Shown one piece after another: positions 1 to 64,000 of a stretch of DNA of 64,000 nucleotides. Positions within the stretch are counted from its first letter, which is position 1. Every line of letters starts with the position of its first letter. Source of the DNA: a virus; IMG/VR virus record IMGVR_UViG_3300009702_000018, positions 39,046-103,045 of that record; one strand, written 5' to 3'. Both the position numbers and the translations under genes were made by a program. The notes beneath the pieces are model-generated. The model did not search any database. It was not told the DNA's origin and was given only the letters and a program-made list of their open reading frames with translations.

Positions 1-1173
1 TCCTGCAAAATCTATAAATTTTTTCTTCTCATAAAAAGATGATCCACAAATACCTGCCTCTGTCAATAAAATTTCATATGCTTTATATATTTCCCAACCA
101 TCAAATGTTCTTGGTTTCAAATTTCCATTAACATATCCAGGTATATTTGTCAAATAACCTGCTTGGATATAATCTATTTTTGTGGGAGCAGACAAATTAA
201 CAGAATCTTTTAAAAATACAGAATAATCATAGCAAGTAATAAATAGAACATCAGCTCCATTAGATTTATATTTTTTCTCGATTTTTCTTATTTGTCCAGT
301 AAACTTTGTCATTAATTCATCTTCACCCTGAGAGTTTCTATATCCCTCGCTATATCGAATCATTCGATATTCTTTTAGTGTTTGTCCAGATGATTTTTCT
401 ATATATGTTTTACTTGTTGAAACATAGTAATACCCAAATTTATTATAATAAGAAGATGAAGAAATAAAAGGAACTTCAAATGTAAAAATTGATTTTCCAT
501 CTTCATTTTCTGTATATGAAGTTTTGCTAACATGTGAAAGTTCTGTAAAAGCGATAGAACCAAGCCCAGCATAAGAAATAGGATAAAATTGTTCTCCACC
601 TATTAGCTGATATTCAGAAGTAATACTTGCACTATCTGTTTTCCACAATCCAACAAACCCATATTCTTTTTGTTGTTCTGGAGTATATAGAATAAATATT
701 GAATATATATCACCTTGAGTTAAATCAACACTTGAAACATGATAATTCTGATCTTCAAAATTCATACTATAAGAAGTAGCCAATGTTTGTGTGGCACCAC
801 GAAATATGTAAAATCCTATATTCCCTGACCCACCAAAAGCAAAATAATGTTTCCCCGTATAATTACATGTAAAATAATTTGTCATATTAATTGACCATTT
901 GTAAGTATCTTGCCAATTAATAATAGTATCTGGTCTTTGATTCCCATAATAAAATTTACAATTAGGAACAACTCCAGAATAAGAACCAATTTGTTGGGAA
1001 GTAGAGGTTAAGGTATTCCACCTCACATTAAGTCCATATGATAAAGTATTATATACTGTATTAGCATATTCCACTTTGTTAATCGGGATATTGCGTTTTT
1101 GAAAAAAGGGCTCTAATCTATTTTTTTGTTCAAAAACAACATTTTGACTGGGTGTTGATAATGTTTCTATCAT
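1..1173 (-). CDS. tail-tip/baseplate-type protein, partial (C-terminus off the left edge)
   Basis: The minus frame is open for 391 codons from ATG at 1173 to the window edge with no stop. Its start overlaps the stop of the next gene upstream. Residues about 90-180 are aromatic- and Gly-rich beta segments (NYTGKHYFAFGGSGNIGFY) that recall PA14/GLEYA-type carbohydrate-binding modules. The later part (TKFTGQIRKIEKKYKSNGA) has the feel of tail-hub proteins. Gene order (tape measure, then a 139-residue tail protein, then this) is where siphoviruses place distal tail, hub and receptor-binding proteins. The tail-tip role is inferred from order; the sugar-binding idea is weak. Confidence 0.6.
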   Translation of the reverse strand, partial: MIETLSTPSQNVVFEQKNRLEPFFQKRNIPINKVEYANTVYNTLSYGLNVRWNTLTSTSQQIGSYSGVVPNCKFYYGNQRPDTIINWQDTYKWSINMTNYFTCNYTGKHYFAFGGSGNIGFYIFRGATQTLATSYSMNFEDQNYHVSSVDLTQGDIYSIFILYTPEQQKEYGFVGLWKTDSASITSEYQLIGGEQFYPISYAGLGSIAFTELSHVSKTSYTENEDGKSIFTFEVPFISSSSYYNKFGYYYVSTSKTYIEKSSGQTLKEYRMIRYSEGYRNSQGEDELMTKFTGQIRKIEKKYKSNGADVLFITCYDYSVFLKDSVNLSAPTKIDYIQAGYLTNIPGYVNGNLKPRTFDGWEIYKAYEILLTEAGICGSSFYEKKKFIDFAG

Positions 1174-1589
1174 ATTTTCTCGGGTTGTAATAAAAGTTCA
1201 ACTTTATCATATATTAAATTTCCACCGGACGCAGGAGTAGTTTTAATTGTTACAATTTGAGCTTTCTTCCAATCTGCACTTGAAGCTTCAATTGGCCATC
1301 TATAGTTTGCAATTTGAATATCATTAAAATCAAAATATCTTATTTCACCTTCCAATGGTCTAAAATAATTGATAATATCACTTAAAGCAGCATTATCCAT
1401 AGGGAATCTTACCCAAGTCATTGTTCTTACTCTGCTATCAAAAGCTCGTTCTTGATAACAATCTGATCCATGTAAAATATCTATTTTTTCTACATCAGCA
1501 GCATCAACAGGATTATATATACTTGGATTAACTCCAAAAGTAAAATTAGCAGGTCCTGGTAATACACTTGTTACTTGTATTCTGATCAT
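1170..1589 (-). CDS. distal-tail-like minor tail protein
   Basis: This 139-residue protein is directly downstream of the tape measure gene, sharing an ATGA overlap, and its own stop overlaps the next start. It is beta-rich, with an aromatic centre (TWVRFPMDNAALSDIINYF) and a C-terminus ending LLLQPEKI. Position and size suggest a small distal-tail or tail-tip adaptor at the end of the tube. No catalytic motif is visible. Family membership is not recognised from sequence, so the role rests on gene order. Confidence 0.6.
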   Translation of the reverse strand: MIRIQVTSVLPGPANFTFGVNPSIYNPVDAADVEKIDILHGSDCYQERAFDSRVRTMTWVRFPMDNAALSDIINYFRPLEGEIRYFDFNDIQIANYRWPIEASSADWKKAQIVTIKTTPASGGNLIYDKVELLLQPEKI

Positions 1590-4500
1590 ACTGGTACAAA
1601 CCCCCGACTACCCGAATTTTGAATTTGAACATCATAATCTCCTGATAGTACTTGTTTAATTGTTTCAGCAATATGAGCATCATTTGTTGAATTAATATGT
1701 ATTGTAATTGCAGGATTTCCATATCCATAATTGCCAGTAGGAAGATTAAATCGTGTTGGGGCATTATATATTTTCTTATCAATTTCTTTTAAGGCTATTG
1801 TATTTTGAATTGTTGCATTTGTATTTTGATCCATTGCTTTTGATAATGGTTCTTGTTTTTTTGGTCTATGTCCAAATAATCCCCCAAATAATCCTCCAAG
1901 AATTCCACCAGCAAGACCAAATAGAGGTCCTCCAAAAATACTCATTAATGTGCCAGGATTTTTAAACAAATTAGTAAATAAAGATTGTCCTATTGCAGAT
2001 CCAAATCCAACTCCTACTGATGCACCTTTATTTTTTGTTCCAACAAGACTGGCTGCTAATGTATAACTTATCATTGAAGCAAATGATTTTAAATTACTCT
2101 GTAAATCATTTAATTCTTTGACTGTTTGTTTGGGAGTGGGATCATTTTTTGGATTGTTTTGTTTTGTTGCATCTAAAATACTTTTATTTGTATTTAAAGT
2201 TTTTTCTGCTGTATTTTCTAAATTAGATGTATCAATTGCTTCGGGTTTTATACCAACTATTTTTGCCATATAAGCAGCAGTATTGATCGTTGGTGCTGTT
2301 TGTGCTATTGTATTTACATATTTATTTTTTTCAACAGACTCTATTTTTGTTGTAATAGTTGTAGGGATTTGATTTACGGAAGTATTAAAATAATCAACTA
2401 CTTTTTTAAATTCAGTTGTATCAATCTTTTCTGGTTTTATTCCTACTACTTTATTAGTATATTTTTCTTGATTAATGGGTTTTATATTATGAAGAGCAGC
2501 AAGAACATAATCAATTATCTTTTTCAAGCTTATAAGAAATTTATCATTTGCTGAATTCAATTTAACAAAATAAGTATTATATATATTTGATAATTGATTT
2601 TGATAATCTTTATTAATTGCTTTTAATTTTGTTGCATATTCTGTTTGTAAAGCAGATAGAGCCTTCATATATCCTTGTTGAAAATTATTAGTAGCATTAG
2701 TGATTGAATCACCAATAAGTTTACCCACATCTTGATTTTTATTAACTTTAATATTAGATAAATTTTCAGCAAATTGATTAACTAAGTTTTTATAAAAAGC
2801 ATCACTAATACTGCTCATTACATCTAAAACAATAGTTTTAATCTCTTTCCAGCCCTTACGATACTCTTTCATTTCGTCTTTTACAAGGTTCAATCTATTT
2901 TTAGCATCTTGAATTGATTTTTGATCTCCGCTCATTCGAGCATTTTGTAAATCTATTTCCGCTTGTTTTATTTCATAAGATAAATCTTTTCTTTTCTGGG
3001 AATTCTCTAAAATATTATTTGGTAAATCAGTGAAAGCATCTTTAATTGTATTTTTAAATATTTTGGCATTATCAACACTATTCTCCATTACCTTATCAAT
3101 ACGAATTTTAAATTCTTTATCTAATAACTTTATTCTTTCTTTGTGTTCTGTATTAGCGGCTTTTAAAACAGCTTTATATTGTTTTTCTGCAGATAATAAT
3201 GGGAATTTTTTATTATCAAATGACTTTGCAATTTCTTTACCTTGCTGGACAATTAAATTTGTTCTTTCTTTTTCAAGAGCAATTATTTCTTGTTCTTTAT
3301 TGGGGAATTTCGACAAATATTTTAATTGTAATTCGACATTTTTAATTGAAGTATCATAGCGAGCATTAATGTCATTTTGAAGTAAAATATTTTCTTTTGA
3401 TTCTTTATTATATTCTCTAATATATTTTAATGCTTTCACAAAATATTTAGATATATCTAATTGATTAAGAAGTTGCTTATAACTTGCTAAATCATTTTTA
3501 GCTTTGGTTAATTCTTTATTAATATCTGGTATGGGAGTCGCTGAACCCGCTGCAATCTGCGAATATTGTGTAGGAATATCTTTTAATAGCTTAGGAATGC
3601 TTTCTAAAACTTTTAAATTTGATTTGTTTATTATACCATTCTTCATTGGGAGTTTCGTTTCCAATATGTCTTTCATTTTTGTTAAATTATTTATTTTATC
3701 TGTGGTATCAGAAATCTTTATTGCTAAATCTTGAAATTTTGTTCCAGTAGTTTTTACTATATCAACCATCTTACTTATTTTAAAAGCATTTTCATCAACT
3801 ACTTTACCAAATAGTAAACTACTCTTCAATACATTAAATTGTTCTGTGGTAGTTTTAAATTTTTTGATTAAAGAATCCATTGATTTAGAAAAAGTAATAA
3901 TATCATTTGAAGGTTTTGTTCCTATTTCAAGAGTAGTTTTAATTTTATTCTTGTTTCCATTTAATTTATCAATTTCTATTTGATCTTTCGCTATTGATAC
4001 TCCAATCTCATTTAATATTCTTCCTAATTGACCCAAAGTACCAAATTGTCCTTTAACCCAAATAAAAGTACTTTTTAATTGTTGTCCTATATCTGCATAA
4101 AGTTCTTGTGTTAATTTTTTATTTCCTAAAATTTTTGAAAGAAATTCTTTTGTATCTGATATATTTCCTATTGCATTCTTATCTTTTACAAGACGATCTT
4201 TAAAGGTTTTAATAGCCTCATCAACAGCATTTTGTATCCTATATGTAATTGTTTTACTTTCTTCGTCTGAAATACCCAACATATTTGCATATTTTTTAGC
4301 AAGACCTGTTTCAGTGAGTGATTCTTTAGCCTGATTTGATGCATCTTTAATGGCATTCACCATATTTTTAATATAAGTATCTATAGATTCTTTTAGATGA
4401 TATTTGGGGGGAGTTAAAAATACATCTTCAAAACCTAGATTAATTTTTTGATTTTTAAAAATCATTTTTCTAATATCTGACATAAAAGACATAAAATTAA

Positions 4501-7141
4501 ATCTTTTAAGAAAATAAGCCTGAAATTCTTTTCCTGTAAGTTCTGATGGGGGCGTTTCAAGCGGTAAAGGAGTTTTATTAAGATTTTTAAAGGTTTCATT
4601 AATTTTTTCTTTAAAATCTTTCAACATTTTTATCTGTTTTGTAAATCCTGCCATTTCACCCGTTAATTGAATAATTCTTGATTCTTTTAGATTTTTATTT
4701 ATTTGTTCTAAATCTTTAATTTGTTGAATATTTCTTTTATGCAAATTATCATTGGCTGTAATTACATTATTTATGGCTGTTGTAGTATTTGTATGTGCAT
4801 TTGTTAAAGTATTAGTGGCATCAATAAGTTCATAACTTGAATTGGATAATAATTTAAGATCTGCTACCATTTTAGTTAAAATACCGGCTTTTATATTTGG
4901 TTTATTAGCCCTGTCAAGTGCAATTCTATAGTTAATTAACTCTTTGGTAACATCTGTAGTAAGTTTGTTTTCTTCTTTTAAACTCTTTATACGATCTTCT
5001 GTTACTTTAATGGAATCTTTTAAACTCATAGTAGTTTTAATAACAGCATTTGATGCAACACTTTGAGAAGATCCAAATAATGCCCAACCAGCAGAAATTA
5101 AACCAATGGCTATACTTGCTGCCATTAATACAGTACCAAATGTTCCCATTGCTAATTTTATGCCATTAATAGCACCTATAAATCCGACTGAAGAAGCAGT
5201 TGCAGCTTCTTCGGATGCTTCAAATCCTATTGTTTGTGCTGTTGCCGCCCCTGTTACTATTCCATATTCTATCATTTTGGCATGTAATCTTCCCATAATA
5301 AATTTGAAACCTGCAATAGCAATCGACCCAATTGTAACAACACTTCCAAATGCAACAACAGAGGCAACAATTCTTCCTAAAACGCCATGAAAGAAATTGA
5401 GTACTTTTAAAACACCCTTTAATAAGAATACAAGACCCGATAAAGGACCAGCTAATGATTGACCCACAATAACTCCAAATTGTGTTAATGCTGCAGCAGC
5501 CTGTTCCCATGATTTTTTAAAAGTATTTAATGTTAATTGATTAGCTTGTAATGCTTCTGTACTGGCTCGCTGTGCTTTAATTGTGGCTGCTGTTTTCATA
5601 TTATAATTATCCATTAATGCTATAAAATCAGCATATCTTCTAATTCCACCAAATGTAACAGCAATATGTGCTTTTTCAACAGAAGATAAATTTCCCCACT
5701 TTTTATGTAAATCATCTAATACGTCATCTAAATCTCTTAATTCACTTGCATTCTTTAAAACAGCAACACCAATATTTTCAAATACACTTATAACTTTTTT
5801 TCTTGGCAATCTGGCAAACATAGTTTTTAAAGATTGACCAATGGCTGAACCAGATTTTCTGGTAATAGCTCCAATAGCAGCGACATACCCAGCTAAATCA
5901 TTAAGATCAACTCCCACAACTTTTGCAGCAGCACCTACAGCTTTTAATGAATTGGCAAGATCTTGAGCAGTAACAGGAAAATTCTTTTGAACTACTAACC
6001 ATTTAGATATAACTTGAGTAACATTGGACGCTTGAACCCCATAAGTAAATATAGCAGAAGTGAGAGCTTCTGTAACTTCTGTAGCAGTAGAACCTAAAGC
6101 GTTAACACCAACTAAAGTTGCCGACATAGCAGCTAATACATCATTTTGTTTTAATCCCGTTTGTGCCCAAACTTTCATAGATTTAATAATGTCGCCAACA
6201 CCAACACCAAAAGTTTTACTTAGATTAAAAGCTTCTGTTCTATATTTTTTAATACTATCTGTATTTTGATCAATAACCTTCTGTAAGTCAGCTAAAAGAA
6301 ATTGAGTATCTGCAAAATCTTTAATAGATTTTTTAGTTGCATCTATTGCACCTCTCATTAAAAAGAAAGCAACACGATAACGAATTAATTTTCCAATAGC
6401 AACACCGATTTGTTTATTAAGCTTGCCTTGTTCTTCTTCTGTTTTCGCCGTACTACCACTTGCTTTTTGTTGTGCTTTTGCAACTTGATTTAATTCTTCT
6501 CTAACTGTTTCTAATCGTTTAAGATATTTTTCAAATTCTTTAACATCTTTTGGTTGTACAAAGCCTTGTGTAAAATTACTTTGAACTCCCAATCTTCTAT
6601 TCATTAACGCATATATATCTATTATACGTTTTAATTTTTTATTTCTTTGATCATCTATTAATAGAAGATCTTTATTTTTTAGAACTTGATCATCAATTAA
6701 TGTTTGAATTTTTTTATATATGGTTAATTGATCTCGTTGAGATTTAACATTAAGTGTTTTAATCTCATTTATTACTTTTTGGAGTTTGGGAAGATCTTCT
6801 TGTGTAATATCAAAAGAAATAGGAATTTTATGTTGTTTCTCTAACTTTGATATATTATCTATTGTTCTTTTAGACAATTCAGCATCAATAAGAAATCTGA
6901 TTTTATTTCCATGTATTCCTTCAGTAATTTTATAAAATTCAGATAAAAACTTTCTAATATCTCCGGAAGCAATACCAGTTCTTTTAGAAACAGTGTCAAT
7001 AGATTGTATAATTTTATTAATATTACTTGGAGCCACAGTTCCAATTTCTTGATAAATACTAAGTAGTATATTAACCTTGTTGATTACATCTTTAAGACCT
7101 TGAGCCTCAAAAAAGGTTGTAATTGTGTCTTGATTAGCCAT
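1586..7141 (-). CDS. tail tape measure protein
   Basis: At 1851 residues this is the longest gene in the window, as expected of the protein that fills the tail lumen and sets tail length. Residues about 230-530 look like the TP901-type tape-measure core (FADTQFLLADLQKVI; AMSATLVGVNALGSTATEVT; AAKVVGVDLNDLAGYVAAIG). Hydrophobic segments lie at about 550-620 and 650-700. A long Lys/Asn/Ile-rich helical and coiled-coil middle follows, then a Gly-rich stretch at about 1700-1765 (GGILGGLFGGLFGHRPKK). It lies downstream of the tail chaperone genes and overlaps the next gene by 4 bp. No peptidase or lysozyme motif was noticed. Tail length should be considerable, since length scales with this protein. 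Confidence 0.95.
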   Translation of the reverse strand: MANQDTITTFFEAQGLKDVINKVNILLSIYQEIGTVAPSNINKIIQSIDTVSKRTGIASGDIRKFLSEFYKITEGIHGNKIRFLIDAELSKRTIDNISKLEKQHKIPISFDITQEDLPKLQKVINEIKTLNVKSQRDQLTIYKKIQTLIDDQVLKNKDLLLIDDQRNKKLKRIIDIYALMNRRLGVQSNFTQGFVQPKDVKEFEKYLKRLETVREELNQVAKAQQKASGSTAKTEEEQGKLNKQIGVAIGKLIRYRVAFFLMRGAIDATKKSIKDFADTQFLLADLQKVIDQNTDSIKKYRTEAFNLSKTFGVGVGDIIKSMKVWAQTGLKQNDVLAAMSATLVGVNALGSTATEVTEALTSAIFTYGVQASNVTQVISKWLVVQKNFPVTAQDLANSLKAVGAAAKVVGVDLNDLAGYVAAIGAITRKSGSAIGQSLKTMFARLPRKKVISVFENIGVAVLKNASELRDLDDVLDDLHKKWGNLSSVEKAHIAVTFGGIRRYADFIALMDNYNMKTAATIKAQRASTEALQANQLTLNTFKKSWEQAAAALTQFGVIVGQSLAGPLSGLVFLLKGVLKVLNFFHGVLGRIVASVVAFGSVVTIGSIAIAGFKFIMGRLHAKMIEYGIVTGAATAQTIGFEASEEAATASSVGFIGAINGIKLAMGTFGTVLMAASIAIGLISAGWALFGSSQSVASNAVIKTTMSLKDSIKVTEDRIKSLKEENKLTTDVTKELINYRIALDRANKPNIKAGILTKMVADLKLLSNSSYELIDATNTLTNAHTNTTTAINNVITANDNLHKRNIQQIKDLEQINKNLKESRIIQLTGEMAGFTKQIKMLKDFKEKINETFKNLNKTPLPLETPPSELTGKEFQAYFLKRFNFMSFMSDIRKMIFKNQKINLGFEDVFLTPPKYHLKESIDTYIKNMVNAIKDASNQAKESLTETGLAKKYANMLGISDEESKTITYRIQNAVDEAIKTFKDRLVKDKNAIGNISDTKEFLSKILGNKKLTQELYADIGQQLKSTFIWVKGQFGTLGQLGRILNEIGVSIAKDQIEIDKLNGNKNKIKTTLEIGTKPSNDIITFSKSMDSLIKKFKTTTEQFNVLKSSLLFGKVVDENAFKISKMVDIVKTTGTKFQDLAIKISDTTDKINNLTKMKDILETKLPMKNGIINKSNLKVLESIPKLLKDIPTQYSQIAAGSATPIPDINKELTKAKNDLASYKQLLNQLDISKYFVKALKYIREYNKESKENILLQNDINARYDTSIKNVELQLKYLSKFPNKEQEIIALEKERTNLIVQQGKEIAKSFDNKKFPLLSAEKQYKAVLKAANTEHKERIKLLDKEFKIRIDKVMENSVDNAKIFKNTIKDAFTDLPNNILENSQKRKDLSYEIKQAEIDLQNARMSGDQKSIQDAKNRLNLVKDEMKEYRKGWKEIKTIVLDVMSSISDAFYKNLVNQFAENLSNIKVNKNQDVGKLIGDSITNATNNFQQGYMKALSALQTEYATKLKAINKDYQNQLSNIYNTYFVKLNSANDKFLISLKKIIDYVLAALHNIKPINQEKYTNKVVGIKPEKIDTTEFKKVVDYFNTSVNQIPTTITTKIESVEKNKYVNTIAQTAPTINTAAYMAKIVGIKPEAIDTSNLENTAEKTLNTNKSILDATKQNNPKNDPTPKQTVKELNDLQSNLKSFASMISYTLAASLVGTKNKGASVGVGFGSAIGQSLFTNLFKNPGTLMSIFGGPLFGLAGGILGGLFGGLFGHRPKKQEPLSKAMDQNTNATIQNTIALKEIDKKIYNAPTRFNLPTGNYGYGNPAITIHINSTNDAHIAETIKQVLSGDYDVQIQNSGSRGFVPV

Positions 7142-7397
7142 TTACTCTATATACCTCTTGCATTTCTGATGCTGGAGTAGTTTTTCTATGTCTATTCATT
7201 TTTTCTTTGAATTTTTTATCTTCAAACCATTTATCTAATAAAACATCATAATTGATAATAAAATCACTGGGACGTTCTTCTTCTTTTAAATTAAATACAT
7301 TATTATTATAAAAACTCATCCAATATAATAGATTTTTTTCATTAATGGTTAAATCATATAAATTACCTTTAAACATTGGCATATGTGTATCTATCAT
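7134..7397 (-). CDS. tail assembly chaperone, second frame (possible -1 frameshift product)
   Basis: This small acidic/aromatic 87-residue ORF lies just before the tape measure start, where siphoviruses encode the extension of the tail chaperone (lambda G-T, HK97 gp14-15). Its ATG has no Shine-Dalgarno: the 18 bases before it are AT-only apart from two C. The same frame stays open upstream to about 7472, overlapping the end of the preceding gene, and is in its -1 phase. It may therefore be made as a -1 fusion with the 7421-8140 product rather than on its own. I could not find a textbook slippery heptamer. Confidence 0.6.
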   Translation of the reverse strand: MIDTHMPMFKGNLYDLTINEKNLLYWMSFYNNNVFNLKEEERPSDFIINYDVLLDKWFEDKKFKEKMNRHRKTTPASEMQEVYRVNG

Positions 7398-7420
7398 AAT
7401 ATTATATAAGTTTTGTAATT

Positions 7421-8140
7421 CTATGCTTCTTGCAAAGTATCTGATTTCTCTTCCTCCCCGCCGAATAATTGTTCAGCAGGGAGCACTTGAATTATCTCTT
7501 GTGATAAACCAGCCCAAAAGAGAAGAGCTTCTTGTGTAATTTTATATAGCATATCTTGATCTTCTTCTTGATCAAGTGCTTCTATACTATCCCACACTCT
7601 ATCTCCATTAGCAAATTTAACACAATGAGATAATCTTACTTTAATTTCCCTTTCATTAGCTCTGCCTTCAACACTATTATTTAAATATTGATTATGTTCT
7701 TCATACATTTGAGCTATTTTATCTCTATATTCATACCACTTATCTCGATAATAATCTAATTTCTTTTTATTAACTTTATGTTTTTTCCTCATATCAGCAA
7801 CAGCTAATTCAATAAGTTTTATTTCTTCATAATAATCAGCTACTTTTTCTTCTTTATCTTTCCCCCAAATCCCTCGTTGAATTAAAATTTCTTCTAATTG
7901 ATCTTTTGTTAAAATATCAGGATCTTGAATTAACCGATTAAATGTTTTCACATAAGCATCAGTAGCTTCACTTTCAATTTTTGGATTAGTATTATGAATA
8001 TGAATTTCTACATTTTTTTTATCTCTAAAAGTTTCAAAAGTAATTGAACGATATTTTTGTTTAATTTCTTTTTCCGCTTTTTTAATATCAACTTCTGGGA
8101 TTTTATCTCCCAATCTTGGTTCTGCTTTTTGTTTTACCAT
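7421..8140 (-). CDS. tail assembly chaperone (first frame)
   Basis: The product is 239 residues, charged and helical, with a coiled-coil-like centre (about 95-160, rich in Lys/Glu/Tyr) and an acidic C-terminus (FGGEEEKSDTLQEA). A good ribosome site (AGGAAAGG) precedes the ATG. It sits between the tail tube gene and the tape measure gene, the usual site of the tape-measure chaperone, which coats the tape protein until the tube polymerises. Identification is by position and character; no homology could be tested. Confidence 0.65.
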   Translation of the reverse strand: MVKQKAEPRLGDKIPEVDIKKAEKEIKQKYRSITFETFRDKKNVEIHIHNTNPKIESEATDAYVKTFNRLIQDPDILTKDQLEEILIQRGIWGKDKEEKVADYYEEIKLIELAVADMRKKHKVNKKKLDYYRDKWYEYRDKIAQMYEEHNQYLNNSVEGRANEREIKVRLSHCVKFANGDRVWDSIEALDQEEDQDMLYKITQEALLFWAGLSQEIIQVLPAEQLFGGEEEKSDTLQEA

Positions 8141-8188
8141 AACCTTTCCTCTTTGCTCTGAAAAGGGGAAAAATTTCCCCTTTATTTA

Positions 8189-9601
8189 TTAAGTCCATCC
8201 ACCAACGACATTAGTTCCGCTGCCAACAATTGAAATATTATCAGCAGTAAAGTTTATTTCGTTAGTAGCATTATTTCCAACTGACACATTGAAATTATTA
8301 GCTTGAACATACATATTCTCAACAGTAATGGTATCTAATAATGTAGTTTTAGCTTTATCTTTATAGATCTGTATTTTTAAGTTATTATATCCATTAAAAT
8401 CAGAAATTGTTAATGATGTAACATTACTCTGTTCATAGTCTTGACTAGTGAGTGCAGCAAAATATTCCAAATCAGAATCTTCAGCAGTAACAGAAACAGT
8501 AACTGGAACAGGGGTTTTCTTTGAAATAGCATAAAATCCATCAGTCCCAAGCTCATATAACTTATCTTCTCCAAGAGCAACATCAATAGTAACAGTTTGT
8601 AGTCTTAATGCTTGACCCGCAGCACTATAAGTTCCCTTACCTGGAGTTTGAGTATTCCATAAATAAGCAGTGATTTGACCTCGTCTAATAGCACCAAGTG
8701 CTCCTGCAGTAGATTCTAATTCCCATCCTGGATCCGTAGCAGCAGAAGAAGATTCCCATAGTGTATAATTTGAAGCAGGCTTAAAAACGACCCATACTCT
8801 ATCAGTAGAATCAGCGGCAGTACTAACCCACGGAGTGGATAACACATCAGAACTAGCAGTAAAAGCACCACTGGCGACTACAGAAGCAGTCATATTGCTT
8901 GTTACTCCACCACCACCAGCAGTACTACGTAGAATTACATTATTAACACCAATTGCTAATACACTTGAACCATCGGGGATAACACTGGTCAAATTAGTAA
9001 AATGTTGACTCGTTCCACCGGCAGTACTAATATTTTCCAAAAGCAATTTAGAACAACGAGCATTTGCCCAATTTCCTAGAAACCAAGTAGCATTATCAGC
9101 AGCCAAAGTGTAATTAGCGGCAGCATTTCCATTGACATCATAAGAAAGATTAACTGCAGTTAAAGCACAGTGGTTCATCCACATAGTACTTGCAGCAGTT
9201 TCAGTTTCTTCATTAAAAGTAGCAGTTATATCACAATACCCATTCAACATATCAGTTTGAGTAATTGTAGCAGCATTGGCACTGGCAGCTTTAATATAAT
9301 ATTTAATATTTGTTCCACCAGCGGCATTAGCAGAAGCACCAGAATAACTACCTCCTTGATCAAGTAAACTATCAGTTAAAAGAGCCAAAGTATCTACTGC
9401 ACCAACGTCATTAGTATCTATTTGAATAGTAACATTTGGAGAATCAGCTATATATTCAACAATGCCAGAATTAGCAAGCTCTTCAGCCTGTTCTCTAGTA
9501 ATATCAACATTCCTACCAAAAGTCTGAACTCGTTTTAATACAATACCATCAGCCATAACAGATATATCAGAAGATTTAGTCTTCTCAGGTTTACTAGCCA
9601 T
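8189..9601 (-). CDS. major tail tube protein
   Basis: This 470-residue beta-rich, Ala/Thr/Ser-rich protein is preceded by a strong ribosome site (AAGGAGG). The N-terminal 60 residues (DITREQAEELANSGIVEYI; VTIQIDTNDVGAVDTLALL) resemble tail tube proteins with a small assembly domain. The Ser/Thr-rich middle (about 210-330) and the C-terminus (about 400-470, NFNVSVGNNATNEINFTADN) look like decorating beta-sandwich domains. It lies between the tail terminator and the chaperone genes, as tube genes do. There is no sheath gene nearby, which supports a non-contractile tail. An upstream CCGAATTTATAATA element (9613-9629) may drive it separately. Confidence 0.75.
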   Translation of the reverse strand: MASKPEKTKSSDISVMADGIVLKRVQTFGRNVDITREQAEELANSGIVEYIADSPNVTIQIDTNDVGAVDTLALLTDSLLDQGGSYSGASANAAGGTNIKYYIKAASANAATITQTDMLNGYCDITATFNEETETAASTMWMNHCALTAVNLSYDVNGNAAANYTLAADNATWFLGNWANARCSKLLLENISTAGGTSQHFTNLTSVIPDGSSVLAIGVNNVILRSTAGGGGVTSNMTASVVASGAFTASSDVLSTPWVSTAADSTDRVWVVFKPASNYTLWESSSAATDPGWELESTAGALGAIRRGQITAYLWNTQTPGKGTYSAAGQALRLQTVTIDVALGEDKLYELGTDGFYAISKKTPVPVTVSVTAEDSDLEYFAALTSQDYEQSNVTSLTISDFNGYNNLKIQIYKDKAKTTLLDTITVENMYVQANNFNVSVGNNATNEINFTADNISIVGSGTNVVGGWT

Positions 9602-9612
9602 GTTTGATTCCT

Positions 9613-9629
9613 CCTTATTATAAATTCGG
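9613..9629 (-). promoter_or_regulatory. candidate late promoter for tail tube gene
   Basis: On the minus strand this reads CCGAATTTATAATAAGG, ending 12 nt before the tail tube start codon and running into its ribosome site. It matches the CCGTAT/TTTAATA elements seen before four other minus-strand genes (12243, 25444, 30251, 42008) at a similar distance. It lies inside the C-terminal coding end of the preceding gene. The promoter role is inferred. Confidence 0.35.
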
Positions 9630-10115
9630 TAACAATAATAATCCGTCTATCATACTATGATGATTTAATCCTTCAATTGTAGAATCTTCGGGATCAAATG
9701 GGGTAATGGTTAATTTTGATACCCCATAATTACCCAACACAGGGATTCCCGTATAATCCCCTAGTATTGTTGGAAAAGCTGAATTAAAATCATATAAATT
9801 ATATGAATTCTCATTAAGCTCGTTCCACAAAATATACGATAAATCATCTCGTTGTGAATCAGTAATCGCAAAAACGTCAATTGCAATTGTAAACGTAGGC
9901 CATACCTTCGATCCCAATTCAACGTCTCTTCCAAATAATTGACCTACACCGACGGATACAGTAGGCCAAATTATTGGATCTCTTAACTCTGATTCACTTG
10001 GATAACCATCTACAACACGATAATTACCTGACACCCATCCATTTGCTTCAATTATTTCTTCTATCTTATAAATAATTGATAAATGGGCTAATCTTAATAG
10101 ACTCATATTAGGCAT
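9618..10115 (-). CDS. tail terminator / tail completion protein
   Basis: The product has 165 residues with a ribosome site GAGGAG. The segment WPTFTIAIDVFAITDSQRDD followed by LSYILWNEL is typical in style of tail-terminator proteins that cap the tube and join it to the head connector. The gene lies between the gp10-like neck gene (7-nt overlap) and the tail tube gene, the canonical place. The fold call rests on order plus this beta-alpha pattern. Confidence 0.6.
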   Translation of the reverse strand: MPNMSLLRLAHLSIIYKIEEIIEANGWVSGNYRVVDGYPSESELRDPIIWPTVSVGVGQLFGRDVELGSKVWPTFTIAIDVFAITDSQRDDLSYILWNELNENSYNLYDFNSAFPTILGDYTGIPVLGNYGVSKLTITPFDPEDSTIEGLNHHSMIDGLLLLPNL

Positions 10116-10743
10116 TACTAAAATATCTCCTCAATTCTTGTCTAACATAAAATCTAAAATCTTTTGCCGCTTGATCACTTTTTAAATATCGTCTTGTATA
10201 TAAAATAAAATGACGAGCAGAAACACCAGGATGTTTAATATAGAACATTTTCATACTTCTAAAATCTTTCATCCAAGCACTTATAGCTTTTCTTTCTTTA
10301 ATGGGATAAAATTTCCATCTATGATCTTCAACACTATAATATCTTCTATATAGTTGTGCCCTAACAAAAGATTTAAATCCTTGTTCTTGCCACTTTAAAT
10401 GTGGAAGATCTCTCTTAATTTCAACTAAATCTCTAATAATATTAAGCTCAAATTTTCCTGGTCCTTTTTTAACTACCATATCTGAATAACCTGGTTTAGT
10501 TCCAAATAATCTATATGTTAAATGTTGATTCAAAGGCTTTCTATGTCTATCTTTTTCTTTTGAAGATCGAGTTGCAAAAAATCTATTTCTTAATATATTA
10601 TAAGCATTTTGTCCAACTTTATATGTGGCTTTTGGTATAATATCTTTCTCAAGCGATTCTTTATATATCTTTCTATAACCTCGTAAATTATTAAGATTAT
10701 ATGAAACAGATAATCCTCGTTTTTTCTTTATAACAAAACCCAT
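10108..10743 (-). CDS. HK97 gp10-like neck / head-tail joining protein
   Basis: This is a 211-residue basic protein. Near the C-terminus, FYIKHPGVSARHFILYTRRY matches the 'HPG...A..F' signature common in HK97 gp10-family neck proteins. The Arg/Lys/Tyr-rich middle is unusual for the family and about 60 residues longer than the compact members. It lies between the head-closure genes and the tail terminator. Ribosome site AGGAA. Confidence 0.65.
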   Translation of the reverse strand: MGFVIKKKRGLSVSYNLNNLRGYRKIYKESLEKDIIPKATYKVGQNAYNILRNRFFATRSSKEKDRHRKPLNQHLTYRLFGTKPGYSDMVVKKGPGKFELNIIRDLVEIKRDLPHLKWQEQGFKSFVRAQLYRRYYSVEDHRWKFYPIKERKAISAWMKDFRSMKMFYIKHPGVSARHFILYTRRYLKSDQAAKDFRFYVRQELRRYFSNA

Positions 10744-10745
10744 AA

Positions 10746-10958
10746 TTATTCCTGAAGAAAAGTTAACACCCTACATGTATTATTATAAAAAGTATTAATT
10801 TCATCTAATATTACACTTCTAATATTTTTTTTATTTTTGTTATCCATATCCAATAAATCTAAAGCATCTAAAATCTTTTTGATAGCAGTATTTTTATTAG
10901 TTTTTAAATATTCTGTAATATCAACATCCATCTTATTTTTAAAATTATCATAGATCAC
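10746..10958 (-). CDS. small helical protein of the neck cluster, unknown
   Basis: This 70-residue acidic/basic helical protein probably starts at GTG, because GGAGGAG lies correctly before it and the GTGA overlaps the stop of the upstream gene. It is translationally coupled between two head-tail connector genes, so a connector or assembly role is plausible. No motif was recognised. Confidence 0.6.
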   Translation of the reverse strand: MIYDNFKNKMDVDITEYLKTNKNTAIKKILDALDLLDMDNKNKKNIRSVILDEINTFYNNTCRVLTFLQE

Positions 10959-11422
10959 TTTATCTCCTCCAAAGTTGAAACTAAAACAACAAGATCATTT
11001 ACCCCCGTTCTATATGTGTTTTTTATTTTATATTTTAATCCATCTACTTCTATTCTTATACTTTTATCTAAATATGTATATCCCGTTGCTGAATCACAAT
11101 CAATTAAAATATCTGGCAACCAAAATGTTAACCTAGCATCTGATTGAGGAACAAATCCAAATTTTTCTAAAGCATAATCTTGATATTTCATATTTCCTAT
11201 AAATGTTTTTAATACTCCCTTGACAGGATAAGTACTTTCTATTTGATAAAAATATTTACCTCCACAAGTGGAACAAGCAGGATTTGTTGCTTCATGAGAT
11301 ATTGGATCATATCCACAAGAACTACAAGTTACGGTTGATCCCCAAATAATTGATACATCCCTACCCCAAGATCTAATACTATTCTTTACTTGAGCTTCAT
11401 ATCCATCAGCAATTTTGCTCAT
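10955..11422 (-). CDS. head-closure/stopper-type protein with zinc ribbon
   Basis: The product has 155 residues. The segment TCSSCGYDPISHEATNPACS followed by TCGG gives two CxxC knuckles (about residues 33-54), a four-Cys zinc ribbon. The remainder is beta-rich (TGYTYLDKSIRIEVDGLKYK). Its place between the adaptor (11431-12225) and neck genes fits a head-closure or stopper protein. The zinc ribbon looks like an added structural module. Ribosome site AAGGA. Confidence 0.55.
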   Translation of the reverse strand: MSKIADGYEAQVKNSIRSWGRDVSIIWGSTVTCSSCGYDPISHEATNPACSTCGGKYFYQIESTYPVKGVLKTFIGNMKYQDYALEKFGFVPQSDARLTFWLPDILIDCDSATGYTYLDKSIRIEVDGLKYKIKNTYRTGVNDLVVLVSTLEEIK

Positions 11423-11430
11423 AATAATCC

Positions 11431-12225
11431 TTATTCATAAATAACATAACTTGAATTATAAGTATTATTTATTATCCCAGTAACAAAAGTATCAATAGCA
11501 TAACCATCGTTAGTATTCATTTTTACACTATATAATAATTTGTTATATTCCTCATATAATCTTTTAAGATTGTTACTTCTCAGTCTTAAAATAGATCCTA
11601 TGTCAACTTTAATATCTCCAACTTGAACATTGGCTCCATCAAATAAATAATCATTCATTGTGGATTCCAAAACCAAAATCAATGTTCTCATTTTAAATAA
11701 AGCCAAAGCAATTGTGGTTAAATCATGATTCCAAGTAACACTTGTTGGAGTAATTGTTAAAATATATCCCATATTAAATTCTGCTTGAACATCATCAACA
11801 GCATCTGACAAAAAATAATATAGATCTAAATTAGAAATTCTATAATTATTGGGATTTGTATCGCCTATCATTCTTCTAATAGATTGAATAATATTGCTTG
11901 GTTGTGTCATCTGCCAAGGAATTCGCATCCCATAAAAATATTGGGGGACATCCATTGTTACAAATTCCCCACCTACTATTCCTTGCCAATATGCTTGATA
12001 AATTCCTTCTTGTTGGGTGGATGCAGTTGATAATGTTACTTCATAATAATATACGCCTGTACTAAATTTAGTAGGAGTTCCACTATCATATAAAATACCA
12101 CTTGGATCATATATATCTACATGAGGAGAAGTTGGATCTGTTAAAACTCCATCATTATTTTTATAATTTGTATAAATTCTTTCTGGTTTCCCAAATAAAA
12201 CTTTTTTTAAAGAATCATCGTTCAT
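11431..12225 (-). CDS. head-tail connector / adaptor protein with N-terminal Ig-like domain
   Basis: This is a 264-residue protein. Residues 1-100 form beta strands like an Ig-type domain (GVYYYEVTLSTAST; GIYQAYWQGIVGGEF). Residues 110-250 are helical (IQSIRRMIGDTNPNNYRISN; LDLYYFLSDAVDDVQAEFN), the pattern of HK97 gp6-type adaptors that plug the portal. It is first in the connector block and is preceded by a candidate late promoter at 12243-12261. The fusion of an Ig-like domain to an adaptor is a little unusual. Confidence 0.6.
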   Translation of the reverse strand: MNDDSLKKVLFGKPERIYTNYKNNDGVLTDPTSPHVDIYDPSGILYDSGTPTKFSTGVYYYEVTLSTASTQQEGIYQAYWQGIVGGEFVTMDVPQYFYGMRIPWQMTQPSNIIQSIRRMIGDTNPNNYRISNLDLYYFLSDAVDDVQAEFNMGYILTITPTSVTWNHDLTTIALALFKMRTLILVLESTMNDYLFDGANVQVGDIKVDIGSILRLRSNNLKRLYEEYNKLLYSVKMNTNDGYAIDTFVTGIINNTYNSSYVIYE

Positions 12226-12242
12226 TTTTTAATCCAATCTGT

Positions 12243-12261
12243 TTTTCATAATAATATACGG
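12243..12261 (-). promoter_or_regulatory. candidate late promoter before connector genes
   Basis: The minus strand reads CCGTATATTATTATGAAAA in the only real intergenic gap of this area, ending 18 nt before the adaptor gene start. It resembles 30251-30267, 25444-25461 and 42008-42023 in both sequence and distance. The role is inferred. Confidence 0.4.
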
Positions 12262-12287
12262 TATTTAACCATATAATATATAAATTG

Positions 12288-15200
12288 TTATGACAATCGC
12301 TCCTTTTCTTTCTCTCTATTTGTCTTATAAATTTGAATTTTTGCCTTTTTCTCGTTAATTTCTATTTTGCTCTTATCTGGAAGTTGACAACTATCAATAT
12401 GTGCTTTTTGATTATATGCGGTAATTGATGGTTCTTTTGTTATAATATATATTTTACCTCCACCAATAGATTTCCAACTAATTCGTATGGTATGTCCTAA
12501 TATTTCTCCTACTGTATTATAAGCTAATATAATAGAGCCAAAAGATTTTTGCTCAATTCCATTAAAACTAATTGTTATATAAGAACTTAAAGATAAAGCA
12601 CCATTAAAACTTATTAAAATCTTTGAATCTTTTTTAAATTGAGAAGTAAAAGTATAAATAATTTGTTTATTAATAACACCAAATGAATTAAAAGTAAGCA
12701 ATAATTTGTTTGATTGACTTAAAATACCTTCAAAAGTAATTGGAATTTCAGAAGTATTAATTGTTTGACCAGTAAAACTATAAATATATTCAGATGAAAT
12801 AGTATCAAGCCCATAAAAAGTATATTTTAATAATTTGTTATTAGAATAAGCAGATTTAAATGAAATAAGATATTTAAAGGATAAAGTACTATAAGATTCA
12901 AATGTTATTTTTTCAATATCAGAGTTGACATCTTGAGCATTAAAAGAAAATTTAATTAATTTATGTTTTTTTACGGCTAAAGAAGAAATTGATAATAAGA
13001 TTCTATTGGAAGCGGATCCTTTGCCGTAAAAACTAAATTTAACTTTTTTAGAAGAAAAAGATTGAGATCTAAAGCTAATAATTTGTTTAATATAACCAAT
13101 CGTTTTTGAATGGAAACTTAATAAAATTAATTTATCTTTATGTTGTACAGCAAAAAACGTATATTTAATTTGAGAACTATTTGTTGTTTCAGAAGTAAAA
13201 GATAAAACAATATCATCTTGTTTAATGCCATAACTATTAAAAGAATATTTAATAATATGTTGAACATTATACGATGATAAAAATGTAATTTTTTCTTTTA
13301 ATGATATAATATCATAAGAATGAAAACTAATTAATTCTTTATGGCTTGAACTTTTAGCCGCTGAAAAAGTCAAATCAATATTATTTGTTAAATATGATTG
13401 ACCCCTAAAAGATAATAATAATTGATTAGATTTTTTAAATTGAGCTATAAATGAAATTAATAATTTTTTATCTAAAGATTTAGCACCAGAGAATGTAATA
13501 TTAATTCTATTATTATTTGTATTAAATGACCCAAAAGTTAATAATAATTTATTGTTATTGATACCAAAAGCATAAAAAGTATAAAATATGAAAGCATTGT
13601 TTGAATTTGAAGCCAAAAAAGTAATTTGTTCTTTTTTACTATCTGTGCTATATGATCCATAAGAAATAATTTTTGTTGCATATAAACTTTTAGCTGCAGA
13701 AAAAGTTATATGTGCTGTCTTGGACAAATAAGAATAAGCACCGAAAGACAGTATAATATTTTTGGGTAATTCATGTTGAGCTATAAACGAAAATAATATT
13801 TTTTTACTATGGGATTTTGCACCCGAAAATGTGATATTTATTTTATTAGAATTTATACCAAATGATCCAAAGGTCAATAATAATTTATTATTATTAATCC
13901 CAAAAGAACCAAATGAATATAATATTATATGATCATTTGTATTTGAACCCGAAAAAGTAATTAATTCTTGTTTATGTTGTGTATCCTTTGCTCCATAAGT
14001 AATTATTTCTTGGGAAGAAGTATGCTCTGATGCAGAGAAAGTTAAATTTAATTTATTACTTAAATAAGAATAAGCACCAAAAGACAACATAACATTGTTA
14101 GATAATTGACTTTGAGCTTCAAATGAAATTAATGATTTTTTATTAATAGATTTTTTGCCCGTAAATGAAAGCATAAGTTGATTTGAGCTTTCATAATAAG
14201 CCCCAAAAGAAAACAAAAATCTATTTGCTGAAATATAATAAGCACCAAATGTGCATTTTATTTTTTGTGAATAAAAAGAATATCCACCATAGGTTAAATT
14301 AATTTTTGATGATAAATGTCTTGCTCCAGAAAAAGTAACTTTTTTTGTCGCCGATGTTGAACTAACTCCATGAAAAGTAAGATCAAAATAACCTACGCCA
14401 CCACTCTGATATACAAGTTTTAATTGTCCATATTCATTCCCATAAAAATCAAAAAGTATATGCTTGCTATTATAATAAGTGGGTATAATATTTGTTTTTG
14501 TGGAAAATACATTATCAAAAGCACCCTGAATAGTAGTTTTAGTAATAAATCCTCTATATAATTCTACTGATTTATTTAATTTACCATCAATTTTGCTAAA
14601 ATCTATAACTTGATAAAAAGCTGTAACCGTAGCAGTAGGACCTGCCCACACTATTTGAGCAGTATCTCGTGATATAGGTTTGGAATAAAAAGTAGCAAAA
14701 TCAGGAAAATCTTCGGATCGTTGTGCAGAACTTTTAGCACCAATTATCATTAAATATGAATCAGAAGTTTCCACATCAATAGAAACAGACGTGGATAATG
14801 AATATCCTACAGATATTGGATTTCCAGATACTGTTACGCTATCTGTATATACATTCAATTTAGGATGATTTATAAAATGAAAAATAGCATTGTTAACCGA
14901 TAGAAATAGATCCACAGTGCTTGTATAATAATAAACCTGATCTGACAATCCAGTATCTAAATATCCTACCCATAAAGGAACATTGGACACATAACCATAA
15001 TCTCGTCTACTATATTCTACAAAAGAATGTTCTCCTAAATATGGAAAAATTGTTGTGGATGTTGTAAAGTCAGAACCATCTGGAGTCAAAGATATATTAT
15101 TTATAATTGTCCAATTTTTTCCAAATTCGACCAATGAATAATTATATTCTACTCTAAGAATGCCACTTGCTCTATTTAAATCAATATATGCATTTGTTCC

Positions 15201-15683
15201 TGTCCCAGAAATTTGAGCATTAGCAAGTAATGAAGGTGTTATTTGTGCTGTTCCATAATATTGAAAAGAAAATCCTCTAAAAAATGGAACACATTGATTT
15301 TTATCATTTACCGCTACCGGATTAGAAGAACCAATGGTAATACCACTATCCAATACAATAGTTGGGACATCTCTTACTATAAAAGCATCTTGAGAAGAGG
15401 TATCTCCTTCAATGCTAATAAGGTCAAATGCCGCTTCTACAGTAGAATCATAATAATCTCTTGAAAGGGAAATATATTGATGTGTTACAAGAGATGCTTT
15501 AAATGCACCATGATTATAATCTTCATAATAACTGGTATCATTCAGAAGTTGTAATTGATTTATTCTAATAAAAGCATATTTTACAGATTGAACGGAATCA
15601 AAATCATTAGGTGCTTGAAGTCCCAGAGAAACTACATTGTGATTAAGTGTTGCATGAAGATGTTGAACTTTAATATAAGACAT
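12288..15683 (-). CDS. giant repeat adhesin: 44 copies of a 14-residue beta repeat
   Basis: This 1131-residue protein starts at a TAATG junction with the upstream gene. Residues 1-420 are mixed beta structure. From Phe437 to Phe1040 a 14-residue unit of the form xhhh[ST]Fx[AG]xxxxSN (for example KLLLTFGSFGINSN) repeats about 44 times. The key aromatic falls exactly every 14 residues from 437 to 899, then after one 15-residue step every 14 from 914 to 1040. A higher order of eight units (112 residues) is also visible. The C-terminal 60 residues are Lys-rich and hydrophilic. There is no signal peptide, so it is probably a virion fibre or decoration. A beta-solenoid or stacked beta-arch fold is inferred. 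It sits between the split beta-propeller gene and the connectors. Family not recognised. Confidence 0.75.
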   Translation of the reverse strand: MSYIKVQHLHATLNHNVVSLGLQAPNDFDSVQSVKYAFIRINQLQLLNDTSYYEDYNHGAFKASLVTHQYISLSRDYYDSTVEAAFDLISIEGDTSSQDAFIVRDVPTIVLDSGITIGSSNPVAVNDKNQCVPFFRGFSFQYYGTAQITPSLLANAQISGTGTNAYIDLNRASGILRVEYNYSLVEFGKNWTIINNISLTPDGSDFTTSTTIFPYLGEHSFVEYSRRDYGYVSNVPLWVGYLDTGLSDQVYYYTSTVDLFLSVNNAIFHFINHPKLNVYTDSVTVSGNPISVGYSLSTSVSIDVETSDSYLMIIGAKSSAQRSEDFPDFATFYSKPISRDTAQIVWAGPTATVTAFYQVIDFSKIDGKLNKSVELYRGFITKTTIQGAFDNVFSTKTNIIPTYYNSKHILFDFYGNEYGQLKLVYQSGGVGYFDLTFHGVSSTSATKKVTFSGARHLSSKINLTYGGYSFYSQKIKCTFGAYYISANRFLFSFGAYYESSNQLMLSFTGKKSINKKSLISFEAQSQLSNNVMLSFGAYSYLSNKLNLTFSASEHTSSQEIITYGAKDTQHKQELITFSGSNTNDHIILYSFGSFGINNNKLLLTFGSFGINSNKINITFSGAKSHSKKILFSFIAQHELPKNIILSFGAYSYLSKTAHITFSAAKSLYATKIISYGSYSTDSKKEQITFLASNSNNAFIFYTFYAFGINNNKLLLTFGSFNTNNNRINITFSGAKSLDKKLLISFIAQFKKSNQLLLSFRGQSYLTNNIDLTFSAAKSSSHKELISFHSYDIISLKEKITFLSSYNVQHIIKYSFNSYGIKQDDIVLSFTSETTNSSQIKYTFFAVQHKDKLILLSFHSKTIGYIKQIISFRSQSFSSKKVKFSFYGKGSASNRILLSISSLAVKKHKLIKFSFNAQDVNSDIEKITFESYSTLSFKYLISFKSAYSNNKLLKYTFYGLDTISSEYIYSFTGQTINTSEIPITFEGILSQSNKLLLTFNSFGVINKQIIYTFTSQFKKDSKILISFNGALSLSSYITISFNGIEQKSFGSIILAYNTVGEILGHTIRISWKSIGGGKIYIITKEPSITAYNQKAHIDSCQLPDKSKIEINEKKAKIQIYKTNREKEKERLS
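12564..14375 (-). repeat. DNA encoding the 14-residue (42-bp) tandem repeats
   Basis: The 42-bp coding units in the 12288-15683 gene are strongly diverged from one another at DNA level but keep protein register. Blocks eight units (336 bp) apart are most alike (for example residues about 600-710 and 712-822), pointing to block duplication followed by divergence. Confidence 0.75.
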
Positions 15684-17458
15684 TATTCATAAACTTTTTC
15701 AACGGTTAAAAAATCCCAATACAATTGGGGATTATTGTCTCCTCCATCATATCCATATCCAAACCATAAAATAGCGGGAGTACTTAATAATTCCAATTCA
15801 GGAGATATTAGTTCTTTATTTAAATAAAAAGTAATTTTATTGGAGACAATTTTAAAAGAAAGTTGTTGAAAATTTTTTATTGTAGGTTGCCAAGGACTTG
15901 AAACAGCAACTGATGACCAACCCGCTATTCCATTACAATAACCAACTTTTAAATCTTCATAAAGCAAGCCTATGGCATAATAACTGGAGTCTACCGTTTT
16001 TATACCAAAAGAAGCTCTTGGTTGTCCAAATGATTCATCCCACACACCTATATTTGCTTCGATATTATTAGTATAATTAGTGGGCAACGCCGTATAGGCA
16101 TATGCTGTGGTTACCGTGCCAATTTGTTTTTGCATTTGTAAAGATTTATCACCTGAAAAAATTTTATTGGTATGTGTGCTTTCAGAATTAACGACTTGCC
16201 AATCATTATGTAAAATATTATATAATGGCCATACTGATGTATTTATAAAAGAAGGAACTTCATAACTTTCAAAATTTTCATAAATACCAAAAATTTTCTT
16301 TGGATTATAGACATAAGGAGTAGAAGTCATTTTTCCATAATATAAATAATGCATTCCTGCAGTATCATAGGCTCTGGCTGTGGGAATTGTGGTCGCTAAT
16401 TCATAATATATTTTTGTTTCTTCTTCATTCCAAAAATCAGCTATGGTATTAGTTGGAACGTCAACCTCAGAATTTCCCCCTGAATATATACATACTACAT
16501 CCTCACCACCGTCTTGCATTCTTCCATATTCTTTAATATCAGAATAATAATATACATCATATCCGGCATTGGATACAATTTCTATTTGATTATTTTCTAT
16601 ATTATGTTTACCATTAACCATTCCAATACCAAGAGAACTTCTTCGAGTAATATATCTTAAATCCCAAGTGGATCCTCGATCATGTGAATACCATTCCACT
16701 AATTCTGCTCCCCACCAAGCACTATCTGTAAATCCATTTGCATAAGTAGTATCTTGTATTAATCCAAAAACATGAATAATATTATTTAAATCTATTTCGA
16801 TTGTTCCGTAATGTCTTCCCTTCCAAGCTCTCACAGAGGAATCATATCCATTTGATAAAAGAGCAGTAGAAATATTTCTGGTAATCCAACCATTTAATTG
16901 TGCTCCAGAAGAAGCGGCATCATGCCAAGCAACATAACATAAACATGGATTGTTAACATTTTCTTGGAATTGGTGAAAAGTAAAATATGGTTTTTGCATT
17001 GTATATGTTCCATTATCTGTTGTAATACTTACTGTATCAACGGGAGATACTGCCAATCCTTGAGTATTAGTCATATCGCTTATTCCATGATAAGTAGATA
17101 AATCTTTTCGGCTATATGCAGTTGCAACCAATGAACTTGCAGCAACAGTACTTGTTAATACCATAGGATAAGGATTTAATTTATGATATGGTTCTGCTTG
17201 CAAATGTCCATATATATCATACCACCTACTTCCAGATAAAGCTACATTAGATCCCGATTTTGCTTGTTGACTTCTTGCCGTATCTGATGGACTCCATAAA
17301 TAATAAATAGCACAGGCTGAATTGGTATTTCCATAGGAATCATCTTGTGCCAATACAAGATGTATAACATCATATTTGTCAATAACCACTCCTCCTGAAT
17401 ATATACTTTTATTAATACCAGAAACGCTTGCTATTGTTTCTTCACCTGTCCATTGCAT
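15683..17458 (-). CDS. beta-propeller (BNR-type) adhesin, second half, with C-terminal jellyroll
   Basis: The product has 591 residues. Its first part continues a sialidase-like propeller: GGVVIDKYDVIHLVLAQDD, and an Asp-box SHDRGSTW in EWYSHDRGSTWDLRYITR. The last about 150 residues (IEANIGVWDESFGQPRASF; LSFKIVSNKITFYLNKE) resemble a concanavalin-like sugar-binding jellyroll. The start codon overlaps the stop of 17458-18837 as TAATG, with GGAGG nine bases before it. No catalytic Arg triad or Tyr/Glu set of true sialidases could be assigned, so binding rather than hydrolysis seems likelier. It probably works as receptor- or glycan-binding virion protein together with the upstream half. Confidence 0.6.
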   Translation of the reverse strand: MQWTGEETIASVSGINKSIYSGGVVIDKYDVIHLVLAQDDSYGNTNSACAIYYLWSPSDTARSQQAKSGSNVALSGSRWYDIYGHLQAEPYHKLNPYPMVLTSTVAASSLVATAYSRKDLSTYHGISDMTNTQGLAVSPVDTVSITTDNGTYTMQKPYFTFHQFQENVNNPCLCYVAWHDAASSGAQLNGWITRNISTALLSNGYDSSVRAWKGRHYGTIEIDLNNIIHVFGLIQDTTYANGFTDSAWWGAELVEWYSHDRGSTWDLRYITRRSSLGIGMVNGKHNIENNQIEIVSNAGYDVYYYSDIKEYGRMQDGGEDVVCIYSGGNSEVDVPTNTIADFWNEEETKIYYELATTIPTARAYDTAGMHYLYYGKMTSTPYVYNPKKIFGIYENFESYEVPSFINTSVWPLYNILHNDWQVVNSESTHTNKIFSGDKSLQMQKQIGTVTTAYAYTALPTNYTNNIEANIGVWDESFGQPRASFGIKTVDSSYYAIGLLYEDLKVGYCNGIAGWSSVAVSSPWQPTIKNFQQLSFKIVSNKITFYLNKELISPELELLSTPAILWFGYGYDGGDNNPQLYWDFLTVEKVYE

Positions 17459-18837
17459 TATGTACTTCCTCCAGTTTGTGGTTCATCCCAATAGATATTC
17501 ATACACCAGTTACTATTATTTCCAGTAATTCCTCTATAAGTTACATATAAACCATTATCGCTATGTATTAATCTCGGATAAGTCCCATATAAAGGAATTG
17601 CAACAGTATCCACAAAACCCCCACTTAAATCATTGATATTTGCAGATTTAGATAATTGCCCAGCACTATGATGTCCTTCTAATTCTAACCATAAATAACC
17701 TTCATGATCTACTTCTAAACTAGGATAAAAATGACTATCCCAATCTGCATGCCCAGTAATGCCATTAATACCAAGATTATATGCGGTCGACCAAGTATTT
17801 GTATTGTGATATAAAGTTCTTCCCCATGCATATCCATTCATTGCTCTCCAAACAACATGAGTTTTTCCTTTGTAATATACCACATGATTACCCGATGAAT
17901 GTTGAATTGCTTCATTAAAATGCCCGTTACTCGCAATCTTTTTTCTATGACCTGTGGGCATTATAATAAAAGAATTGGTTCCTTTTGGCATTTGATCATG
18001 ACTATCATTTTGATACAATGGAATTCTAAAAGCATAAGTAGATGCTATATTAGGCCATTTAACCTCAGGTCCTAAAGTAATATTACAACTGGTATCTTTA
18101 TGTGTCGCAAATTCAATAGTAGAAGGATTAAATTCCCATTTATATTTTGAAAAAGAAAAATGAGATATTTGATCAGCATCTGCAGAGGCAAACATAGCAT
18201 ATCCCGCAGAATTAGTATATTGATATGATACAATCACACCAGAATTATCCAACCCATCTATTTTAACATGTTCAACTGGCTCTTTATAATACCAATCTTT
18301 TACATAAAAAGATATATCATGAAGATCTTGCGGATATTCATAATTAATAATCAAATAACATTGAGTAACTCTGGTATAATTGCCAAGACCTATTCTATTC
18401 AACTTAAAACCAAATTGTAAACCATTGAGATCTGATTGAGTCCATGCATTGTAAGTTAGTGGATTTGCACTCCAAGTTTTGGTATATCCACTCCAAGAGC
18501 CGACAGATATATATCCTTGAGTATCAATATAGTCCGACCCATTAATATTTAACATAGGATAGGCTGTACCCTTATCGGTACTTTGATTAATGTTGAAATG
18601 TATGGAAACACTATTTATTACAGTTATCTGAGAAAAATTTGGAACATCTGCGGTATCATAATTATATAATTCATTTGATCTTTTAAGAAATGTAGCTGGA
18701 CAATATATATATGAGGTATTTCCATCTGGTGTAGAAAAGGGATCGTCAATTGCTTGCCAATGAGATGTTGCTCCACTTAAAGATAAATCTGAATAATTTC
18801 CTGTGCTAACCGCTAATACGCTGGCATTTTTAATCAT
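17458..18837 (-). CDS. BNR_4-like beta-propeller adhesin, first half
   Basis: This is a 459-residue protein. Residues 1-170 form a beta-sandwich (SVSIHFNINQSTDKGTAYP). Residues about 175-250 look like a small Ig/CNA-type strand set. From about 300, segments such as HVVYYKGKTHVVWRAMNGYA and HFYPSLEVDHEGYLWLELEG recall BNR repeat family 4 propeller blades. It ends ...DEPQTGGST; the next gene begins MQWTGEE, so the two ends together would make an Asp-box-like GGST-WTGE. The two genes may be halves of one propeller. Ribosome site GGAG, about 8 nt before ATG. Confidence 0.6.
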   Translation of the reverse strand: MIKNASVLAVSTGNYSDLSLSGATSHWQAIDDPFSTPDGNTSYIYCPATFLKRSNELYNYDTADVPNFSQITVINSVSIHFNINQSTDKGTAYPMLNINGSDYIDTQGYISVGSWSGYTKTWSANPLTYNAWTQSDLNGLQFGFKLNRIGLGNYTRVTQCYLIINYEYPQDLHDISFYVKDWYYKEPVEHVKIDGLDNSGVIVSYQYTNSAGYAMFASADADQISHFSFSKYKWEFNPSTIEFATHKDTSCNITLGPEVKWPNIASTYAFRIPLYQNDSHDQMPKGTNSFIIMPTGHRKKIASNGHFNEAIQHSSGNHVVYYKGKTHVVWRAMNGYAWGRTLYHNTNTWSTAYNLGINGITGHADWDSHFYPSLEVDHEGYLWLELEGHHSAGQLSKSANINDLSGGFVDTVAIPLYGTYPRLIHSDNGLYVTYRGITGNNSNWCMNIYWDEPQTGGST

Positions 18838-18868
18838 AATTTAGTCTCCATAATAAGGAGATATTTTT

Positions 18869-19186
18869 TTATTGATATATTTGGGGACATTGTTCTTCTC
18901 TCAATTCTCCTGTGATAGAATCGAGAGAAAAAAATGGGGAAGAAGCATAGCCAAAGAAATATTTTAAATTCTCTAATTTATGAGGATTTAAACTATAAAA
19001 CCATCTTCTAAAGAAAACAAATTTTTTATCTCGGTCTATCACTAATTCATATTGTTTTTTATCAAATTTAGATTTAAAACTAACTTTGACAACTGTATCT
19101 TTATCATAATGATCGCAGTCTGTAATTTTTCCAGTATTATGATAAAATAATACATTCCATCTTTTTTGTATATCAGCTTTCGTCAT
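18869..19186 (-). CDS. small basic protein of the adhesin cluster, unknown
   Basis: The frame is open from 19246, but the internal ATG at 19186 (MTKADIQKRW, 105 residues) is the better start: it overlaps the stop of 19173-19682 by only 14 bases. Neither start has a clear ribosome site. The protein is Lys/Phe/Tyr-rich (KYFFGYASSPFFSLDS). It lies between two structural genes, so a minor virion or assembly role is plausible. Confidence 0.5.
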   Translation of the reverse strand: MTKADIQKRWNVLFYHNTGKITDCDHYDKDTVVKVSFKSKFDKKQYELVIDRDKKFVFFRRWFYSLNPHKLENLKYFFGYASSPFFSLDSITGELREEQCPQIYQ

Positions 19187-19682
19187 ATGAATAATGGTAT
19201 ACCATTGCTTCTCCAGCATGATCTCCCACCGCAGCAGAAGAATCAACCCTCATTTGCATCACAAGATATTCACTTGTATCTCCAATAGAAGTCATTGTAG
19301 TATCACTCCACAACATGGTTTGAGACATATCTGGATAAGCTGTTGAATTGGTTGTTGCTAAAGAAGAAGTACTTAAAGAGGGTGTTGCAGCAACAGAAGT
19401 TGCCCCAACATACATAAAAATTCCCTGACTAGGAGGGAAAGGAGACCCCCAAAATCTTATATTTGTAACATTGTTATTTGGGGCATTTATAACTTTTAAA
19501 TAAAGCCACACTTCTATTGAAAAACCAAATCCCGAATCATGTGGTTTTCTAATAGGGAAAAATGAAGCATCTGCTTGAGCACTATCTATAGTCCCAAATT
19601 GAACAAAATTATCATAAAATGCATCACTTTCCCTTGCCAACGAAGTTCCAAGACCTCTTTTCAGTTGCAATGTGGCAGACAT
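19173..19682 (-). CDS. Ser/Thr-rich minor structural protein
   Basis: The product has 169 residues, beta-rich with an aromatic core (FSIEVWLYLKVINAPNNNVT; IRFWGSPFPPSQGIFMYVGA) and a Ser/Thr/Ala-rich stretch. It resembles 20354-20992 in style, including PSQGI and alternating small residues, so the pair may be diverged paralogues such as head decoration or fibre proteins. The start directly abuts the upstream gene's stop. No enzymatic motif. Confidence 0.55.
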   Translation of the reverse strand: MSATLQLKRGLGTSLARESDAFYDNFVQFGTIDSAQADASFFPIRKPHDSGFGFSIEVWLYLKVINAPNNNVTNIRFWGSPFPPSQGIFMYVGATSVAATPSLSTSSLATTNSTAYPDMSQTMLWSDTTMTSIGDTSEYLVMQMRVDSSAAVGDHAGEAMVYHYSYDES

Positions 19683-20138
19683 TTATTCCTCATACATCTT
19701 CTTAATAACACTATTTTCAATATCACTAAATTGCTTTTCTATTTTACTATGAGGATTAACAACATTTAATATTTGAGAATAAGAAAAATTATTTTTTTCA
19801 TTTACCCACAAGAAATGTCTATAATCTCCTAATCGATAAGATAGTCCCGTATAATTATCTTTTCTGTTCCCACCAGCTAAATCACTAACATGCTTATAAA
19901 AAATCCAAAATTTACCAAAATCTTCAGAAGAAAGAAATAATGAATTTTTACTCAAAGTAGGACTATTATATCTAACATTATTAACAATTAACTCCACATG
20001 AGTTATATACTTTTTTTCTTGATTTATATCTAGATTTTTTCTTAAATATTCTAATACTTTATCCCAAGGATTAACATTGGAATCAAAACTATTAGAAGAA
20101 ATTCTTTGTCCATCTGACACAGAAACAATCCAATTCAT
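19683..20138 (-). CDS. hypothetical protein in minor structural cluster
   Basis: This 151-residue mixed alpha/beta protein has ribosome site AAAGG. It has a Trp/Tyr-rich middle (WIFYKHVSDLAGGNRKDNYT) and an acidic C-terminal helix (QFSDIENSVIKKMYEE). Its downstream gene starts immediately after its stop. No family recognised; a minor virion component by position. Confidence 0.5.
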   Translation of the reverse strand: MNWIVSVSDGQRISSNSFDSNVNPWDKVLEYLRKNLDINQEKKYITHVELIVNNVRYNSPTLSKNSLFLSSEDFGKFWIFYKHVSDLAGGNRKDNYTGLSYRLGDYRHFLWVNEKNNFSYSQILNVVNPHSKIEKQFSDIENSVIKKMYEE

Positions 20139-20151
20139 AATAAACCTTTCT

Positions 20152-20343
20152 TTATTTTACTTTTTCTATTGTAATCTTTACTTTATTACCTTTAAATTTT
20201 TGCCAAATTTCAAATGGCAAATTTATTGTACCATAATCAATAGCAGATTCTGGTTTATCAATATTTTTCTTATTTATTTTGTTAAAATTAAATTCAATAT
20301 TATTTGAATTTTTCCAAAATGTTACATTCCCATAAATTTCCAT
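20152..20343 (-). CDS. small hypothetical protein
   Basis: The product has 63 residues, beta-rich and basic (FWKNSNNIEFNFNKINKKNI), with a good ribosome site (AAGGAG). It is in a run of co-directional structural genes. No motif; function unknown. Confidence 0.55.
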   Translation of the reverse strand: MEIYGNVTFWKNSNNIEFNFNKINKKNIDKPESAIDYGTINLPFEIWQKFKGNKVKITIEKVK

Positions 20344-20353
20344 ATCTTACTCC

Positions 20354-20992
20354 TTAATAATAAGTACATTCAACTTTAAGTCTGTTACTATCATTAAATC
20401 CCACAATAGTTGGCATTATTGATATTCCTATAAACCAATCATGATCAGTATCGGCACTCGCAGTATGAGCTGTAAGACTTAATTTATTAGTCGGATCAGG
20501 AGTTGACCATTGAGGTGATACAGTATGTAACTCAACCATTCCCACAATACAATTTGTAATTGGGCTATCTCCAGTAGTACCAGAACCAGCCCAAACATTA
20601 ACAGGATTACATCTTACACCAAAAGTATGATTAAAATGTAAATCGATACCTTGCGAGGGACGAGGGCTTGATGCTGACATCGTAGCAATTGAACTGGCAC
20701 TATTAATATAACAAACTGCTGCAGAAGACCAACCCCCCGTTGGACTAAAACCAGAAGCAGGATGTAAAGGCCATAAGTGATTAGTAACACAAAGATCAGT
20801 AGAACTTTCTGCTGTATTTGCTGCAAGATGTAATGCATTATTCCAAGTATTTAGATTTATATTGCCCTGAAAGTTAGAACGTCCACCCGCCCCAAAAGAT
20901 AAGGCATAAGCACTGGAACTACTTAAAAACACAGCAGTTGCAGTAGAAGTAGATGTTCCACTTTCCCAAGCGTAAAAAGTCCATTCAGCCAT
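20354..20992 (-). CDS. minor structural protein, decoration/fibre-like
   Basis: This 212-residue protein is Ala/Ser/Thr-rich with low charge (AVFLSSSSAYALSFGAGGRS; SSAAVCYINSASSIATMSAS). It ends with beta strands (RLKVECTYY). Ribosome site AAGGAG. It shares composition and the PSQGI motif with 19173-19682. Virion-surface protein is the best guess. Confidence 0.55.
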   Translation of the reverse strand: MAEWTFYAWESGTSTSTATAVFLSSSSAYALSFGAGGRSNFQGNINLNTWNNALHLAANTAESSTDLCVTNHLWPLHPASGFSPTGGWSSAAVCYINSASSIATMSASSPRPSQGIDLHFNHTFGVRCNPVNVWAGSGTTGDSPITNCIVGMVELHTVSPQWSTPDPTNKLSLTAHTASADTDHDWFIGISIMPTIVGFNDSNRLKVECTYY

Positions 20993-21004
20993 TTAATTTT
21001 CTCC

Positions 21005-21547
21005 TTAAATTTCTTTATCTACTGGAGATTTTTTACTCTCCAAATATTCTTCTTCAATTTTTTTAATTTTATGATCACAATAGATAATTAAAGAACTAGG
21101 ATAATCGGCTTCAATTAAAGAATCTTTAAATCTTTTTACCGCAAATTCACTTGTCATCGCATCAATAATTTTTTCTAAATCATCAGGATTATCCTTATAT
21201 TTTTCAATAATTCTTTTCATAGTAGAATCGTTCATAGCATTTTTATTATATAATTCTTCTTCACTTTCTATATTTTTATCTTCAACTATCCAACCGTTCA
21301 TAAAATCTTTAGATTTTAATAAAATTTCTCTTTCTTGTTCTGTAATATTAGTTTTTGTTTCATGACCTTCGAACCAATCAGTGCTTCCATCTTCACGAGG
21401 GAAAAACATAAGTCCTGGTCTTAAATTAGTAAAACTATAATAAACTTTTTCTTCCAAGACGACCAAATGTTCGTCGCCTAATTGATCCCTTAAAATTTTT
21501 GCTTTTTTATTAGGGACTATTTTTCTTTTAGTTGTTTTTTTAGCCAT
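21005..21547 (-). CDS. hypothetical protein immediately downstream of the major capsid gene
   Basis: The product has 180 residues. A Lys-rich N-terminus (MAKKTTKRKIVPNKKAKILR) is followed by a short beta part (VYYSFTNLRPGLMFFPREDG) and an acidic helical C-terminus. Ribosome site AAAGG. Its position after the capsid gene suggests a head or head-completion protein. No family recognised. Confidence 0.55.
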   Translation of the reverse strand: MAKKTTKRKIVPNKKAKILRDQLGDEHLVVLEEKVYYSFTNLRPGLMFFPREDGSTDWFEGHETKTNITEQEREILLKSKDFMNGWIVEDKNIESEEELYNKNAMNDSTMKRIIEKYKDNPDDLEKIIDAMTSEFAVKRFKDSLIEADYPSSLIIYCDHKIKKIEEEYLESKKSPVDKEI

Positions 21548-21587
21548 TCTTTACCTTTCTGATTAGGGGCTAATAAGCCCCCATATA

Positions 21588-22487
21588 TTAAGTAATAACG
21601 ATTTTTGCCATTCTTTCGGGGAAGAATACAGCAACACCCATTTTCATATAAATATGAACATGCCACATAAGAGTATCTACGTCAATATCATCTTTAGAAC
21701 GAAGTTCTTGAGATACGACATATTTACCAATATCTTTACCTACAATTAAAATAGTATCTTGTGGAATGGTAATATGACCAAATCCATCACGATACTGTTG
21801 TAATCCAATAATTGGAATACCACGATAAAGTTGTATCTTCCCAGTTTTCATAATCTGATCTTTTACAGAATCAGAATAGACTCCAAGATCACCAGCAGTG
21901 GTATCAGTATTAAAATCTAAAATAGAATATAATAGATTTCTTCGACCGATAATAGCAGTGGCTCCACCCACTTGATCTTCAACCCAGTTGATAGCCTGAT
22001 CCAAAGCTGTTTTACTTAAACCACTAGCGGCAGTAAAATAATTTGAATCAGTTGCAGAAACAGAACCAGAAATAGTATTAAAGACTCTAGTATTAATAGC
22101 AGCCAAAATAGCATCACGTGCAGCTTTAATTTGATCTTGAGCAGTACCATATCGACCAGCTTCTAATTGAGAAATTTCATACTCTGGATGAGCAGAAATC
22201 ATCCAAGTTGGTACAGTAAATACTTTTTGGATCATTTGGGTTCTAGGAGCATAAGAACCAGGTTCGTGCCAAAAAGCTTTCAACTTGCCAGGCAGTGCAA
22301 ATTCAGCACTAGTCCCAACAGGGATAGTTTCTTTTGGCAACATTAAAGCGGCAAGGTCTTTCTGTTCTACACTATCACTAACATATTTCACGATTTTATT
22401 GGCAACAGCATGCCTCTGTTCTTGAGAACCAAGAACAGCTTCTTTCATCTCTTTAGCAAACTGTTCCCATACTTGTTTAGTGTTCAA
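21588..22487 (-). CDS. major capsid protein
   Basis: The start is TTG at 22487 (299 residues): the strong AAGGAGG lies 7 bases before it, inside the longer open frame that reaches 22505. The protein has an HK97-fold look: a helical N-arm, LPGKLKAFWHEPGSYAPRTQ as E-loop-like beta, a long spine-helix region (QIKAARDAILAAINTRVFNT) and a C-terminal P-domain (LMWHVHIYMKMGVAVFFPER). No separate delta domain is obvious; the upstream fused protease/scaffold may provide this. About 300 residues is typical for the fold. Gene order protease, decoration, capsid is standard. Confidence 0.85.
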   Translation of the reverse strand: MNTKQVWEQFAKEMKEAVLGSQEQRHAVANKIVKYVSDSVEQKDLAALMLPKETIPVGTSAEFALPGKLKAFWHEPGSYAPRTQMIQKVFTVPTWMISAHPEYEISQLEAGRYGTAQDQIKAARDAILAAINTRVFNTISGSVSATDSNYFTAASGLSKTALDQAINWVEDQVGGATAIIGRRNLLYSILDFNTDTTAGDLGVYSDSVKDQIMKTGKIQLYRGIPIIGLQQYRDGFGHITIPQDTILIVGKDIGKYVVSQELRSKDDIDVDTLMWHVHIYMKMGVAVFFPERMAKIVIT

Positions 22488-22510
22488 TTTAGAACCTCCT
22501 TGCAAATTAA

Positions 22511-23080
22511 TTAAATAACAGGTTGATTTTGATTAGCCGGTGTAGTGCGAACACGCAATAATAAATTGTTAGTTGTAGAATTGCTATAATAAGCACCAGT
22601 TACAAAACCAATTGATTGAGCAGTACCTAATGCACCAGAAGCAGAAGTATCTCCCCACAACTTACCATCACCAGCAGTGGATACATAAACTCTATGTAAA
22701 CCAACAGTGGCAGCAGCCGTAGCTGAACCAGGCATATACATTGTAGAACCAGTAACAGAAGATACTGCAGTGGAAATAGAGATACCAAAAGATAAAGCAT
22801 CAAATTGGTCAGTACCATATTCACCAGCATCATAATATATTACTGTATCACCTTTTGCAGGTTTATCAACAGAGTCAGATGTATCATTCAAATCTTCTTC
22901 AAAATAATATTTATTTATTGGGTAAAACGAAGCAGCAGCTTGAGCAGCAGTAACAGCAACATTAAGCGTGATATTTCCATCAGAATCAAATCCGGAAATA
23001 TAACAAAAAGAACCTCGATGTGCAGCACTGGTATCAATAATCCCGCTATATCTTACTCCAGGAATAAAAACTTCTAACAT
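22511..23080 (-). CDS. capsid decoration protein
   Basis: This 189-residue beta- and Ala/Ser/Thr-rich protein (VAVTAAQAAASFYPINKYYF; GSTMYMPGSATAAATVG) has a strong ribosome site AAGGAGG. It is encoded between the protease/scaffold and the major capsid protein, the usual slot of lambda gpD-like or immunoglobulin-like decoration proteins. The role is by position; sequence family not recognised. Confidence 0.65.
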   Translation of the reverse strand: MLEVFIPGVRYSGIIDTSAAHRGSFCYISGFDSDGNITLNVAVTAAQAAASFYPINKYYFEEDLNDTSDSVDKPAKGDTVIYYDAGEYGTDQFDALSFGISISTAVSSVTGSTMYMPGSATAAATVGLHRVYVSTAGDGKLWGDTSASGALGTAQSIGFVTGAYYSNSTTNNLLLRVRTTPANQNQPVI

Positions 23081-23096
23081 TTAATATTCCTCCTTT

Positions 23097-24896
23097 TTAT
23101 AAATCAAGAATTTGTTTCAAACCAAGATCAATTCCTGATTCGTTTTTCTCGTTTTCGTTGTCGACTTTAGAAGCAATAGCAGTCTTGTTAGATTCCTCAA
23201 CGGGATCTTCCTTTTTCGTTCCCTTACTTTCATCCTTATTCGTTTCAACAGACGCTTTCGCATTTTCAGAGACTTCATTTAAAATAGATAGAAATTGGTC
23301 AAAAGAATCATTGTTCAAACGAGCAATACTTTCTTTTACAAAATCTAAATTATCTTTAAATTCAAATCCCTTTTCTATAAGAGTCTCATATCTAGCTTCG
23401 GCTGTTTTTTGAAGCTCGATGTTTTTTTTATACTCTTCTAATTCTTTGGCAATGGCATCTTTTTCTTTCTCTTTTTCTGCCATTGACAATTTTAAACCCT
23501 CAATTATTTCACTATTATCGGTAATTTCTTGTTCTAATTGAGCTAGTTTACTTCCATTTTCAATTTCCTTCAGACGATCATTAAGCTCTGCAGCAACAGC
23601 CTCTTTAAATTCTGCAGAATTCTTGTCAATAGTCATATCTTCAGTTCCTCCTTTATCATCTTCATATAAAAATTCATTTATATCTATGTTAAATGCTTTT
23701 GCAGATTCTATGATTTTCTTAACGAGAAAGATTTTTTCTTCATTGTTATAAAATTCACAATCACTATTAAATATTTTTTCAGCACTGGAAAAAAGATTTT
23801 CTATGGAGTCAATAGGGAAAATTCGATTAATCGCATCTGCAAATGCTTCATCAGGTAATTCTGATAAATTATTATTGTATTCATCTGGTATGTTTGCTTT
23901 TTTACTAATTGTAATATTAGCCTGAGCCGTTAATAGATTAGAAAATAATGTCTTTTTTAAATTCATACTTTTAATAAAATTAGTATTCATTAATGAATTC
24001 ATTATTTTATCATCTTCTACTAAAGAGGCTAATGCTATGCTTTTTGCATAAACATCTGCTGGTCCTTGAGTAACTCCAGCACCAACAAAATTACTATCAA
24101 TAAATATACGGGAAGCAATACCTGTTTGTCTTCGTGTTAATAGATGATCACAATATTCAAAAACACTATTAAATGTTTCATGACAAACAGAACAAGAAGC
24201 GGCACCAAATTGATTTTCCATAGAAAAGAATAAGTTGCCATTTTTTTGTCTGTCTCTCATTTTTTTTGCCTCAATAGGATTTTTGTATTCCCAAATAGCA
24301 GCTTGACACACAACAAAATCTTTTTTCAGTGGGTCTATTTCTTTATAATATTCTTTCTCTGCATCTGTAAGATTTTTAACATCAACAAATTTGCTAGCAT
24401 AAATCACTCCAATATTATTGTTGGAATGTTCCCAATTAACAGGTTTATTAATTGCAGTTGGAGCTGCATTTCTTAAATCATCTGCAGTAAATTCGTCAAG
24501 GTTACTATTCTTATCAGCATGACATAAAATAAACTCAACATGCATTAAATCCGAATTTTGATGTTGTTTCGCAATTGCCTCAGATTCAGGGCTATTTGGG
24601 TTTTCAATAATTCTAGAAGCAGACGTATAAATTTGAACAGAATTCAAAGAACCTTTTCCTCCATTCAATTTCGCATGTAATTTTCTATGACAACTACGAC
24701 ATAAATATTCTAAATTACTACGAGCATTATTATTTCTATTCCCATCTTTATGATGGATTTCTAATGTTCCTTTTGTTGTTCCGCATCGAGCACATACTTT
24801 TTTTAATGGTTTGAATTTTTTATTACCTTTATTATGCTTTCTGTCCGGAGCATATCTATTATGATAGGTGTCATCTGCAAAAGAAACGTTTTTCAT
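23097..24896 (-). CDS. HNH domain fused to prohead protease-like and scaffold regions
   Basis: This is a 599-residue protein. Residues 35-76 form an HNH nuclease module: Cys35/Cys38 knuckle, LEIHHKDGNRNN with His48-His49, then Cys66xxCys69His70 and His74. Residues about 115-300 look like a prohead maturation protease: KPVNWEH (candidate catalytic His157), GVIYASKF, and GNLFFSMENQF (candidate Ser225), with extra Cys/His at 235-251. Residues about 430-520 are a Glu/Lys coiled coil like capsid scaffold. Protease-scaffold fusion is common in phages; an HNH at the front is not. The gene lies between the portal cluster and the decoration and capsid genes. Protease family assignment is moderate. Confidence 0.65.
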   Translation of the reverse strand: MKNVSFADDTYHNRYAPDRKHNKGNKKFKPLKKVCARCGTTKGTLEIHHKDGNRNNNARSNLEYLCRSCHRKLHAKLNGGKGSLNSVQIYTSASRIIENPNSPESEAIAKQHQNSDLMHVEFILCHADKNSNLDEFTADDLRNAAPTAINKPVNWEHSNNNIGVIYASKFVDVKNLTDAEKEYYKEIDPLKKDFVVCQAAIWEYKNPIEAKKMRDRQKNGNLFFSMENQFGAASCSVCHETFNSVFEYCDHLLTRRQTGIASRIFIDSNFVGAGVTQGPADVYAKSIALASLVEDDKIMNSLMNTNFIKSMNLKKTLFSNLLTAQANITISKKANIPDEYNNNLSELPDEAFADAINRIFPIDSIENLFSSAEKIFNSDCEFYNNEEKIFLVKKIIESAKAFNIDINEFLYEDDKGGTEDMTIDKNSAEFKEAVAAELNDRLKEIENGSKLAQLEQEITDNSEIIEGLKLSMAEKEKEKDAIAKELEEYKKNIELQKTAEARYETLIEKGFEFKDNLDFVKESIARLNNDSFDQFLSILNEVSENAKASVETNKDESKGTKKEDPVEESNKTAIASKVDNENEKNESGIDLGLKQILDL

Positions 24897-24900
24897 TGTA

Positions 24901-25077
24901 TTAAGCTCTGGGATTAGGATTAGCAGTATTCTTTAATAGTTTGTCTTTTCTTATAACATGCTGTGGCTTTTTAGGAGCTATTTTTTTCTTAGGATACGCT
25001 TTAATATCTTTTTTCGGAGTAACTGCATTAAAAGCTTCAGCAAAATCTTCAGCAAATTCCTCGTATTTCTCTGGCAT
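24901..25077 (-). CDS. small Lys/Pro-rich protein (58 residues)
   Basis: A short frame starts at ATG 25077 behind AAGAGGAATTA. It encodes an acidic N-terminus (MPEKYEEFAEDFAEAF) and a basic Lys/Pro-rich C-terminus (YPKKKIAPKKPQ). It fills the gap between the HNH/protease gene and 25093-25428. Its size and charge recall scaffolding-associated or head-cement peptides, but no family is recognised. Confidence 0.55.
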   Translation of the reverse strand: MPEKYEEFAEDFAEAFNAVTPKKDIKAYPKKKIAPKKPQHVIRKDKLLKNTANPNPRA

Positions 25078-25092
25078 GATTAATTCCTCTTT

Positions 25093-25428
25093 TTAAATAT
25101 TTTCATTTAATTCCAATACCACTTGGGCACTACTTACCAAAGCACCTGATACAACAGGTACGACCTCCAATAAAATACCTAAATTATCTAAGTGTATAAC
25201 ACTAGAATTTCCCCCAGCTATAGCACCAGATGAGGCATGTACAAACATATGATTGGTATTATAACCTGAATATACATAAACATTTGTATTGGAAGATCCC
25301 GATGCTTTGGTTACATCTACATATAAATTACCACTTTTACTATGTTTATTCTCATAAAATACTCCTGTTGCTGTTCCTATTGGGAGAATAACATCAAAAA
25401 ATGGCTTTTCAATTCTTTTTAAAATCAT
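25093..25428 (-). CDS. small beta-rich structural protein
   Basis: The frame is open to 25473, but AAGGA lies 8 bases before the ATG at 25428 (MILKRIEKPF), giving 111 residues. The protein has Gly/Ser/Val-rich beta strands (VIHLDNLGILLEVVPVVSGA). It is preceded by a candidate late promoter (25444-25461). By location it is probably a head protein; no motif. Confidence 0.55.
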   Translation of the reverse strand: MILKRIEKPFFDVILPIGTATGVFYENKHSKSGNLYVDVTKASGSSNTNVYVYSGYNTNHMFVHASSGAIAGGNSSVIHLDNLGILLEVVPVVSGALVSSAQVVLELNENI

Positions 25429-25443
25429 AATAATATCCTTGTC

Positions 25444-25461
25444 TTTCATTAACATATACGG
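25444..25461 (-). promoter_or_regulatory. candidate late promoter
   Basis: The minus strand reads CCGTATATGTTAATGAAA, ending 16 nt before the start of 25093-25428. It matches elements at 12243, 30251 and 42008. Inferred. Confidence 0.4.
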
Positions 25462-25484
25462 AAAAATATTCAATATATGTTAAA

Positions 25485-25862
25485 TTATAGCTTTAACTTA
25501 ACAAAATAAAAGATTAATGAAAAAATTTGGTCTATTAAAAATACAGCAATGGCAGTATAAATAAACATTTTAACTTTCAAAGTTAATACTGAATCTTTTA
25601 TTTTTTGTAAATCTATAGATTTAAATGTTATAAAATCATCTTTTAAATCTTTTATACTTTTTTCAATTTTATCCATATCCTCGCCAATAGAAGATAATAC
25701 CTCTGTAGTAATTGCCTTGAATTCAATCATCGAAGAAGTATTTAATAAATGTAGTTTAGTTTCTATTTCACTCATAGTAATTGTATACTTTTCATTCATT
25801 TGATGATATTCGTCTTCTATTTTATTTATACGTTTATTCAAATCTCTTATTTCTTCGTTCAT
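25485..25862 (-). CDS. coiled-coil protein with C-terminal membrane anchor
   Basis: The likely start is ATG 25862 behind GGAG (an in-frame TTG lies two codons earlier), giving 125 residues. Residues 1-95 are a heptad-rich coiled coil (EIRDLNKRINKIEDEYHQMN). Residues about 100-122 are a hydrophobic segment (FIYTAIAVFLIDQIFSLIFY) followed by KLKL. The layout resembles small spanin- or holin-like and tail-anchored proteins, yet it sits in the head cluster. It overlaps the cupin gene's end. Function unknown. Confidence 0.6.
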   Translation of the reverse strand: MNEEIRDLNKRINKIEDEYHQMNEKYTITMSEIETKLHLLNTSSMIEFKAITTEVLSSIGEDMDKIEKSIKDLKDDFITFKSIDLQKIKDSVLTLKVKMFIYTAIAVFLIDQIFSLIFYFVKLKL

Positions 25863-26241
25863 TATCAAACTCCGTGTTGTATTGTTCTTCTTTTGGCTGT
25901 AAAATTAATATCGCATGACCTCCTGGAGATAAAATTCCCCCATGAGGAGTTTGAGGTGGAACGGCATATACTTCTGTTTCTTTTACAACATCCCCATTAT
26001 TAAACGTTATTGTACCTTTAACAACATAAAATGTTTCTTTACTATTTTCATGAATATGTTCGGGAATTTTTTGTCCATTCCCAATAATTGGACTAACCAA
26101 TTCAAATATTTGACAATAAGGAGAAGTCATATAATTATATATACGAACCATATATTCATCGGTTTCTTTCCAATTAATTATATTCATATCTCTTATTGTA
26201 ATATCTTTTAATTTTTGAATACCTTCATTTAGCTTTGACAT
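25834..26241 (-). CDS. cupin-domain protein in the head gene cluster
   Basis: The likely start is ATG 26241 (135 residues), behind GAAGG and overlapping the portal stop. Cupin motif 1 is clear: EHIHENSKETFYVVKG (HxHx4E, then x6G). Motif 2 reads VYAVPPQTPHGG. The three His and one Glu of the metal site are all present, so it is probably a small metal-binding cupin; the substrate is unknown. A cupin between portal and capsid genes is unusual and suggests a virion-associated or sugar/nucleotide-binding role. Confidence 0.8.
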   Translation of the reverse strand: MSKLNEGIQKLKDITIRDMNIINWKETDEYMVRIYNYMTSPYCQIFELVSPIIGNGQKIPEHIHENSKETFYVVKGTITFNNGDVVKETEVYAVPPQTPHGGILSPGGHAILILQPKEEQYNTEFDNERRNKRFE

Positions 26242-27763
26242 TTGGTTTAACCTTCTTTTCTTCTTGTAAATTAATGGTTTCATTTTTCGTTTGAGTTTTC
26301 TTAAGTTGATTTTTTGTCATTTTTGGATTAATATCAGGAGGTCTTGTATTATCTTTCTTTGTATCATTACCACTGAATGGTAATTTTGGAGGCATAAAAT
26401 ATTCTGCTTGTTTTTGTTCTTTTTTCTTGTTTGTTAGTTCATGATCAAAATTATATCCCGATTCTTTTAAAGCAGTATGGGTAGAGATTAATCCTCTATC
26501 ATAAAAAGCCATTATCAAATTTTTAACTTCAGATTCTTTTGTAAGATTCATTCTGTCCCACTTGACAGAAAGATCTACATCTTCAAATCCATTATAATCA
26601 GCAATTTGATTCATAATTTTTACTAACCATAAAGCAACAATTTTCCTCCAATTAGACAATCTTTCTACCAAAGACATAATAGAAACCCAAGCATCCCCCT
26701 TTTGATCCATAGACATTAATGATTGGGGAACGCCCAAAGCAATTAAAACATCTTGTTTAGCATCTTCATATTTATTCTTAAATGCTAATATTTTACCATC
26801 TGGTCCGACTTGTTCAACACTTACATCGTGTGCCCAAACTAAAGTCGTTGTTGCTTTTGGGTTTCTAATCAAAGATGCAAATTTCTTTAATCTATCTCTT
26901 GTGGCGGGATGTTCTTCTGTTCCAATTTTAAAAATTGTTATTAAATTCAATAAACCAGTTGTTATTGATTCATCCAGTTCTCTTAATTTCTCTAAAATAG
27001 AGACAGCAGAAAAACATCTCGATAAATATGGGATGCCCCATGCTTGATAACTTTTTGATCTCCTTTTAATATGTGTAACATATTTGGGATTTAATCTAAC
27101 TCCATCAAAACCAAGTTTATTCTTTTTAAGTGAATTTAAAATACTTCGTGGAACAGCCTGTTTAATCAAAGCTGATTCGGGATTACTTCTTCCATCTTGT
27201 CTTATTTTGTCTAATAATTCACTATCATATTTTAAATATAATACTTCTTGTCCAAAAGCAATTGGTCCAGATGGTATTTTTATTGATGTAGGATTTATTA
27301 AAGTAATTAACATAGGTAATTTAACTTGTCGCCCATTAACAGTTTCATTAGTCCATCTGGCATATGGAAAAGCATTTCCAGAAGTGAACCATTCCAATGC
27401 TATTTCTTGAGCTACATTATAAATACCTGGCAATGAATTAGTATTTTTATAGTTAATTTTTCTAAACCAATATGCTAATATTTTATCTAATTCTTTATTT
27501 CCTGTCGCATTTGGTTTAACATCTGTAACAGCAAAATCTATTAAAACATCAACAGCATTACCAACTAAGCTATTATATTTATATATTTTATTACTAACTT
27601 CTATCTGTTTATATATATCATTATAAATATCTTTATATTTTCTTAATGTAGATAAATAAGAAGTAGGAACTTGAACAGAAGTAGGAACTTTATATCCTAC
27701 TGCTAAAGTACCATCATCTTCATCTATTTCTACATTTTCTGTATCAATATTTTCAAAAGACAC
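26225..27763 (-). CDS. portal protein
   Basis: The start is probably GTG at 27763 (512 residues): AGGAG overlaps the large terminase stop codon and lies 7 bases before it. The longer frame to 27805 lacks this. Portal-like features include stem/wing helices (NAVDVLIDFAVTDVKPNATG), LINPTSIKIPSG, the long helical region around KLRELDESITTGLLNLITIF, and DVLIALGVPQSLMSMDQKGD near the crown. The Lys/Gln-rich C-terminus is typical. It forms the dodecameric DNA gate in the capsid vertex. Length is normal. Confidence 0.9.
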   Translation of the reverse strand: MSFENIDTENVEIDEDDGTLAVGYKVPTSVQVPTSYLSTLRKYKDIYNDIYKQIEVSNKIYKYNSLVGNAVDVLIDFAVTDVKPNATGNKELDKILAYWFRKINYKNTNSLPGIYNVAQEIALEWFTSGNAFPYARWTNETVNGRQVKLPMLITLINPTSIKIPSGPIAFGQEVLYLKYDSELLDKIRQDGRSNPESALIKQAVPRSILNSLKKNKLGFDGVRLNPKYVTHIKRRSKSYQAWGIPYLSRCFSAVSILEKLRELDESITTGLLNLITIFKIGTEEHPATRDRLKKFASLIRNPKATTTLVWAHDVSVEQVGPDGKILAFKNKYEDAKQDVLIALGVPQSLMSMDQKGDAWVSIMSLVERLSNWRKIVALWLVKIMNQIADYNGFEDVDLSVKWDRMNLTKESEVKNLIMAFYDRGLISTHTALKESGYNFDHELTNKKKEQKQAEYFMPPKLPFSGNDTKKDNTRPPDINPKMTKNQLKKTQTKNETINLQEEKKVKPNVKAK

Positions 27764-27773
27764 GTTTTTTCTC

Positions 27774-29357
27774 CTAAACCCAGAATCCAGTTGCTGGCTC
27801 TGCATTTTTCTTTTCTATATTATTCCCCAAAAATTCATCTGCAGCACGCAATGCTAAAGTTAAAGCAGTAATTCTATCTTTTTTAAATTGAGAAGGAACA
27901 TCAAAAGTATAATAATTACCCTTGCCTTCAGCTTGTATAACAAGCATTTCTCTTTTTAAACTTAAAATTTCCTGTGCCATTTCTTCATATTCTTTATCTG
28001 AATGATGTCTTATATCAATTGGGAACTCTATCATTCTATGTTGCATTTCTGCTTTTAATTTAATATATAAATTATTAATTACAGGAGTAGTAAAATTAAC
28101 CATTCTCAATATATGTTCTCCTGGTAAATCAATTGTATCTTTATCATCCATATCATAAATAGGTGGCTGTGTTTCTCCTGTTTCTGTAACATGTTTAACT
28201 GCTAATAAATCTTTTAAAGTGGTTCCTCCTCCCCCAGAATCCATGTTAATCTGAACAACATTAAATAAACTTATAAATTTTCTAATAGCAGAAACCATAG
28301 CTTGATATGTTTTACCATTTAAAGTAAAACATCTGACAACTTGTTTTTGTCCCCCTATTAATTTTAAAAGCACAATAGCAAAATTATCTCCCCCCAAAGC
28401 TCTTGCAGCATCAACTCCCATAACATAAGTAGCAGTATCATCTCCAATTGTTTCTATAGGACATTCTGATCTTACAATAACCCCATTTGAATTAACTCTT
28501 GTTTCTGGAGTACATGCATCAATTAATTTTTGAGAAAAAAATCCAATATTTTCAACGGGGAATATACACAAGTTTTCCATCAAATATATTGATCTAATAG
28601 TATCCATCTTCATCATTTTATATACTTCATCATCAACTTCAAAGGGAGGATCTTTTTGAAGTTTTAAATCATCAACAGTATATTCTGATAATCCATATTT
28701 TTCTGGTTGTTCTACTGATAAAATATTATACATTAAATATTGCAAATAAAAATGATTCCAAGTATAATAAGCGGTTGAAGAAATAACATATTTATTTTCA
28801 ACATCTTTTTGTTTAACGTTCATCATTGGGCGAATAACCATTTTCACAATATCCTCACCAACTTGAGCATATTCATCTATTAATACAACATTATATCTTC
28901 GACCTCTAACTTTTTGACCTGTCCCTAATGGTAATCCCTCAATAAAGGATCTATTATGAAATCTAACAATATCTTTAAATGTAGTCCTTTGTAATTTTCC
29001 CTTGACGGAAGCCCTAAAAAAAGCAGAATCTTCAAAAAAATCTGCTATTTTTTCAAATAAAAAATCAGTTTGTTTAAAAGATGGTGTTAATATTCCAATT
29101 TTAACTTTGGGATATAACATTGCATATAAAACAGCAAATAAAGCTAATAACCATGTTTTACCAATACCACGACTCATTAAAACTAAATTATTTTTCTTAA
29201 ACCAAAGAGATCTCAAAACCTTTCTTTGATACCAAGCCAAATCAACACCTAACAAATCTTTAGCCGCAATAACGGGATGTTGTCTATAAAATAAAATTAG
29301 TCGTTCACTATTGTTTAATTTATATTTTTCATCTTTTGCTAATCTAACATATGTCAA
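27774..29357 (-). CDS. terL: terminase large subunit
   Basis: The product has 527 residues, starting at TTG in a TTGA overlap with the small-subunit gene; no in-frame ATG precedes the ATPase motif. Walker A is MSRGIGKTWL (residues 61-70) and Walker B VVLIDEYAQV (157-166). The C-terminal RNase H-like nuclease shows VMGVDAARALGGDNFAIVLL and INMDSGGGGTTLKDLL. It is the motor and nuclease that packages DNA through the portal encoded next door. Confidence 0.95.
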   Translation of the reverse strand: MTYVRLAKDEKYKLNNSERLILFYRQHPVIAAKDLLGVDLAWYQRKVLRSLWFKKNNLVLMSRGIGKTWLLALFAVLYAMLYPKVKIGILTPSFKQTDFLFEKIADFFEDSAFFRASVKGKLQRTTFKDIVRFHNRSFIEGLPLGTGQKVRGRRYNVVLIDEYAQVGEDIVKMVIRPMMNVKQKDVENKYVISSTAYYTWNHFYLQYLMYNILSVEQPEKYGLSEYTVDDLKLQKDPPFEVDDEVYKMMKMDTIRSIYLMENLCIFPVENIGFFSQKLIDACTPETRVNSNGVIVRSECPIETIGDDTATYVMGVDAARALGGDNFAIVLLKLIGGQKQVVRCFTLNGKTYQAMVSAIRKFISLFNVVQINMDSGGGGTTLKDLLAVKHVTETGETQPPIYDMDDKDTIDLPGEHILRMVNFTTPVINNLYIKLKAEMQHRMIEFPIDIRHHSDKEYEEMAQEILSLKREMLVIQAEGKGNYYTFDVPSQFKKDRITALTLALRAADEFLGNNIEKKNAEPATGFWV

Positions 29358-30238
29358 CTTAAATCAATCCCGTCTGGTAATTCTTTTTCTGTTTTCTTAG
29401 GAACTTCTTTTTTATCATTCAAAGACAATGCTATTTCTTCGGCAATCTTTTTAGTTTGTGCTTCTTCAATAACCTCTGGATTTTTCCCATTCAACTGTAA
29501 CATAGCTTTCATTTTTTCAATTGGAGGTAAAACATTGTTGGGGGGTTTTTGATCTTTTTGAAATTGTAGTTTGGCTTCTTGCTCATACATTGCTTTTAAT
29601 TCTTCTGGCATTTTTTTAAATTTCTCTTCCAATTCTAAAGCAATTTCTGCCACATTGCCATCAATTTTATTTATTATTCCTGCTCTTTGTTCTCTGGTAA
29701 TACCCAACTTAGTTTGTAATTCAGTAATTCGTTTTAAGTTTTCAGTCATTCTTTTCCCATAATCGTTTTTAGGATAAGCAATTTGTTTTTTAAATAATCT
29801 TCGTTGTAATAACTCTTCTACAAGTAATTGTTGTACAAGAGGTTTGTCAGAACTATTATTAAAATCAAAATCTCTAAAATATATTTTTTCTCTTTCTTCC
29901 CACCATTTTCTTTCCCCTTTTGTCATACTATTGAAAAAATATTGATCAGTAAATTCATTTTCATCTTTATCTTCTTCAATTGATTCTTTTTCATTTTCAT
30001 CTAATTTTTTTCTGGGTTGTAGATTAGAATGAGACTTCCATTGATACCCTGTTTTCATTTTAATTCTTGTGGCTAAACTATATGGAGCTCTTTCCCATCC
30101 AACTTGAACTTCATCAAAAATTTTATCAATTTTTTCCATTGCTTTATCTTCTGTTAGCCCCTTTTTAATATAATAGTCTAAAAGCAGTTTATACCACTTC
30201 TGCTTATCTTTATCCGACATTATCATTAATTTGCTCAT
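29354..30238 (-). CDS. terminase small subunit-like protein
   Basis: The start is ATG 30238 behind AGGAG (294 residues); the longer frame to 30310 would begin inside the promoter and terminator area. The protein is helical and highly charged, with a central coiled-coil region (ENLKRITELQTKLGITREQR) and a Lys/Glu-rich tail. Its place directly before the large terminase with coupled translation supports the call. At 294 residues it is longer than many small terminases. Confidence 0.6.
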   Translation of the reverse strand: MSKLMIMSDKDKQKWYKLLLDYYIKKGLTEDKAMEKIDKIFDEVQVGWERAPYSLATRIKMKTGYQWKSHSNLQPRKKLDENEKESIEEDKDENEFTDQYFFNSMTKGERKWWEEREKIYFRDFDFNNSSDKPLVQQLLVEELLQRRLFKKQIAYPKNDYGKRMTENLKRITELQTKLGITREQRAGIINKIDGNVAEIALELEEKFKKMPEELKAMYEQEAKLQFQKDQKPPNNVLPPIEKMKAMLQLNGKNPEVIEEAQTKKIAEEIALSLNDKKEVPKKTEKELPDGIDLS

Positions 30239-30250
30239 TATATCTCCTAT

Positions 30251-30267
30251 TTCATTATTAAATACGG
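30251..30267 (-). promoter_or_regulatory. candidate late promoter of the virion operon
   Basis: The minus strand reads CCGTATTTAATAATGAA, ending 13 nt before the small terminase ATG and just downstream of a strong terminator. It is the best placed of the CCGTAT/TTTAATA elements, because a new transcript must begin here. Confidence 0.5.
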
Positions 30268-30295
30268 TTAAATGCAGATAAAATATAAAAAAACC

Positions 30296-30328
30296 AAAAA
30301 AATATCCCATTCAATTCAGAATGGGATA
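30296..30328 (-). terminator. rho-independent terminator of the sigma/clamp operon
   Basis: A perfect 10-bp stem (TATCCCATTC / GAATGGGATA, 6-nt loop, 30303-30328) is followed on the minus strand by seven T. It separates the replication/transcription genes from the virion genes. Confidence 0.85.
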
Positions 30329-30358
30329 AAGTATAATTAAAAATTAGAGAAATAATAA

Positions 30359-30862
30359 TTATAATAATTTAAATTCTTTTGCTACCTCCAATATAACAGA
30401 TTTAATACGTCTAATATTTCCGACAAAAGAAGAATAGCTAATGTTAATAAATTCAGCAATTTCTTTATAACTTTTTCTATCAACATTATATAAAAAAGCA
30501 TAAAAAATAGATATTTGATTTTGAGTCTTTAATCTTGTTACAATTGTACTAATAAATTGATCATAATTACAAGATAAATTTTTTGATACTGTGGCATTTT
30601 CAAATATTCTTACAAAACTATCTTCAAAAATATCTTGTCTTTTTGTATCATATATTAATCTCCTATATTTTGTTTTAATAAGCATTTTAATATAAAAAGG
30701 CAAAGATGATTTTTCTATTTTATAACCATTTAATTTTTCAAAAATAAAAATTCTTATTTCTTGTGCATAATCTTCGAACTTATCCATTGATATTTTCTTT
30801 GCATAATAAACAATATAATTATTATAAGATTGTAATATGTTATTATAATTAAAAATTATCAT
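30359..30862 (-). CDS. sigma-like transcription factor (candidate late sigma)
   Basis: The product has 167 residues. Region 2-like sequence is DKFEDYAQEIRIFIFEKLNG and YIKMLIKTKYRRLIYDTKRQ, the amphipathic helix that would contact the polymerase clamp and -10 DNA. A region 4-like helix-turn-helix is DRKSYKEIAEFINISYSSFV. Size fits small ECF-type or phage sigma factors. It overlaps the clamp gene by 4 bp (ATGA), recalling T4, where gp55 (late sigma) acts with the clamp gp45. Promoters it may use are the CCGTAT/TTTAATA elements. The role is inferred. Confidence 0.65.
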   Translation of the reverse strand: MIIFNYNNILQSYNNYIVYYAKKISMDKFEDYAQEIRIFIFEKLNGYKIEKSSLPFYIKMLIKTKYRRLIYDTKRQDIFEDSFVRIFENATVSKNLSCNYDQFISTIVTRLKTQNQISIFYAFLYNVDRKSYKEIAEFINISYSSFVGNIRRIKSVILEVAKEFKLL

Positions 30863-31956
30863 TTTTCAAGCCCAATAAAAAATTGTAAAACTTTACCATC
30901 ATATAAGTATTGAATCTGATTTGAATCTTTTGTAACCCATTTTGTATCAGAAACTGATTTATATAATGCTTCTTTGAGATTTTTGCCATCTACAAACAAA
31001 GATAAATCAAGATCTCCAGAAGACTCAAATAATTTAATTGTTTCATATGCATGTGTCCTATTTTCTACAAATAATGTTAAAGTATCTTTAGAACACTTAA
31101 TTCCTACTGAATTAGTTTCAGTATCTGAAAAAATTAAAATTCTATTTAAAGCATCTAATACTGTATCTGGATCAATTTTAATATAATAAGCATCATCCAA
31201 TTTATCATAATTATCAATAATCTCTTTTATTTCTTCATATGGATATTTAGTTTCAATTGTAGTAGTAAATATAAAATTTTCAGTATTTCCAATAATTTTT
31301 CCATTTGATACAGAAATATGAATTTCTCCTACTTGTCCCACATTCATCAAACAATCACATGCTTTTTTATGCAATGATAAATCATTTACACTTTTATCAA
31401 AATCAATAGTAGCTCCTCTAATTCCATCACAAGCAATCATTCTTCCATCTGTAATATAAATATTTTGAAGATCATATTGAGACAAATCTTTTGACAAACA
31501 ATGTGAAATACTATTATATTTGTCTGTAAATTCTTTAACGGAAATTTGATAATCTGGAGTATAAACTTGATAATAATCAATATCTAAAAGTTCTCCATTT
31601 TCTGATGCATATTCTTCGTCCAAAAGAGGAAGAGTATATTTAGAATTTCCATGTATAAAAAAGCATTTATTATCCTCAAAAGATATGACAACTTCTCCAT
31701 TGTTAAACCCATTAATTAGCCCGAATAAATACTTTCCCAAGATATATCTATTTTCTTTATCTTCGTCTTTCATATCATAATAATTAATAAATACTGAACC
31801 AATCGTATAATTATCAAATGCTTTTAATTCAATTTGATTTCTTTTTAATCTTATCAATAAATATCTATAAATTAATTGTGTATGATTGTGATTAATAATT
31901 GAATTTAAAATTTGCATCGCTTTTTTTAATTCTGATATTGTTGTTTTAAATTTCAT
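30859..31956 (-). CDS. dnaN: DNA polymerase III beta-type sliding clamp
   Basis: At 365 residues it has the usual size of bacterial beta clamps with three repeated domains. Recognisable parts are MKFKTTISELKKAMQILNSI at the N-terminus, LPLLDEEYASENGELLDI, and the third-domain pattern DALNRILIFSDTETNSVGIK with SGDLDLSLFVDGKNLKEAL. It tethers polymerase to DNA; the cognate polymerase is not in the window. Transcription continues into the sigma-like gene. Confidence 0.85.
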   Translation of the reverse strand: MKFKTTISELKKAMQILNSIINHNHTQLIYRYLLIRLKRNQIELKAFDNYTIGSVFINYYDMKDEDKENRYILGKYLFGLINGFNNGEVVISFEDNKCFFIHGNSKYTLPLLDEEYASENGELLDIDYYQVYTPDYQISVKEFTDKYNSISHCLSKDLSQYDLQNIYITDGRMIACDGIRGATIDFDKSVNDLSLHKKACDCLMNVGQVGEIHISVSNGKIIGNTENFIFTTTIETKYPYEEIKEIIDNYDKLDDAYYIKIDPDTVLDALNRILIFSDTETNSVGIKCSKDTLTLFVENRTHAYETIKLFESSGDLDLSLFVDGKNLKEALYKSVSDTKWVTKDSNQIQYLYDGKVLQFFIGLEK

Positions 31957-32332
31957 TTCTCTTATTCCTTAAATATTTAATGACATCAGCGTATCTTTTA
32001 GGATCTATCATATTTAAATGATATAAAATAAAATCACGCCCGCTGATAAACACCTTATCTTTTATAAAACCATCATGTACTTTTCTATGACAGTTAAAAC
32101 ACAAAGCAATTAAATTTCCCATTGAATCATCTCCTCCATCACTTCTATATCTAATATGATGAGAAGATACCATTACATTACTCCCGCAGATTTTACATCT
32201 GTGTTCTGACGCTTCCAATTTAATATTCTTTTTACTTTTAATTTTCTTTTTCTTAAAAAAATGTTTCTGCGGCGATTTGTTATTTGTAAAATACTTTTTA
32301 TAACCATTAGAATTTACTTTATTTTTTGACAT
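31946..32332 (-). CDS. HNH endonuclease
   Basis: The start is probably ATG 32332 (128 residues), behind AAGGA. A Lys-rich N-terminus leads to an HNH module: CKICGSNVMVSSHHIRYRSD, then GNLIALCFNCHRKVHDG, with both CxxC knuckles and the His-His pair. It could be a packaging-linked or homing-type nuclease; the operon context (clamp, nucleotide enzymes) does not settle which. The start overlaps the preceding gene. Confidence 0.85.
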   Translation of the reverse strand: MSKNKVNSNGYKKYFTNNKSPQKHFFKKKKIKSKKNIKLEASEHRCKICGSNVMVSSHHIRYRSDGGDDSMGNLIALCFNCHRKVHDGFIKDKVFISGRDFILYHLNMIDPKRYADVIKYLRNKRNEI

Positions 32333-32675
32333 TATTATCCTTATATGGTTTGCTAATTTCTGTTCTTGGATCAAACTCTGGATGTGTTCTTTCATACTCC
32401 ATTAGTGTAAAAGCACACCAAACAACAGACGCTAAATGATGTTGTTTATCTTCTTTGTCTATTGTTTCTCCTCCCCACCAAGCATTAGCATGTCTCATCA
32501 TAGCCGCATATAATCTTCCCCAATCAATTCCTTTTTCCCAATTTCTATCTGTATATTTATATGCTCCAATTGTATATACTTCAGCAAGTTTTCTCAAAGG
32601 TTCTATTGGGATTAAATCATATCGTTCTTTTCCATTATCATATTTAATACCTTGTTTTATTTTTTCTGATGGCAT
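32319..32675 (-). CDS. DUF5664-type (dATP/dGTP diphosphohydrolase-like) protein
   Basis: The product has 118 residues. The pattern KYDNGKERYDLIPIEPLRKL, YTIGAYKYTDRNWEKGIDWG, MMRHANAWWGGETIDKED and ASVVWCAFTLMEYER closely matches what I know of the DUF5664 family, sometimes annotated as a dATP/dGTP diphosphohydrolase domain. It would trim or remodel dNTP pools. It lies beside an HD phosphohydrolase and ribonucleotide reductase, supporting nucleotide metabolism. Biochemical activity is not certain. Confidence 0.75.
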   Translation of the reverse strand: MPSEKIKQGIKYDNGKERYDLIPIEPLRKLAEVYTIGAYKYTDRNWEKGIDWGRLYAAMMRHANAWWGGETIDKEDKQHHLASVVWCAFTLMEYERTHPEFDPRTEISKPYKDNNVKK

Positions 32676-33346
32676 ATTTTATATACCCTTTCTTTCAAAT
32701 CTAAAATAGATTGTAAAAATTCTCTTATATCATTTTCTGATTTTTTATCATAATATGAAAAAGAAACCGTATCAACTGCATATTTCCCCCCAACTCTATC
32801 AATAAAATTATTAACCGCTTTCTTTGTCCAATTAGGATTTCGTTGATAATCAAGAGGAAACATATGATTTTTAACAATAGTGCAAATTTTTTCACTATGT
32901 GGAATATTATACATTTTACATAATCCTAATGATAGTTGATAACTATATAAAGCATGATTCTTAAAGTTTCCATATTTAACATAAGAATCATATTTACCTA
33001 AATCATGAAACAATGCCACCCACCTTAAATCAATATTTTCTTCTCCTATTAATTCAAGAACATTCATTGTGTGAGCAAATGCATTTTTAGTTTTATGTTT
33101 TTTCTGAGGAATTTTCACTAATCTATTTAGATATGGGAAAATTCGATCAAGTAATTTATTCTTTTTCAAATACTTGAAACAATCAACTGGATGTTTAGAA
33201 TGAATAATAAATTTTAATATTATTTCTATATCTTTTACAGATAAAATGTTAATATAATCTTTGGTTTTAATTTCTAAATAATATGGAACAGTTTCGTGAT
33301 TATCAACTTTATATAATGAATCTATAAAATAATTTATAATTTTCAT
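32657..33346 (-). CDS. HD-domain phosphohydrolase
   Basis: The product has 229 residues. The HD signature is AFAHTMNVLELI (His92), RWVALFHDLGKYD (His114-Asp115), later His131 and NHMFPLD (His161). The pattern resembles the HD domain of bacterial CCA-adding enzymes and small nucleotide phosphohydrolases. The nucleotidyltransferase domain is absent. It overlaps the DUF5664 gene by 19 bp. Substrate unknown; dNTP or cyclic nucleotide are possibilities. Confidence 0.75.
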   Translation of the reverse strand: MKIINYFIDSLYKVDNHETVPYYLEIKTKDYINILSVKDIEIILKFIIHSKHPVDCFKYLKKNKLLDRIFPYLNRLVKIPQKKHKTKNAFAHTMNVLELIGEENIDLRWVALFHDLGKYDSYVKYGNFKNHALYSYQLSLGLCKMYNIPHSEKICTIVKNHMFPLDYQRNPNWTKKAVNNFIDRVGGKYAVDTVSFSYYDKKSENDIREFLQSILDLKERVYKICHQKK

Positions 33347-33720
33347 TTTTCTTTATCTTCCGTTAAAAACCAATTCTTTCCCAATATTCTATTTTTTTCT
33401 TCTACAATAACAGTAAGAATCCATTTAATTGCTGTCCCATCAAACCACTCTAAAACCATAGGGAATTTAACAAGATCATCAATAAAACTTGCAGCTAAGT
33501 CTAATTTATCCCTACTACTTAAAGAGTCTATATCTCTTGAAAATTTTTCTACTAAATTAATGATATTCTCAAATAAATCAATCATATCATGTGCTTTTGT
33601 AAAAAGTAAAGTCGCATCTTGTAAATGCCACCCTGTAAATGCTTCTGTTGCTTGTTTGGACAGTTTTTCATAGTTTGTATATGATTTTGCCCAATCAATA
33701 AATTTCTCTTTATTAAACAT
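33343..33720 (-). CDS. helical hypothetical protein
   Basis: This 125-residue protein appears all-helical (ATLLFTKAHDMIDLFENIIN) with ribosome site AAGGAG and a 4-bp overlap with the HD gene. It belongs to the nucleotide-metabolism operon. No motif recognised. Confidence 0.55.
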   Translation of the reverse strand: MFNKEKFIDWAKSYTNYEKLSKQATEAFTGWHLQDATLLFTKAHDMIDLFENIINLVEKFSRDIDSLSSRDKLDLAASFIDDLVKFPMVLEWFDGTAIKWILTVIVEEKNRILGKNWFLTEDKEK

Positions 33721-33729
33721 TATATCTCC

Positions 33730-34200
33730 TTAATTATATTGAACTTGTTGACTTTCCATTTTATCCCAACTTAATAATGTTCTACCAATATCAAGAAGAG
33801 TACTAATTTCTTTAACTTTGTCTTTCCCCCTTGCAGCAATATATTCATATGTTTTCACTTTAGAAATCTCATCATTTAATGTTGTAATTTCACCATCAAT
33901 ATCAACATGTATTGTTCTAATGTATAATTTCTTTTCTGTGCTTTTCATACTGTCTGGGGCTTGCTCCCAAGCTATACTTTCTATTTTATCTCTAAATACT
34001 TTAGCCTGTTCTAATATTAAAATAGCATTGGTTGCTAACTCATTAATTCTGCCATATAAATTAGATAATTTAGATAAATCATCCCTTAAAGCATGACCTC
34101 TCTTATTTGTATCTAAATATAAAGTAAAAGTATCAAAAATTGTCTCTGGACAATTCTGAACTTCTTTATTTGCTTTTTGTAATAGTTCTTTATTTAACAT
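33730..34200 (-). CDS. helical hypothetical protein downstream of ribonucleotide reductase
   Basis: The product has 156 residues, helical with coiled-coil character (LYGRINELATNAILILEQAK; AARGKDKVKEISTLLDIGRT). The start overlaps the reductase stop by 7 bp, so the two are coupled. No catalytic residues stand out; function unknown. Confidence 0.55.
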   Translation of the reverse strand: MLNKELLQKANKEVQNCPETIFDTFTLYLDTNKRGHALRDDLSKLSNLYGRINELATNAILILEQAKVFRDKIESIAWEQAPDSMKSTEKKLYIRTIHVDIDGEITTLNDEISKVKTYEYIAARGKDKVKEISTLLDIGRTLLSWDKMESQQVQYN

Positions 34201-36326
34201 TTGCTATATCCACAAGATGGACAAGAAATACATCCATCTGTTCTCCACATTTTTGTATTGCAATTAGGACATCTAATTAATAATAATTCTTTTTCTTGTT
34301 CTTCTTTTTCTTTTGAATATTCTAATAATCGTTTAGCCACAAGATCTAAAATGCTTGTATATTTAGATCCATTGTGGAATATCATTTCATCTCCTTTCAC
34401 TCCTTTTATTTGTTTTGCTATTTTTTTAGCAGGAATCCCATGTTGTAAAGAAACAGAAATTAATCTTCCTACTCCTTCAGCAAAAGCATTAATATCTGCT
34501 CCAGATTTCCCAATTGTTAAAATAACTTCACAAATATTGCCTTGACTTGTTTCATTAAATGTTAATAATAGATTCCCAAAAGATGTTTTTATTTTTTCAG
34601 TAGTTCCTTTCATTAATGTTACTCGATTAAAGACTTTTCTATCAAATGCCTTATTTTCCTTCTTTGTTGACAAAACTTGATTTTGTCTTGATCCGTCTCT
34701 ATAAACAGTAATACCCTTACATTTCAAATCATAAGCCATTTGGAATGCTTTATCAACATCTTCTACTTTAGCAGATTCAATCATGTTGATAGTTTTAGAT
34801 ACTCCACTATCTGAATGTTTTTGAAATATAGATTGTATTTTAACATGTTGTTCAATAGATAAATCTGCCGCAGTAACAAACAAATCTCTAATATGTTTAG
34901 GTATTTCTTCAATATTTTGAATACTTTGACTTGATATAACTTTTTCTTTTAATTCTTGTGTAATAGGAATTTCTTCTTCTTCAAGAGCTTCTTCAAATAA
35001 TGAATTAAATTCAATAAGTTTAGTATTATCCATAACATTTTTAATAAAAGCAACAGCAAAAATAGGTTCAATGCCAGAAGATACACCTGCTAACATTCCT
35101 GTGCTTCCCGTTGGGGCAATAGTAGTAGTCCACAAATTTCTTCTTTTAATTTTTAACTCTTGACATGCTTTTGGTATTCCTTTTATTTTCCCAAGATGTT
35201 CACTTGCTTCTAAAGACCACTTATGAATATTTCCATATACTTTATCTGCAAAATCTTGAGATTCTTTGGATCCATAGACAATTCCTAGTTTAATAAGTGC
35301 ATCTGCAAATCCCATAATACCAAGCCCAATTTTTCTTGTTTCTGCATGTGTCGTTTTAATAATATCTAATGGATAAGAATTCATTGAAACAACAGAATCT
35401 AAAAATCTTGTGGCACTATATGTATCTTCTCGAAGTAAATCAAAATCAAACTTTTTATCCTTAACATATTTAGTTAAATTAAGTGCTCCCAAATTACAAG
35501 ACTCATAATTTCTTAATGGTTCTTCTCCGCATGGATTGGTTGATTCAATTGTCCCATATTGATTTGCTTTATTAGTTGTATCAATAAAAAATAAGCCTGG
35601 TTCTCCTGTTTTCCACGCATTTTTACAAATTTTATCCCAAACATCTTTTGCTTTTAACTTTCTAACAACTTGTTTAGTATTAGGGTCAATTAATTCATAT
35701 TCTTCATTTTTCCTCAATGCTTTCATAAATGTATCGGTTATGGCAACAGAAAGATTAAAATTGGTTAATTCAGAAGTATCTTGTTTGACATCAATAAATT
35801 CTAATATATCTGGATGTGTAACCGATAAAATCCCCATATTTGCTCCCCTTCGTGCTCCTCCTTGTTTTATTTGCTGGGTTATACTATTATACATTTTCAA
35901 AAAACTTACTGGTCCACTTGCTACTCCAGATGTTGTTTTAACTCTACTACCTCTGGGTCTTAATTTAGAAAAATTAAATCCTGTTCCCCCTACACTTTTA
36001 TGAATTAAAGCAGCATATTTTGCTGTATCCATTATGCTTACCATTGAGTCTTCTATCCCTAAAACAAAGCACGCTGCCAATTGAGCATCAGCTTTTCTAG
36101 AATTTATAAGAGTAGGTGTATTTGGAACAAATCTCAAATCATTAATCATTTCATAATATATTTTAAACCACTTGTTCTTATCTGCTTTAGTCTTTTCATC
36201 TTGTGAAATATAATCTGCTACTCTTTTACATAAATCATCCCAATTTTCTAAAATTTTTCCTTTTGCATCTTTTAATGCATATCTTTTATTAAATAATATT
36301 TGTGCATTTTCACTCAATACGGTCAA
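34194..36326 (-). CDS. nrdJ: class II (B12-dependent) ribonucleotide reductase
   Basis: The product has 710 residues; TTG start behind GGAGG, overlapping the previous stop (TTGA). Hallmarks: VPNTPTLINS, AACFVLGIEDS with redox Cys86, GGTGFNFSKLRPRGS, active-site NPCGEEPL with Asn264-Cys266-Glu268, and redox Cys277 in ESCNLGALNL. It lacks an N-terminal ATP cone. The C-terminus carries a zinc-ribbon CPNC...CPSC (686-705) and final GYSKC, the usual tail of adenosylcobalamin-dependent reductases. It makes dNTPs from NTPs without oxygen or a second subunit, useful in anaerobic hosts. Confidence 0.95.
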   Translation of the reverse strand: MTVLSENAQILFNKRYALKDAKGKILENWDDLCKRVADYISQDEKTKADKNKWFKIYYEMINDLRFVPNTPTLINSRKADAQLAACFVLGIEDSMVSIMDTAKYAALIHKSVGGTGFNFSKLRPRGSRVKTTSGVASGPVSFLKMYNSITQQIKQGGARRGANMGILSVTHPDILEFIDVKQDTSELTNFNLSVAITDTFMKALRKNEEYELIDPNTKQVVRKLKAKDVWDKICKNAWKTGEPGLFFIDTTNKANQYGTIESTNPCGEEPLRNYESCNLGALNLTKYVKDKKFDFDLLREDTYSATRFLDSVVSMNSYPLDIIKTTHAETRKIGLGIMGFADALIKLGIVYGSKESQDFADKVYGNIHKWSLEASEHLGKIKGIPKACQELKIKRRNLWTTTIAPTGSTGMLAGVSSGIEPIFAVAFIKNVMDNTKLIEFNSLFEEALEEEEIPITQELKEKVISSQSIQNIEEIPKHIRDLFVTAADLSIEQHVKIQSIFQKHSDSGVSKTINMIESAKVEDVDKAFQMAYDLKCKGITVYRDGSRQNQVLSTKKENKAFDRKVFNRVTLMKGTTEKIKTSFGNLLLTFNETSQGNICEVILTIGKSGADINAFAEGVGRLISVSLQHGIPAKKIAKQIKGVKGDEMIFHNGSKYTSILDLVAKRLLEYSKEKEEQEKELLLIRCPNCNTKMWRTDGCISCPSCGYSKC

Positions 36327-37039
36327 TTTTTACCTCCAATATTTAAATCTAATCTAACAGCCTCTGCTCTCCAATCTTTTGTATCTATTATTAAATAGCC
36401 ATTATCAATAGATGGAATTGTAATAAAATTAGAAGTTGGGAAAATCTTAACTGCACCCCACCAATTATACTTCCCAACAATAGTATAATAGGGTCTAACT
36501 GTTCTTAATAGAGAAAACATTTCTGAAGAAAAATGAACACTATTTTTTTTATGATTATCAATTATATCATACAATAATAGAATATTTATATTTGCTTTTT
36601 TCAATTGATTTACCATTGTTATATTAAAATGTCTTTTTTCATATCCAAACAATTTTGTATGATTATAATATTTGTAACTATAACTTCCTCCCAATCCACC
36701 AACTATGATAGATTCTTCATTTTTCTTTAATTCAATCGTCTCTCCGTCTTTTATTAATGTAAAATTGTTAATTTGTAATGAATGATCATAAATTTGTCTT
36801 ATAAATGATAAATTATCATGAGGTCCTCTAACGGCATAAACGGGAACAATAAATTTCTCCTCACCATATAAATATTTATAAAATTGATTATCTTTTATAA
36901 ACTTGGGTAATTTATTTTCATTCTTATAGAGAATCCCAAAGTCTCCAGTACATAAAACAAAATCTGCTCCAGATTTCTTTATATATTCATTTATTTTATG
37001 AAGTTTCCCTTGAGTATTCCCAACAACTAAAATTTTCAC
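36323..37039 (-). CDS. calcineurin-like phosphoesterase-type protein, degenerate metal motifs
   Basis: The product has 238 residues with a GTG start in a GTGA overlap. The order of motifs follows metallophosphoesterases: MKILVVGNTQGKLHKI (usually D-x-H-G), ADFVLCTGDFG (GDxxD-like) and VYAVRGPHDN (usually GNHD). Key Asp/His in the first motif and Asn in GNHD are changed (GNTQG; GPHD), so catalysis may be altered or lost. Related eukaryotic Cwf19-like proteins show similar wording. Neighbours are glycosyltransferases and the reductase. Confidence 0.6.
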   Translation of the reverse strand: MKILVVGNTQGKLHKINEYIKKSGADFVLCTGDFGILYKNENKLPKFIKDNQFYKYLYGEEKFIVPVYAVRGPHDNLSFIRQIYDHSLQINNFTLIKDGETIELKKNEESIIVGGLGGSYSYKYYNHTKLFGYEKRHFNITMVNQLKKANINILLLYDIIDNHKKNSVHFSSEMFSLLRTVRPYYTIVGKYNWWGAVKIFPTSNFITIPSIDNGYLIIDTKDWRAEAVRLDLNIGGKN

Positions 37040-37980
37040 CTGTATAATCCTAACAACATTTCTTTGGTTGCTTTTAATTGTTTTTCAAAAGGATAATAAT
37101 CACTTACATGTTTTCGCAACTTTTCTCTTATTTCTGCTTTGTTATCCGATTTTTGAAATCTATTTACAATTTCCACCGCTTCTTCTGGTGTGTCAAAAAT
37201 ATAATCTCTGGGATAGAATTGTTCTGACCCTACCCAACTATGACAAAGAGGAACTAATCCTTGAGACATTCCTTCTGCTAAAGAATATTGAAAAGACTCA
37301 AAAATAGAAGTGGAAATAACAAAATCCTTATCTTCTAAATATTTGTGTATATCATTTTGCCATCCATCGAAATTAATTTTAAATGGTAACTTTTGCATCA
37401 TATTTTGCATATATAATTGAAATCTTTCATCTTGATATGTTCCAGCTATATGAAAAGTAAATTCATGATCAAATTCCCAAATCTTTCTAAATACCTCTAA
37501 TAATAATTGTGGTCCTTTCTTATAATTAATGAATCCCACAAACACTACTTTCTTATTGTATGTTTTATGTTCGGGGATTGGAAATCTTGACATATTAACC
37601 CCATTTGGAATTACTGTAGTAATTTCTTTGGGAATATTCTTAAATTTGCTCAAAGTATATTGTTGACAAATGGGATTTACAAAAATTAATTTATCAACCT
37701 TGTTCCAATCTACTTGACCAGGAAGAGGAGTAAACATTTCAAATGAATGTAGTCTAATAATATATTTTTCAGACATTTTAGGAGGAATAGTTAATGCTCT
37801 GGCCAAATCATTACACCACTCAAGCCAAACAATATGTGTATCGTGTAATAATTGTCTAAACTCCTTTTCGTCTCCTCCCATAAACATTTTCAAATCATAA
37901 TCCGCTTTTAATCCTGCGAATAAATCTCGAAGAAAAGCATCTCCTACTGTTGTAAAAAAAGTTAATTTTTTCTTATTCAT
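37036..37980 (-). CDS. GT4-type glycosyltransferase
   Basis: The product has 314 residues, GT-B fold. Linker and donor-site motifs: TVIPNGVNMSRFP, KVVFVGFINYKKGPQLLLEV, and STSIFESFQYSLAEGMSQGL with the Glu-x7-Glu pair of retaining GT4 enzymes. It transfers a nucleotide-sugar residue to an unknown acceptor: phage DNA, virion protein or host envelope. Ribosome site AGGAG. It follows a second GT4-like gene in the same operon. Confidence 0.85.
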   Translation of the reverse strand: MNKKKLTFFTTVGDAFLRDLFAGLKADYDLKMFMGGDEKEFRQLLHDTHIVWLEWCNDLARALTIPPKMSEKYIIRLHSFEMFTPLPGQVDWNKVDKLIFVNPICQQYTLSKFKNIPKEITTVIPNGVNMSRFPIPEHKTYNKKVVFVGFINYKKGPQLLLEVFRKIWEFDHEFTFHIAGTYQDERFQLYMQNMMQKLPFKINFDGWQNDIHKYLEDKDFVISTSIFESFQYSLAEGMSQGLVPLCHSWVGSEQFYPRDYIFDTPEEAVEIVNRFQKSDNKAEIREKLRKHVSDYYPFEKQLKATKEMLLGLYR

Positions 37981-39007
37981 TAAATACTCCTAAAAGTCTA
38001 TCTATCATTTTTTCTACTGTATATTCTTTTCTATATAAATTATAGCCATCTTCAGCTAATTTTTCATATAGGTCAGAATCTTCATATAATAATTTAATTT
38101 TCTTTCTTAAATCATTAATACTACCCTTTTTTGCATATAAAACCTTGTCTTTAAATAATTCTTTTGCTATTGGATAATCATAACAAATAACAGGGGTTTT
38201 TAAAGAAAGAGCATCAACAATACTTCCAACTCCCAGCCATTCTATAATTTGAGGGTATACTAACATTGAAGCATTATAAATATACTCTGATCTTTTTTTA
38301 GAAGAAAGATTTTTATAAAACTTAAAAGAATTATCTTGAACTTCACATGAAACTCTAATGGAGTCTAAATATGGTGGATCAACATTTCTATATATATGAA
38401 TATAATCATAGGGTAATGAGGATAAGGCACTTATTAAAAGATGAATACCTTTATATTTAAAAACAGAAGAAGAACCTACAATATATTCTTTTGTTTTATC
38501 CCCAAAAAAATCTTCAACTGAAAAGAAAGCAGGATGATGAACCACATAGGGAATCCTTTTATATCTTTTAAAAAATTGATCTGCAAAATATTGATTATGA
38601 AAAATAACACCGTCAAGTTCCAAAGCACAATTTACCCAATAATAGAATTTTTGAGAATAATTAAAATCATAGTTATCTGTATCTTTTCCATCTACAATCC
38701 CAACAGGAAAATCGAAGAATACACAATATCCTTTTATTTTATGATGTTTTTTATATTCTGATACAAAAGGAGCCATTGATTGTGAATATCCCAAAACAAT
38801 ATCTATATCTTTTAATTTAATATTCCCAAATACATAATCATCTTTATCGATATTATAAATATCTATTAATTCATTTGGAAACGGAGCTGTAAAATTAGCT
38901 ATTGTTACCAAAGTTACTTTATGTTTTCTCTTTGTAAAATGGGACGCAATTATATACCCATTATAAGAAGAAACATAGTTTTCGTTGCAAAAATATAATA
39001 TATGCAT
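37973..39007 (-). CDS. GT4-type glycosyltransferase (second)
   Basis: The product has 344 residues. YIVGSSSVFKYKGIHLLISAL and the donor-site EWLGVGSIVDALSLKTPVIC with CYDYP indicate a GT-B glycosyltransferase; the classic E-x7-E is less clear. The N-terminus (MHILYFCNENYVSSYNGYII) fits the acceptor-domain Rossmann start. It begins a unit upstream of which lies a promoter-like element (39015-39047). It likely acts with the neighbouring GT on one glycan. No good ribosome site was seen. Confidence 0.8.
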   Translation of the reverse strand: MHILYFCNENYVSSYNGYIIASHFTKRKHKVTLVTIANFTAPFPNELIDIYNIDKDDYVFGNIKLKDIDIVLGYSQSMAPFVSEYKKHHKIKGYCVFFDFPVGIVDGKDTDNYDFNYSQKFYYWVNCALELDGVIFHNQYFADQFFKRYKRIPYVVHHPAFFSVEDFFGDKTKEYIVGSSSVFKYKGIHLLISALSSLPYDYIHIYRNVDPPYLDSIRVSCEVQDNSFKFYKNLSSKKRSEYIYNASMLVYPQIIEWLGVGSIVDALSLKTPVICYDYPIAKELFKDKVLYAKKGSINDLRKKIKLLYEDSDLYEKLAEDGYNLYRKEYTVEKMIDRLLGVFNE

Positions 39008-39014
39008 AGTCTTA

Positions 39015-39047
39015 CTATTAAATGTCCATTTTTCCTTATTTTTTTAC
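39015..39047 (-). promoter_or_regulatory. promoter-like element shared with 40031-40062
   Basis: On the minus strand, GTAAAAAAATAAGGAAAAA then a few bases then CATTTAATAG. The same arrangement (about 30 bp, nearly identical) lies before the dockerin gene at 40031-40062. Each is upstream of the first gene of a minus-strand unit, so a promoter or activator site is likely. Confidence 0.4.
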
Positions 39048-39056
39048 AATTTGAAT

Positions 39057-39090
39057 AAAAAAAAGATGGGGAATATTAAAATTCCCCATC
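39057..39090 (-). terminator. rho-independent terminator after the outer-membrane-like gene
   Basis: A perfect 10-bp stem (GATGGGGAAT / ATTCCCCATC, 6-nt loop, 39065-39090) with eight T following on the minus strand. Confidence 0.9.
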
Positions 39091-39104
39091 TCGTTAAAAA
39101 GGAG

Positions 39105-39587
39105 CTAGAAAGTATAGATAACACCGCCGCCCGCTACATAAGTGTTATCAAAAGCGTTCTTTTCAAAAGAAAATCTCCGTTTACAGAAACCTGTGAATCC
39201 AATTCCATTATCAAATAGATAGCCAGCAATAACGCCAGCGGCTCCTGTAATATAAGCGGCTGCAGATTCTCCATCGTTTGTTTGATCGAGCCAATCTACA
39301 TTAGGACCAAGAATCGGTCCGATAAAAATATGATCAGTAATAACGGGAGATTTAATAATATACGCCAAAGCGGTTTCGGTAGATGTTTGTTGAATAGTTC
39401 CATCTACTTTACCAAACTTAATACTTTCAAAACTCCAAATATTGCCCTTTACCTTTTGTCCTGTCCCAACAGACCCATAAAAGGTATTATCATATTGAGC
39501 AACACTATACACTACATTATTGTGAGCAACCTGCCCAAAGGCACTGGCAGCAAACAATAAGACTAAAATGAATATGAAATATTTCAA
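39105..39587 (-). CDS. secreted outer-membrane beta-barrel-like protein
   Basis: The product has 160 residues with a TTG start behind AGGAG. The N-terminus is a signal peptide (MKYFIFILVLLFAASAFG, cleavage likely before Gln19). The rest is Gly-, Tyr- and Thr-rich with alternating patterns and ends GGGVIYTF, a terminal Phe like the assembly signal of outer-membrane barrels. This suggests a Gram-negative host and a product that remodels the host surface, for example blocking superinfection. It is coupled to the dockerin gene and ends at a strong terminator. The role is inferred. Confidence 0.65.
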   Translation of the reverse strand: MKYFIFILVLLFAASAFGQVAHNNVVYSVAQYDNTFYGSVGTGQKVKGNIWSFESIKFGKVDGTIQQTSTETALAYIIKSPVITDHIFIGPILGPNVDWLDQTNDGESAAAYITGAAGVIAGYLFDNGIGFTGFCKRRFSFEKNAFDNTYVAGGGVIYTF

Positions 39588-39588
39588 G

Positions 39589-39999
39589 TTATTCTCCTAT
39601 GTTTGAACATGGTTTAACTGGGGGTTGATTACTATTTAAAAACGCCCAGTCTATAAAATACATTAGATCATCATAATTAATTGCACAATCCCCATTAAAA
39701 TCTGCTCGTCTATTGATTTTAGCAGGTTTATTGTATACAATATCGATTGCAGCGATTAGATCACCAATATTTACACTTCCGTTTCCATCTACATCTCCAT
39801 ATACATATTTAACCCCTGTAGGTGGTTTGGCAGCAAAAATATTACTGTCTTTAACCTCTGCAAATTTGTTTTCAAAATCTTGTTGAGTATATTGTCCTAT
39901 TTTATATGTTGGCATTAGTTCTTTATGAGTCGGTCTAAAAACTAATACCATCACAATAACAATAATGACAATACCCGCAACAATCAAAAAAGACTTCAT
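39589..39999 (-). CDS. membrane-anchored type I dockerin-like protein
   Basis: The product has 136 residues. Residues 2-22 are a hydrophobic anchor (SFLIVAGIVIIVIVMVLVF). Residues about 67-122 are a dockerin: two calcium loops, GDVDGNGSVNIGD (Asp69, Asp71, Asn73, Ser75, Asp80) and ADFNGDCAINYDD (Asp100, Asn102, Asp104, Asp111), each followed by a helix. Dockerins bind cohesins or act as calcium-stabilised modules in secreted proteins. No cohesin is seen nearby. Ribosome site AGGAGG; the next gene begins two bases later. Confidence 0.8.
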   Translation of the reverse strand: MKSFLIVAGIVIIVIVMVLVFRPTHKELMPTYKIGQYTQQDFENKFAEVKDSNIFAAKPPTGVKYVYGDVDGNGSVNIGDLIAAIDIVYNKPAKINRRADFNGDCAINYDDLMYFIDWAFLNSNQPPVKPCSNIGE

Positions 40000-40030
40000 A
40001 CAAAGTCCTCCTATTATAAAGGTTCATTCT

Positions 40031-40062
40031 TTATTAAATACTATTTTTTCCTTATTTTTTAC
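40031..40062 (-). promoter_or_regulatory. promoter-like element before the dockerin gene
   Basis: The minus strand reads GTAAAAAATAAGGAAAAAA, then TAGTATTTAATAA, nearly the same as 39015-39047. It lies in the divergent gap between the dockerin (minus) and holin-like (plus) genes. Confidence 0.4.
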
Positions 40063-40109
40063 GCAATTATATGGAAAATTTTACATTTTATATAAAAAAG
40101 AGGAAATAA

Positions 40110-40406
40110 ATGAATAATTTAATAGAACCGTCTGTAATTACGGGGATAATTGCTTTATTTAAGCCATTCTTGATCAAAGTATTGCGATATTATTGGATTG
40201 ATAAGCATATTCCAGTAATATTACAAGATGATTTTATTGATGTTACGGCATATATTTTGGGATTTATTATTGCCTTACTTGTTAACTATATGGGACATTT
40301 TAATTTAGCCATATTTACTTGTTTTTTAATAGGAACAGGAATATCAAAGCCCGTAAGTCATTATTCTAATAAAACTATAAAAAGGATTACAAATGGCAAA
40401 AAATAA
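40110..40406 (+). CDS. small membrane protein, holin-like
   Basis: The product has 98 residues with ribosome site AGAGGAAATAA. Two to three hydrophobic helices ([17 protein letters not shown] at 8-24; [15 protein letters not shown] about 47-61; [13 protein letters not shown] about 66-78) and a basic C-terminus fit class II/III holin size and layout. No endolysin gene is adjacent, so the role is tentative. It overlaps RecA by 14 bp. Confidence 0.5.
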
Positions 40407-41364
40407 AAAAACTGTTCAAGATAATCTAGATGTCGCTATGAAAATGCTTGAAAAACAATATGGTAAAGGAGTAATCTTCAAAATGAACTCTGCTCCATTA
40501 CAAGCTGATGTAATACCAACTGGATCTATGTTGTTAGATAAAGCATTGGGGGTTGGGGGGATACCAAGAGGAAGAATTACTGAAATATATGGTCCTGAAT
40601 CTGCAGGTAAGACTTCTCTTGCTCTACACATCATAGCAGAAGCTCAAAAACAAGGGGGGAAAGCTCTATTCATCGATGCTGAACACGCTATGGATCTCAA
40701 ATATGCTAAAAATATAGGAGTTAATGTAGATGAACTTCTTATTTCACAACCCGATTCAGGTGAACAGGCTTTGGAAATATTGGAAACTATGGTTCGTAGC
40801 GGTGAAATATCAGTAATTGTGGTTGATTCAGTCGCCGCCCTTACTCCCCAAGCAGAAATAGATGGTGATATGGGATCTTCTCATATGGGACTTCACGCAA
40901 GATTAATGTCTCAAGCAATGAGAAAATTAACGGCAATTATATCAAAAAGTAAAACTGCTGTAATCTTTACTAATCAAATAAGAATGAAAATTGGAATTAT
41001 GTTTGGGAATCCCGAAACGACAACAGGAGGGAATGCTTTAAAATTTTATGCCAGTATTAGATTAGAAATTAGACGAATGAAGAAAATTGAAGATAAGTTT
41101 GGTGAGTTCATTGGGAATGAAGTGAAGATAAAAGTGGTTAAGAATAAACTCTCCGCCCCATTCAAAGAAATCAATACTGCTATTCTATTTGGTAAAGGAA
41201 TATTTAAAGCTGCTGAACTCTTGAATATATATATAGAAAAAGGTGAAATTCAAAAGAACGGAAGCTGGTTCAAATATAAAGATCAAACAATTCAGGGAAT
41301 GGAAAATATGCTCAAATATGTGGAAGAAAATCTTAGTGAACTCCCGCAAGATCAGCAATCGTGA
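40393..41364 (+). CDS. recA: RecA recombinase
   Basis: The product has 323 residues, slightly shorter than typical RecA (about 350) at the C-terminus. Motifs: [12 protein letters not shown]; Walker [10 protein letters not shown] (67-75); FIDAEHAMD; Walker [21 protein letters not shown]2 loop [28 protein letters not shown]. It pairs homologous strands for recombination-dependent replication or repair, and a RuvB-like ATPase is encoded later. Its last 32 bp overlap the convergent peptide deformylase gene. Confidence 0.97.
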
Positions 41365-41776
41365 TTCCTTCTAAATGATCATATTCATGCCCAAATATAC
41401 ACGCTAATTTTCCCTCAAACTTCATTGTGTGCATATGTCGATCGAGATCGAGAAATTGAACACCTATGGTCTTTGGTCTCACAATCGTCGCCTCAACACC
41501 CGGACAGGATAAGCACATTTCCTTTGAATCCTGTTCGCCTTCAACAAATAATATAATAGGATTAATAATAGGTATGAAGTTCTTATGTTCCTGATCCCAC
41601 ATAATAAATGCTCGTTTTGTCTTCCCTATTTGAACAGCGGCGATCCCTACGCCCTTATGCTCTACAAGAGTATCCTTCATATGATTCATTAATCTCCTAA
41701 TGTTCTTGAAATTCTTCACAGGAGTGGATCTTTTGTTCAAAAGAGGGTCTGGGGTAAATACTAGATCTTTAATCAT
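41333..41776 (-). CDS. def: peptide deformylase
   Basis: The product has 147 residues, close to short phage-type deformylases. Motif 1 [10 protein letters not shown] (normally GxGxAAxQ), motif 2 EMCLSCPG (usually EGCLS; Cys88 is the metal ligand) and motif 3 GHEYDHLEG (usually QHExDHLxG; His130 and His134 bind metal, Glu131 is catalytic). It removes formyl groups from nascent proteins. The Gly-to-Met change in motif 2 and Gln-to-Gly in motif 3 are unusual but keep the catalytic residues. It is translated after 41773-41994 through an ATGA overlap. Confidence 0.93.
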
Positions 41777-41994
41777 TTTTTCTTATGAAGAGTCTTAAAG
41801 TACTCAATTTCTCCTAATCTTATAAGAGCCTCTTGCCTGGTCTTATATGGACCACCCATTACTTTGGTCTTATCTTTGCTATAAACATAGTAAGATCCTT
41901 TTTTCTTAACTATCATATCAATATCCTCGTTTAATATGTCTTCAAGTGTTTTGATCGTTACATCACCTGTAACGAAATTATCCTGCAATTTCAT
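41773..41994 (-). CDS. small hypothetical protein upstream of deformylase
   Basis: The product has 73 residues, ribosome site AGGAG. It has a short alpha/beta pattern (YYVYSKDKTKVMGGPYKTRQ). The segment GGPYKTRQEALIRLGEIEYF resembles small phage proteins with a 'PY.TR.EAL..L..IEYFK' helix. Co-transcribed with deformylase from the candidate promoter at 42008-42023. Confidence 0.6.
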   Translation of the reverse strand: MKLQDNFVTGDVTIKTLEDILNEDIDMIVKKKGSYYVYSKDKTKVMGGPYKTRQEALIRLGEIEYFKTLHKKK

Positions 41995-42007
41995 AAATTT
42001 CTCCTGT

Positions 42008-42023
42008 CTATAAATAAATACGG
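42008..42023 (-). promoter_or_regulatory. candidate late promoter before the 41773-41994/deformylase unit
   Basis: The minus strand reads CCGTATTTATTTATAG, ending 14 nt before the start codon of 41773-41994. Same element and spacing as at 30251, 25444 and 12243. Confidence 0.45.
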
Positions 42024-42183
42024 ATGATTTCGTGGTTTTTGTCGTCTAAAGGTCTGTTTTGATAGGTTTAATTGTCTTTGAGGTTGATTATTTGATGTCG
42101 GTAGTATAAAGATTTTGTCTACGAGGTGTGTTTTGATGGTTGGCAGTATTTAGAAGGGAATACACTATATTTTTCAACATAGC

Positions 42184-42438
42184 TTGTGAATTTTTTCACA
42201 AAATGCCCCCCCTTATATAACTTATTGTCTCCCAGCAAGTTAGCCCTAAAATTATTTTTGAATAAAAATGAAGAAACTATTGACAACTACGGGATAAATG
42301 ACGATATTACTTATTTGTCATGATTTCTTTGTGAATTTTTTCACATATATTGTGAATTTTTTCACAAAAAAAGTGGGGAATTTTTTTCGCTTGTGAATTT
42401 TTTCACAAGCATTCGTAACTTTGTGAAACTTTTCACAA
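42184..42438. repeat. five CRP-type palindromes
   Basis: 18-bp palindromes TTGTGAA-N4-TTCACAA lie at 42184-42201, 42329-42346 (last base changed), 42350-42367, 42391-42408 and 42421-42438. Each contains TGTGA-N6-TCACA, the consensus of CRP-family regulators. They flank two promoters. Confidence 0.85.
42280..42308 (+). promoter_or_regulatory. early promoter 1 (no obvious ORF before promoter 2)
   Basis: TTGACA (42280-42285), 17 bp, GATATT (42303-42308) with the shared TGACGATATTA extension. The transcript would run first through CRP-type palindromes. Confidence 0.7.
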
Positions 42439-42472
42439 TATAAAAATAAATGAAAAAAAACAAAAAAAACAC

Positions 42473-42501
42473 TTGACAACTTGCACGTAAATGACGATAT
42501 T
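42473..42501 (+). promoter_or_regulatory. early promoter 2
   Basis: TTGACA (42473-42478), 17 bp, GATATT (42496-42501) followed by AT. It drives 42569-42781 through a hairpin leader. Confidence 0.8.
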
Positions 42502-42522
42502 ATATTATAGAAATTTAAAAAC

Positions 42523-42563
42523 GCAAGCTCAATAACGGGCTTGCATAACTTTAATGTAAGGGT
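42523..42563 (+). promoter_or_regulatory. 5' leader hairpin, copy 1
   Basis: GCAAGC...GCTTGC can pair around a TCAATAACGG loop, followed by CATAACTTTAATGTAAGGG, which supplies the ribosome site. The same 41-bp block, with one difference, recurs at 42825-42865 before the next gene. Confidence 0.65.
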
Positions 42564-42568
42564 TTTGT

Positions 42569-42781
42569 ATGATGAGAACAAAAAGCTATTATATCAGAAA
42601 AGGGTATTTTTTCTTGCAGTTGGGGGGCAAATATTATAAAAAGGGGAGTAGTATAATCAGAAGGGGGATTACTCCCGAAAATCAAGAAGCCCGTGATAAT
42701 TATTATGAAAAGGGGAATAAATGCTTTTCTATAAGTGATAAGTATTATAGAAAAGCCCGAAGTATCAAAGAAGAAGACTAA
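42569..42781 (+). CDS. small Lys/Tyr-rich protein of the first early cassette
   Basis: The product has 70 residues; tandem ATG ATG start behind TAAGGG. It is very basic and Tyr/Gly/Ser-rich (YYIRKGYFFLQLGGKYYKKG; YYEKGNKCFSISDKYYRKAR) with two or three loose repeats of 'kYY.KG'. It could bind nucleic acid or a host enzyme. It lies between promoter 2 and a terminator. No family recognised. Confidence 0.6.
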   Translation: MMRTKSYYIRKGYFFLQLGGKYYKKGSSIIRRGITPENQEARDNYYEKGNKCFSISDKYYRKARSIKEED

Positions 42782-42790
42782 CAATAAAAA

Positions 42791-42817
42791 GTGTGCAATT
42801 ACTTGCACACTTTTTTT
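42791..42817 (+). terminator. rho-independent terminator of cassette 1
   Basis: GTGTGCAA / TTGCACAC stem with TTAC loop and seven T. Confidence 0.9.
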
Positions 42818-42824
42818 ATTTACT

Positions 42825-42865
42825 GCAAGCTTAATAACGGGCTTGCATAACTTTAATGTAAGGGT
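42825..42865 (+). promoter_or_regulatory. 5' leader hairpin, copy 2
   Basis: Near-identical repeat of 42523-42563, beginning only 7 bp after the previous terminator. No TTGACA promoter lies between, so the downstream gene depends on readthrough or an unseen promoter. The hairpin pair may therefore have a regulatory, antitermination-like role (inference). Confidence 0.6.
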
Positions 42866-42872
42866 TGTTAAA

Positions 42873-43385
42873 ATGAAAACAACAAAAAAAACAAAGACAA
42901 AAAAAACAGCAACAAAAAATGAATTTGCAAAAATAGAAAAAGACTATATTGCAAGTTCAAAAAAACACACTCTTTTGAATAAAAGAGTTCAAACTTTCGA
43001 CTATAGGGATATCACAATCCCGAAAAGTCATGATGCAGGGTGCTTGTTATCGTTCTTTTTCAGTCAACAAAAGAACGCAAGCATACAAGACTTACTGAAT
43101 TTGATTCAAAAGATAACGGGAGTAAATCTTTTGAATAAATATCGTGCTGATTCATATCTGCGAGACGGGATCTATACTCTCACAAAAGATCCCGTTGCTA
43201 TGAATCGAAAGATTGATAGCAAAAATAAAGACTATTATGCAGTATCCCGTTTTGGGTTCCCGTCTCAAAAAAGGGTTTCACTCAAAACGGGCGTTTTTTG
43301 TTTCATTCATGGGGCAAAGTATAGACGCCCTGACGCAAGCGAATTGAAAGAAGCTTGCAATAGAATAGTCAACAAAATGAAATAA
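42873..43385 (+). CDS. 170-residue basic early protein, unknown
   Basis: The start is ATG 42873 behind TAAGGG; the open frame from 42735 would run through the terminator and the preceding gene. The N-terminus is Lys/Thr-rich and disordered (MKTTKKTKTKKTATKNEFAK). The folded part has DYRDITIPKSHDAGCLLSFF and FGFPSQKRVSLKTGVFCFIH. Possibly DNA- or RNA-binding. It ends at a strong terminator. No family recognised. Confidence 0.65.
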   Translation: MKTTKKTKTKKTATKNEFAKIEKDYIASSKKHTLLNKRVQTFDYRDITIPKSHDAGCLLSFFFSQQKNASIQDLLNLIQKITGVNLLNKYRADSYLRDGIYTLTKDPVAMNRKIDSKNKDYYAVSRFGFPSQKRVSLKTGVFCFIHGAKYRRPDASELKEACNRIVNKMK

Positions 43386-43392
43386 ATTGCAG

Positions 43393-43425
43393 GGGAGTGC
43401 AAGAAATTGCACTCCCACTTTTTTT
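43393..43425 (+). terminator. rho-independent terminator
   Basis: 10-bp stem GGGAGTGCAA / TTGCACTCCC, GAAA tetraloop, T run. Same TGCAA-GAAA-TTGCA core as the later cassette terminators. Confidence 0.92.
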
Positions 43426-43432
43426 ACCCTGC

Positions 43433-43556
43433 TTGTGAAATTTTTCACAAACTGTTCTACGGGGATGCAAGATATTGCACAAATTGTGCAATGATTTTCA
43501 CATATTACGAATGCTTGTGAAATTTTTCACAATCTTGCTTGTGAAATTTTTCACAA
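43433..43556. repeat. three CRP-type palindromes
   Basis: Perfect TTGTGAAATTTTTCACAA copies at 43433-43450, 43515-43532 and 43539-43556. Confidence 0.85.
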
Positions 43557-43732
43557 TTACGACTACCTGTCCATATACCTGACCATAAACCGCTGACCGA
43601 AATATCTGCGGTCTATCCTGTCCATAATATACGGTGTGGATAGCTGCGGAACTACCTCGGTGTTACCTTTCCTGTCCATACAAACCTTACCAAAATAGCT
43701 ACGGAACTACCATAAAAAAATAAAAAAAAGAC

Positions 43733-43761
43733 TTGACAATTTTAGCAGATATGACGACATT
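43733..43761 (+). promoter_or_regulatory. early promoter 3
   Basis: TTGACA (43733-43738), 17 bp, GACATT with the shared TGACGACATTATA extension; serves 43814-44020. Confidence 0.75.
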
Positions 43762-43813
43762 ATAAGTGTATTTTAATTATGAAATACACAACAACAAAAT
43801 AAAGGGATATATT

Positions 43814-44020
43814 ATGACCCCAACAAACAATGATATACTCAAACGCAAGTTACATGAGTATAGACGCATATTACGTGAAACTGATGATATAAAGACTATT
43901 TACAAAGTCGAAAATTCTCTCATTGGGTTCACTATGAAAAATTGTAACAAAAATGAATTTGACTTAATTTTTGATTTAATCACTGAAGCTAAATTATTCA
44001 AATTTAATTTAAAGGGTTAA
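43814..44020 (+). CDS. small helical early protein, possible family C member
   Basis: The product has 68 residues; the ATG at 43814 lies behind AAGGG (the frame from 43766 is too near the promoter). Helical and charged (DILKRKLHEYRRILRETDDI). Similarity to family C (44406, 44919, 45435, 49555, 49828) is loose. It lies in a promoter-ORF-terminator cassette. Function unknown. Confidence 0.65.
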   Translation: MTPTNNDILKRKLHEYRRILRETDDIKTIYKVENSLIGFTMKNCNKNEFDLIFDLITEAKLFKFNLKG

Positions 44021-44037
44021 AAAATAGAAAAATAAAT

Positions 44038-44066
44038 AGTGTGCAAGAAATTGCACACTTTTTTTT
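44038..44066 (+). terminator. rho-independent terminator
   Basis: AGTGTGCAA / TTGCACACT stem with GAAA loop and eight T. Confidence 0.92.
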
Positions 44067-44324
44067 ACCCATATTATCCAATGGTTTTATATCACCATTT
44101 CATTCCTTTTCCTCTTTCCTCTCCATACCTATAATCTTCTATACCTATCCTTACGAATACCTTTCCATATACCTCGGTGAATCACTGCGGAATCACCTCG
44201 GTATCTCCTCAACCGCTACTGATCCTTACCATCACCTTTCCTGTCCATAATATACACCGAAAATAACTGCGGTACAACCAATGGATGGAACCGAAAAAAA
44301 AATTTAAACAACCTTGGAAAGTAC
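44067..44324. other. intergenic, pyrimidine-rich repeats
   Basis: It holds TACGAATACCT, CCATATACCTCGGT, ACTGCGGAATCACCTCGGT and CCTGTCCATAATATAC words shared with the other cassette intergenic regions. No ORF with a ribosome site was seen. Confidence 0.5.
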
Positions 44325-44353
44325 TTGACAAACCGTGGGGAATTGTCGATATT
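44325..44353 (+). promoter_or_regulatory. early promoter 4
   Basis: TTGACA (44325-44330), 17 bp, GATATT, with the TGTCGATATTAT extension. Confidence 0.85.
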
Positions 44354-44405
44354 ATTATTGTAATTCAATTATGAATTATACAACATTGAAAAACGGGAGT
44401 TTATT

Positions 44406-44636
44406 ATGAGCTTCACAACACAAAAAGAAACACACATAAATAAACAAATCAGAAAACTTCTGAATGAAGTTTTTAAAATGCACGATGCAAAAATGATAAC
44501 AACAGCACTTGCATCAGAATTTATTAAACAAATTTTAGAGGGGCAAAATTTTATACTGTATAATAATAAAGATAAAGAACTTTTAGAAAAAGCGACATAT
44601 CTCATGTTTCATAACTTTTTGAATAGCAAAATTTAA
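44406..44636 (+). CDS. small helical early protein (family C)
   Basis: The product has 76 residues, GGGAG ribosome site. Helical: THINKQIRKLLNEVFKMHDA then MITTALASEFIKQILEG. The layout (charged helix, short gap, aliphatic helix, acidic loop, C-terminal helix) is shared with 44919-45146, 45435-45677, 49555-49818 and 49828-50139. Own promoter and terminator. Likely a host-interaction protein; function unknown. Confidence 0.7.
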   Translation: MSFTTQKETHINKQIRKLLNEVFKMHDAKMITTALASEFIKQILEGQNFILYNNKDKELLEKATYLMFHNFLNSKI

Positions 44637-44660
44637 AATTCCCTTATTTTATTATTAAGA

Positions 44661-44690
44661 GAGTGTGCAAAATATTGCATACTCTTTTTT
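44661..44690 (+). terminator. rho-independent terminator
   Basis: GAGTGTGCAA / TTGCATACTC imperfect stem (one G-T position), AATA loop and six T. Confidence 0.85.
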
Positions 44691-44837
44691 ATATATATTA
44701 TCCACTGGTTCTATATTCCTTACGCACCTTTACGACTACTTTGGTATAGGTTCGACTTGGCTTAACATAGGTCTCTCCTTCGAAGAACCACTCATAATAT
44801 ACACCTAAAATAACTGCGGTACTACCATAAAAAACAC

Positions 44838-44866
44838 TTGACAAACCAAGGGGAAATGTCGATATT
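44838..44866 (+). promoter_or_regulatory. early promoter 5
   Basis: TTGACA (44838-44843), 17 bp, GATATT, TGTCGATATTATA extension. The preceding about 140 bp are similar to those before promoter 6. Confidence 0.85.
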
Positions 44867-44918
44867 ATAGTTGTAACTTAATAACAAGTTACGCAACTAC
44901 AAATTAAGGGAGTTTATT

Positions 44919-45146
44919 ATGACTCAAGCAACAAGAGAACAAACTTTTTTAAACGAACGAATTAAAGAGTTTATTCGGGATTTGCAATCACAAGAAAAAG
45001 ACGATTTGGAGATTGTTAGTGAAGTTATAGCATTGGGAATTGATGCTATGATTGAAATTTGGGAAGCGGAAAATAAGGACACTGAACAACTACGCTATTT
45101 GATGCATCTAATAGATGAATCAATAGAAAAAGTAGAGTTAATCTGA
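44919..45146 (+). CDS. small helical acidic early protein (family C)
   Basis: The product has 75 residues, GGGAG ribosome site. QTFLNERIKEFIRDLQSQEK, EIVSEVIALGIDAMIEIWEA and a C-terminal acidic helix follow the family C plan. Strongly acidic, as many phage host-takeover proteins are. Promoter and terminator are its own. Confidence 0.7.
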   Translation: MTQATREQTFLNERIKEFIRDLQSQEKDDLEIVSEVIALGIDAMIEIWEAENKDTEQLRYLMHLIDESIEKVELI

Positions 45147-45159
45147 ATTGTAAACAAAG

Positions 45160-45185
45160 AGTGTGCAAAGAATTGCATACTTTTT
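45160..45185 (+). terminator. rho-independent terminator
   Basis: AGTGTGCAA / TTGCATACT stem, AGAA loop, five T. Confidence 0.85.
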
Positions 45186-45359
45186 GTTTACAAAAATTCT
45201 CCTCTGGTTTCCCATTCCTCTAATTTATAAACCTTGGTTCTATCCTTTCCATTACGAGTACCTTGGTACAGGTTCGACTTGGTTCAACATAGGTCTCTCC
45301 TTCGAGGAACCGCCCATAATACATACCAAAAATAGCTGTGGTCTAACCGTAAAAAACAC

Positions 45360-45388
45360 TTGACAAACCGAGAGTAGTTGTCGATATT
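45360..45388 (+). promoter_or_regulatory. early promoter 6
   Basis: TTGACA (45360-45365), 17 bp, GATATT, TGTCGATATTATA extension. Confidence 0.85.
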
Positions 45389-45434
45389 ATAAGTATAATT
45401 CAATAAAGAATTATATAACTTGAAGGGATTTAAA

Positions 45435-45677
45435 ATGTTAAACAAAACAGAAAGACAGTTGACGGAGTTCATTAGACTTCTCAAAACTGAAGCAGACAAT
45501 TCGGAGGGCGAAATAACAGATTTGGATGTAGCCCGTTCATTAGAAGGGGTTTTGGCGGATTCACTACTTAATATCTACGGGAGTAGAAACTCGGAGCATT
45601 CTATCGGGAAATCAGAAGTAAAAGTATCGGATGCTATATTCGATTTAATCAACGACATAGAATACGGCTCAAATTAA
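45435..45677 (+). CDS. small helical early protein (family C)
   Basis: The product has 80 residues; ATG 45435 behind AAGGG (a TTG five codons earlier is less likely). KTERQLTEFIRLLKTEADNS and DLDVARSLEGVLADSLLNIY align by eye with 49828-50139 (RRQKELTEHLRILKNKTS; DEDIARSIENVVLDEILL). That is good evidence for a paralogous family. Confidence 0.72.
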   Translation: MLNKTERQLTEFIRLLKTEADNSEGEITDLDVARSLEGVLADSLLNIYGSRNSEHSIGKSEVKVSDAIFDLINDIEYGSN

Positions 45678-45690
45678 CTCCCTTCTGTTA

Positions 45691-45721
45691 AAGAATATGC
45701 AAGAAATTGCATATTCTTTTT
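45691..45721 (+). terminator. rho-independent terminator
   Basis: 12-bp stem AAGAATATGCAA / TTGCATATTCTT, GAAA loop, then T run. Confidence 0.92.
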
Positions 45722-45898
45722 ACCCCATATTAACCTCGGTTTATCCCCAGCCATTCCATTGGTCATTATCCTCTTACGAATACCTTATAACCTGGTCAAA
45801 ATAGCTGGGAAACTCCTATCCATAGGTCTGGAATTACCTATCATATATACCAGACAAAATTACTGCGGTCTCATCTTAACATCATCTCCTTTCTATTT

Positions 45899-46117
45899 TT
45901 ACATTTTAACCAGTAATGTCTTATTCCCTCCATTTTCTATAAACATTCCATTGTCAGCCAAATAATGAACAAATTCATTTATTGCCGTCATTTTATCATT
46001 GGTCTGAACTTTGAACCGACAGATGTCTCTTCCATCATATGCGGTGAATAATCTGAACCGATAACGATTATCAATCTCCGCATAGAAATATTCGAGCTTT
46101 GCTCTGACCTTCATCGT
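45899..46117 (-). CDS. small protein with its own minus-strand early promoter
   Basis: The start is ATG 46117 behind AAGGAG (72 residues); the frame open to 46306 crosses the promoter. Beta-alpha protein: VRAKLEYFYAEIDNRYRFRL, YDGRDICRFKVQTNDKMTAI, NEFVHYLADNGMF. It is the only gene on this strand in the early region. No family recognised. Confidence 0.7.
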   Translation of the reverse strand, partial: TMKVRAKLEYFYAEIDNRYRFRLFTAYDGRDICRFKVQTNDKMTAINEFVHYLADNGMFIENGGNKTLLVKM

Positions 46118-46162
46118 GTCTCCTTTCACGATTATCTTTGTTAATCTTTTTGTTGTCGATAC

Positions 46163-46191
46163 AATATAATGAATAAGCAGAGGTTTGTCAA
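46163..46191 (-). promoter_or_regulatory. early promoter, minus strand
   Basis: The minus strand reads TTGACA (46191-46186), 17 bp, TATATT (46168-46163), then a leader to the ribosome site of 45899-46117. Confidence 0.85.
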
Positions 46192-46656
46192 GTGATTTCC
46201 TTGGCGATTTAATAAAAACCTGTACTTTACCCCCTCCAAAACCATACAAATTTTCTGGTAATTTCCAGACAAAACTCCAAACACGAGGCACCAAAGTGGT
46301 CGGCATTGGTCTTAAATGAGGTTGCTCTTAACCAAATAAAACCTTGTACTGCACGCTGCCAATACCATACAAAATGGCATTTGCCGCTCCTTAAACACCA
46401 CTTTTTCTCTCTCCAAATCTTCCAAAATACCGAAATTTTCACCTATTTTAATGAAATCTGGTGAAGAAATGACCAATCCAGAGGAAATTTGAGGAAAAAA
46501 CCAGGCTAAAAATACTTGAATATACCTTTAGCAATCTTTATATAAGTATAGTATAGTAGTCTTATATCTGTATAATGAGAGAAAATAGATAGCGATAAGT
46601 CGTTGGATGAGAAGAGGATGAAGGCATATTGGAATATATGTAGGGGACACCTCTCC

Positions 46657-46910
46657 CACAAAATCGTTAATTTTGACTCCATTTTAATATAAAATCAATA
46701 ATTTTAACCATACTATTGTTTAAGTATTGATATTTATATGGATAATAACAGTAATAAACATAAGAACTTAACCTCGGCATTTCGCACAAAATCGTTAATT
46801 TTGACTCCTTTTTTAATAATATCAATAAATATGATAAAATATATTTATAATATAGTTATATTGATATAGGTAACAACAATAATGAACATAAGCATTTAAC
46901 CTCGAAATTA
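46657..46910. repeat. 128-bp imperfect direct repeat, two copies
   Basis: Copies begin at 46657 and 46785. The first 24 bp are identical (starts CACAAAATCGTTAATTTTG); then AT-rich similar sequence; both end near AACATAAGxAxTTAACCTCG. Function unknown; iteron-like. Confidence 0.7.
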
Positions 46911-47040
46911 GGCAGTCGTAAAGGCAAAATCATCACCTCAAATAATTTCAAAATACCGTAAATAATTCTTGTTTTTTAAGTAAAATATGATATATTGTAG
47001 TATAAAATGTATAATAGAACTATGAACATAGAGGTTTGAA

Positions 47041-47259
47041 ATGATAATACATTTAAAATCGAATAAAAAGAAATTGGATAAAAAGAAAACAGACACATCG
47101 AATCATATCGCAAAACTTTGGTATGATGTCTTGAAAATGGATGCAGAAATAGAAGACGAACCATATACTTGGTATACAGTCGGAACTTTAACTTATGAAG
47201 ATTGGATGAAAGAATATGTAACTCAACCTTTTATATATGAGGAAGATAATGAAAATTAA
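47041..47259 (+). CDS. small basic/acidic protein starting the family A operon
   Basis: The product has 72 residues. Lys-rich N-terminus (HLKSNKKKLDKKKTDTSNHI), Trp/Tyr-rich acidic C-terminus (EPYTWYTVGTLTYEDWMKEY). Ends DNEN* by the same bases that begin the next gene (11-nt overlap). Not a family A member, yet linked to them. Ribosome site weak (GAGGT). Confidence 0.6.
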   Translation: MIIHLKSNKKKLDKKKTDTSNHIAKLWYDVLKMDAEIEDEPYTWYTVGTLTYEDWMKEYVTQPFIYEEDNEN

Positions 47260-47497
47260 ATTAAAGAGAAAAGATAAAGGAGAAGTATATTTTGAAATTG
47301 GGAAAGTATATTTTAAAGGAAATATACAAAATAAGATTTTTACTTTAAACAAAATAAGTATGGATTTTTTCAATTATTCCTGTCCCGAAATCGAATTATA
47401 TTCAGCATACCTTAAAAAGATTATAGACAAAAAAAGGTTGATGATACCATCTGAACAGAAATTGCTTAAGGAAAAAGGAATAATATATGAAAGTTAA
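47249..47497 (+). CDS. family A small beta protein, copy 1
   Basis: ATG 47249 (82 residues) is preferred over 47237 because AGGAAG precedes it and the family begins MKI[RK]L. Family plan: MKI-L, VYFEIGKVYFKGNIQNKIFT, SCPEIELYSAYLKKIIDKKR, MIPSEQKLLKEKGIIYE. The 11-nt overlap with the next gene (TATGAAAGTTAA) encodes its YES* end and the next MKV start. Confidence 0.7.
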   Translation: MKIKLKRKDKGEVYFEIGKVYFKGNIQNKIFTLNKISMDFFNYSCPEIELYSAYLKKIIDKKRLMIPSEQKLLKEKGIIYES

Positions 47498-47747
47498 ATT
47501 AGAACCGATGAAACAAAAAGTCTATTTCACGATTGGAACAGATCGTTTTGGAGGAATATTAAAACATAGAATTTTCTATTTAAAGGAAATTGTTTTAGTG
47601 AAAAGTTATGTTATCCCCTATCCTCGCATTGAATTAAATTCATTTAATATAACCAAAGTTGTAGATAGAGAAAGAATGATGCTATCTTCTGGTGTTCAAC
47701 AACTCGAAATAGAAGGAATAGAATATGCATATAAGCTTAGGAAATAA
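47487..47747 (+). CDS. family A small beta protein, copy 2
   Basis: The product has 86 residues: VYFTIGTDRFGGILKHRIFY, then LKEIV; PRIELNSFNITKVVDRERMM; GIEYAYKLRK. Here the usual YEN* stop is lost (TATGCATATAAGC), extending the C-terminus by a few residues and giving a 23-nt overlap with the next gene, an informative exception to the array rule. Confidence 0.7.
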   Translation: MKVKLEPMKQKVYFTIGTDRFGGILKHRIFYLKEIVLVKSYVIPYPRIELNSFNITKVVDRERMMLSSGVQQLEIEGIEYAYKLRK

Positions 47748-47970
47748 GGAACGAGAAGTATATTTTTATATTCTGGATTATAAATTTAAGGGAACTATAC
47801 GAAATAAAGTTTTCACCTTAAAAAAGGTATTACCTAGTAATGTTCCTTTATCTTGTCCCAAAATAGAATTAAGTACCGAATATATAACAAAGGTTATAGA
47901 TAAGGAAGTAATAATGGTGTTATTTGAACGCAATGTTGTCAGAACAAAAGGAATAATATATGAAAATTAG
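47725..47970 (+). CDS. family A small beta protein, copy 3
   Basis: The product has 81 residues: MHISLGNKEREVYFYILDYK, FKGTIRNKVFTLKKVL, LSCPKIELSTEYITKVIDKE, GIIYEN. This is close to the family consensus. Overlaps both neighbours. Confidence 0.7.
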   Translation: MHISLGNKEREVYFYILDYKFKGTIRNKVFTLKKVLPSNVPLSCPKIELSTEYITKVIDKEVIMVLFERNVVRTKGIIYEN

Positions 47971-48208
47971 ATTAGGAAAAGAAGAAAAGGAAGAAGAAGT
48001 ATATTTTCTTTTGGAGGGTTATTTTTTTAGAGGAACTTTGAAAGATGAAATTTTTACCATAAAAGATGTTCTTATCGGCACTTATCCAAAATCTTCTGAC
48101 CTCGTTGTAGATCCATTCTCTTTAGAAAAGGTTATAGATAAGGAAACAAGATTATCTCCTCTTGAACGCCGAATACTTGTAGGGAATGGAGTAGAATATG
48201 AGAATTAA
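47960..48208 (+). CDS. family A small beta protein, copy 4
   Basis: The product has 82 residues: MKIRLGKEEKEEEVYFLLEG, FFRGTLKDEIFTIKDVL, VIDKETRLSPLERRIL, GVEYEN. The Cys/Pro motif is lost (KSSDLVVD). The bases after its end could start a further copy (MRIKITLNNA*, from 48198), which stops inside the next promoter. Confidence 0.7.
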   Translation: MKIRLGKEEKEEEVYFLLEGYFFRGTLKDEIFTIKDVLIGTYPKSSDLVVDPFSLEKVIDKETRLSPLERRILVGNGVEYEN

Positions 48209-48226
48209 AATTACCTTAAATAATGC

Positions 48227-48255
48227 TTGACAATCCAAGCATAATTGTCGATATT
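48227..48255 (+). promoter_or_regulatory. early promoter 7
   Basis: TTGACA (48227-48232), 17 bp, GATATT, TGTCGATATTATA extension; preceded by the ACCTTAAATAATGC upstream element seen at other copies. Confidence 0.85.
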
Positions 48256-48306
48256 ATAAACGTGCAATAATAGTGTTGCATAAAACCCATAAACGGGAGT
48301 TTAACA

Positions 48307-48864
48307 ATGTTTTATGAAAGCGAACAATTATCAGGCAGCATTTATACATTTGAAATCAAATGTGAAAAATGCAGAAAGGTATTTTCGGGAACAGTAGAAA
48401 TCCCATATAAGGACTTCTATTGTAAATCAGCAAGAGAAATAAGGAACTCGTTGAAAGAGGACATCGAAAAAGTCTACAACAAACATTCTAAAAAATGCAA
48501 AGGAAAGTTAAAAAAGGTTAAAAAAATTGTCCCAATCAAAAAGTTAGTGGAGCTATCAGAAAAAGATATTGCTAAAATAATGAAAATGAAACCGGTCAAG
48601 AAGATTGTCCCAACAAGTAATTATCAGGAACTTATTTCTGATATTGAGTTTAAGAATTTTAAGCTCGGTCGCTGGGGCAATATCTCTTATAATGATGAAA
48701 GAGAAACAACGGAATTCATTTATCCCGAATTAGCAATGCGATTTGCGGAGCTTAAAAATGTCCCAATCACAACAACGGCGGGGGAAGAGTTTCTTGAAAT
48801 GTCAGAGGAAATTCGAGCAAATAAAAAGAGAAAAGAAAAGTATATAAGGAGTGCTTTGAGGTAA
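48307..48864 (+). CDS. Cys-containing Lys-rich protein, unknown
   Basis: The product has 185 residues, GGGAG ribosome site. FEIKCEKCRKVFSGTVE with later Cys (YCKS; KKCKGK) may form a zinc knuckle at residues 19-66. Then two 'KKIVP' Lys/Val repeats (KKVKKIVPIKK; PVKKIVPTSNYQ) and an acidic C-terminal helix. Possibly nucleic-acid binding. No family recognised. Confidence 0.65.
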   Translation: MFYESEQLSGSIYTFEIKCEKCRKVFSGTVEIPYKDFYCKSAREIRNSLKEDIEKVYNKHSKKCKGKLKKVKKIVPIKKLVELSEKDIAKIMKMKPVKKIVPTSNYQELISDIEFKNFKLGRWGNISYNDERETTEFIYPELAMRFAELKNVPITTTAGEEFLEMSEEIRANKKRKEKYIRSALR

Positions 48865-48883
48865 AAATTTGTTGTTCGTGTAA

Positions 48884-48942
48884 CTCCCTAAAACAAACGA
48901 GGTGAGCTTTGATGCTTATCTCGTTTGTGAAAAATAAGGGAG
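48884..48942 (+). terminator. nested hairpin after 48307-48864 (possible terminator or leader structure)
   Basis: The inner stem ACAAACGAG / CTCGTTTGT (48893-48901 with 48920-48928) sits inside an outer CTCCCT / AGGGAG pair. No T run, so termination is uncertain; it may act on 48965-49342. Confidence 0.4.
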
Positions 48943-48964
48943 GTAATCGTAAAGGAGAAATAAA

Positions 48965-49342
48965 ATGGAGATAAATCTCACTAATCAAACGGACATAAAA
49001 TATTGCGAAGATAAAGATATGAACCAATATTTTTATTCTAAAAAATATGATATAATGCTATACAAAAGTAATCTGATATGGTATCTAATAAGTTTAGAAA
49101 GTTTTCCTCATCCTCAACTTATTGAAAAAAAATATCCAGAGGGAATGATGATTGTATGGCAACATAATGTATCTGATGCCATTTCTTTTTCAGAACAAAG
49201 AGACTTTTTTAAGGAATTGAGTAAAGAATATGGTGTAAGAATAGGAGTAATGGATCTTGATAAAAAATACAATAAGATTACAGCATTTACCAAATATGAA
49301 TGGGGCAAAGAAATAGATACCGATGTCGAGGTCAATAAATGA
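48965..49342 (+). CDS. outlying family B protein
   Basis: The product has 125 residues, AAAGGAG ribosome site. MEINLTNQTDIKYCEDKDMN, YFYSKKYDIMLYKSNLIWYL and DFFKELSKEYGVRIG line up by eye with the family B array at 59.7-62.9 kb (MKIxLxNKxKSDIxFF; SPKYxIDIYR; FLKELYxxYxIxGE). It is a diverged, displaced member 10 kb away from the array. Confidence 0.65.
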   Translation: MEINLTNQTDIKYCEDKDMNQYFYSKKYDIMLYKSNLIWYLISLESFPHPQLIEKKYPEGMMIVWQHNVSDAISFSEQRDFFKELSKEYGVRIGVMDLDKKYNKITAFTKYEWGKEIDTDVEVNK

Positions 49343-49452
49343 GAAAAACAAATAAGGAATATAAAAAGCAAGAGATTTGGTTAAGTAATTTTTCTAACTT
49401 GTTCTCATATAATCGGTTAGAAAAAACTGGGATAGGAAGTCAATATATATGA
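49339..49452 (+). CDS. possible 37-residue protein
   Basis: An ATGA overlap with the previous stop starts a short frame (MRKTNKEYKKQEIWLSNFSN and 17 more). No homologue is known to me, and it might be a chance frame. The remaining 100 bases before 49555 hold TTGACA-like words but no clear promoter. Confidence 0.3.
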   Translation: MRKTNKEYKKQEIWLSNFSNLFSYNRLEKTGIGSQYI

Positions 49453-49554
49453 TTAGGTCATATAAAGTGTTAAACAATAAGAGGTTAAGAAAATGTCGTT
49501 TGTCCGTTTTATAAGATTGACACAAGACATATCACCTCACAAAAGGAGTCCCCT

Positions 49555-49818
49555 ATGAACGCAATCGAGAAAATGATAAAGGAGAAAAAAGAAAGAACAA
49601 AAAAACTACATAGGAATCTAACAACATACCTTCACGAAGTAATATTGTCAAATGTGGATAGTGAAATCATTGCAGATGAAATTATAGTTTTGGTTCTTGA
49701 TTCATTATTTGAAATATACGATGTGGATAAAAACAAAGTTAATACCTCACATTGGGAAAATGAACTTCTGGACTCAATATCTGAAATAATAGATAAAATT
49801 AAAACCAGCAGAAAATAG
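49555..49818 (+). CDS. small helical early protein (family C)
   Basis: The product has 87 residues, AAAGGAG ribosome site. KERTKKLHRNLTTYLHEVIL, SEIIADEIIVLVLDSLFEIY and a final acidic helix fit family C. It is co-transcribed with 49828-50139. Confidence 0.68.
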   Translation: MNAIEKMIKEKKERTKKLHRNLTTYLHEVILSNVDSEIIADEIIVLVLDSLFEIYDVDKNKVNTSHWENELLDSISEIIDKIKTSRK

Positions 49819-49827
49819 GAGTATATT

Positions 49828-50139
49828 ATGAAAGATTCAGTAACCAGACGACAAAAAGAACTAACAGAACATCTTCGGATATTAAAAAATAAAACCTCAA
49901 ATCATAGAGGGGAAAGGCTTTTTGACGAAGATATTGCTCGGTCAATTGAAAATGTGGTTCTCGATGAAATACTTTTAACCAAAAATGCTATATTTAATGT
50001 TTTTGAAAATAATGATGGAAAAACTATCAAAAATACGGAAATAAAATTGATAGAATTTCTCTCTGGTGTCTTTGACAAAATTGACAACAAAAGGTATTTA
50101 AACTATTCTTATTTTATAAATAAGGAATTATGGAATTAA
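49828..50139 (+). CDS. small helical early protein (family C)
   Basis: The product has 103 residues, AGGAG ribosome site. RRQKELTEHLRILKNKTSNH, DEDIARSIENVVLDEILLTK and KIKLIEFLSGVFDKID-type C-terminal helix; nearest to 45435-45677. It has an extra aromatic tail (YLNYSYFINKELWN). Confidence 0.68.
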   Translation: MKDSVTRRQKELTEHLRILKNKTSNHRGERLFDEDIARSIENVVLDEILLTKNAIFNVFENNDGKTIKNTEIKLIEFLSGVFDKIDNKRYLNYSYFINKELWN

Positions 50140-50169
50140 AAATAATGATGAAACAACCTCAAATAGTGC

Positions 50170-50198
50170 TTGACAAACCGAGTAAATATGTCGATATT
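50170..50198 (+). promoter_or_regulatory. early promoter 8
   Basis: TTGACA (50170-50175), 17 bp, GATATT with TGTCGATATTATA; downstream about 20 bp are nearly the same as at 48256-48275. Confidence 0.85.
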
Positions 50199-50252
50199 AT
50201 AAACGTGCAATAATAATGTTACACACAAACAACAAAGCAAAGGAGAAAAACT

Positions 50253-50528
50253 ATGAAAGTAGTTGAAATCTCAAACCAAAAGTCAGTCTGCAATATCATT
50301 AAAAAATTGCATCATTTGGATGACAATGTATTTGTTCTTGAATCTCCCCCAGAAGATATTCCTGATAATTTGCTGACAAAAGTCGGGGATGGTATCTTTT
50401 CAGAAATGTGGAGCATAAAACATATCAGTTTCAATAAAATTCCTGTGTTCGCTAAAAAATTCAAACTCGGATATAAATATTATACAGATGCGAAATATAT
50501 TATTTCCATCATTGCTCATAATGTTTAA
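50253..50528 (+). CDS. small early protein, unknown
   Basis: The product has 91 residues, AAAGGAG ribosome site: KVVEISNQKSVCNIIKKLHH, LESPPEDIPDNLLTKVGDGI, GYKYYTDAKYIISIIAHNV. Mixed alpha/beta. It is not a member of families A-C and no motif is recognised. Confidence 0.65.
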   Translation: MKVVEISNQKSVCNIIKKLHHLDDNVFVLESPPEDIPDNLLTKVGDGIFSEMWSIKHISFNKIPVFAKKFKLGYKYYTDAKYIISIIAHNV

Positions 50529-50553
50529 TATCTTGGAGAAAAAGGAATAAATT

Positions 50554-50805
50554 ATGATAGTTAGATTAAAAGAAAGAGGTCGAGAAGCATATTTCAGTAT
50601 GGAGGGCTTTTACTTTAAAGGAGTTATAGAAAATAAAATTTTTACCATAACTCGTATAATGTCAACAAAGACCAATATGACTTGTCCTCATATTTTTTTA
50701 GATAGACGAATTGTAAGAAAAGTTGTGGATAAACATAGATTTATAACATACTCATCGACCTTAAAACATAATCTTTCAATATGTGGAATAGAATATGAGA
50801 ATTAA
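50554..50805 (+). CDS. family A small beta protein, solitary copy
   Basis: The product has 83 residues: MIVRLKERGREAYFSMEGFY, FKGVIENKIFTITRIM, TCPHIFLDRRIVRKVVDKHR, GIEYEN. Separate from both arrays, and followed by a start-like ATGAGAATTAAA that runs straight into the next promoter, as at the end of array 1. Confidence 0.68.
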   Translation: MIVRLKERGREAYFSMEGFYFKGVIENKIFTITRIMSTKTNMTCPHIFLDRRIVRKVVDKHRFITYSSTLKHNLSICGIEYEN

Positions 50806-50823
50806 AAATGCCTTAAAAAAAAC

Positions 50824-50851
50824 TTGACAATCCTGACAAAATGATTATATT
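50824..50851 (+). promoter_or_regulatory. early promoter 9
   Basis: TTGACA (50824-50829), 16 bp, TATATT. It lacks the TGTCGATATTAT extension. Preceded by CCTTAAAAAAAAC. Confidence 0.75.
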
Positions 50852-50897
50852 AAATTGCATAAATACGAACAACGAACAAATAATGAAAGGACAAAAA

Positions 50898-51071
50898 ATG
50901 CACGAAACAAAAGACAAATTGGAAGAACTTAAAAGAGAATATTCAAAAGCTCTTAAGGAAGCAGAAGACATTCCTGAAAAATTTGAATATCTTGCATCAT
51001 TAGAAATGGCAATATATGAATTGGAATCTTCTCTGAACGAACTCATAATTTTAAGAGGAGAAAAAATATGA
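50898..51071 (+). CDS. small coiled-coil protein heading array 2
   Basis: The start is ATG 50898 (57 residues) behind AAAGG; the frame from 50841 begins inside the promoter. KDKLEELKREYSKALKEAED then IYELESSLNELI is a coiled coil. It overlaps the next gene by ATGA. Confidence 0.6.
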   Translation: MHETKDKLEELKREYSKALKEAEDIPEKFEYLASLEMAIYELESSLNELIILRGEKI

Positions 51072-51322
51072 AAAATCAATCAGACCAAAACAAATTTGAA
51101 ATTCAGGAAGCGTTTTTTGACCTCGGGAATTTACATTTTAAGGGAACAATAAAAGACAAAATTTTTATTCTGGAAAAAATAATACTCAATTTTATCCTCT
51201 TATCAATCCCCAAAATTGAATTAAACCAATTGTATATAAATAAGATTATAGATAAGAAAAAGTTAATGGTAAAACATGAACGACAAACTATAAAAGACAG
51301 AGGAATAGAATATGAAAACTAA
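51068..51322 (+). CDS. family A small beta protein (array 2, copy 1)
   Basis: The product has 84 residues: FFDLGNLHFKGTIKDKIFIL, IPKIELNQLYINKIIDKKKL, GIEYEN. The N-terminus is about 6 residues longer than its relatives. 11-nt overlap with the next copy. Confidence 0.7.
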   Translation: MKNQSDQNKFEIQEAFFDLGNLHFKGTIKDKIFILEKIILNFILLSIPKIELNQLYINKIIDKKKLMVKHERQTIKDRGIEYEN

Positions 51323-51539
51323 ATTAAAGGAAACAAAAGAAAAAGATTGTTATGTAGATGGATTTATACGGAAAAAGGTTCTTACTTTAAAGGAAGTTGT
51401 ATTTCTCGTTCCTGATCCAAAGTTCCATTCACACGAGATAAGTCGATTTGAAATAATTAAGGTTATAGACAAAGAACACAGATTGCCATTAATTGCTCAA
51501 GATATTCTCAAAGAAAAAGGAATAAAATATGAAAATTAA
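51312..51539 (+). CDS. family A protein, shortened copy (array 2, copy 2)
   Basis: The product has 75 residues. The second strand pair (usual VYFxI-FKG) is missing: KTKLKETKEKDCYVDGFIRK, KVLTLKEVV, FEIIKVIDKEHRL, GIKYEN. Deletion relative to siblings; probably still translated, as overlaps are kept. Confidence 0.65.
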   Translation: MKTKLKETKEKDCYVDGFIRKKVLTLKEVVFLVPDPKFHSHEISRFEIIKVIDKEHRLPLIAQDILKEKGIKYEN

Positions 51540-51771
51540 ATTAGATACAGCAAAAAAGGACGTATATTTTTCCATTAAAGAGTATAAGTTTAAAGGAGTT
51601 TTAGAAAACAGAATTTTCACCTTATTAAATGTATTAAAAGTTATTCCTGTTAATTACTCCCCCGTTGAATTGGACCAATTTTATATAACAAAGATTGTGG
51701 ATAAGAGACAAATGATGATAACGAAAGAACGACTTCTTCTTGGAAAGAAAGGGATAGTATATGAAAATTAG
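51529..51771 (+). CDS. family A small beta protein (array 2, copy 3)
   Basis: The product has 80 residues: VYFSIKEYKFKGVLENRIFT, SPVELDQFYITKIVDKRQMM, GIVYEN. Follows the family consensus; 11-nt overlaps at both ends. Confidence 0.7.
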   Translation: MKIKLDTAKKDVYFSIKEYKFKGVLENRIFTLLNVLKVIPVNYSPVELDQFYITKIVDKRQMMITKERLLLGKKGIVYEN

Positions 51772-52006
51772 GTTAGACAAAGAAGAAGAACCGAGACATT
51801 TTGGGATAAGCGGTATTTATTTCGAGGGAGTCATACGGAGCGGGATTTTTACTGTGCAAAAAGTAGTATTTGACCGTAGACGATTATCCTGCCCTTCAAT
51901 CGAATTAAATAAACCATACATAATGAAAATTATAGATAGAGGAAGAAAGCTATTGTCGTATGAAAAGAAATTTATTAAAAGAAGAGGCATAGAATATATA
52001 GATTGA
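51761..52006 (+). CDS. family A small beta protein (array 2, copy 4)
   Basis: The product has 81 residues: MKIRLDKEEEPRHFGISGIY, FEGVIRSGIFTVQKVV, SCPSIELNKPYIMKIIDRGR, GIEYID. This last copy ends YID* and overlaps no further gene, as expected if YEN* is dictated by the next start codon. Confidence 0.7.
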   Translation: MKIRLDKEEEPRHFGISGIYFEGVIRSGIFTVQKVVFDRRRLSCPSIELNKPYIMKIIDRGRKLLSYEKKFIKRRGIEYID

Positions 52007-52018
52007 AAGGAATAAATA

Positions 52019-52330
52019 ATGAAATGTAATGAATGTGGACAAGAAACAAATTTAAAATGCGTATTTTGCCATAAACCACTATGTCAAAACTGCGTATATT
52101 ATTGGACAACAAGAAAAGAACCTTTGTGTTCAAATTGTTTTGATAAAAGATTTGAGGAAAGTTGGTTAAGTATTGATTTGATTAAGCAAGGGTTTGGAAA
52201 TGAAGTTTTGAGAAGGTTTAATATAAAGACACAATTGACAGTGGACTCACAAACTATTGCCAATGAATTAAATACCTATCAAAAATTACAACACAATAAT
52301 ATATTTGAAGAAGGAAAGAGGCACTCGTAA
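52019..52330 (+). CDS. double zinc-finger (B-box/RING-like) protein
   Basis: The product has 103 residues. Eight Cys pair as CxxC knuckles: Cys3/6, Cys14/17, Cys22/25, Cys37/40, suggesting two zinc ions in a cross-brace or tandem treble-clef like B-box or RING folds (KCVFCHKPLCQNC). The C-terminal 60 residues are helical. Given the ubiquitin-like operon 2 kb away it could be a targeting or E3-like factor, but that is speculative. It ends one base before 52331. Confidence 0.65.
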   Translation: MKCNECGQETNLKCVFCHKPLCQNCVYYWTTRKEPLCSNCFDKRFEESWLSIDLIKQGFGNEVLRRFNIKTQLTVDSQTIANELNTYQKLQHNNIFEEGKRHS

Positions 52331-52471
52331 ATGAAAAAGGTAGATTGGGTTTATTTGGGATTAGGTCTTATCTTAACGGCTGTATGGGTTGCTGTTATAG
52401 GAGATATTTTAATGCCACAACGATTTTTTGAAGGAAAATTAATTGGGTGGATAGTGTCTTTAATACCTTAA
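52331..52471 (+). CDS. 46-residue membrane protein
   Basis: ATG immediately follows the previous stop. Residues 6-27 are hydrophobic (WVYLGLGLILTAVWVAVIGD), then MPQRFFEGKLIGW and a second short hydrophobic end. Single- or double-pass inner-membrane peptide. Function unknown. Its stop lies 7 bp before a promoter. Confidence 0.6.
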   Translation: MKKVDWVYLGLGLILTAVWVAVIGDILMPQRFFEGKLIGWIVSLIP

Positions 52472-52478
52472 AAAGTGC

Positions 52479-52507
52479 TTGACAAACCTTAAACGATTTA
52501 TTATATT
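52479..52507 (+). promoter_or_regulatory. early promoter 10
   Basis: TTGACA (52479-52484), 17 bp, TATATT (52502-52507). The start codon of the next gene begins only 6 bp after the -10, so its transcript would be leaderless. Confidence 0.8.
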
Positions 52508-52512
52508 ACATT

Positions 52513-52752
52513 ATGAAAACATATAATTATAAAGTAACATCAGGAAGCGAAACTCTACTACAAGGTAGATTAGTAGCGTTTAACAAACAGCAAGCTATTG
52601 GTATTATGTTCAAAAAGATAGCAACTAAAAAATACATAAACGGACTTACAATCAGTCTTGATGGAAAGATCGTTTATAAGGAAAAAGACTTTCCCATATT
52701 TAAGAGGTGGGTAGCAAGGAAAGTTGATAATAGACCGAAGAATGAGTGGTGA
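52513..52752 (+). CDS. small protein, probably translated from a leaderless mRNA
   Basis: The product has 79 residues: YKVTSGSETLLQGRLVAFNK; GLTISLDGKIVYKEKDF; a basic end (WVARKVDNRPKNEW). Its ATG lies at the expected transcription start of promoter 10, with no ribosome site. It heads an operon with the sigma-like gene 52756-53313. Beta-strand pattern; no family recognised. Confidence 0.65.
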   Translation: MKTYNYKVTSGSETLLQGRLVAFNKQQAIGIMFKKIATKKYINGLTISLDGKIVYKEKDFPIFKRWVARKVDNRPKNEW

Positions 52753-52755
52753 AAA

Positions 52756-53313
52756 ATGAAGTTAGAGAAGCTGGATAATAAAATAATAAAATTTACCTAT
52801 CAAATTGTAATTAACCTCTACAATAAACATTCAAACGATGTTATTGATGATATTGTAGGTGATTGTCTTTTATATTATGCAAAGCAAAAGCAGACCAAAT
52901 TTAAGAATTTTAAAACCAAGAAACATTTTTTAAATTGGTATGCGATTAAATGTAAATATATTGGCATAGATTATTTAAGAAACAATGGCAGATATAATTC
53001 AAGATGGAAGGGAAAATGGGATCAACCAAGAGCTACTTTGTTGTCAGATTTTCCTAAAGATCCTCTATACAATATTCGGGATGAACATACCCCTTTCCAT
53101 TTAACAAAACATTTATTGGAACAATCTTCTAAAACTCTTGGAGATAGAAGTAGGAGAGCAATAGAATATTATTTTATTCCTGAAAAAATGCCAGATGTAA
53201 AAGATATGACCTCTCAAAATAGAGGTTGCTTAAAATATAATGTTTTAGATAGAGTAACTCCAGTAATAAAACATAATTTAAAAGTTTTAAAGGAATTTGG
53301 GATAACAGAATGA
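52756..53313 (+). CDS. sigma-like factor (region 2-like)
   Basis: The product has 185 residues. DVIDDIVGDCLLYYAKQKQT followed by FKTKKHFLNWYAIKCKYIGI and DYLRNNGR matches the sigma region 2 pattern (acidic 2.1 segment, then WxxxIxxxxxxDxxR). The C-terminal part (SKTLGDRSRRAIEYYFIP; GCLKYNVLDRVTPVIKHNL) is a weak region 4. It sits in the early region and may direct middle transcription. One of three sigma-like genes here. Confidence 0.6.
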   Translation: MKLEKLDNKIIKFTYQIVINLYNKHSNDVIDDIVGDCLLYYAKQKQTKFKNFKTKKHFLNWYAIKCKYIGIDYLRNNGRYNSRWKGKWDQPRATLLSDFPKDPLYNIRDEHTPFHLTKHLLEQSSKTLGDRSRRAIEYYFIPEKMPDVKDMTSQNRGCLKYNVLDRVTPVIKHNLKVLKEFGITE

Positions 53314-53618
53314 TTATTAGCCTTACAACAAAAAAAATACTAATACACTCTGATTCTCCGGATCATATTAGTGTTAATGGAGTATTTTTATGCAATTCTT
53401 TGGGTAAAAAAACCGATATAAGAACTATGAGAACATTGACAAGTTTTTCTCCTAATAATTATGTACCGACATTATCCGTTAATAATTATATGAAATATCT
53501 GGAAGAGAATCATCATCGAATAATATGCGAAGATTGTATGGTCGCATTAAAAAAAATAGATAAGGAAGCTTATAGAAAAATAGATAGAAATGGCAGATGT
53601 GTTATGTGGAAAAGTTAA
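53310..53618 (+). CDS. small protein with CxxC, related in style to 54027-54335
   Basis: The product has 102 residues, ATGA overlap with the sigma-like gene. MIISLTTKKILIHSDSPDHI then a Cys-containing middle (VFLCNSLG), then ICEDCMVALKKI. Together Cys27, Cys74 and Cys77 with His residues may bind one zinc. 54027-54335 has a similar layout (LCKHCRKKL), suggesting diverged paralogues. Confidence 0.6.
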   Translation: MIISLTTKKILIHSDSPDHISVNGVFLCNSLGKKTDIRTMRTLTSFSPNNYVPTLSVNNYMKYLEENHHRIICEDCMVALKKIDKEAYRKIDRNGRCVMWKS

Positions 53619-53634
53619 ACAAAGGTTAGTTAAA

Positions 53635-54030
53635 ATGTATAAAATACCAAAAATTGAAGAAAAAACAAAAACTAAATTAGCTACCGACAAAGTACCAAGT
53701 CTAAAAAAAGAATATAATCTAAAAAGGAAACTTACAGTAGGAAAATATATGAGAGAAGTAGCTCTGGTATATAAGAAATTAAAAGACTGGCAAACAATCG
53801 AACGAGCCGATTTAATTATTCCATATGAATTTACAGAACAAAAGAATCTGCCCACAGGATATAGAATTTGGTATTTATCTCAAAGTAAAGGAGGAAACTA
53901 TTATAATGGACAATTCTTTGATTTGAAAATTAGTGGAAAGAAAAAACAAATAAGGAAAGAATGTAAATTAAGTAAGGAAGCTATAAAATTCTTTTCTTCA
54001 TACGATATAAAGAATGGAGATGAGATATGA
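53635..54030 (+). CDS. hypothetical basic protein
   Basis: The start is ATG 53635 (131 residues) behind AAAGG; the frame from 53590 overlaps the previous gene heavily. Lys-rich, with IPYEFTEQKNLPTGYRIWYL and NYYNGQFFDLKISGKKKQIR. No motif. Coupled to the next gene (ATGA). Confidence 0.6.
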   Translation: MYKIPKIEEKTKTKLATDKVPSLKKEYNLKRKLTVGKYMREVALVYKKLKDWQTIERADLIIPYEFTEQKNLPTGYRIWYLSQSKGGNYYNGQFFDLKISGKKKQIRKECKLSKEAIKFFSSYDIKNGDEI

Positions 54031-54335
54031 TTATTCACCTAAACAAAGATTGGTTAGATAGAATAGAATTATGTTGGACTCACTATGAAAGTAATTCTAA
54101 AATACATATAAAGATAGATGGTAAAGAATTATGTCTATCTTATAATCCTTTCTGTTGTATAAATAACCAAGAATCACGGTTGTTAAATATAATGAGATTT
54201 CAACTTCGTTCCTCTTATTTATGTAAACATTGTAGAAAGAAACTGGAGAATAAATATATATCCGTTGAGATACTTTCATCTCTCGCCGAAAAAAAATTAA
54301 ATATCCTCGAAAAATGCTTGACAAACCATATATGA
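54027..54335 (+). CDS. small Cys-rich protein overlapping the ubiquitin-operon promoter
   Basis: The product has 102 residues: HLNKDWLDRIELCWTHYESN, NPFCCINNQESRLL, YLCKHCRKKLENK. Possible single zinc site, like 53310-53618. Its last 18 bases overlap the next promoter. Confidence 0.6.
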   Translation: MIIHLNKDWLDRIELCWTHYESNSKIHIKIDGKELCLSYNPFCCINNQESRLLNIMRFQLRSSYLCKHCRKKLENKYISVEILSSLAEKKLNILEKCLTNHI

Positions 54336-54346
54336 TTATGTATATT
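54318..54346 (+). promoter_or_regulatory. promoter of the ubiquitin-like operon
   Basis: TTGACA (54318-54323), 17 bp, TATATT (54341-54346). Preceded by the TCGAAAAATGC upstream element. It lies inside the end of the previous gene and 48 bp before the ubiquitin-like start. Confidence 0.8.
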
Positions 54347-54393
54347 ATGTTTGCAACTAAAAAACAAAAACCCTTAATTAAAGGAGAAATCAA

Positions 54394-54612
54394 ATGATTT
54401 CTATCAACATCATTAGTGGTGCTAATGAACACAACAATGTATCCGTTAGCAATGGGTATACTGTAGGTGATCTTCGTGAAGACTTTGGGAGTGCTTTCGG
54501 TATCCCATATGGCTCAAACGCTGTTATTGACGGAGTAAATCGTTCTGACGATTATGCTCTTCGTGATGGAGATACCATCACGTTTCAGAAAGAGACTGGA
54601 ACAAAAGCATAG
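54394..54612 (+). CDS. ubiquitin-like beta-grasp modifier
   Basis: The product has 72 residues behind AAAGGAG. The pattern is the beta-grasp fold: strand SINIISG, strand NNVSVSNG, helix TVGDLREDFGSAFG, strand NAVIDG, and the ThiS/MoaD-style end DDYALRDGDTITFQKETGTKA. The C-terminus is a flexible GTKA, close to what I recall of PRTRC protein C / Prok_Ub (GTKG). There is no terminal GG, so the JAMM peptidase may trim it. First gene of the operon; an attenuator follows, implying excess over the enzymes. The call rests on fold and neighbours. Confidence 0.85.
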   Translation: MISINIISGANEHNNVSVSNGYTVGDLREDFGSAFGIPYGSNAVIDGVNRSDDYALRDGDTITFQKETGTKA

Positions 54613-54639
54613 TCTTGTTGTTCCATCAGATTATAACAT

Positions 54640-54669
54640 AAGGGAGAAGAGTCCTTCTCCCTTTCTTTT
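54640..54669 (+). terminator. attenuator/terminator between modifier and enzyme genes
   Basis: A perfect 10-bp stem AAGGGAGAAG / CTTCTCCCTT (54640-54649, 54654-54663), AGTC loop, then TCTTTT. The next ribosome site (AAAGGA) begins 4 bp later. Partial termination here would give more modifier than E2, JAMM and E1. Confidence 0.8.
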
Positions 54670-54683
54670 AAGAAAGGAAAAAA

Positions 54684-55463
54684 ATGAGTGAAATTATTTT
54701 GACCGAGAATACAGCAAAGTTAGTAGAAAGGACTGTGATTCACGAAATCCCGTTAATGGATTTTTTGAACTCTGTTAACAAAAATATTCCACTAATATTT
54801 CCAATATTACCCAATAATATTCGTGGATTTATAAGTGGAGAAGTTACTTCTAACTTGATTATAGAGCAAGCTCCGAGAAAGATAAAATTGAGATTTAGAA
54901 CAACCGAGAATGAAGACAGTGAGGAAGATGATCGGATCTTTAATTTCAATGTATATATGCCGTATATCTATTATAATATCAATATTCAAAATAATCCTGT
55001 TTTGATAAATACTGTCAAAATGGCATTTGCTACAGCACCTGTAACAGACGAAAACTCAATATTGGGAACTATGCCGATGCCCAATATTGATGGCAGTCAA
55101 ACAATTTGCTTAGGAGATATAAATATCAAAGATGATTTACCTCTTCATATGGCAATTTCTGAATTGATTATTAAAATCTTATCGTCTGTTTGGAACTCTG
55201 ATTTATTTGATATAGATGGGATGGAGCCCATTCCATTCTTTAGTAAAGCGATAAAAAAATATGCAAATCATAATAGGTTAAAAGAACAATCTGATGATGA
55301 GGTTGCTAAATATTTAGTTACCCACGATTATAATGCCTTTGTCTCATATTTGTATGCTTGGGATGAAGCCACTCAACATATGAATTTACCTGAATTTATA
55401 AAAGCATTGACTTTTTCTCATACTTTCACTTATGGCAGTTATTTAAGAAGCACAGGAGTATAA
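54684..55463 (+). CDS. E2-like protein (PRTRC protein B / Prok-E2 type)
   Basis: The product has 259 residues. The middle has the E2-like signature LGTMPMPNIDGSQTICLG, with Cys142 placed after a PxPN turn as in prokaryotic E2-like families; the preceding FRTTENEDSEEDDR and YMPYIYYNINIQNN strands fit a UBC core. A C-terminal helical part (DEVAKYLVTHDYNAFVSYLY) follows. It would carry the modifier as a Cys142 thioester. The identity is strengthened by modifier, JAMM and E1 genes in the same operon. Confidence 0.75.
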   Translation: MSEIILTENTAKLVERTVIHEIPLMDFLNSVNKNIPLIFPILPNNIRGFISGEVTSNLIIEQAPRKIKLRFRTTENEDSEEDDRIFNFNVYMPYIYYNINIQNNPVLINTVKMAFATAPVTDENSILGTMPMPNIDGSQTICLGDINIKDDLPLHMAISELIIKILSSVWNSDLFDIDGMEPIPFFSKAIKKYANHNRLKEQSDDEVAKYLVTHDYNAFVSYLYAWDEATQHMNLPEFIKALTFSHTFTYGSYLRSTGV

Positions 55464-55467
55464 TAAA

Positions 55468-55833
55468 ATGAATGATTTCCAAACACTTAAAAATATATTT
55501 CAATATGTCTCTCCTTTGAAGAAAGTTCAAACTTTTCCTACCCCCAAATTCGCAGAGAGAAATATTGGAGTAATAGTCAAAGAAACAGGAAGCCCTATTA
55601 CAAAAAAGAATTTTGAATCAGTAAATTTCATTAGGTCTCAAATTGCAGATTATTATCGGAATAAAGGATACAACAATTCATCTAAACAAGCAGTTGCGGT
55701 CGCTTCAGCATTATTCAGCATACTGGGAGAAAATTCCAATCATATGATAAATCAATTAACTGATAGTTTAAAATTTGACGTAATGGCAAAATCTATCAAG
55801 AACCTACTCGTAATAAAAGGAAGAAGAAAATAA
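55468..55833 (+). CDS. unknown protein of the ubiquitin-like operon
   Basis: The product has 121 residues, AGGAG ribosome site. Basic N-terminus (PLKKVQTFPTPKFAERNIGV), then helices (QAVAVASALFSILGENSNHM; KFDVMAKSIKNLLVIKGRRK). No motif recognised. Between E2 and JAMM, so a substrate, adaptor or partner is plausible. Its stop and the next start overlap (TAATG). Confidence 0.65.
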   Translation: MNDFQTLKNIFQYVSPLKKVQTFPTPKFAERNIGVIVKETGSPITKKNFESVNFIRSQIADYYRNKGYNNSSKQAVAVASALFSILGENSNHMINQLTDSLKFDVMAKSIKNLLVIKGRRK

Positions 55834-56717
55834 TGTCTTTACCTGTATTTTATAAGCTAAAAGATAAATTCTTTGATGTGGCAACAAATCAAGAAGTTGA
55901 TATTAAAGAAGTCAGCTACGGATTTGTTATAAGCAAAAAAGGATTATTTTCAATTCTTGTCTCAAAAGGACATTCTATTATAAGACCTGCAAAAACAGAA
56001 TTGGAACGCTTTGATGAAATAGAAGAAGAAGTAACCTACAATTATCCAAAAGTATCTTATGCTATTTATAGTAAAGCCCTCCAATTCTTCAGAGAAGTAT
56101 ACAAAAAACATCAAAGCGAAGGTGCTTTATTATTAGTCTTAAATAGAACACAGCCCTTAGAGGAACAAGAATATAAAATCTATATTCCGAAGCAACAAGT
56201 AAGCACTGCTGGAGTTGATTATACCGTTGATCATTCTGAATTGGGTAAAGATGAATTTCTGGCAGGGTCAATTCATTCTCATCCTGACTTCGATGCATTT
56301 CAATCGGGTGTGGATGAAGAAGATGAGTTTACTTTTGATGGAGTTCATTTAACATTCGGACATATTCAACAAACTGTTCCCGACATTCACGGAAGAGTTG
56401 TGTTAGCAAGACAATCTTATGAGGCAAAAGATTTGATTGAGATTGCTCCTCCCTCATCAGATACAATCCCAGAAGATTGGATGAAGAAAGTAGAAAAGGA
56501 AACTTACAATGCTATTGTTGGAAATTATATGAATAATTATGGTAATTATGGGTATAATGGATGGGGCGAAGAAATATATCACAATCAGAACCGAAATAAA
56601 AATTCACAACAATATAATTTTTCCTCTAATAGTGTCGAAGAACTAATTGCGGCGATGAAACCTAAAAATCTTGTCAATAATAAGCACACAAAAAAACTAA
56701 AACCTATATTAAAGTAA
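55833..56717 (+). CDS. JAMM/JAB metallopeptidase (deconjugating/processing)
   Basis: The product has 294 residues. The JAMM motif is complete: Glu96 in HQSEGALLLVL, then SIHSHPDFDAFQSGVD with His148, His150, Ser158 and Asp161 (HxHx7Sx2D). A beta-rich N-terminal domain (1-75) resembles the leading part of PRTRC protein A. The C-terminal about 70 residues are Asn/Tyr/Gly-rich and disordered (NYMNNYGNYGYNGWGEE). It should cleave the modifier precursor (to expose its C-terminus) and/or remove it from targets. Confidence 0.9.
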   Translation: MSLPVFYKLKDKFFDVATNQEVDIKEVSYGFVISKKGLFSILVSKGHSIIRPAKTELERFDEIEEEVTYNYPKVSYAIYSKALQFFREVYKKHQSEGALLLVLNRTQPLEEQEYKIYIPKQQVSTAGVDYTVDHSELGKDEFLAGSIHSHPDFDAFQSGVDEEDEFTFDGVHLTFGHIQQTVPDIHGRVVLARQSYEAKDLIEIAPPSSDTIPEDWMKKVEKETYNAIVGNYMNNYGNYGYNGWGEEIYHNQNRNKNSQQYNFSSNSVEELIAAMKPKNLVNNKHTKKLKPILK

Positions 56718-56727
56718 AGGAGACAAA

Positions 56728-57432
56728 ATGAATTTCAAAAATTTTAACAAAATCGTCATAGTTGGAGACGGGGGAGTTGGAAGCAATCTCGTTGTTCCTC
56801 TTATGAAATTTATCAAGACAATGAGAGAGTTAGGTTTCAATAATAAACTTGACCTCTTTATTTGTGATGGAGATGTTGTTGAAAAGAAAAATCTGGCAAG
56901 ACAAGATTTTGTGTTTTCAGATATAAGGAAAAACAAAGCAGAAGCAACGGCATCATATATCGCTTCTTCATTTCCTGTCGAAGATGTAAAGATAATTCCC
57001 GTTTCGGAATATATTAAAGCAAATAATTTGGAGTTCGTAAGCGATGGAACTATTTTATTCGTCGGTGTCGACAACTATATTACAAGAAAAACGATTGAGG
57101 ATAAAATGAAAGAAATTAATGGAGAAATTCTCGCAATCTTCGGAGGGAACGAATATGATGATGGAGATGTAAATGTAGTTCATAAAACAAAAAGTGGGTT
57201 TACCACCCCATTATATTCTAAAAAGCATCCTGAAATAATGAAGAAGGATAGATTCCCAGATGAAATAGGATGTGAAGAAGCGGCACAAACTACTTCTCCT
57301 CAATTGATATTCACAAATATGATGGTAGCTAATTATATGTTGGAAGCGTTTTATGCTTGGGCAACAAATAAAGTGCAATGGCACGAGAAACTATTTGATT
57401 TAAAAACAGGAGCAGTGAGGGTAGTAAAATGA
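56728..57432 (+). CDS. E1/ThiF-type adenylating enzyme
   Basis: The product has 234 residues, AAAGGAG ribosome site. Nucleotide-binding GDGGVGSN (13-20), acidic CDGDVVEKKNLARQDF with Asp47/Asp49, Asn55 and Arg58-Gln59, KNKAEATA, and VGVDNYITR. Candidate catalytic Cys182 in EIGCEEAAQTTSPQ. It would adenylate the modifier's C-terminus and hand it to the E2-like protein. Domain-minimal, like PRTRC ThiF proteins; no extra zinc or rhodanese domains. Confidence 0.92.
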   Translation: MNFKNFNKIVIVGDGGVGSNLVVPLMKFIKTMRELGFNNKLDLFICDGDVVEKKNLARQDFVFSDIRKNKAEATASYIASSFPVEDVKIIPVSEYIKANNLEFVSDGTILFVGVDNYITRKTIEDKMKEINGEILAIFGGNEYDDGDVNVVHKTKSGFTTPLYSKKHPEIMKKDRFPDEIGCEEAAQTTSPQLIFTNMMVANYMLEAFYAWATNKVQWHEKLFDLKTGAVRVVK

Positions 57433-58070
57433 AAGGACAAATTAACATTCAAAAACACAATACAAAAATTCAATTGGACAACTTAAAAACAATAATAGAT
57501 AATGGTATATTTGAACAAGATTATTGGGTATTCAAAAGATTACTCGCCATTATGATGTCGCAAAATCATTATATCTGGAAATTCTTTCACGATGTAACAA
57601 AAGGAGTTGCTCCTAATAAACGAGTAGATATATCAGAAAAGGCTGATTATGCTTCGGATTTTATGAACGCAATGTTTGAATTAACTGGAGCATTAGATAA
57701 TATATTCAAAGAAATAGAAAAGAAATGGACTTCTTTTAATCATCATTCAGAATATAATGGATATTATTCTACTTCTTATCATACCAAAATAACAAATCTA
57801 TTCTATGACGATTTATTTTCTGGAGCATCTAAAGAAGAAAGTCCTTCTTATTATATGAGTCTATTAGGAGATAGTTACTTTGATAAAGAAGTCCATAAAG
57901 AATTATTCAATATATTATTGGATGCAATATGTTCTTTCGATAATATTGCTACAAAATATTGTATGGAAATTGAACCGAGAGAAAGTAAGGAAGATAGATG
58001 GAAATATATAGAAAAAGAAGTCGCAAAAATAAGGAAGCAAAATAAAAAGACATATTTATTATCTTTTTAG
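57429..58070 (+). CDS. unknown helical protein of the ubiquitin-like operon
   Basis: The product has 213 residues, overlapping E1 by ATGA. Long helices (LKTIIDNGIFEQDYWVFKRL; AIMMSQNHYIWKFFHDVTKG; EVHKELFNILLDAICSFDNI) and a Tyr/Ser-rich loop (HHSEYNGYYSTSYHTKI). Possible target-binding or regulatory partner. No homology recognised. Confidence 0.65.
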   Translation: MKGQINIQKHNTKIQLDNLKTIIDNGIFEQDYWVFKRLLAIMMSQNHYIWKFFHDVTKGVAPNKRVDISEKADYASDFMNAMFELTGALDNIFKEIEKKWTSFNHHSEYNGYYSTSYHTKITNLFYDDLFSGASKEESPSYYMSLLGDSYFDKEVHKELFNILLDAICSFDNIATKYCMEIEPRESKEDRWKYIEKEVAKIRKQNKKTYLLSF

Positions 58071-58079
58071 GAAATAAAA

Positions 58080-58751
58080 ATGTTAGATATAATCGAAAAA
58101 AATAAGCCTTTGATAAGAAAAATCGCAACCAGATTATGTAAGCAAAATCAAGATTATACCTATGATGATATTTCGAGAATGACCATTACTTCTCTATATG
58201 AATCTTATTCAAAGGAAAAGAAAATCAATTTCATAGATATATATACTAAAACACTAAATAGGATATTAGAAGAAAAAGGTTTCAAATATATAAATGAAAA
58301 ACCTATTAACATATTATCTAACGAGCCTATTGTAGAAAACCAAAATAAAAAATATTATGACCTCATTAACAAACACTCCATTAAATCTTTGATTGATATG
58401 GCGTTCAAAAATACTAAACTAACTCAGGAAGAAATATTTATTATATCTTTGTCTTTCAATTTGGATACCCCAGATGCATTAAAAGGTGAATATAAAAATA
58501 AATTGGACAATATTGAACCCATATATTATATGAGAAAATTAACCAAAAAAGAAATTGCTAAAATAGCAGGAATGACTCCTTCTCAAGTTGCAAGGATTCA
58601 AAAGAAAGCCCTTATGAAAATGGAACAACATTGTGTTATTGAACCTGCTAAAAAATTTAAACGGCTACTTTTGAAAAATGCAAAAGCTATTAGGAAAGAG
58701 AAGAATCGCAATGTTAAAGCTGGAACAATTCATTGGTCAAAAAAAGATTAA
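58080..58751 (+). CDS. sigma-like factor with region 4 helix-turn-helix
   Basis: The product has 223 residues, AGGAAA ribosome site. The N-terminus (IEKNKPLIRKIATRLCKQNQ; YTYDDISRMTITSLYESYSK) looks like sigma region 2. The C-terminal LTKKEIAKIAGMTPSQVARI then QKKALMKMEQH is a clear region 4-type helix-turn-helix, with a Lys/Arg-rich tail. It may steer host RNA polymerase to a phage promoter class. The gene overlaps ruvB by 41 bp. Confidence 0.7.
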   Translation: MLDIIEKNKPLIRKIATRLCKQNQDYTYDDISRMTITSLYESYSKEKKINFIDIYTKTLNRILEEKGFKYINEKPINILSNEPIVENQNKKYYDLINKHSIKSLIDMAFKNTKLTQEEIFIISLSFNLDTPDALKGEYKNKLDNIEPIYYMRKLTKKEIAKIAGMTPSQVARIQKKALMKMEQHCVIEPAKKFKRLLLKNAKAIRKEKNRNVKAGTIHWSKKD

Positions 58752-59607
58752 ACAGGAATTACAATTTTATATAATCAATTCCAATACTAACAACATTCCC
58801 CTACCCCACACAATATTATATGGAAGTGCGGGATTGGGAAAAACTTCGTTGGTTCATGTTGTAGCAAATGAAACAAGCTCCAATTTAATTGAAAAGACAG
58901 GTAGCGAATTAAATACAAAAATAATTCAGGAAATATTACAAAAAATATATTTTGGTACAATCTTATTTATTGACGAAATACATAATATGCCGACAAAATC
59001 TGCTGAGGTATTGTATACCCCTATGCAAACGATAAATAACCAAATGCTACAACAACAAATTGATAGTTTTGATTTTGAAGGCATATCAATATCTCCTTTT
59101 ACAGTCATAGGAGCAACAACATCTGCAGGCATGTTATTAAAACCTTTCAGAGATAGAATGATATTGGACTTTCATTTTCAATTATATACAAAAGAAGAAT
59201 TGGTTCAAATATTACTGAACAACAAATGTCCTCTCAATATAGCGAAAATGATTGCCGATAGATCAAGGGGAGTTCCTCGTATCGCAGTAAATTTCTTTAT
59301 AAGGATAAGAAATGAATCTATAATTGAAAAATATATTACGGAAGAAAAATGTTTAAAATTTTTTGACAGAATAGGAATTAATAAAGATGGATTCAATGCT
59401 ACTGATAGAATGATATTGGAATACTTATATGAATATAAAGTGGCAAGCGAATCTGAACTCACAAAAACTTTAGGAATAGATTTATTTGATTATAAAAACA
59501 TATATGAACCTTTTTTATTATCAAAGAGAACAATAAAAATTTCCAGTAAGGGCAGACAAATTACAGATAAAGGAATTGAATATTTTGAAGAAAATTTTCA
59601 GGAATAG
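58711..59607 (+). CDS. ruvB: RuvB-like Holliday junction branch-migration ATPase
   Basis: The start is ATG 58711 (298 residues): AGGAAAGAG lies 10 bases before it; the frame from 58678 lacks one. LEQFIGQKKIKQELQFYI is the usual RuvB N-terminus. Walker A is YGSAGLGKTSL, Walker B TILFIDEIHNMPTKSAEVLY, then TVIGATTSAGMLLKPFRDR (sensor 1 and Arg finger area) and RGVPRIAVNF (sensor 2). The C-terminal winged helix is present. RuvA and RuvC were not seen. It acts with RecA in recombination. Confidence 0.92.
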   Translation: MLKLEQFIGQKKIKQELQFYIINSNTNNIPLPHTILYGSAGLGKTSLVHVVANETSSNLIEKTGSELNTKIIQEILQKIYFGTILFIDEIHNMPTKSAEVLYTPMQTINNQMLQQQIDSFDFEGISISPFTVIGATTSAGMLLKPFRDRMILDFHFQLYTKEELVQILLNNKCPLNIAKMIADRSRGVPRIAVNFFIRIRNESIIEKYITEEKCLKFFDRIGINKDGFNATDRMILEYLYEYKVASESELTKTLGIDLFDYKNIYEPFLLSKRTIKISSKGRQITDKGIEYFEENFQE

Positions 59608-59632
59608 GTATTCGTAAAACCTTAAAAAAAGA

Positions 59633-59661
59633 TTGACATTTAATCAGGAATATGTTATATT
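59633..59661 (+). promoter_or_regulatory. promoter of the family B array
   Basis: TTGACA (59633-59638), 17 bp, TATATT (59656-59661). Preceded by ACCTTAAAAAAAGA, as at other copies. Drives 59683 onward. Confidence 0.8.
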
Positions 59662-59682
59662 AAAATAAAAGAAAGTTAAGCT

Positions 59683-60015
59683 ATGAAAATTACCTTAAAA
59701 AGAAAAATTTCACACAAAGACTATTTAAAATTTTATATAAACAAAAGCCACTTTGAAATGGGAATAAGCTCTTATAATTTGGATATAGATTTATATATAG
59801 ACAAAGAAAATGAATGGTATATGGCAAAAGCATATATTCCTGATGATGACATCATAGATATTATATCCGATCAAGAATTTCCAACAAGAATAGACATTAA
59901 TTGGTATAATATAGTAAGTATAGAAGAAACAAAAGTAAAGAAATTTACAACAATCTTGGATGAAGAATATGGCATACAACTAATAATTCACCGCAAGACA
60001 GATTTTGATTATTAG
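59683..60015 (+). CDS. family B small protein, array copy 1 (subtype with PDDD)
   Basis: The product has 110 residues: MKITLKRKISHKDYLKFYIN, SSYNLDIDLYIDKENEWYMA, IPDDDIIDIISDQEFP, EEYGIQLIIHRK. With copy 2 it forms a subtype with IPDDDII. It shares the N-terminal strand, '[SY]xxIDIY', and 'L..EYxI..' C-terminal helix-strand with copies 3-10. Confidence 0.65.
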   Translation: MKITLKRKISHKDYLKFYINKSHFEMGISSYNLDIDLYIDKENEWYMAKAYIPDDDIIDIISDQEFPTRIDINWYNIVSIEETKVKKFTTILDEEYGIQLIIHRKTDFDY

Positions 60016-60031
60016 AAAGGATGTTATTAAA

Positions 60032-60379
60032 ATGAAAATTACCTTACAAAGAAAAACGACATACAAGGATGATTTAATATTCTATATGAATAAAAGTAAT
60101 TTTGAAATGGTAATAAGTTCATGTGATTTGGATATAGATTTATATATGAATGATGAATATGAATGGTTTATAGAACACGCATATTATCCTGATGATGACA
60201 TTATCGAAACAATATCCGATAATGATTTTCCAACAACAATCGTTGTTCATTGGTATAATATAGAAGATATGGACGAAGAAGTGATAAAAGAACTAATAGC
60301 AATATTGGATCAAAAATATGGAATAAAAGTAATCATTCATAGCAAGACAGGTTTTTATTCCGCAGAAGGGACATTCTAA
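60032..60379 (+). CDS. family B small protein, array copy 2
   Basis: ATG 60032 (115 residues) is chosen because AGAAAGG precedes it and siblings begin MKIT. It closely resembles copy 1 (KITLQRKTTYKDDLIFYMNK; CDLDIDLYMNDEYEWFIEHA; YPDDDIIETISDNDFPT), showing a recent duplication. Confidence 0.68.
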   Translation: MKITLQRKTTYKDDLIFYMNKSNFEMVISSCDLDIDLYMNDEYEWFIEHAYYPDDDIIETISDNDFPTTIVVHWYNIEDMDEEVIKELIAILDQKYGIKVIIHSKTGFYSAEGTF

Positions 60380-60380
60380 A

Positions 60381-60695
60381 ATGAGAATTAGATTAGGTAA
60401 CAAAACAAAACCAGATATTGTCTTTTTCAGAGATGTATTATATAATCAATATGTTATCCAATCTCGTGATTATGGTATAGATATATATAAAGGATTAGAT
60501 TGGACATCATCAGAACCTTGGGCAGTAAATAATTCTCATGATACCGAAGAAAAATATAAAAAACCACTCGTCCCACAATCTCTTCCTAAAAAAATATTTA
60601 TTAATCCATACGATGAATATAAGGATTTACATTATTTTTTAAGAGAATTATACGAAATTTATCAAATAAAAGTAGAGGTTCAATATGAAGATTAA
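60381..60695 (+). CDS. family B small protein, array copy 3
   Basis: The product has 104 residues: MRIRLGNKTKPDIVFFRDVL, YNQYVIQSRDYGIDIYKGLD, WTSSEPWAVNN, FLRELYEIYQIKVEVQYED. Starts one base after copy 2's stop; overlaps copy 4 by 11 nt (TATGAAGATTAA). Confidence 0.7.
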   Translation: MRIRLGNKTKPDIVFFRDVLYNQYVIQSRDYGIDIYKGLDWTSSEPWAVNNSHDTEEKYKKPLVPQSLPKKIFINPYDEYKDLHYFLRELYEIYQIKVEVQYED

Positions 60696-61005
60696 ATTGG
60701 ATAACTATATAAAATCGGATGCTATATTTTTTAGAGATGCAAATCAGTTGGTAATTCAATCCTCTAAATATAATATAGATATATATAGGATAAATTATTG
60801 GGATAGAACAAAATCTTGGCAGATATGCGAAAAAATAAAAACTCCAATTAATCAAAGAAAAGAATTGGACGCAAAAACAATTTCCTATATTAATGTTTAT
60901 CGACCTCGCACTCTTCAAATTATATCAAGAGAAAAATTGGAGATGTTTTTAAAGGAACTATATAATACTTATAAAATACGAGGAGAAATAATCAATGAAT
61001 ATTAA
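60685..61005 (+). CDS. family B small protein, array copy 4
   Basis: The product has 106 residues: MKIKLDNYIKSDAIFFRDAN, SSKYNIDIYRINYWDRTKSW, MFLKELYNTYKIRGEIINEY. The usual PW is replaced by SW. 11-nt overlap with copy 5. Confidence 0.7.
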   Translation: MKIKLDNYIKSDAIFFRDANQLVIQSSKYNIDIYRINYWDRTKSWQICEKIKTPINQRKELDAKTISYINVYRPRTLQIISREKLEMFLKELYNTYKIRGEIINEY

Positions 61006-61330
61006 ATTGACTAACAAACCAAAATCAGATATTACCTTTTTCTTTGATATGTTATTAAATGAATTTGTTATAAATTCTCCTAAATATAAAATAGATATAT
61101 ATAGAGGCATTGATTGGTCAGAATCAAAGCCTTGGCATGTTTGCAATCAAATGCCCGTTGAATTAAAATATAAAGGAGAATTATATGCAAAAGATATAAG
61201 TTCCTATATTGATATTTTATATACTCACAATGAATTAGTAGTGGAAGATGATTTGGACATGTTTTTGGATGAATTATATCGAAACTATAATATTGAAGGA
61301 GTGCTAACAGATGAAGATTACATTGAATAA
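60995..61330 (+). CDS. family B small protein, array copy 5
   Basis: The product has 111 residues: MNIKLTNKPKSDITFFFDML, SPKYKIDIYRGIDWSESKPW, MFLDELYRNYNIEGVLTDED. 20-nt overlap with copy 6. Confidence 0.7.
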   Translation: MNIKLTNKPKSDITFFFDMLLNEFVINSPKYKIDIYRGIDWSESKPWHVCNQMPVELKYKGELYAKDISSYIDILYTHNELVVEDDLDMFLDELYRNYNIEGVLTDEDYIE

Positions 61331-61634
61331 TAAGGTAAAATCAAATGCTATTTTTTTTGTGGATAGAGCTTATAATAATTTTGTCATTTATTCTCCTAAA
61401 TATGAAATAGAGATATATAGAAATTTAGATTGGAATATGTCAGACCCTTGGATAGCATGTCGCAATATTAAAATTGATGAGGATAATATACTAATTTTTA
61501 CACCACATTTTATTTCCAACGATAGAAATATATTTGTCCGATCTCATATTCCAAAAGAAAAATTACGATATTTTTTACAAGAACTACACGATACCTATAA
61601 TATTGAATATCAAATATATGGAGATAAAAAATGA
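61311..61634 (+). CDS. family B small protein, array copy 6
   Basis: The product has 107 residues: MKITLNNKVKSNAIFFVDRA, SPKYEIEIYRNLDWNMSDPW, YFLQELHDTYNIEYQIYGDK. ATGA junction with copy 7. Confidence 0.7.
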   Translation: MKITLNNKVKSNAIFFVDRAYNNFVIYSPKYEIEIYRNLDWNMSDPWIACRNIKIDEDNILIFTPHFISNDRNIFVRSHIPKEKLRYFLQELHDTYNIEYQIYGDKK

Positions 61635-61951
61635 AAATTATATTAGGGAATCAACCAAAATCAGATATTGTATTTTTTAAAGATACTATATTGGAACAAC
61701 TTGTCATAAACTCACCTAAATATAAATTAGACATATATAGAAATATGGAATGGGAAGAATCAGCCCCTTGGAAAGTAAATATTGCAGGTGTAACTGCTAA
61801 AAAAGATAGAAAACCATTAGACCCAAAATCAATATCCAAACATATATTTATAAAACCTCATTTTTCTAACCATTTAGCTTTTCCCATAGAAAGATTAGAA
61901 AACTTTCTAAAGGACTTATATGAAGATTATCAAATAATAGGAGAAATATAA
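61631..61951 (+). CDS. family B small protein, array copy 7
   Basis: The product has 106 residues: MKIILGNQPKSDIVFFKDTI, SPKYKLDIYRNMEWEESAPW, ENFLKDLYEDYQIIGEI. Closest to the consensus. Confidence 0.7.
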   Translation: MKIILGNQPKSDIVFFKDTILEQLVINSPKYKLDIYRNMEWEESAPWKVNIAGVTAKKDRKPLDPKSISKHIFIKPHFSNHLAFPIERLENFLKDLYEDYQIIGEI

Positions 61952-61952
61952 A

Positions 61953-62261
61953 ATGAAAATAAAATTGGCACAAAAAGCAAAAACAGATATTGTATTTTAT
62001 TTGGAAAAATTGCAAAATCTAATTATTATCTATTCTCCTTCATATGAGATAGTTATGTATAAAGAATTATATAAGGACGAATTATATCCATGGAAGGCAT
62101 ATTCATTCGGTGATATTACTAATATAGGTAAAGAATTATTGACTCCTCGATCAATTCCAAGATACATATATATTAAAGAATATGGTAAATTAAAAAAATT
62201 ACAAGATTTTTTAAAGGAACTATATCTAAATTATCAAATAGTAGGGATAATGGTAAAATGA
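61953..62261 (+). CDS. family B small protein, array copy 8
   Basis: The product has 102 residues: MKIKLAQKAKTDIVFYLEKL, SPSYEIVMYKELYKDELYPW, QDFLKELYLNYQIVGIMVK. Diverged in the middle (IVMYK). Starts one base after copy 7's stop; ATGA overlap with copy 9. Confidence 0.7.
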   Translation: MKIKLAQKAKTDIVFYLEKLQNLIIIYSPSYEIVMYKELYKDELYPWKAYSFGDITNIGKELLTPRSIPRYIYIKEYGKLKKLQDFLKELYLNYQIVGIMVK

Positions 62262-62566
62262 AAATTACATTAGGAAATAAAATAAATATTACCTTTTTTA
62301 TAAATACATTAACAAGAGAAATTATTATCCATTCTGAAAGATACGGAATAAATATATATAGAAAAATAATTTGGCATAGATTAGAACCTTGGGTAGCATA
62401 TCGAGGAAATATCTATATCAACAAAAATATAAAGACAATACATCCATTATTGATTCACAAACATATATTTGTTAAACCATCGTCAGATGATCCATTAAAA
62501 AACTTACCACATTTTTTAAAAGAACTATCTGAACAATATGACATATCAGGAGAAATAATAAAATGA
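62258..62566 (+). CDS. family B small protein, array copy 9
   Basis: The product has 102 residues: MKITLGNKINITFFINTLTR, SERYGINIYRKIIWHRLEPW, HFLKELSEQYDISGEIIK. Shorter linker after the first strand; ATGA overlap with copy 10. Confidence 0.7.
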   Translation: MKITLGNKINITFFINTLTREIIIHSERYGINIYRKIIWHRLEPWVAYRGNIYINKNIKTIHPLLIHKHIFVKPSSDDPLKNLPHFLKELSEQYDISGEIIK

Positions 62567-62871
62567 AGATTACATTAAAGGAAAAGAAACAATCGGATAT
62601 TATATTCCGTATGAATAGGCTACAAAGACGATTTATTATTTATTCAAATAAATATGGAATAATTATACACAGAAATATAAATTGGACAAAATCAAACCCT
62701 TGGATAGCATATCCAGCAAAGAAGATTATTGGAAAAAATATAGAATCATTAAATCCAGAATTAATACATAATCATATATTTATTAAATCCTATGCCTCAT
62801 GGGAGAACAATTTAAAACCTTTTTTACAAGAACTACACAAATACTATCATATCTTAGGAGATTTGGTATAA
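62563..62871 (+). CDS. family B small protein, array copy 10
   Basis: The product has 102 residues: MKITLKEKKQSDIIFRMNRL, SNKYGIIIHRNINWTKSNPW, PFLQELHKYYHILGDLV. Last copy; ends without overlap. Confidence 0.7.
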   Translation: MKITLKEKKQSDIIFRMNRLQRRFIIYSNKYGIIIHRNINWTKSNPWIAYPAKKIIGKNIESLNPELIHNHIFIKSYASWENNLKPFLQELHKYYHILGDLV

Positions 62872-63230
62872 TAGTAATCACAAAATCAATTTCCTCTTCT
62901 AAAAAATAAAAACCTAAATCAAATAATTCTTTGTATCTCTTCTGGTTACAGAGGAGGTTTTTATAGTAACTATTACACATTGGTTATTGCACGATAATAT
63001 ATCCAATGTTAATGTGAAATAATTGGTTTACTATTCCATACTTATTTTTACCATTACGAATACCTCGGTTAAGGTTATATTTATTCTTTAAAAACCCCAC
63101 CTTATATATCTAACCTATTTCTTTCCCCCACAACGGTTTGTGAAATTTTTCACAAAGTCTATTTCCGCAGTGTTGTGTTTTGTCTCTAAAAATGCCATAT
63201 AACAAATTCCAAAAAAGCTGCGGTCCAAAC
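62872..63230. other. intergenic region after the family B array
   Basis: About 360 bp with no gene seen. A possible weak hairpin with GAGGAGGTTTTT (near 62945-62964) may end the array transcript. It has one CRP-type palindrome (63138-63155) and the TACGAATACCTCGGT and GCTGCGGTC words shared with 43.5-45.9 kb. Confidence 0.45.
63138..63155. repeat. CRP-type palindrome (ninth copy)
   Basis: TTGTGAAATTTTTCACAA, identical to those at 43433-43556. Confidence 0.85.
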
Positions 63231-63563
63231 CTATTTTTTTCCTTTAAAAAACTTATCTTGAATTATTTCTTTTAAAACTGATTTAGGTAAAGCTCCAGAA
63301 TAAAAAGCCACTACTTCTCCCTTTTTAAAAAATATTAAACTAGGTATGGATATTATATTATATTTTGAAGTAGTTTTATTATTGGAATCAACATTAAGTT
63401 TGACAATTTTTATCTTCTTTTTATATTCTTTTTCTAATTCTTCTAAAATTGGAGTAATCATTTTACAGGGAGCACACCAATTTGCCCAAAAATCTACAAT
63501 TACTGGCACTTCTGACAAAAGAACTTCTTTTTCAAAAGTTTTGTCCGTTATACTTTTAATCAT
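63231..63563 (-). CDS. trxA: thioredoxin
   Basis: The product has 110 residues. Active site WCAPC (Cys30/Cys33; the common form is WCGPC) in VDFWANWCAPCKMI; cis-Pro loop ISIPSLIFFKKGE. No signal peptide, so cytoplasmic. It could reduce ribonucleotide reductase (34194-36326), which needs a thiol donor, or other proteins. Separated from that gene by about 27 kb. Confidence 0.92.
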   Translation of the reverse strand: MIKSITDKTFEKEVLLSEVPVIVDFWANWCAPCKMITPILEELEKEYKKKIKIVKLNVDSNNKTTSKYNIISIPSLIFFKKGEVVAFYSGALPKSVLKEIIQDKFFKGKK

Positions 63564-63780
63564 TCTTTATTTTCCTCTATTTTTTTAATAAAGCAATATT
63601 ACAAACCATTTTTTTTTAACAGAAAGATCTAATCTTTCCGAATACAACCCAATTCATACTTATATGTAATTTTTTCCTTATAATTATCGATAAAAATAAA
63701 AAAAAAGTAAAAAATTATTATTTTTTTATATTTAAATATATTATTATATTATTATTCTAGATTATGTTATAGGTTCCAAT
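63564..63780. other. AT-rich gap before satellite DNA
   Basis: About 215 bp, strongly A/T with long A and T runs. No ORF or promoter was recognised apart from possible upstream signals for the thioredoxin gene. Confidence 0.5.
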
Positions 63781-63858
63781 CTAGATCCCTAGTCTAGATC
63801 CCTAGTCTAGATCCCTAGTCTAGATCCCTAGTCTAGATCCCTAGTCTAGATCCCTATT
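63781..63858. repeat. 13-bp tandem repeat, six copies
   Basis: CTAGATCCCTAGT is repeated at 63781, 63794, 63807, 63820, 63833 and 63846 (last copy ends ATT). Each unit starts with CTAG. Confidence 0.95.
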
Positions 63859-63862
63859 CTAG

Positions 63863-64000
<138 letters not shown>

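Follow-up and report, generated by a model that had tools for sequence, protein, structure and literature searches.

A PRTRC-like gene cassette in a tailed phage predicted to encode a reversible ubiquitin-like conjugation system

Most of what is known about ubiquitin-like conjugation in bacteria concerns host defense against phages. The locus described here raises the question of whether a phage can own such a pathway itself, and which proteins it would tag. The window, a stretch of 64,000 nucleotides from a 103-kb tailed-phage contig (IMG/VR record IMGVR_UViG_3300009702_000018, positions 39,046 to 103,045), contains a cassette that we read, with a probability of roughly 0.7, as the phage's own machinery for reversible ubiquitin-like conjugation, PRTRC-like in kind (type 6d of Iyer 2006).

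Gene content and setting of the cassette

A sequence-only reading of this DNA had placed a modifier, an E2-like protein, a JAMM peptidase, and a minimal E1 in one operon, and this is borne out by the ORFs, by leave-one-out profiles, and by matches to NCBIfam models. The six ORFs lie where they had been claimed and form a co-directional operon on the + strand, in which a promoter-like site is followed by the modifier gene, a terminator-like hairpin, and the genes for the E2-like protein, a 121-aa orphan, the JAMM peptidase, the minimal E1, and a 213-aa orphan (Table 1). The leave-one-out profiles, which are family profiles built without the window protein, were scanned against the 364 ORFs of the whole contig, and each of them (E1, JAMM, E2, and modifier) matched only its own cassette ORF; judged by these sequence profiles, detection of the cassette is far above chance. 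The two additional proteins, which had been described as unknown partners, are both orphans, with no homologue in an iterated profile search and no family match. The slot between the E2 and JAMM genes holds orphans of 76 and 98 aa in the related loci L010 and L012.

Table 1. Features of the cassette and its downstream neighbors (window positions)
Feature	Position	Strand	Evidence or remark
Promoter-like site, TTGACA-17-TATATT	54318..54346	+	11/12 sigma-70 match, 5' of modifier gene
Modifier, 72-aa ubiquitin-like, PRTRC-C-like	54394..54612	+	leave-one-out profile 8.6e-9
Terminator-like hairpin, 10-bp stem, T-rich tail	54640..54663	+	fold z-score -2.2
E2-like protein, 259 aa	54684..55463	+	leave-one-out profile 1.1e-14; Asn134-x7-Cys142
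Orphan, 121 aa	55468..55833	+	between E2-like and JAMM genes; no homologue
JAMM peptidase, 294 aa, PRTRC-A-like	55833..56717	+	leave-one-out profile 3.2e-24; PRTRC_A 4e-8
E1-like adenylating enzyme, 234 aa, PRTRC-ThiF-like	56728..57432	+	leave-one-out profile 1.3e-42; ThiF 1.9e-15
Orphan, 213 aa	57429..58070	+	4-base overlap with E1 stop; no family or homologue
Neighbor, sigma-70 region-4-containing protein	58080..58751	+	Sigma70_r4 4.5e-6
Neighbor, RuvB-like AAA+ ATPase	58678..59607	+	RuvB_N 2.4e-32; overlaps sigma-like gene

The promoter at 54318 is suggestive only, because the region is AT-rich and promoter-like matches overall are not above those in shuffles (62 versus 53.5); the same 11/12 hexamer pair also occurs at 52479 and 59633. 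The phage setting is confirmed by the tape measure, portal, and large terminase genes of the same contig, and no integrase was found for this phage. Scans of IMG/VR with the window E1 and terminase found no close relatives. The recombination and transcription genes reported nearby are present as the RuvB-like and sigma region 4 genes directly downstream. The sigma-like gene starts 9 bases past the cassette, and the two may share an operon.

The modifier and its enzymes

The 72-residue protein had been proposed to be a beta-grasp protein, and structure prediction, which used window and IMG/VR sequences only, agrees: the AF2 model (pLDDT 86) has the order bb-a-bbb and a disordered tail, and Foldseek matches it to SUMO, MoaD, and ubiquitin at a TM of about 0.7. 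The modifier, which by itself has no Pfam match above cut-off, is modeled as a beta-grasp fold with a free, flexible C-terminal tail. Its C-terminus is GTKA, with Ala rather than Gly; the modifiers of L050 and L056 likewise end in Ala, and those of many phages end in GxKG. The related Cap2 system accepts a C-terminal Ala as the conjugation end (PMC10097602). In the relatives L004, L026, L065, L067, L057, and L072, tandem precursors of 2–5 modifier copies, each ending in GxKG, resemble the head-to-tail copies of eukaryotic polyubiquitin, whereas the window gene is a single copy, and cleavage of the tandems by the JAMM peptidase is a presumed step. Among the tandem copies of L004, L026, L065, and L067, pN is 0.00–0.07 versus a pS of 0.51–0.89; synonymous sites in the closest pairs are near-saturated with the protein almost unaltered, and identity in most close pairs is much higher in protein than in DNA. 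The conserved GxKG ends, together with the low pN and high pS of the tandem precursors, suggest that selection acts on the mature modifier protein.

The assignment of the 259-residue protein as an E2 stands in part. Its Asn134-x7-Cys142 matches the E2 HPN-x7-C signature (RAD6-type PN-x7-C), N134 and C142 are invariant in an alignment of 50 relatives, and 39 of these 50 sequences match Pfam Prok-E2_D and 31 match PRTRC_B (TIGR03737); the window protein itself matches neither. In the region of the catalytic Cys, the E2 family profile can be aligned with RAD6/UBE2A/B at an E of about 0.7–1. The AF2 model (pLDDT 77) consists of a beta-meander, a Cys loop, and helices, but has no UBC match in Foldseek, so that the assignment of the E2 fold rests on sequence.

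The JAMM peptidase has a complete Glu + HxHx7SxxD motif, with E96, His148, His150, Ser158, and Asp161 invariant in the family alignment, and the E1-like protein carries GxGGxG, Arg58, Lys70, Asp115, and Cys182, of which GxGGxG and Cys182 are invariant in its family. The catalytic residues that had been quoted for the three enzymes were correct, and the putative active sites of the cassette are all intact. Against the curated NCBIfam models, the JAMM peptidase matches PRTRC_A (TIGR03735) with an E of 4.1e-8 and 33 bits (cut-off 101.8), and the E1 matches PRTRC_ThiF (TIGR03736) over almost its full length with an E of 1.1e-21 and 77 bits (cut-off 144.75). The JAMM family profile also matches the deubiquitinases AMSH/AMSH-LP (9e-4). 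In the PDB, the E1 family profile matches the catalytic subunits of the SUMO, NEDD8, and ubiquitin E1s at about 4e-10, nearer than ThiF, and Citrobacter BubCD at 1.5e-5.

These similarities bear on whether the cassette could instead be a sulfur-carrier system of the ThiS/MoaD kind, serving cofactor synthesis or tRNA thiolation. A beta-grasp protein paired with a ThiF-type E1, the weak ThiS similarity of the modifier (0.04–0.14), and the occurrence of JAMM proteins in sulfur-carrier operons (PMC1779556) would fit such a role. However, an E2 gene with PN-x7-C is present, the modifier has no GG end, no cofactor or tRNA-thiolation partner is seen beside the cassette, and the E1 profile lies closer to ubiquitin-type E1s than to ThiF, all of which leaves sulfur transfer very unlikely. 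ThiS/MoaD sulfur transfer, tail assembly of the TAPI type, and a decayed remnant were all ranked lower in view of the genes present and the integrity of the active sites.

To our knowledge, PRTRC systems have been named by annotation pipelines and have no tested function. Compared with the reference models (TIGR03735, TIGR03736, and TIGR03737) and the canonical copies on Aromatoleum aromaticum EbN1 plasmid 1 and Methylomonas pFW12EY (L074 and L009), the window cassette shares a ubiquitin-like C, an E2-like B, a JAMM A, and a ThiF protein in the order C..B-A-ThiF, with homologous catalytic residues. It differs in that the modifier ends in GTKA instead of GTKG, the matches fall below the PRTRC cut-offs, the cassette is phage-borne with an E1 in a phage-only clade, and the 121- and 213-aa orphans are extra. 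The earlier match to a PRTRC cassette holds for the four parts and their PRTRC_ThiF and PRTRC_A similarity, but not for ParB and PRTRC_D: the contig, which may be incomplete, has no match to ParB_N or to TIGR03739 at E<=1. For PRTRC E and F, neither the two orphans nor the flanking genes scanned have an NCBIfam match. The type 6d operon of Iyer, Burroughs, and Aravind (2006), described in bacteria with no phage copy listed (PMC1779556), likewise combines separate ubiquitin-like, JAB, E1, and E2 genes with additional proteins of no known kind. The window cassette keeps the E2 catalytic Cys (C142) of this type, but not the terminal Gly of the modifier or the absolutely conserved His downstream in the E2; at the expected place, the window protein has WNSDL, where several relatives have FNHDL or NNHDL and others have D or N.

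Recurrence in phages and the candidate substrates

The window cassette is one of many phage copies of a recurrent but scarcely studied family and is not unique. Among 61 viral E1 loci in IMG/VR, an E2 accompanies the E1 in 55, a JAMM peptidase in 50, and both in 46, and the phage isolates Arash, D69, and KLEB27-3 also carry all three. Cassettes occur on phage contigs as large as 340 kb, and the isolates that carry them include phages of Salmonella, Vibrio, and Bacillus. No published description of phage E1/E2/JAB sets or of a phage PRTRC system was found, in a search with subscription journals and preprints outside its scope, so that absence is not proof.

The Salmonella phage Arash bears on the possibility that the cassette tags or processes the structural proteins of the phage during assembly, a role similar to that suggested earlier for the ubiquitin-like TAPI/TAPK tail genes of lambda. 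The Arash E2 and E1 genes are annotated as "structural protein" and adjoin tail genes, and the virion proteome includes Gp246–Gp249 (PMC10585845). That proteome, however, is 116 proteins long and contains RNRs and RNA ligases as well, which makes carry-over likely, and GenBank and the Arash paper disagree over which gps are structural; with this numbering mismatch, the Arash proteomics was set aside as evidence for a virion role. The window cassette also lies far from the structural genes, which are encoded on the other strand, and the TAPI–TAPK pairs of lambda and T1, which share a ubiquitin-like protein and a JAB peptidase with it, have no E1 or E2 and sit in a tail operon (PMC1779556). Modification of virion proteins is thus an unlikely function.

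The same enzyme kinds serve bacterial immunity. Bil/Bub-type bacterial systems have an E1, an E2, a JAMM, and a ubiquitin-like protein; the window cassette differs in its weak E1 similarity to them, in its separate, PRTRC-type E1 and E2 genes, and in being phage-borne. CBASS Cap2/Cap3 shares E1/E2 conjugation with a JAMM isopeptidase, and its conjugated protein ends in Gly or Ala (PMC10097602), but Cap2 is an E1–E2 fusion that conjugates a cGAS-like enzyme, with no beta-grasp modifier, in host defense. The cassette might target or poison such immunity (e.g., CBASS Cap2/Cap3 or Bil) by decoy or tagging, as related E1/E2/JAMM proteins act against phages (PMC10097602) and the cassette occupies an early-type position on the + strand amid arrays of small paralogous genes. 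This is improbable given that the complete E1–E2–JAMM–modifier set, conserved in plasmids and phages of many hosts, exceeds the needs of a decoy, and that the PADLOC similarity is limited to a weak E1-E2 match of the E1. A defense carried against competing phages, with Bil-like tagging of incoming virion proteins, would draw on the same shared enzyme kinds and on the speculation of Iyer et al. about protection against invasive replicons; we consider it rather improbable too, as the modifier, E2, and JAMM have no PADLOC match and type-6d relatives also occur on plasmids next to replication genes.

The gene neighborhood in the nearest relatives favors, without proving, nucleic-acid machinery as the target. 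One hint in the window is the sigma-like gene adjoining the cassette. The RNAP beta' gene is present in 11 of 42 records, but a position near the cassette, about 1 kb or less from its end, is seen only in L011 and L015; these are the closest E1 relatives and belong to the phage-only E1 clade of the window. The dnaN gene, a frequent neighbor of the cassette in plasmid relatives, adjoins it in L005, L007, L020, L021, L073, L075, L076, and L080. A universal link between the cassette and dnaN was rejected, as PF00712 matches in only 4 of 50 viral records. Because some 23 kb separate dnaN from the cassette in the window phage, with the two on different strands, and polymerase or clamp genes lie near the cassette in few lineages only, neighborhood is a weak guide to the target. 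The substrate class is tentatively placed among nucleic-acid machines of the phage or host, i.e., RNA polymerase and sigma, or the sliding clamp and replisome.

Predicted conjugation cycle and its implications

The conjugation reading builds on gene content and order, homology, intact catalytic residues, and recurrence in phages, together with the predicted modifier fold, and from these we infer the reactions, regulation, and substrate class of the cassette. The E1-like protein would adenylate the GTKA terminus of the modifier and hold the modifier on Cys182, from which it would be passed on to Cys142 of the E2-like protein, where Asn134 would stabilize attack by an amine of the target, in all likelihood that of a lysine. 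Removal of the modifier by the JAMM peptidase would make the tagging reversible, and in relatives this enzyme would additionally trim precursors and cut modifiers encoded in tandem. If active, the promoter-like site and the hairpin past the modifier gene would yield modifier in excess over the enzymes.

A broader and more speculative proposal, which we regard as doubtful, is that many unrelated phages run their own ubiquitin-like signaling, reversibly tagging the replication or transcription machinery as a viral counterpart of PCNA ubiquitylation. Such signaling would combine polyubiquitin-like precursors and GxK[G/A] ends with a dedicated E1–E2–JAMM cycle, with the sliding clamp and RNA polymerase or sigma as the conceivable targets. 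It could escape routine proteomics, as trypsin would leave only one Gly (+57.02, the same mass as carbamidomethyl) or one Ala on the target.

The target and purpose of the tag are directly testable, since some of these phages are culturable and the modifier ends would leave a Gly or Ala remnant. Phages across many lineages themselves own the genes of an entire putative tagging pathway, and in some of them strong purifying selection acts on polyubiquitin-like precursors. This complete, phage-owned gene set suggests that bacterial viruses may regulate proteins with removable tags, much as complex cells do.

Composition and detection of the cassette

All six ORFs that the sequence-only reading had placed at window 54318-58070 (modifier, E2-like protein, 121-aa orphan, JAMM peptidase, E1-like protein, and 213-aa orphan) are present as claimed in an ORF check of the window, and they are co-directional and tightly packed, with overlaps of 1 and 4 bases in two neighbouring pairs. 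A promoter-like site and a terminator-like hairpin following the modifier gene may together lead to an excess of modifier. Profiles built from relatives without the window protein were run against all 364 ORFs in the record, and every one of them matched a single ORF, the expected one (E1, 1.3e-42; JAMM, 3.2e-24; E2, 1.1e-14; modifier, 8.6e-9), which bears out the proposed identities of the four proteins. A small five-sequence E2 profile did not detect the window E2 among the record's ORFs, and the E2 detection therefore rests on the 49-sequence set.

The residues singled out earlier in the E1 (Cys182) and the JAMM (His148, His150, Ser158, and Asp161) are present and invariant in family alignments, as are GxGGxG, Lys70, and Asp115 among the seven aligned E1 sequences, in which Arg58 is kept in all but one, and Glu96 in the JAMM alignment. 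In the PDB, the E1 family profile matches catalytic subunits of the SUMO, NEDD8, and ubiquitin E1s at ~4e-10 and ThiF less well (1.4e-8); AMSH-type deubiquitinases are the top PDB matches of the JAMM profile. The 72-residue modifier is predicted by AlphaFold to adopt the proposed beta-grasp fold (pLDDT 86, tail disordered), and a Foldseek search with the model returns SUMO, MoaD, and ubiquitin at TM ~0.7.

In the E2-like protein, Pro93, Asn134, and Cys142 are invariant across 50 aligned sequences, and the family PN-x7-C coincides with the HPN-x7-C active site of RAD6-type E2s in a profile alignment, but at E ~0.7-1. Pfam Prok-E2_D matches 39 of the 50 sequences and PRTRC_B 31, while the window protein matches neither. 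Its AlphaFold model (pLDDT 77) shows a beta-meander, a Cys loop, and then helices. Foldseek found no UBC match for this model; a UBC fold is likely.

Relation to PRTRC and recurrence in phages

Type-6d operons have been described in bacteria (Iyer et al. 2006; PMC1779556), and PRTRC proteins are already named in NCBIfam. The supposed match of composition to PRTRC holds in part: PRTRC_ThiF (1.1e-21) and PRTRC_A (4.1e-8) are matched, but both under curated cut-offs, and neither ParB nor PRTRC_D was found in the record, so that the cassette is PRTRC-like rather than PRTRC. In the E1 tree, the window groups with L010, L011, L012, and L015 in a phage-only clade (100/99), apart from a separate clade of plasmid PRTRC sequences (100/99).

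Scanning IMG/VR with one DNA pattern from the E1 alignment yielded 61 loci, near-duplicate contigs among them, and profile searches of their ORFs identified an E2 at 55, a JAMM at 50, and both at 46. The cassette also occurs in cultured phages, namely Bacillus phage KLEB27-3, Salmonella phage Arash, and Vibrio phage D69 (D148 and D181 hold close E1 matches). Many loci encode a free small protein with a GxKG end upstream of the E2, and others a Ub-like domain fused to the JAMM N-terminus; the likely modifier of Arash (66 aa, ending in GTKG) is encoded in another frame than the annotated gp251c. Because single genes were already annotated in KLEB27-3, the parts had been noticed before, but not the system; no description of phage-borne copies or phage polyubiquitin-like precursors was found in the open-access literature. 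A different small system, with a protein ending in GG ahead of an E1-like gene, is present at L068 and L069, where neither E2 nor JAMM was found.

Genomic setting and possible targets

The source is a 103,045-bp IMG/VR virus record, of which the window covers bases 39046-103045. Tape measure, portal, and large terminase, all on its minus strand, indicate a tailed phage, and no integrase was detected in the record, which may be incomplete. Bacterial-type replisome parts are encoded: DNA polymerase III alpha, DnaG primase, and DnaB helicase in the left part of the record, and a DnaN clamp in the window. The phage further encodes a 417-aa alanyl-tRNA synthetase-like protein (PF01411, 4e-164) and a 599-aa protein similar to HNH endonuclease at N-terminal residues ~14-99 and thereafter to a phage DNA methyltransferase family. 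Two small-gene families, one of 102-124 aa (ten tandem genes and a distant copy; no Pfam match for the one member scanned) and one of nine ~80-aa genes, are expanded early-gene arrays.

Coordinates of features in the window and in compared loci (L002 and L003, stretches with genes of the same phage; L004, KLEB27-3; L071, Arash)
Feature	Locus	Position	Strand
Promoter-like site	window	starts at 54318	
Terminator-like hairpin, 10-bp stem, between modifier and E2 genes	window	54640-54663	
DnaN clamp	window	30859-31956	-
Other replisome genes	L003; L003; L002	4183-7191; 8647-9657; 11567-12838	
Alanyl-tRNA synthetase-like	L002	2259-3512	
599-aa protein	window	23097-24896	-
102-124-aa family, ten tandem genes	window	59683-62871	+
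102-124-aa family, distant copy	window	48965-49342	
~80-aa family	window	47237-52006	
Second E1-like gene, modifier domain in longer protein, neighbouring RNA polymerase beta' gene	L011	7610-8239, 9051-9905, 10468-13176	
Second E1-like gene, modifier domain in longer protein, neighbouring RNA polymerase beta' gene with intein	L015	7682-8203, 8255-9118, 10033-14064	
Likely modifier gene	L071	107-307	
Tandem modifier gene	L004	712-1419	
Tandem modifier gene	L026	2348-2770	
Tandem modifier gene	L065	3248-3637	
Tandem modifier gene	L067	3176-3616	
Tandem modifier gene	L072	6394-7185	
Tandem modifier gene	L057	2601-3707	
Small system, protein ending GG	L068	6314-6535	
Small system, protein ending GG	L069	6773-6982	

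The cassette had been described as lying among recombination and transcription genes, and a RuvB-like ATPase and a sigma region-4 protein are indeed encoded directly downstream. In L011 and L015, whose E1 proteins are the closest to that of the window, a homologue of RNA polymerase beta' lies less than ~1 kb past the second E1 gene, and the modifier domain carries tail residues past GxKG; family-wide, beta' is close to the cassette only in these two loci. The dnaN gene often adjoins the cassette in plasmids and related or gut elements (L005, L007, L020, L021, L073, L075, L076, and L080), making a link to clamp modification possible, and was found in 4 of 50 viral records. As both associations are patchy, a nucleic-acid machine stays a best guess for the target, at roughly one chance in three.

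Modifier C-terminus and tandem precursors

The modifier ends in GTKG, GNKG, or GSKG in most relatives, in GTKA in the window, and in KAA in L050 and L056. Proteins conjugated by Cap2 systems carry a C-terminal Gly or Ala, and since those with Ala do get conjugated (PMC10097602), the Ala end is compatible with function. Trypsin is predicted to cut GTKG or GTKA behind its Lys, so that the target lysine would keep a single Gly or Ala, which diGly antibodies would miss; ordinary proteomics would overlook or mislabel the Gly remnant, because +57.02 is also the carbamidomethyl mass from usual alkylation.

Tandem modifier genes, resembling polyubiquitin, hold two copies in L026-type loci, L048, L065, and L067, three in D69, four in KLEB27-3, and five in L057. 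Extra residues past the last GxKG in several precursors (e.g., INYSK in D69 and ND in L048) would need JAMM trimming, and the precursors themselves are probably cut by the JAMM. Adjacent copies in L026, L065, L067, and KLEB27-3 differ by 0.51-0.89 at synonymous and 0.00-0.07 at non-synonymous sites, the closest copies showing saturated synonymous change with the protein nearly unaltered; those of L057 and L048 diverge more (pN 0.06-0.34). Together, these features strongly indicate that the modifier is functional in its mature form in phages.
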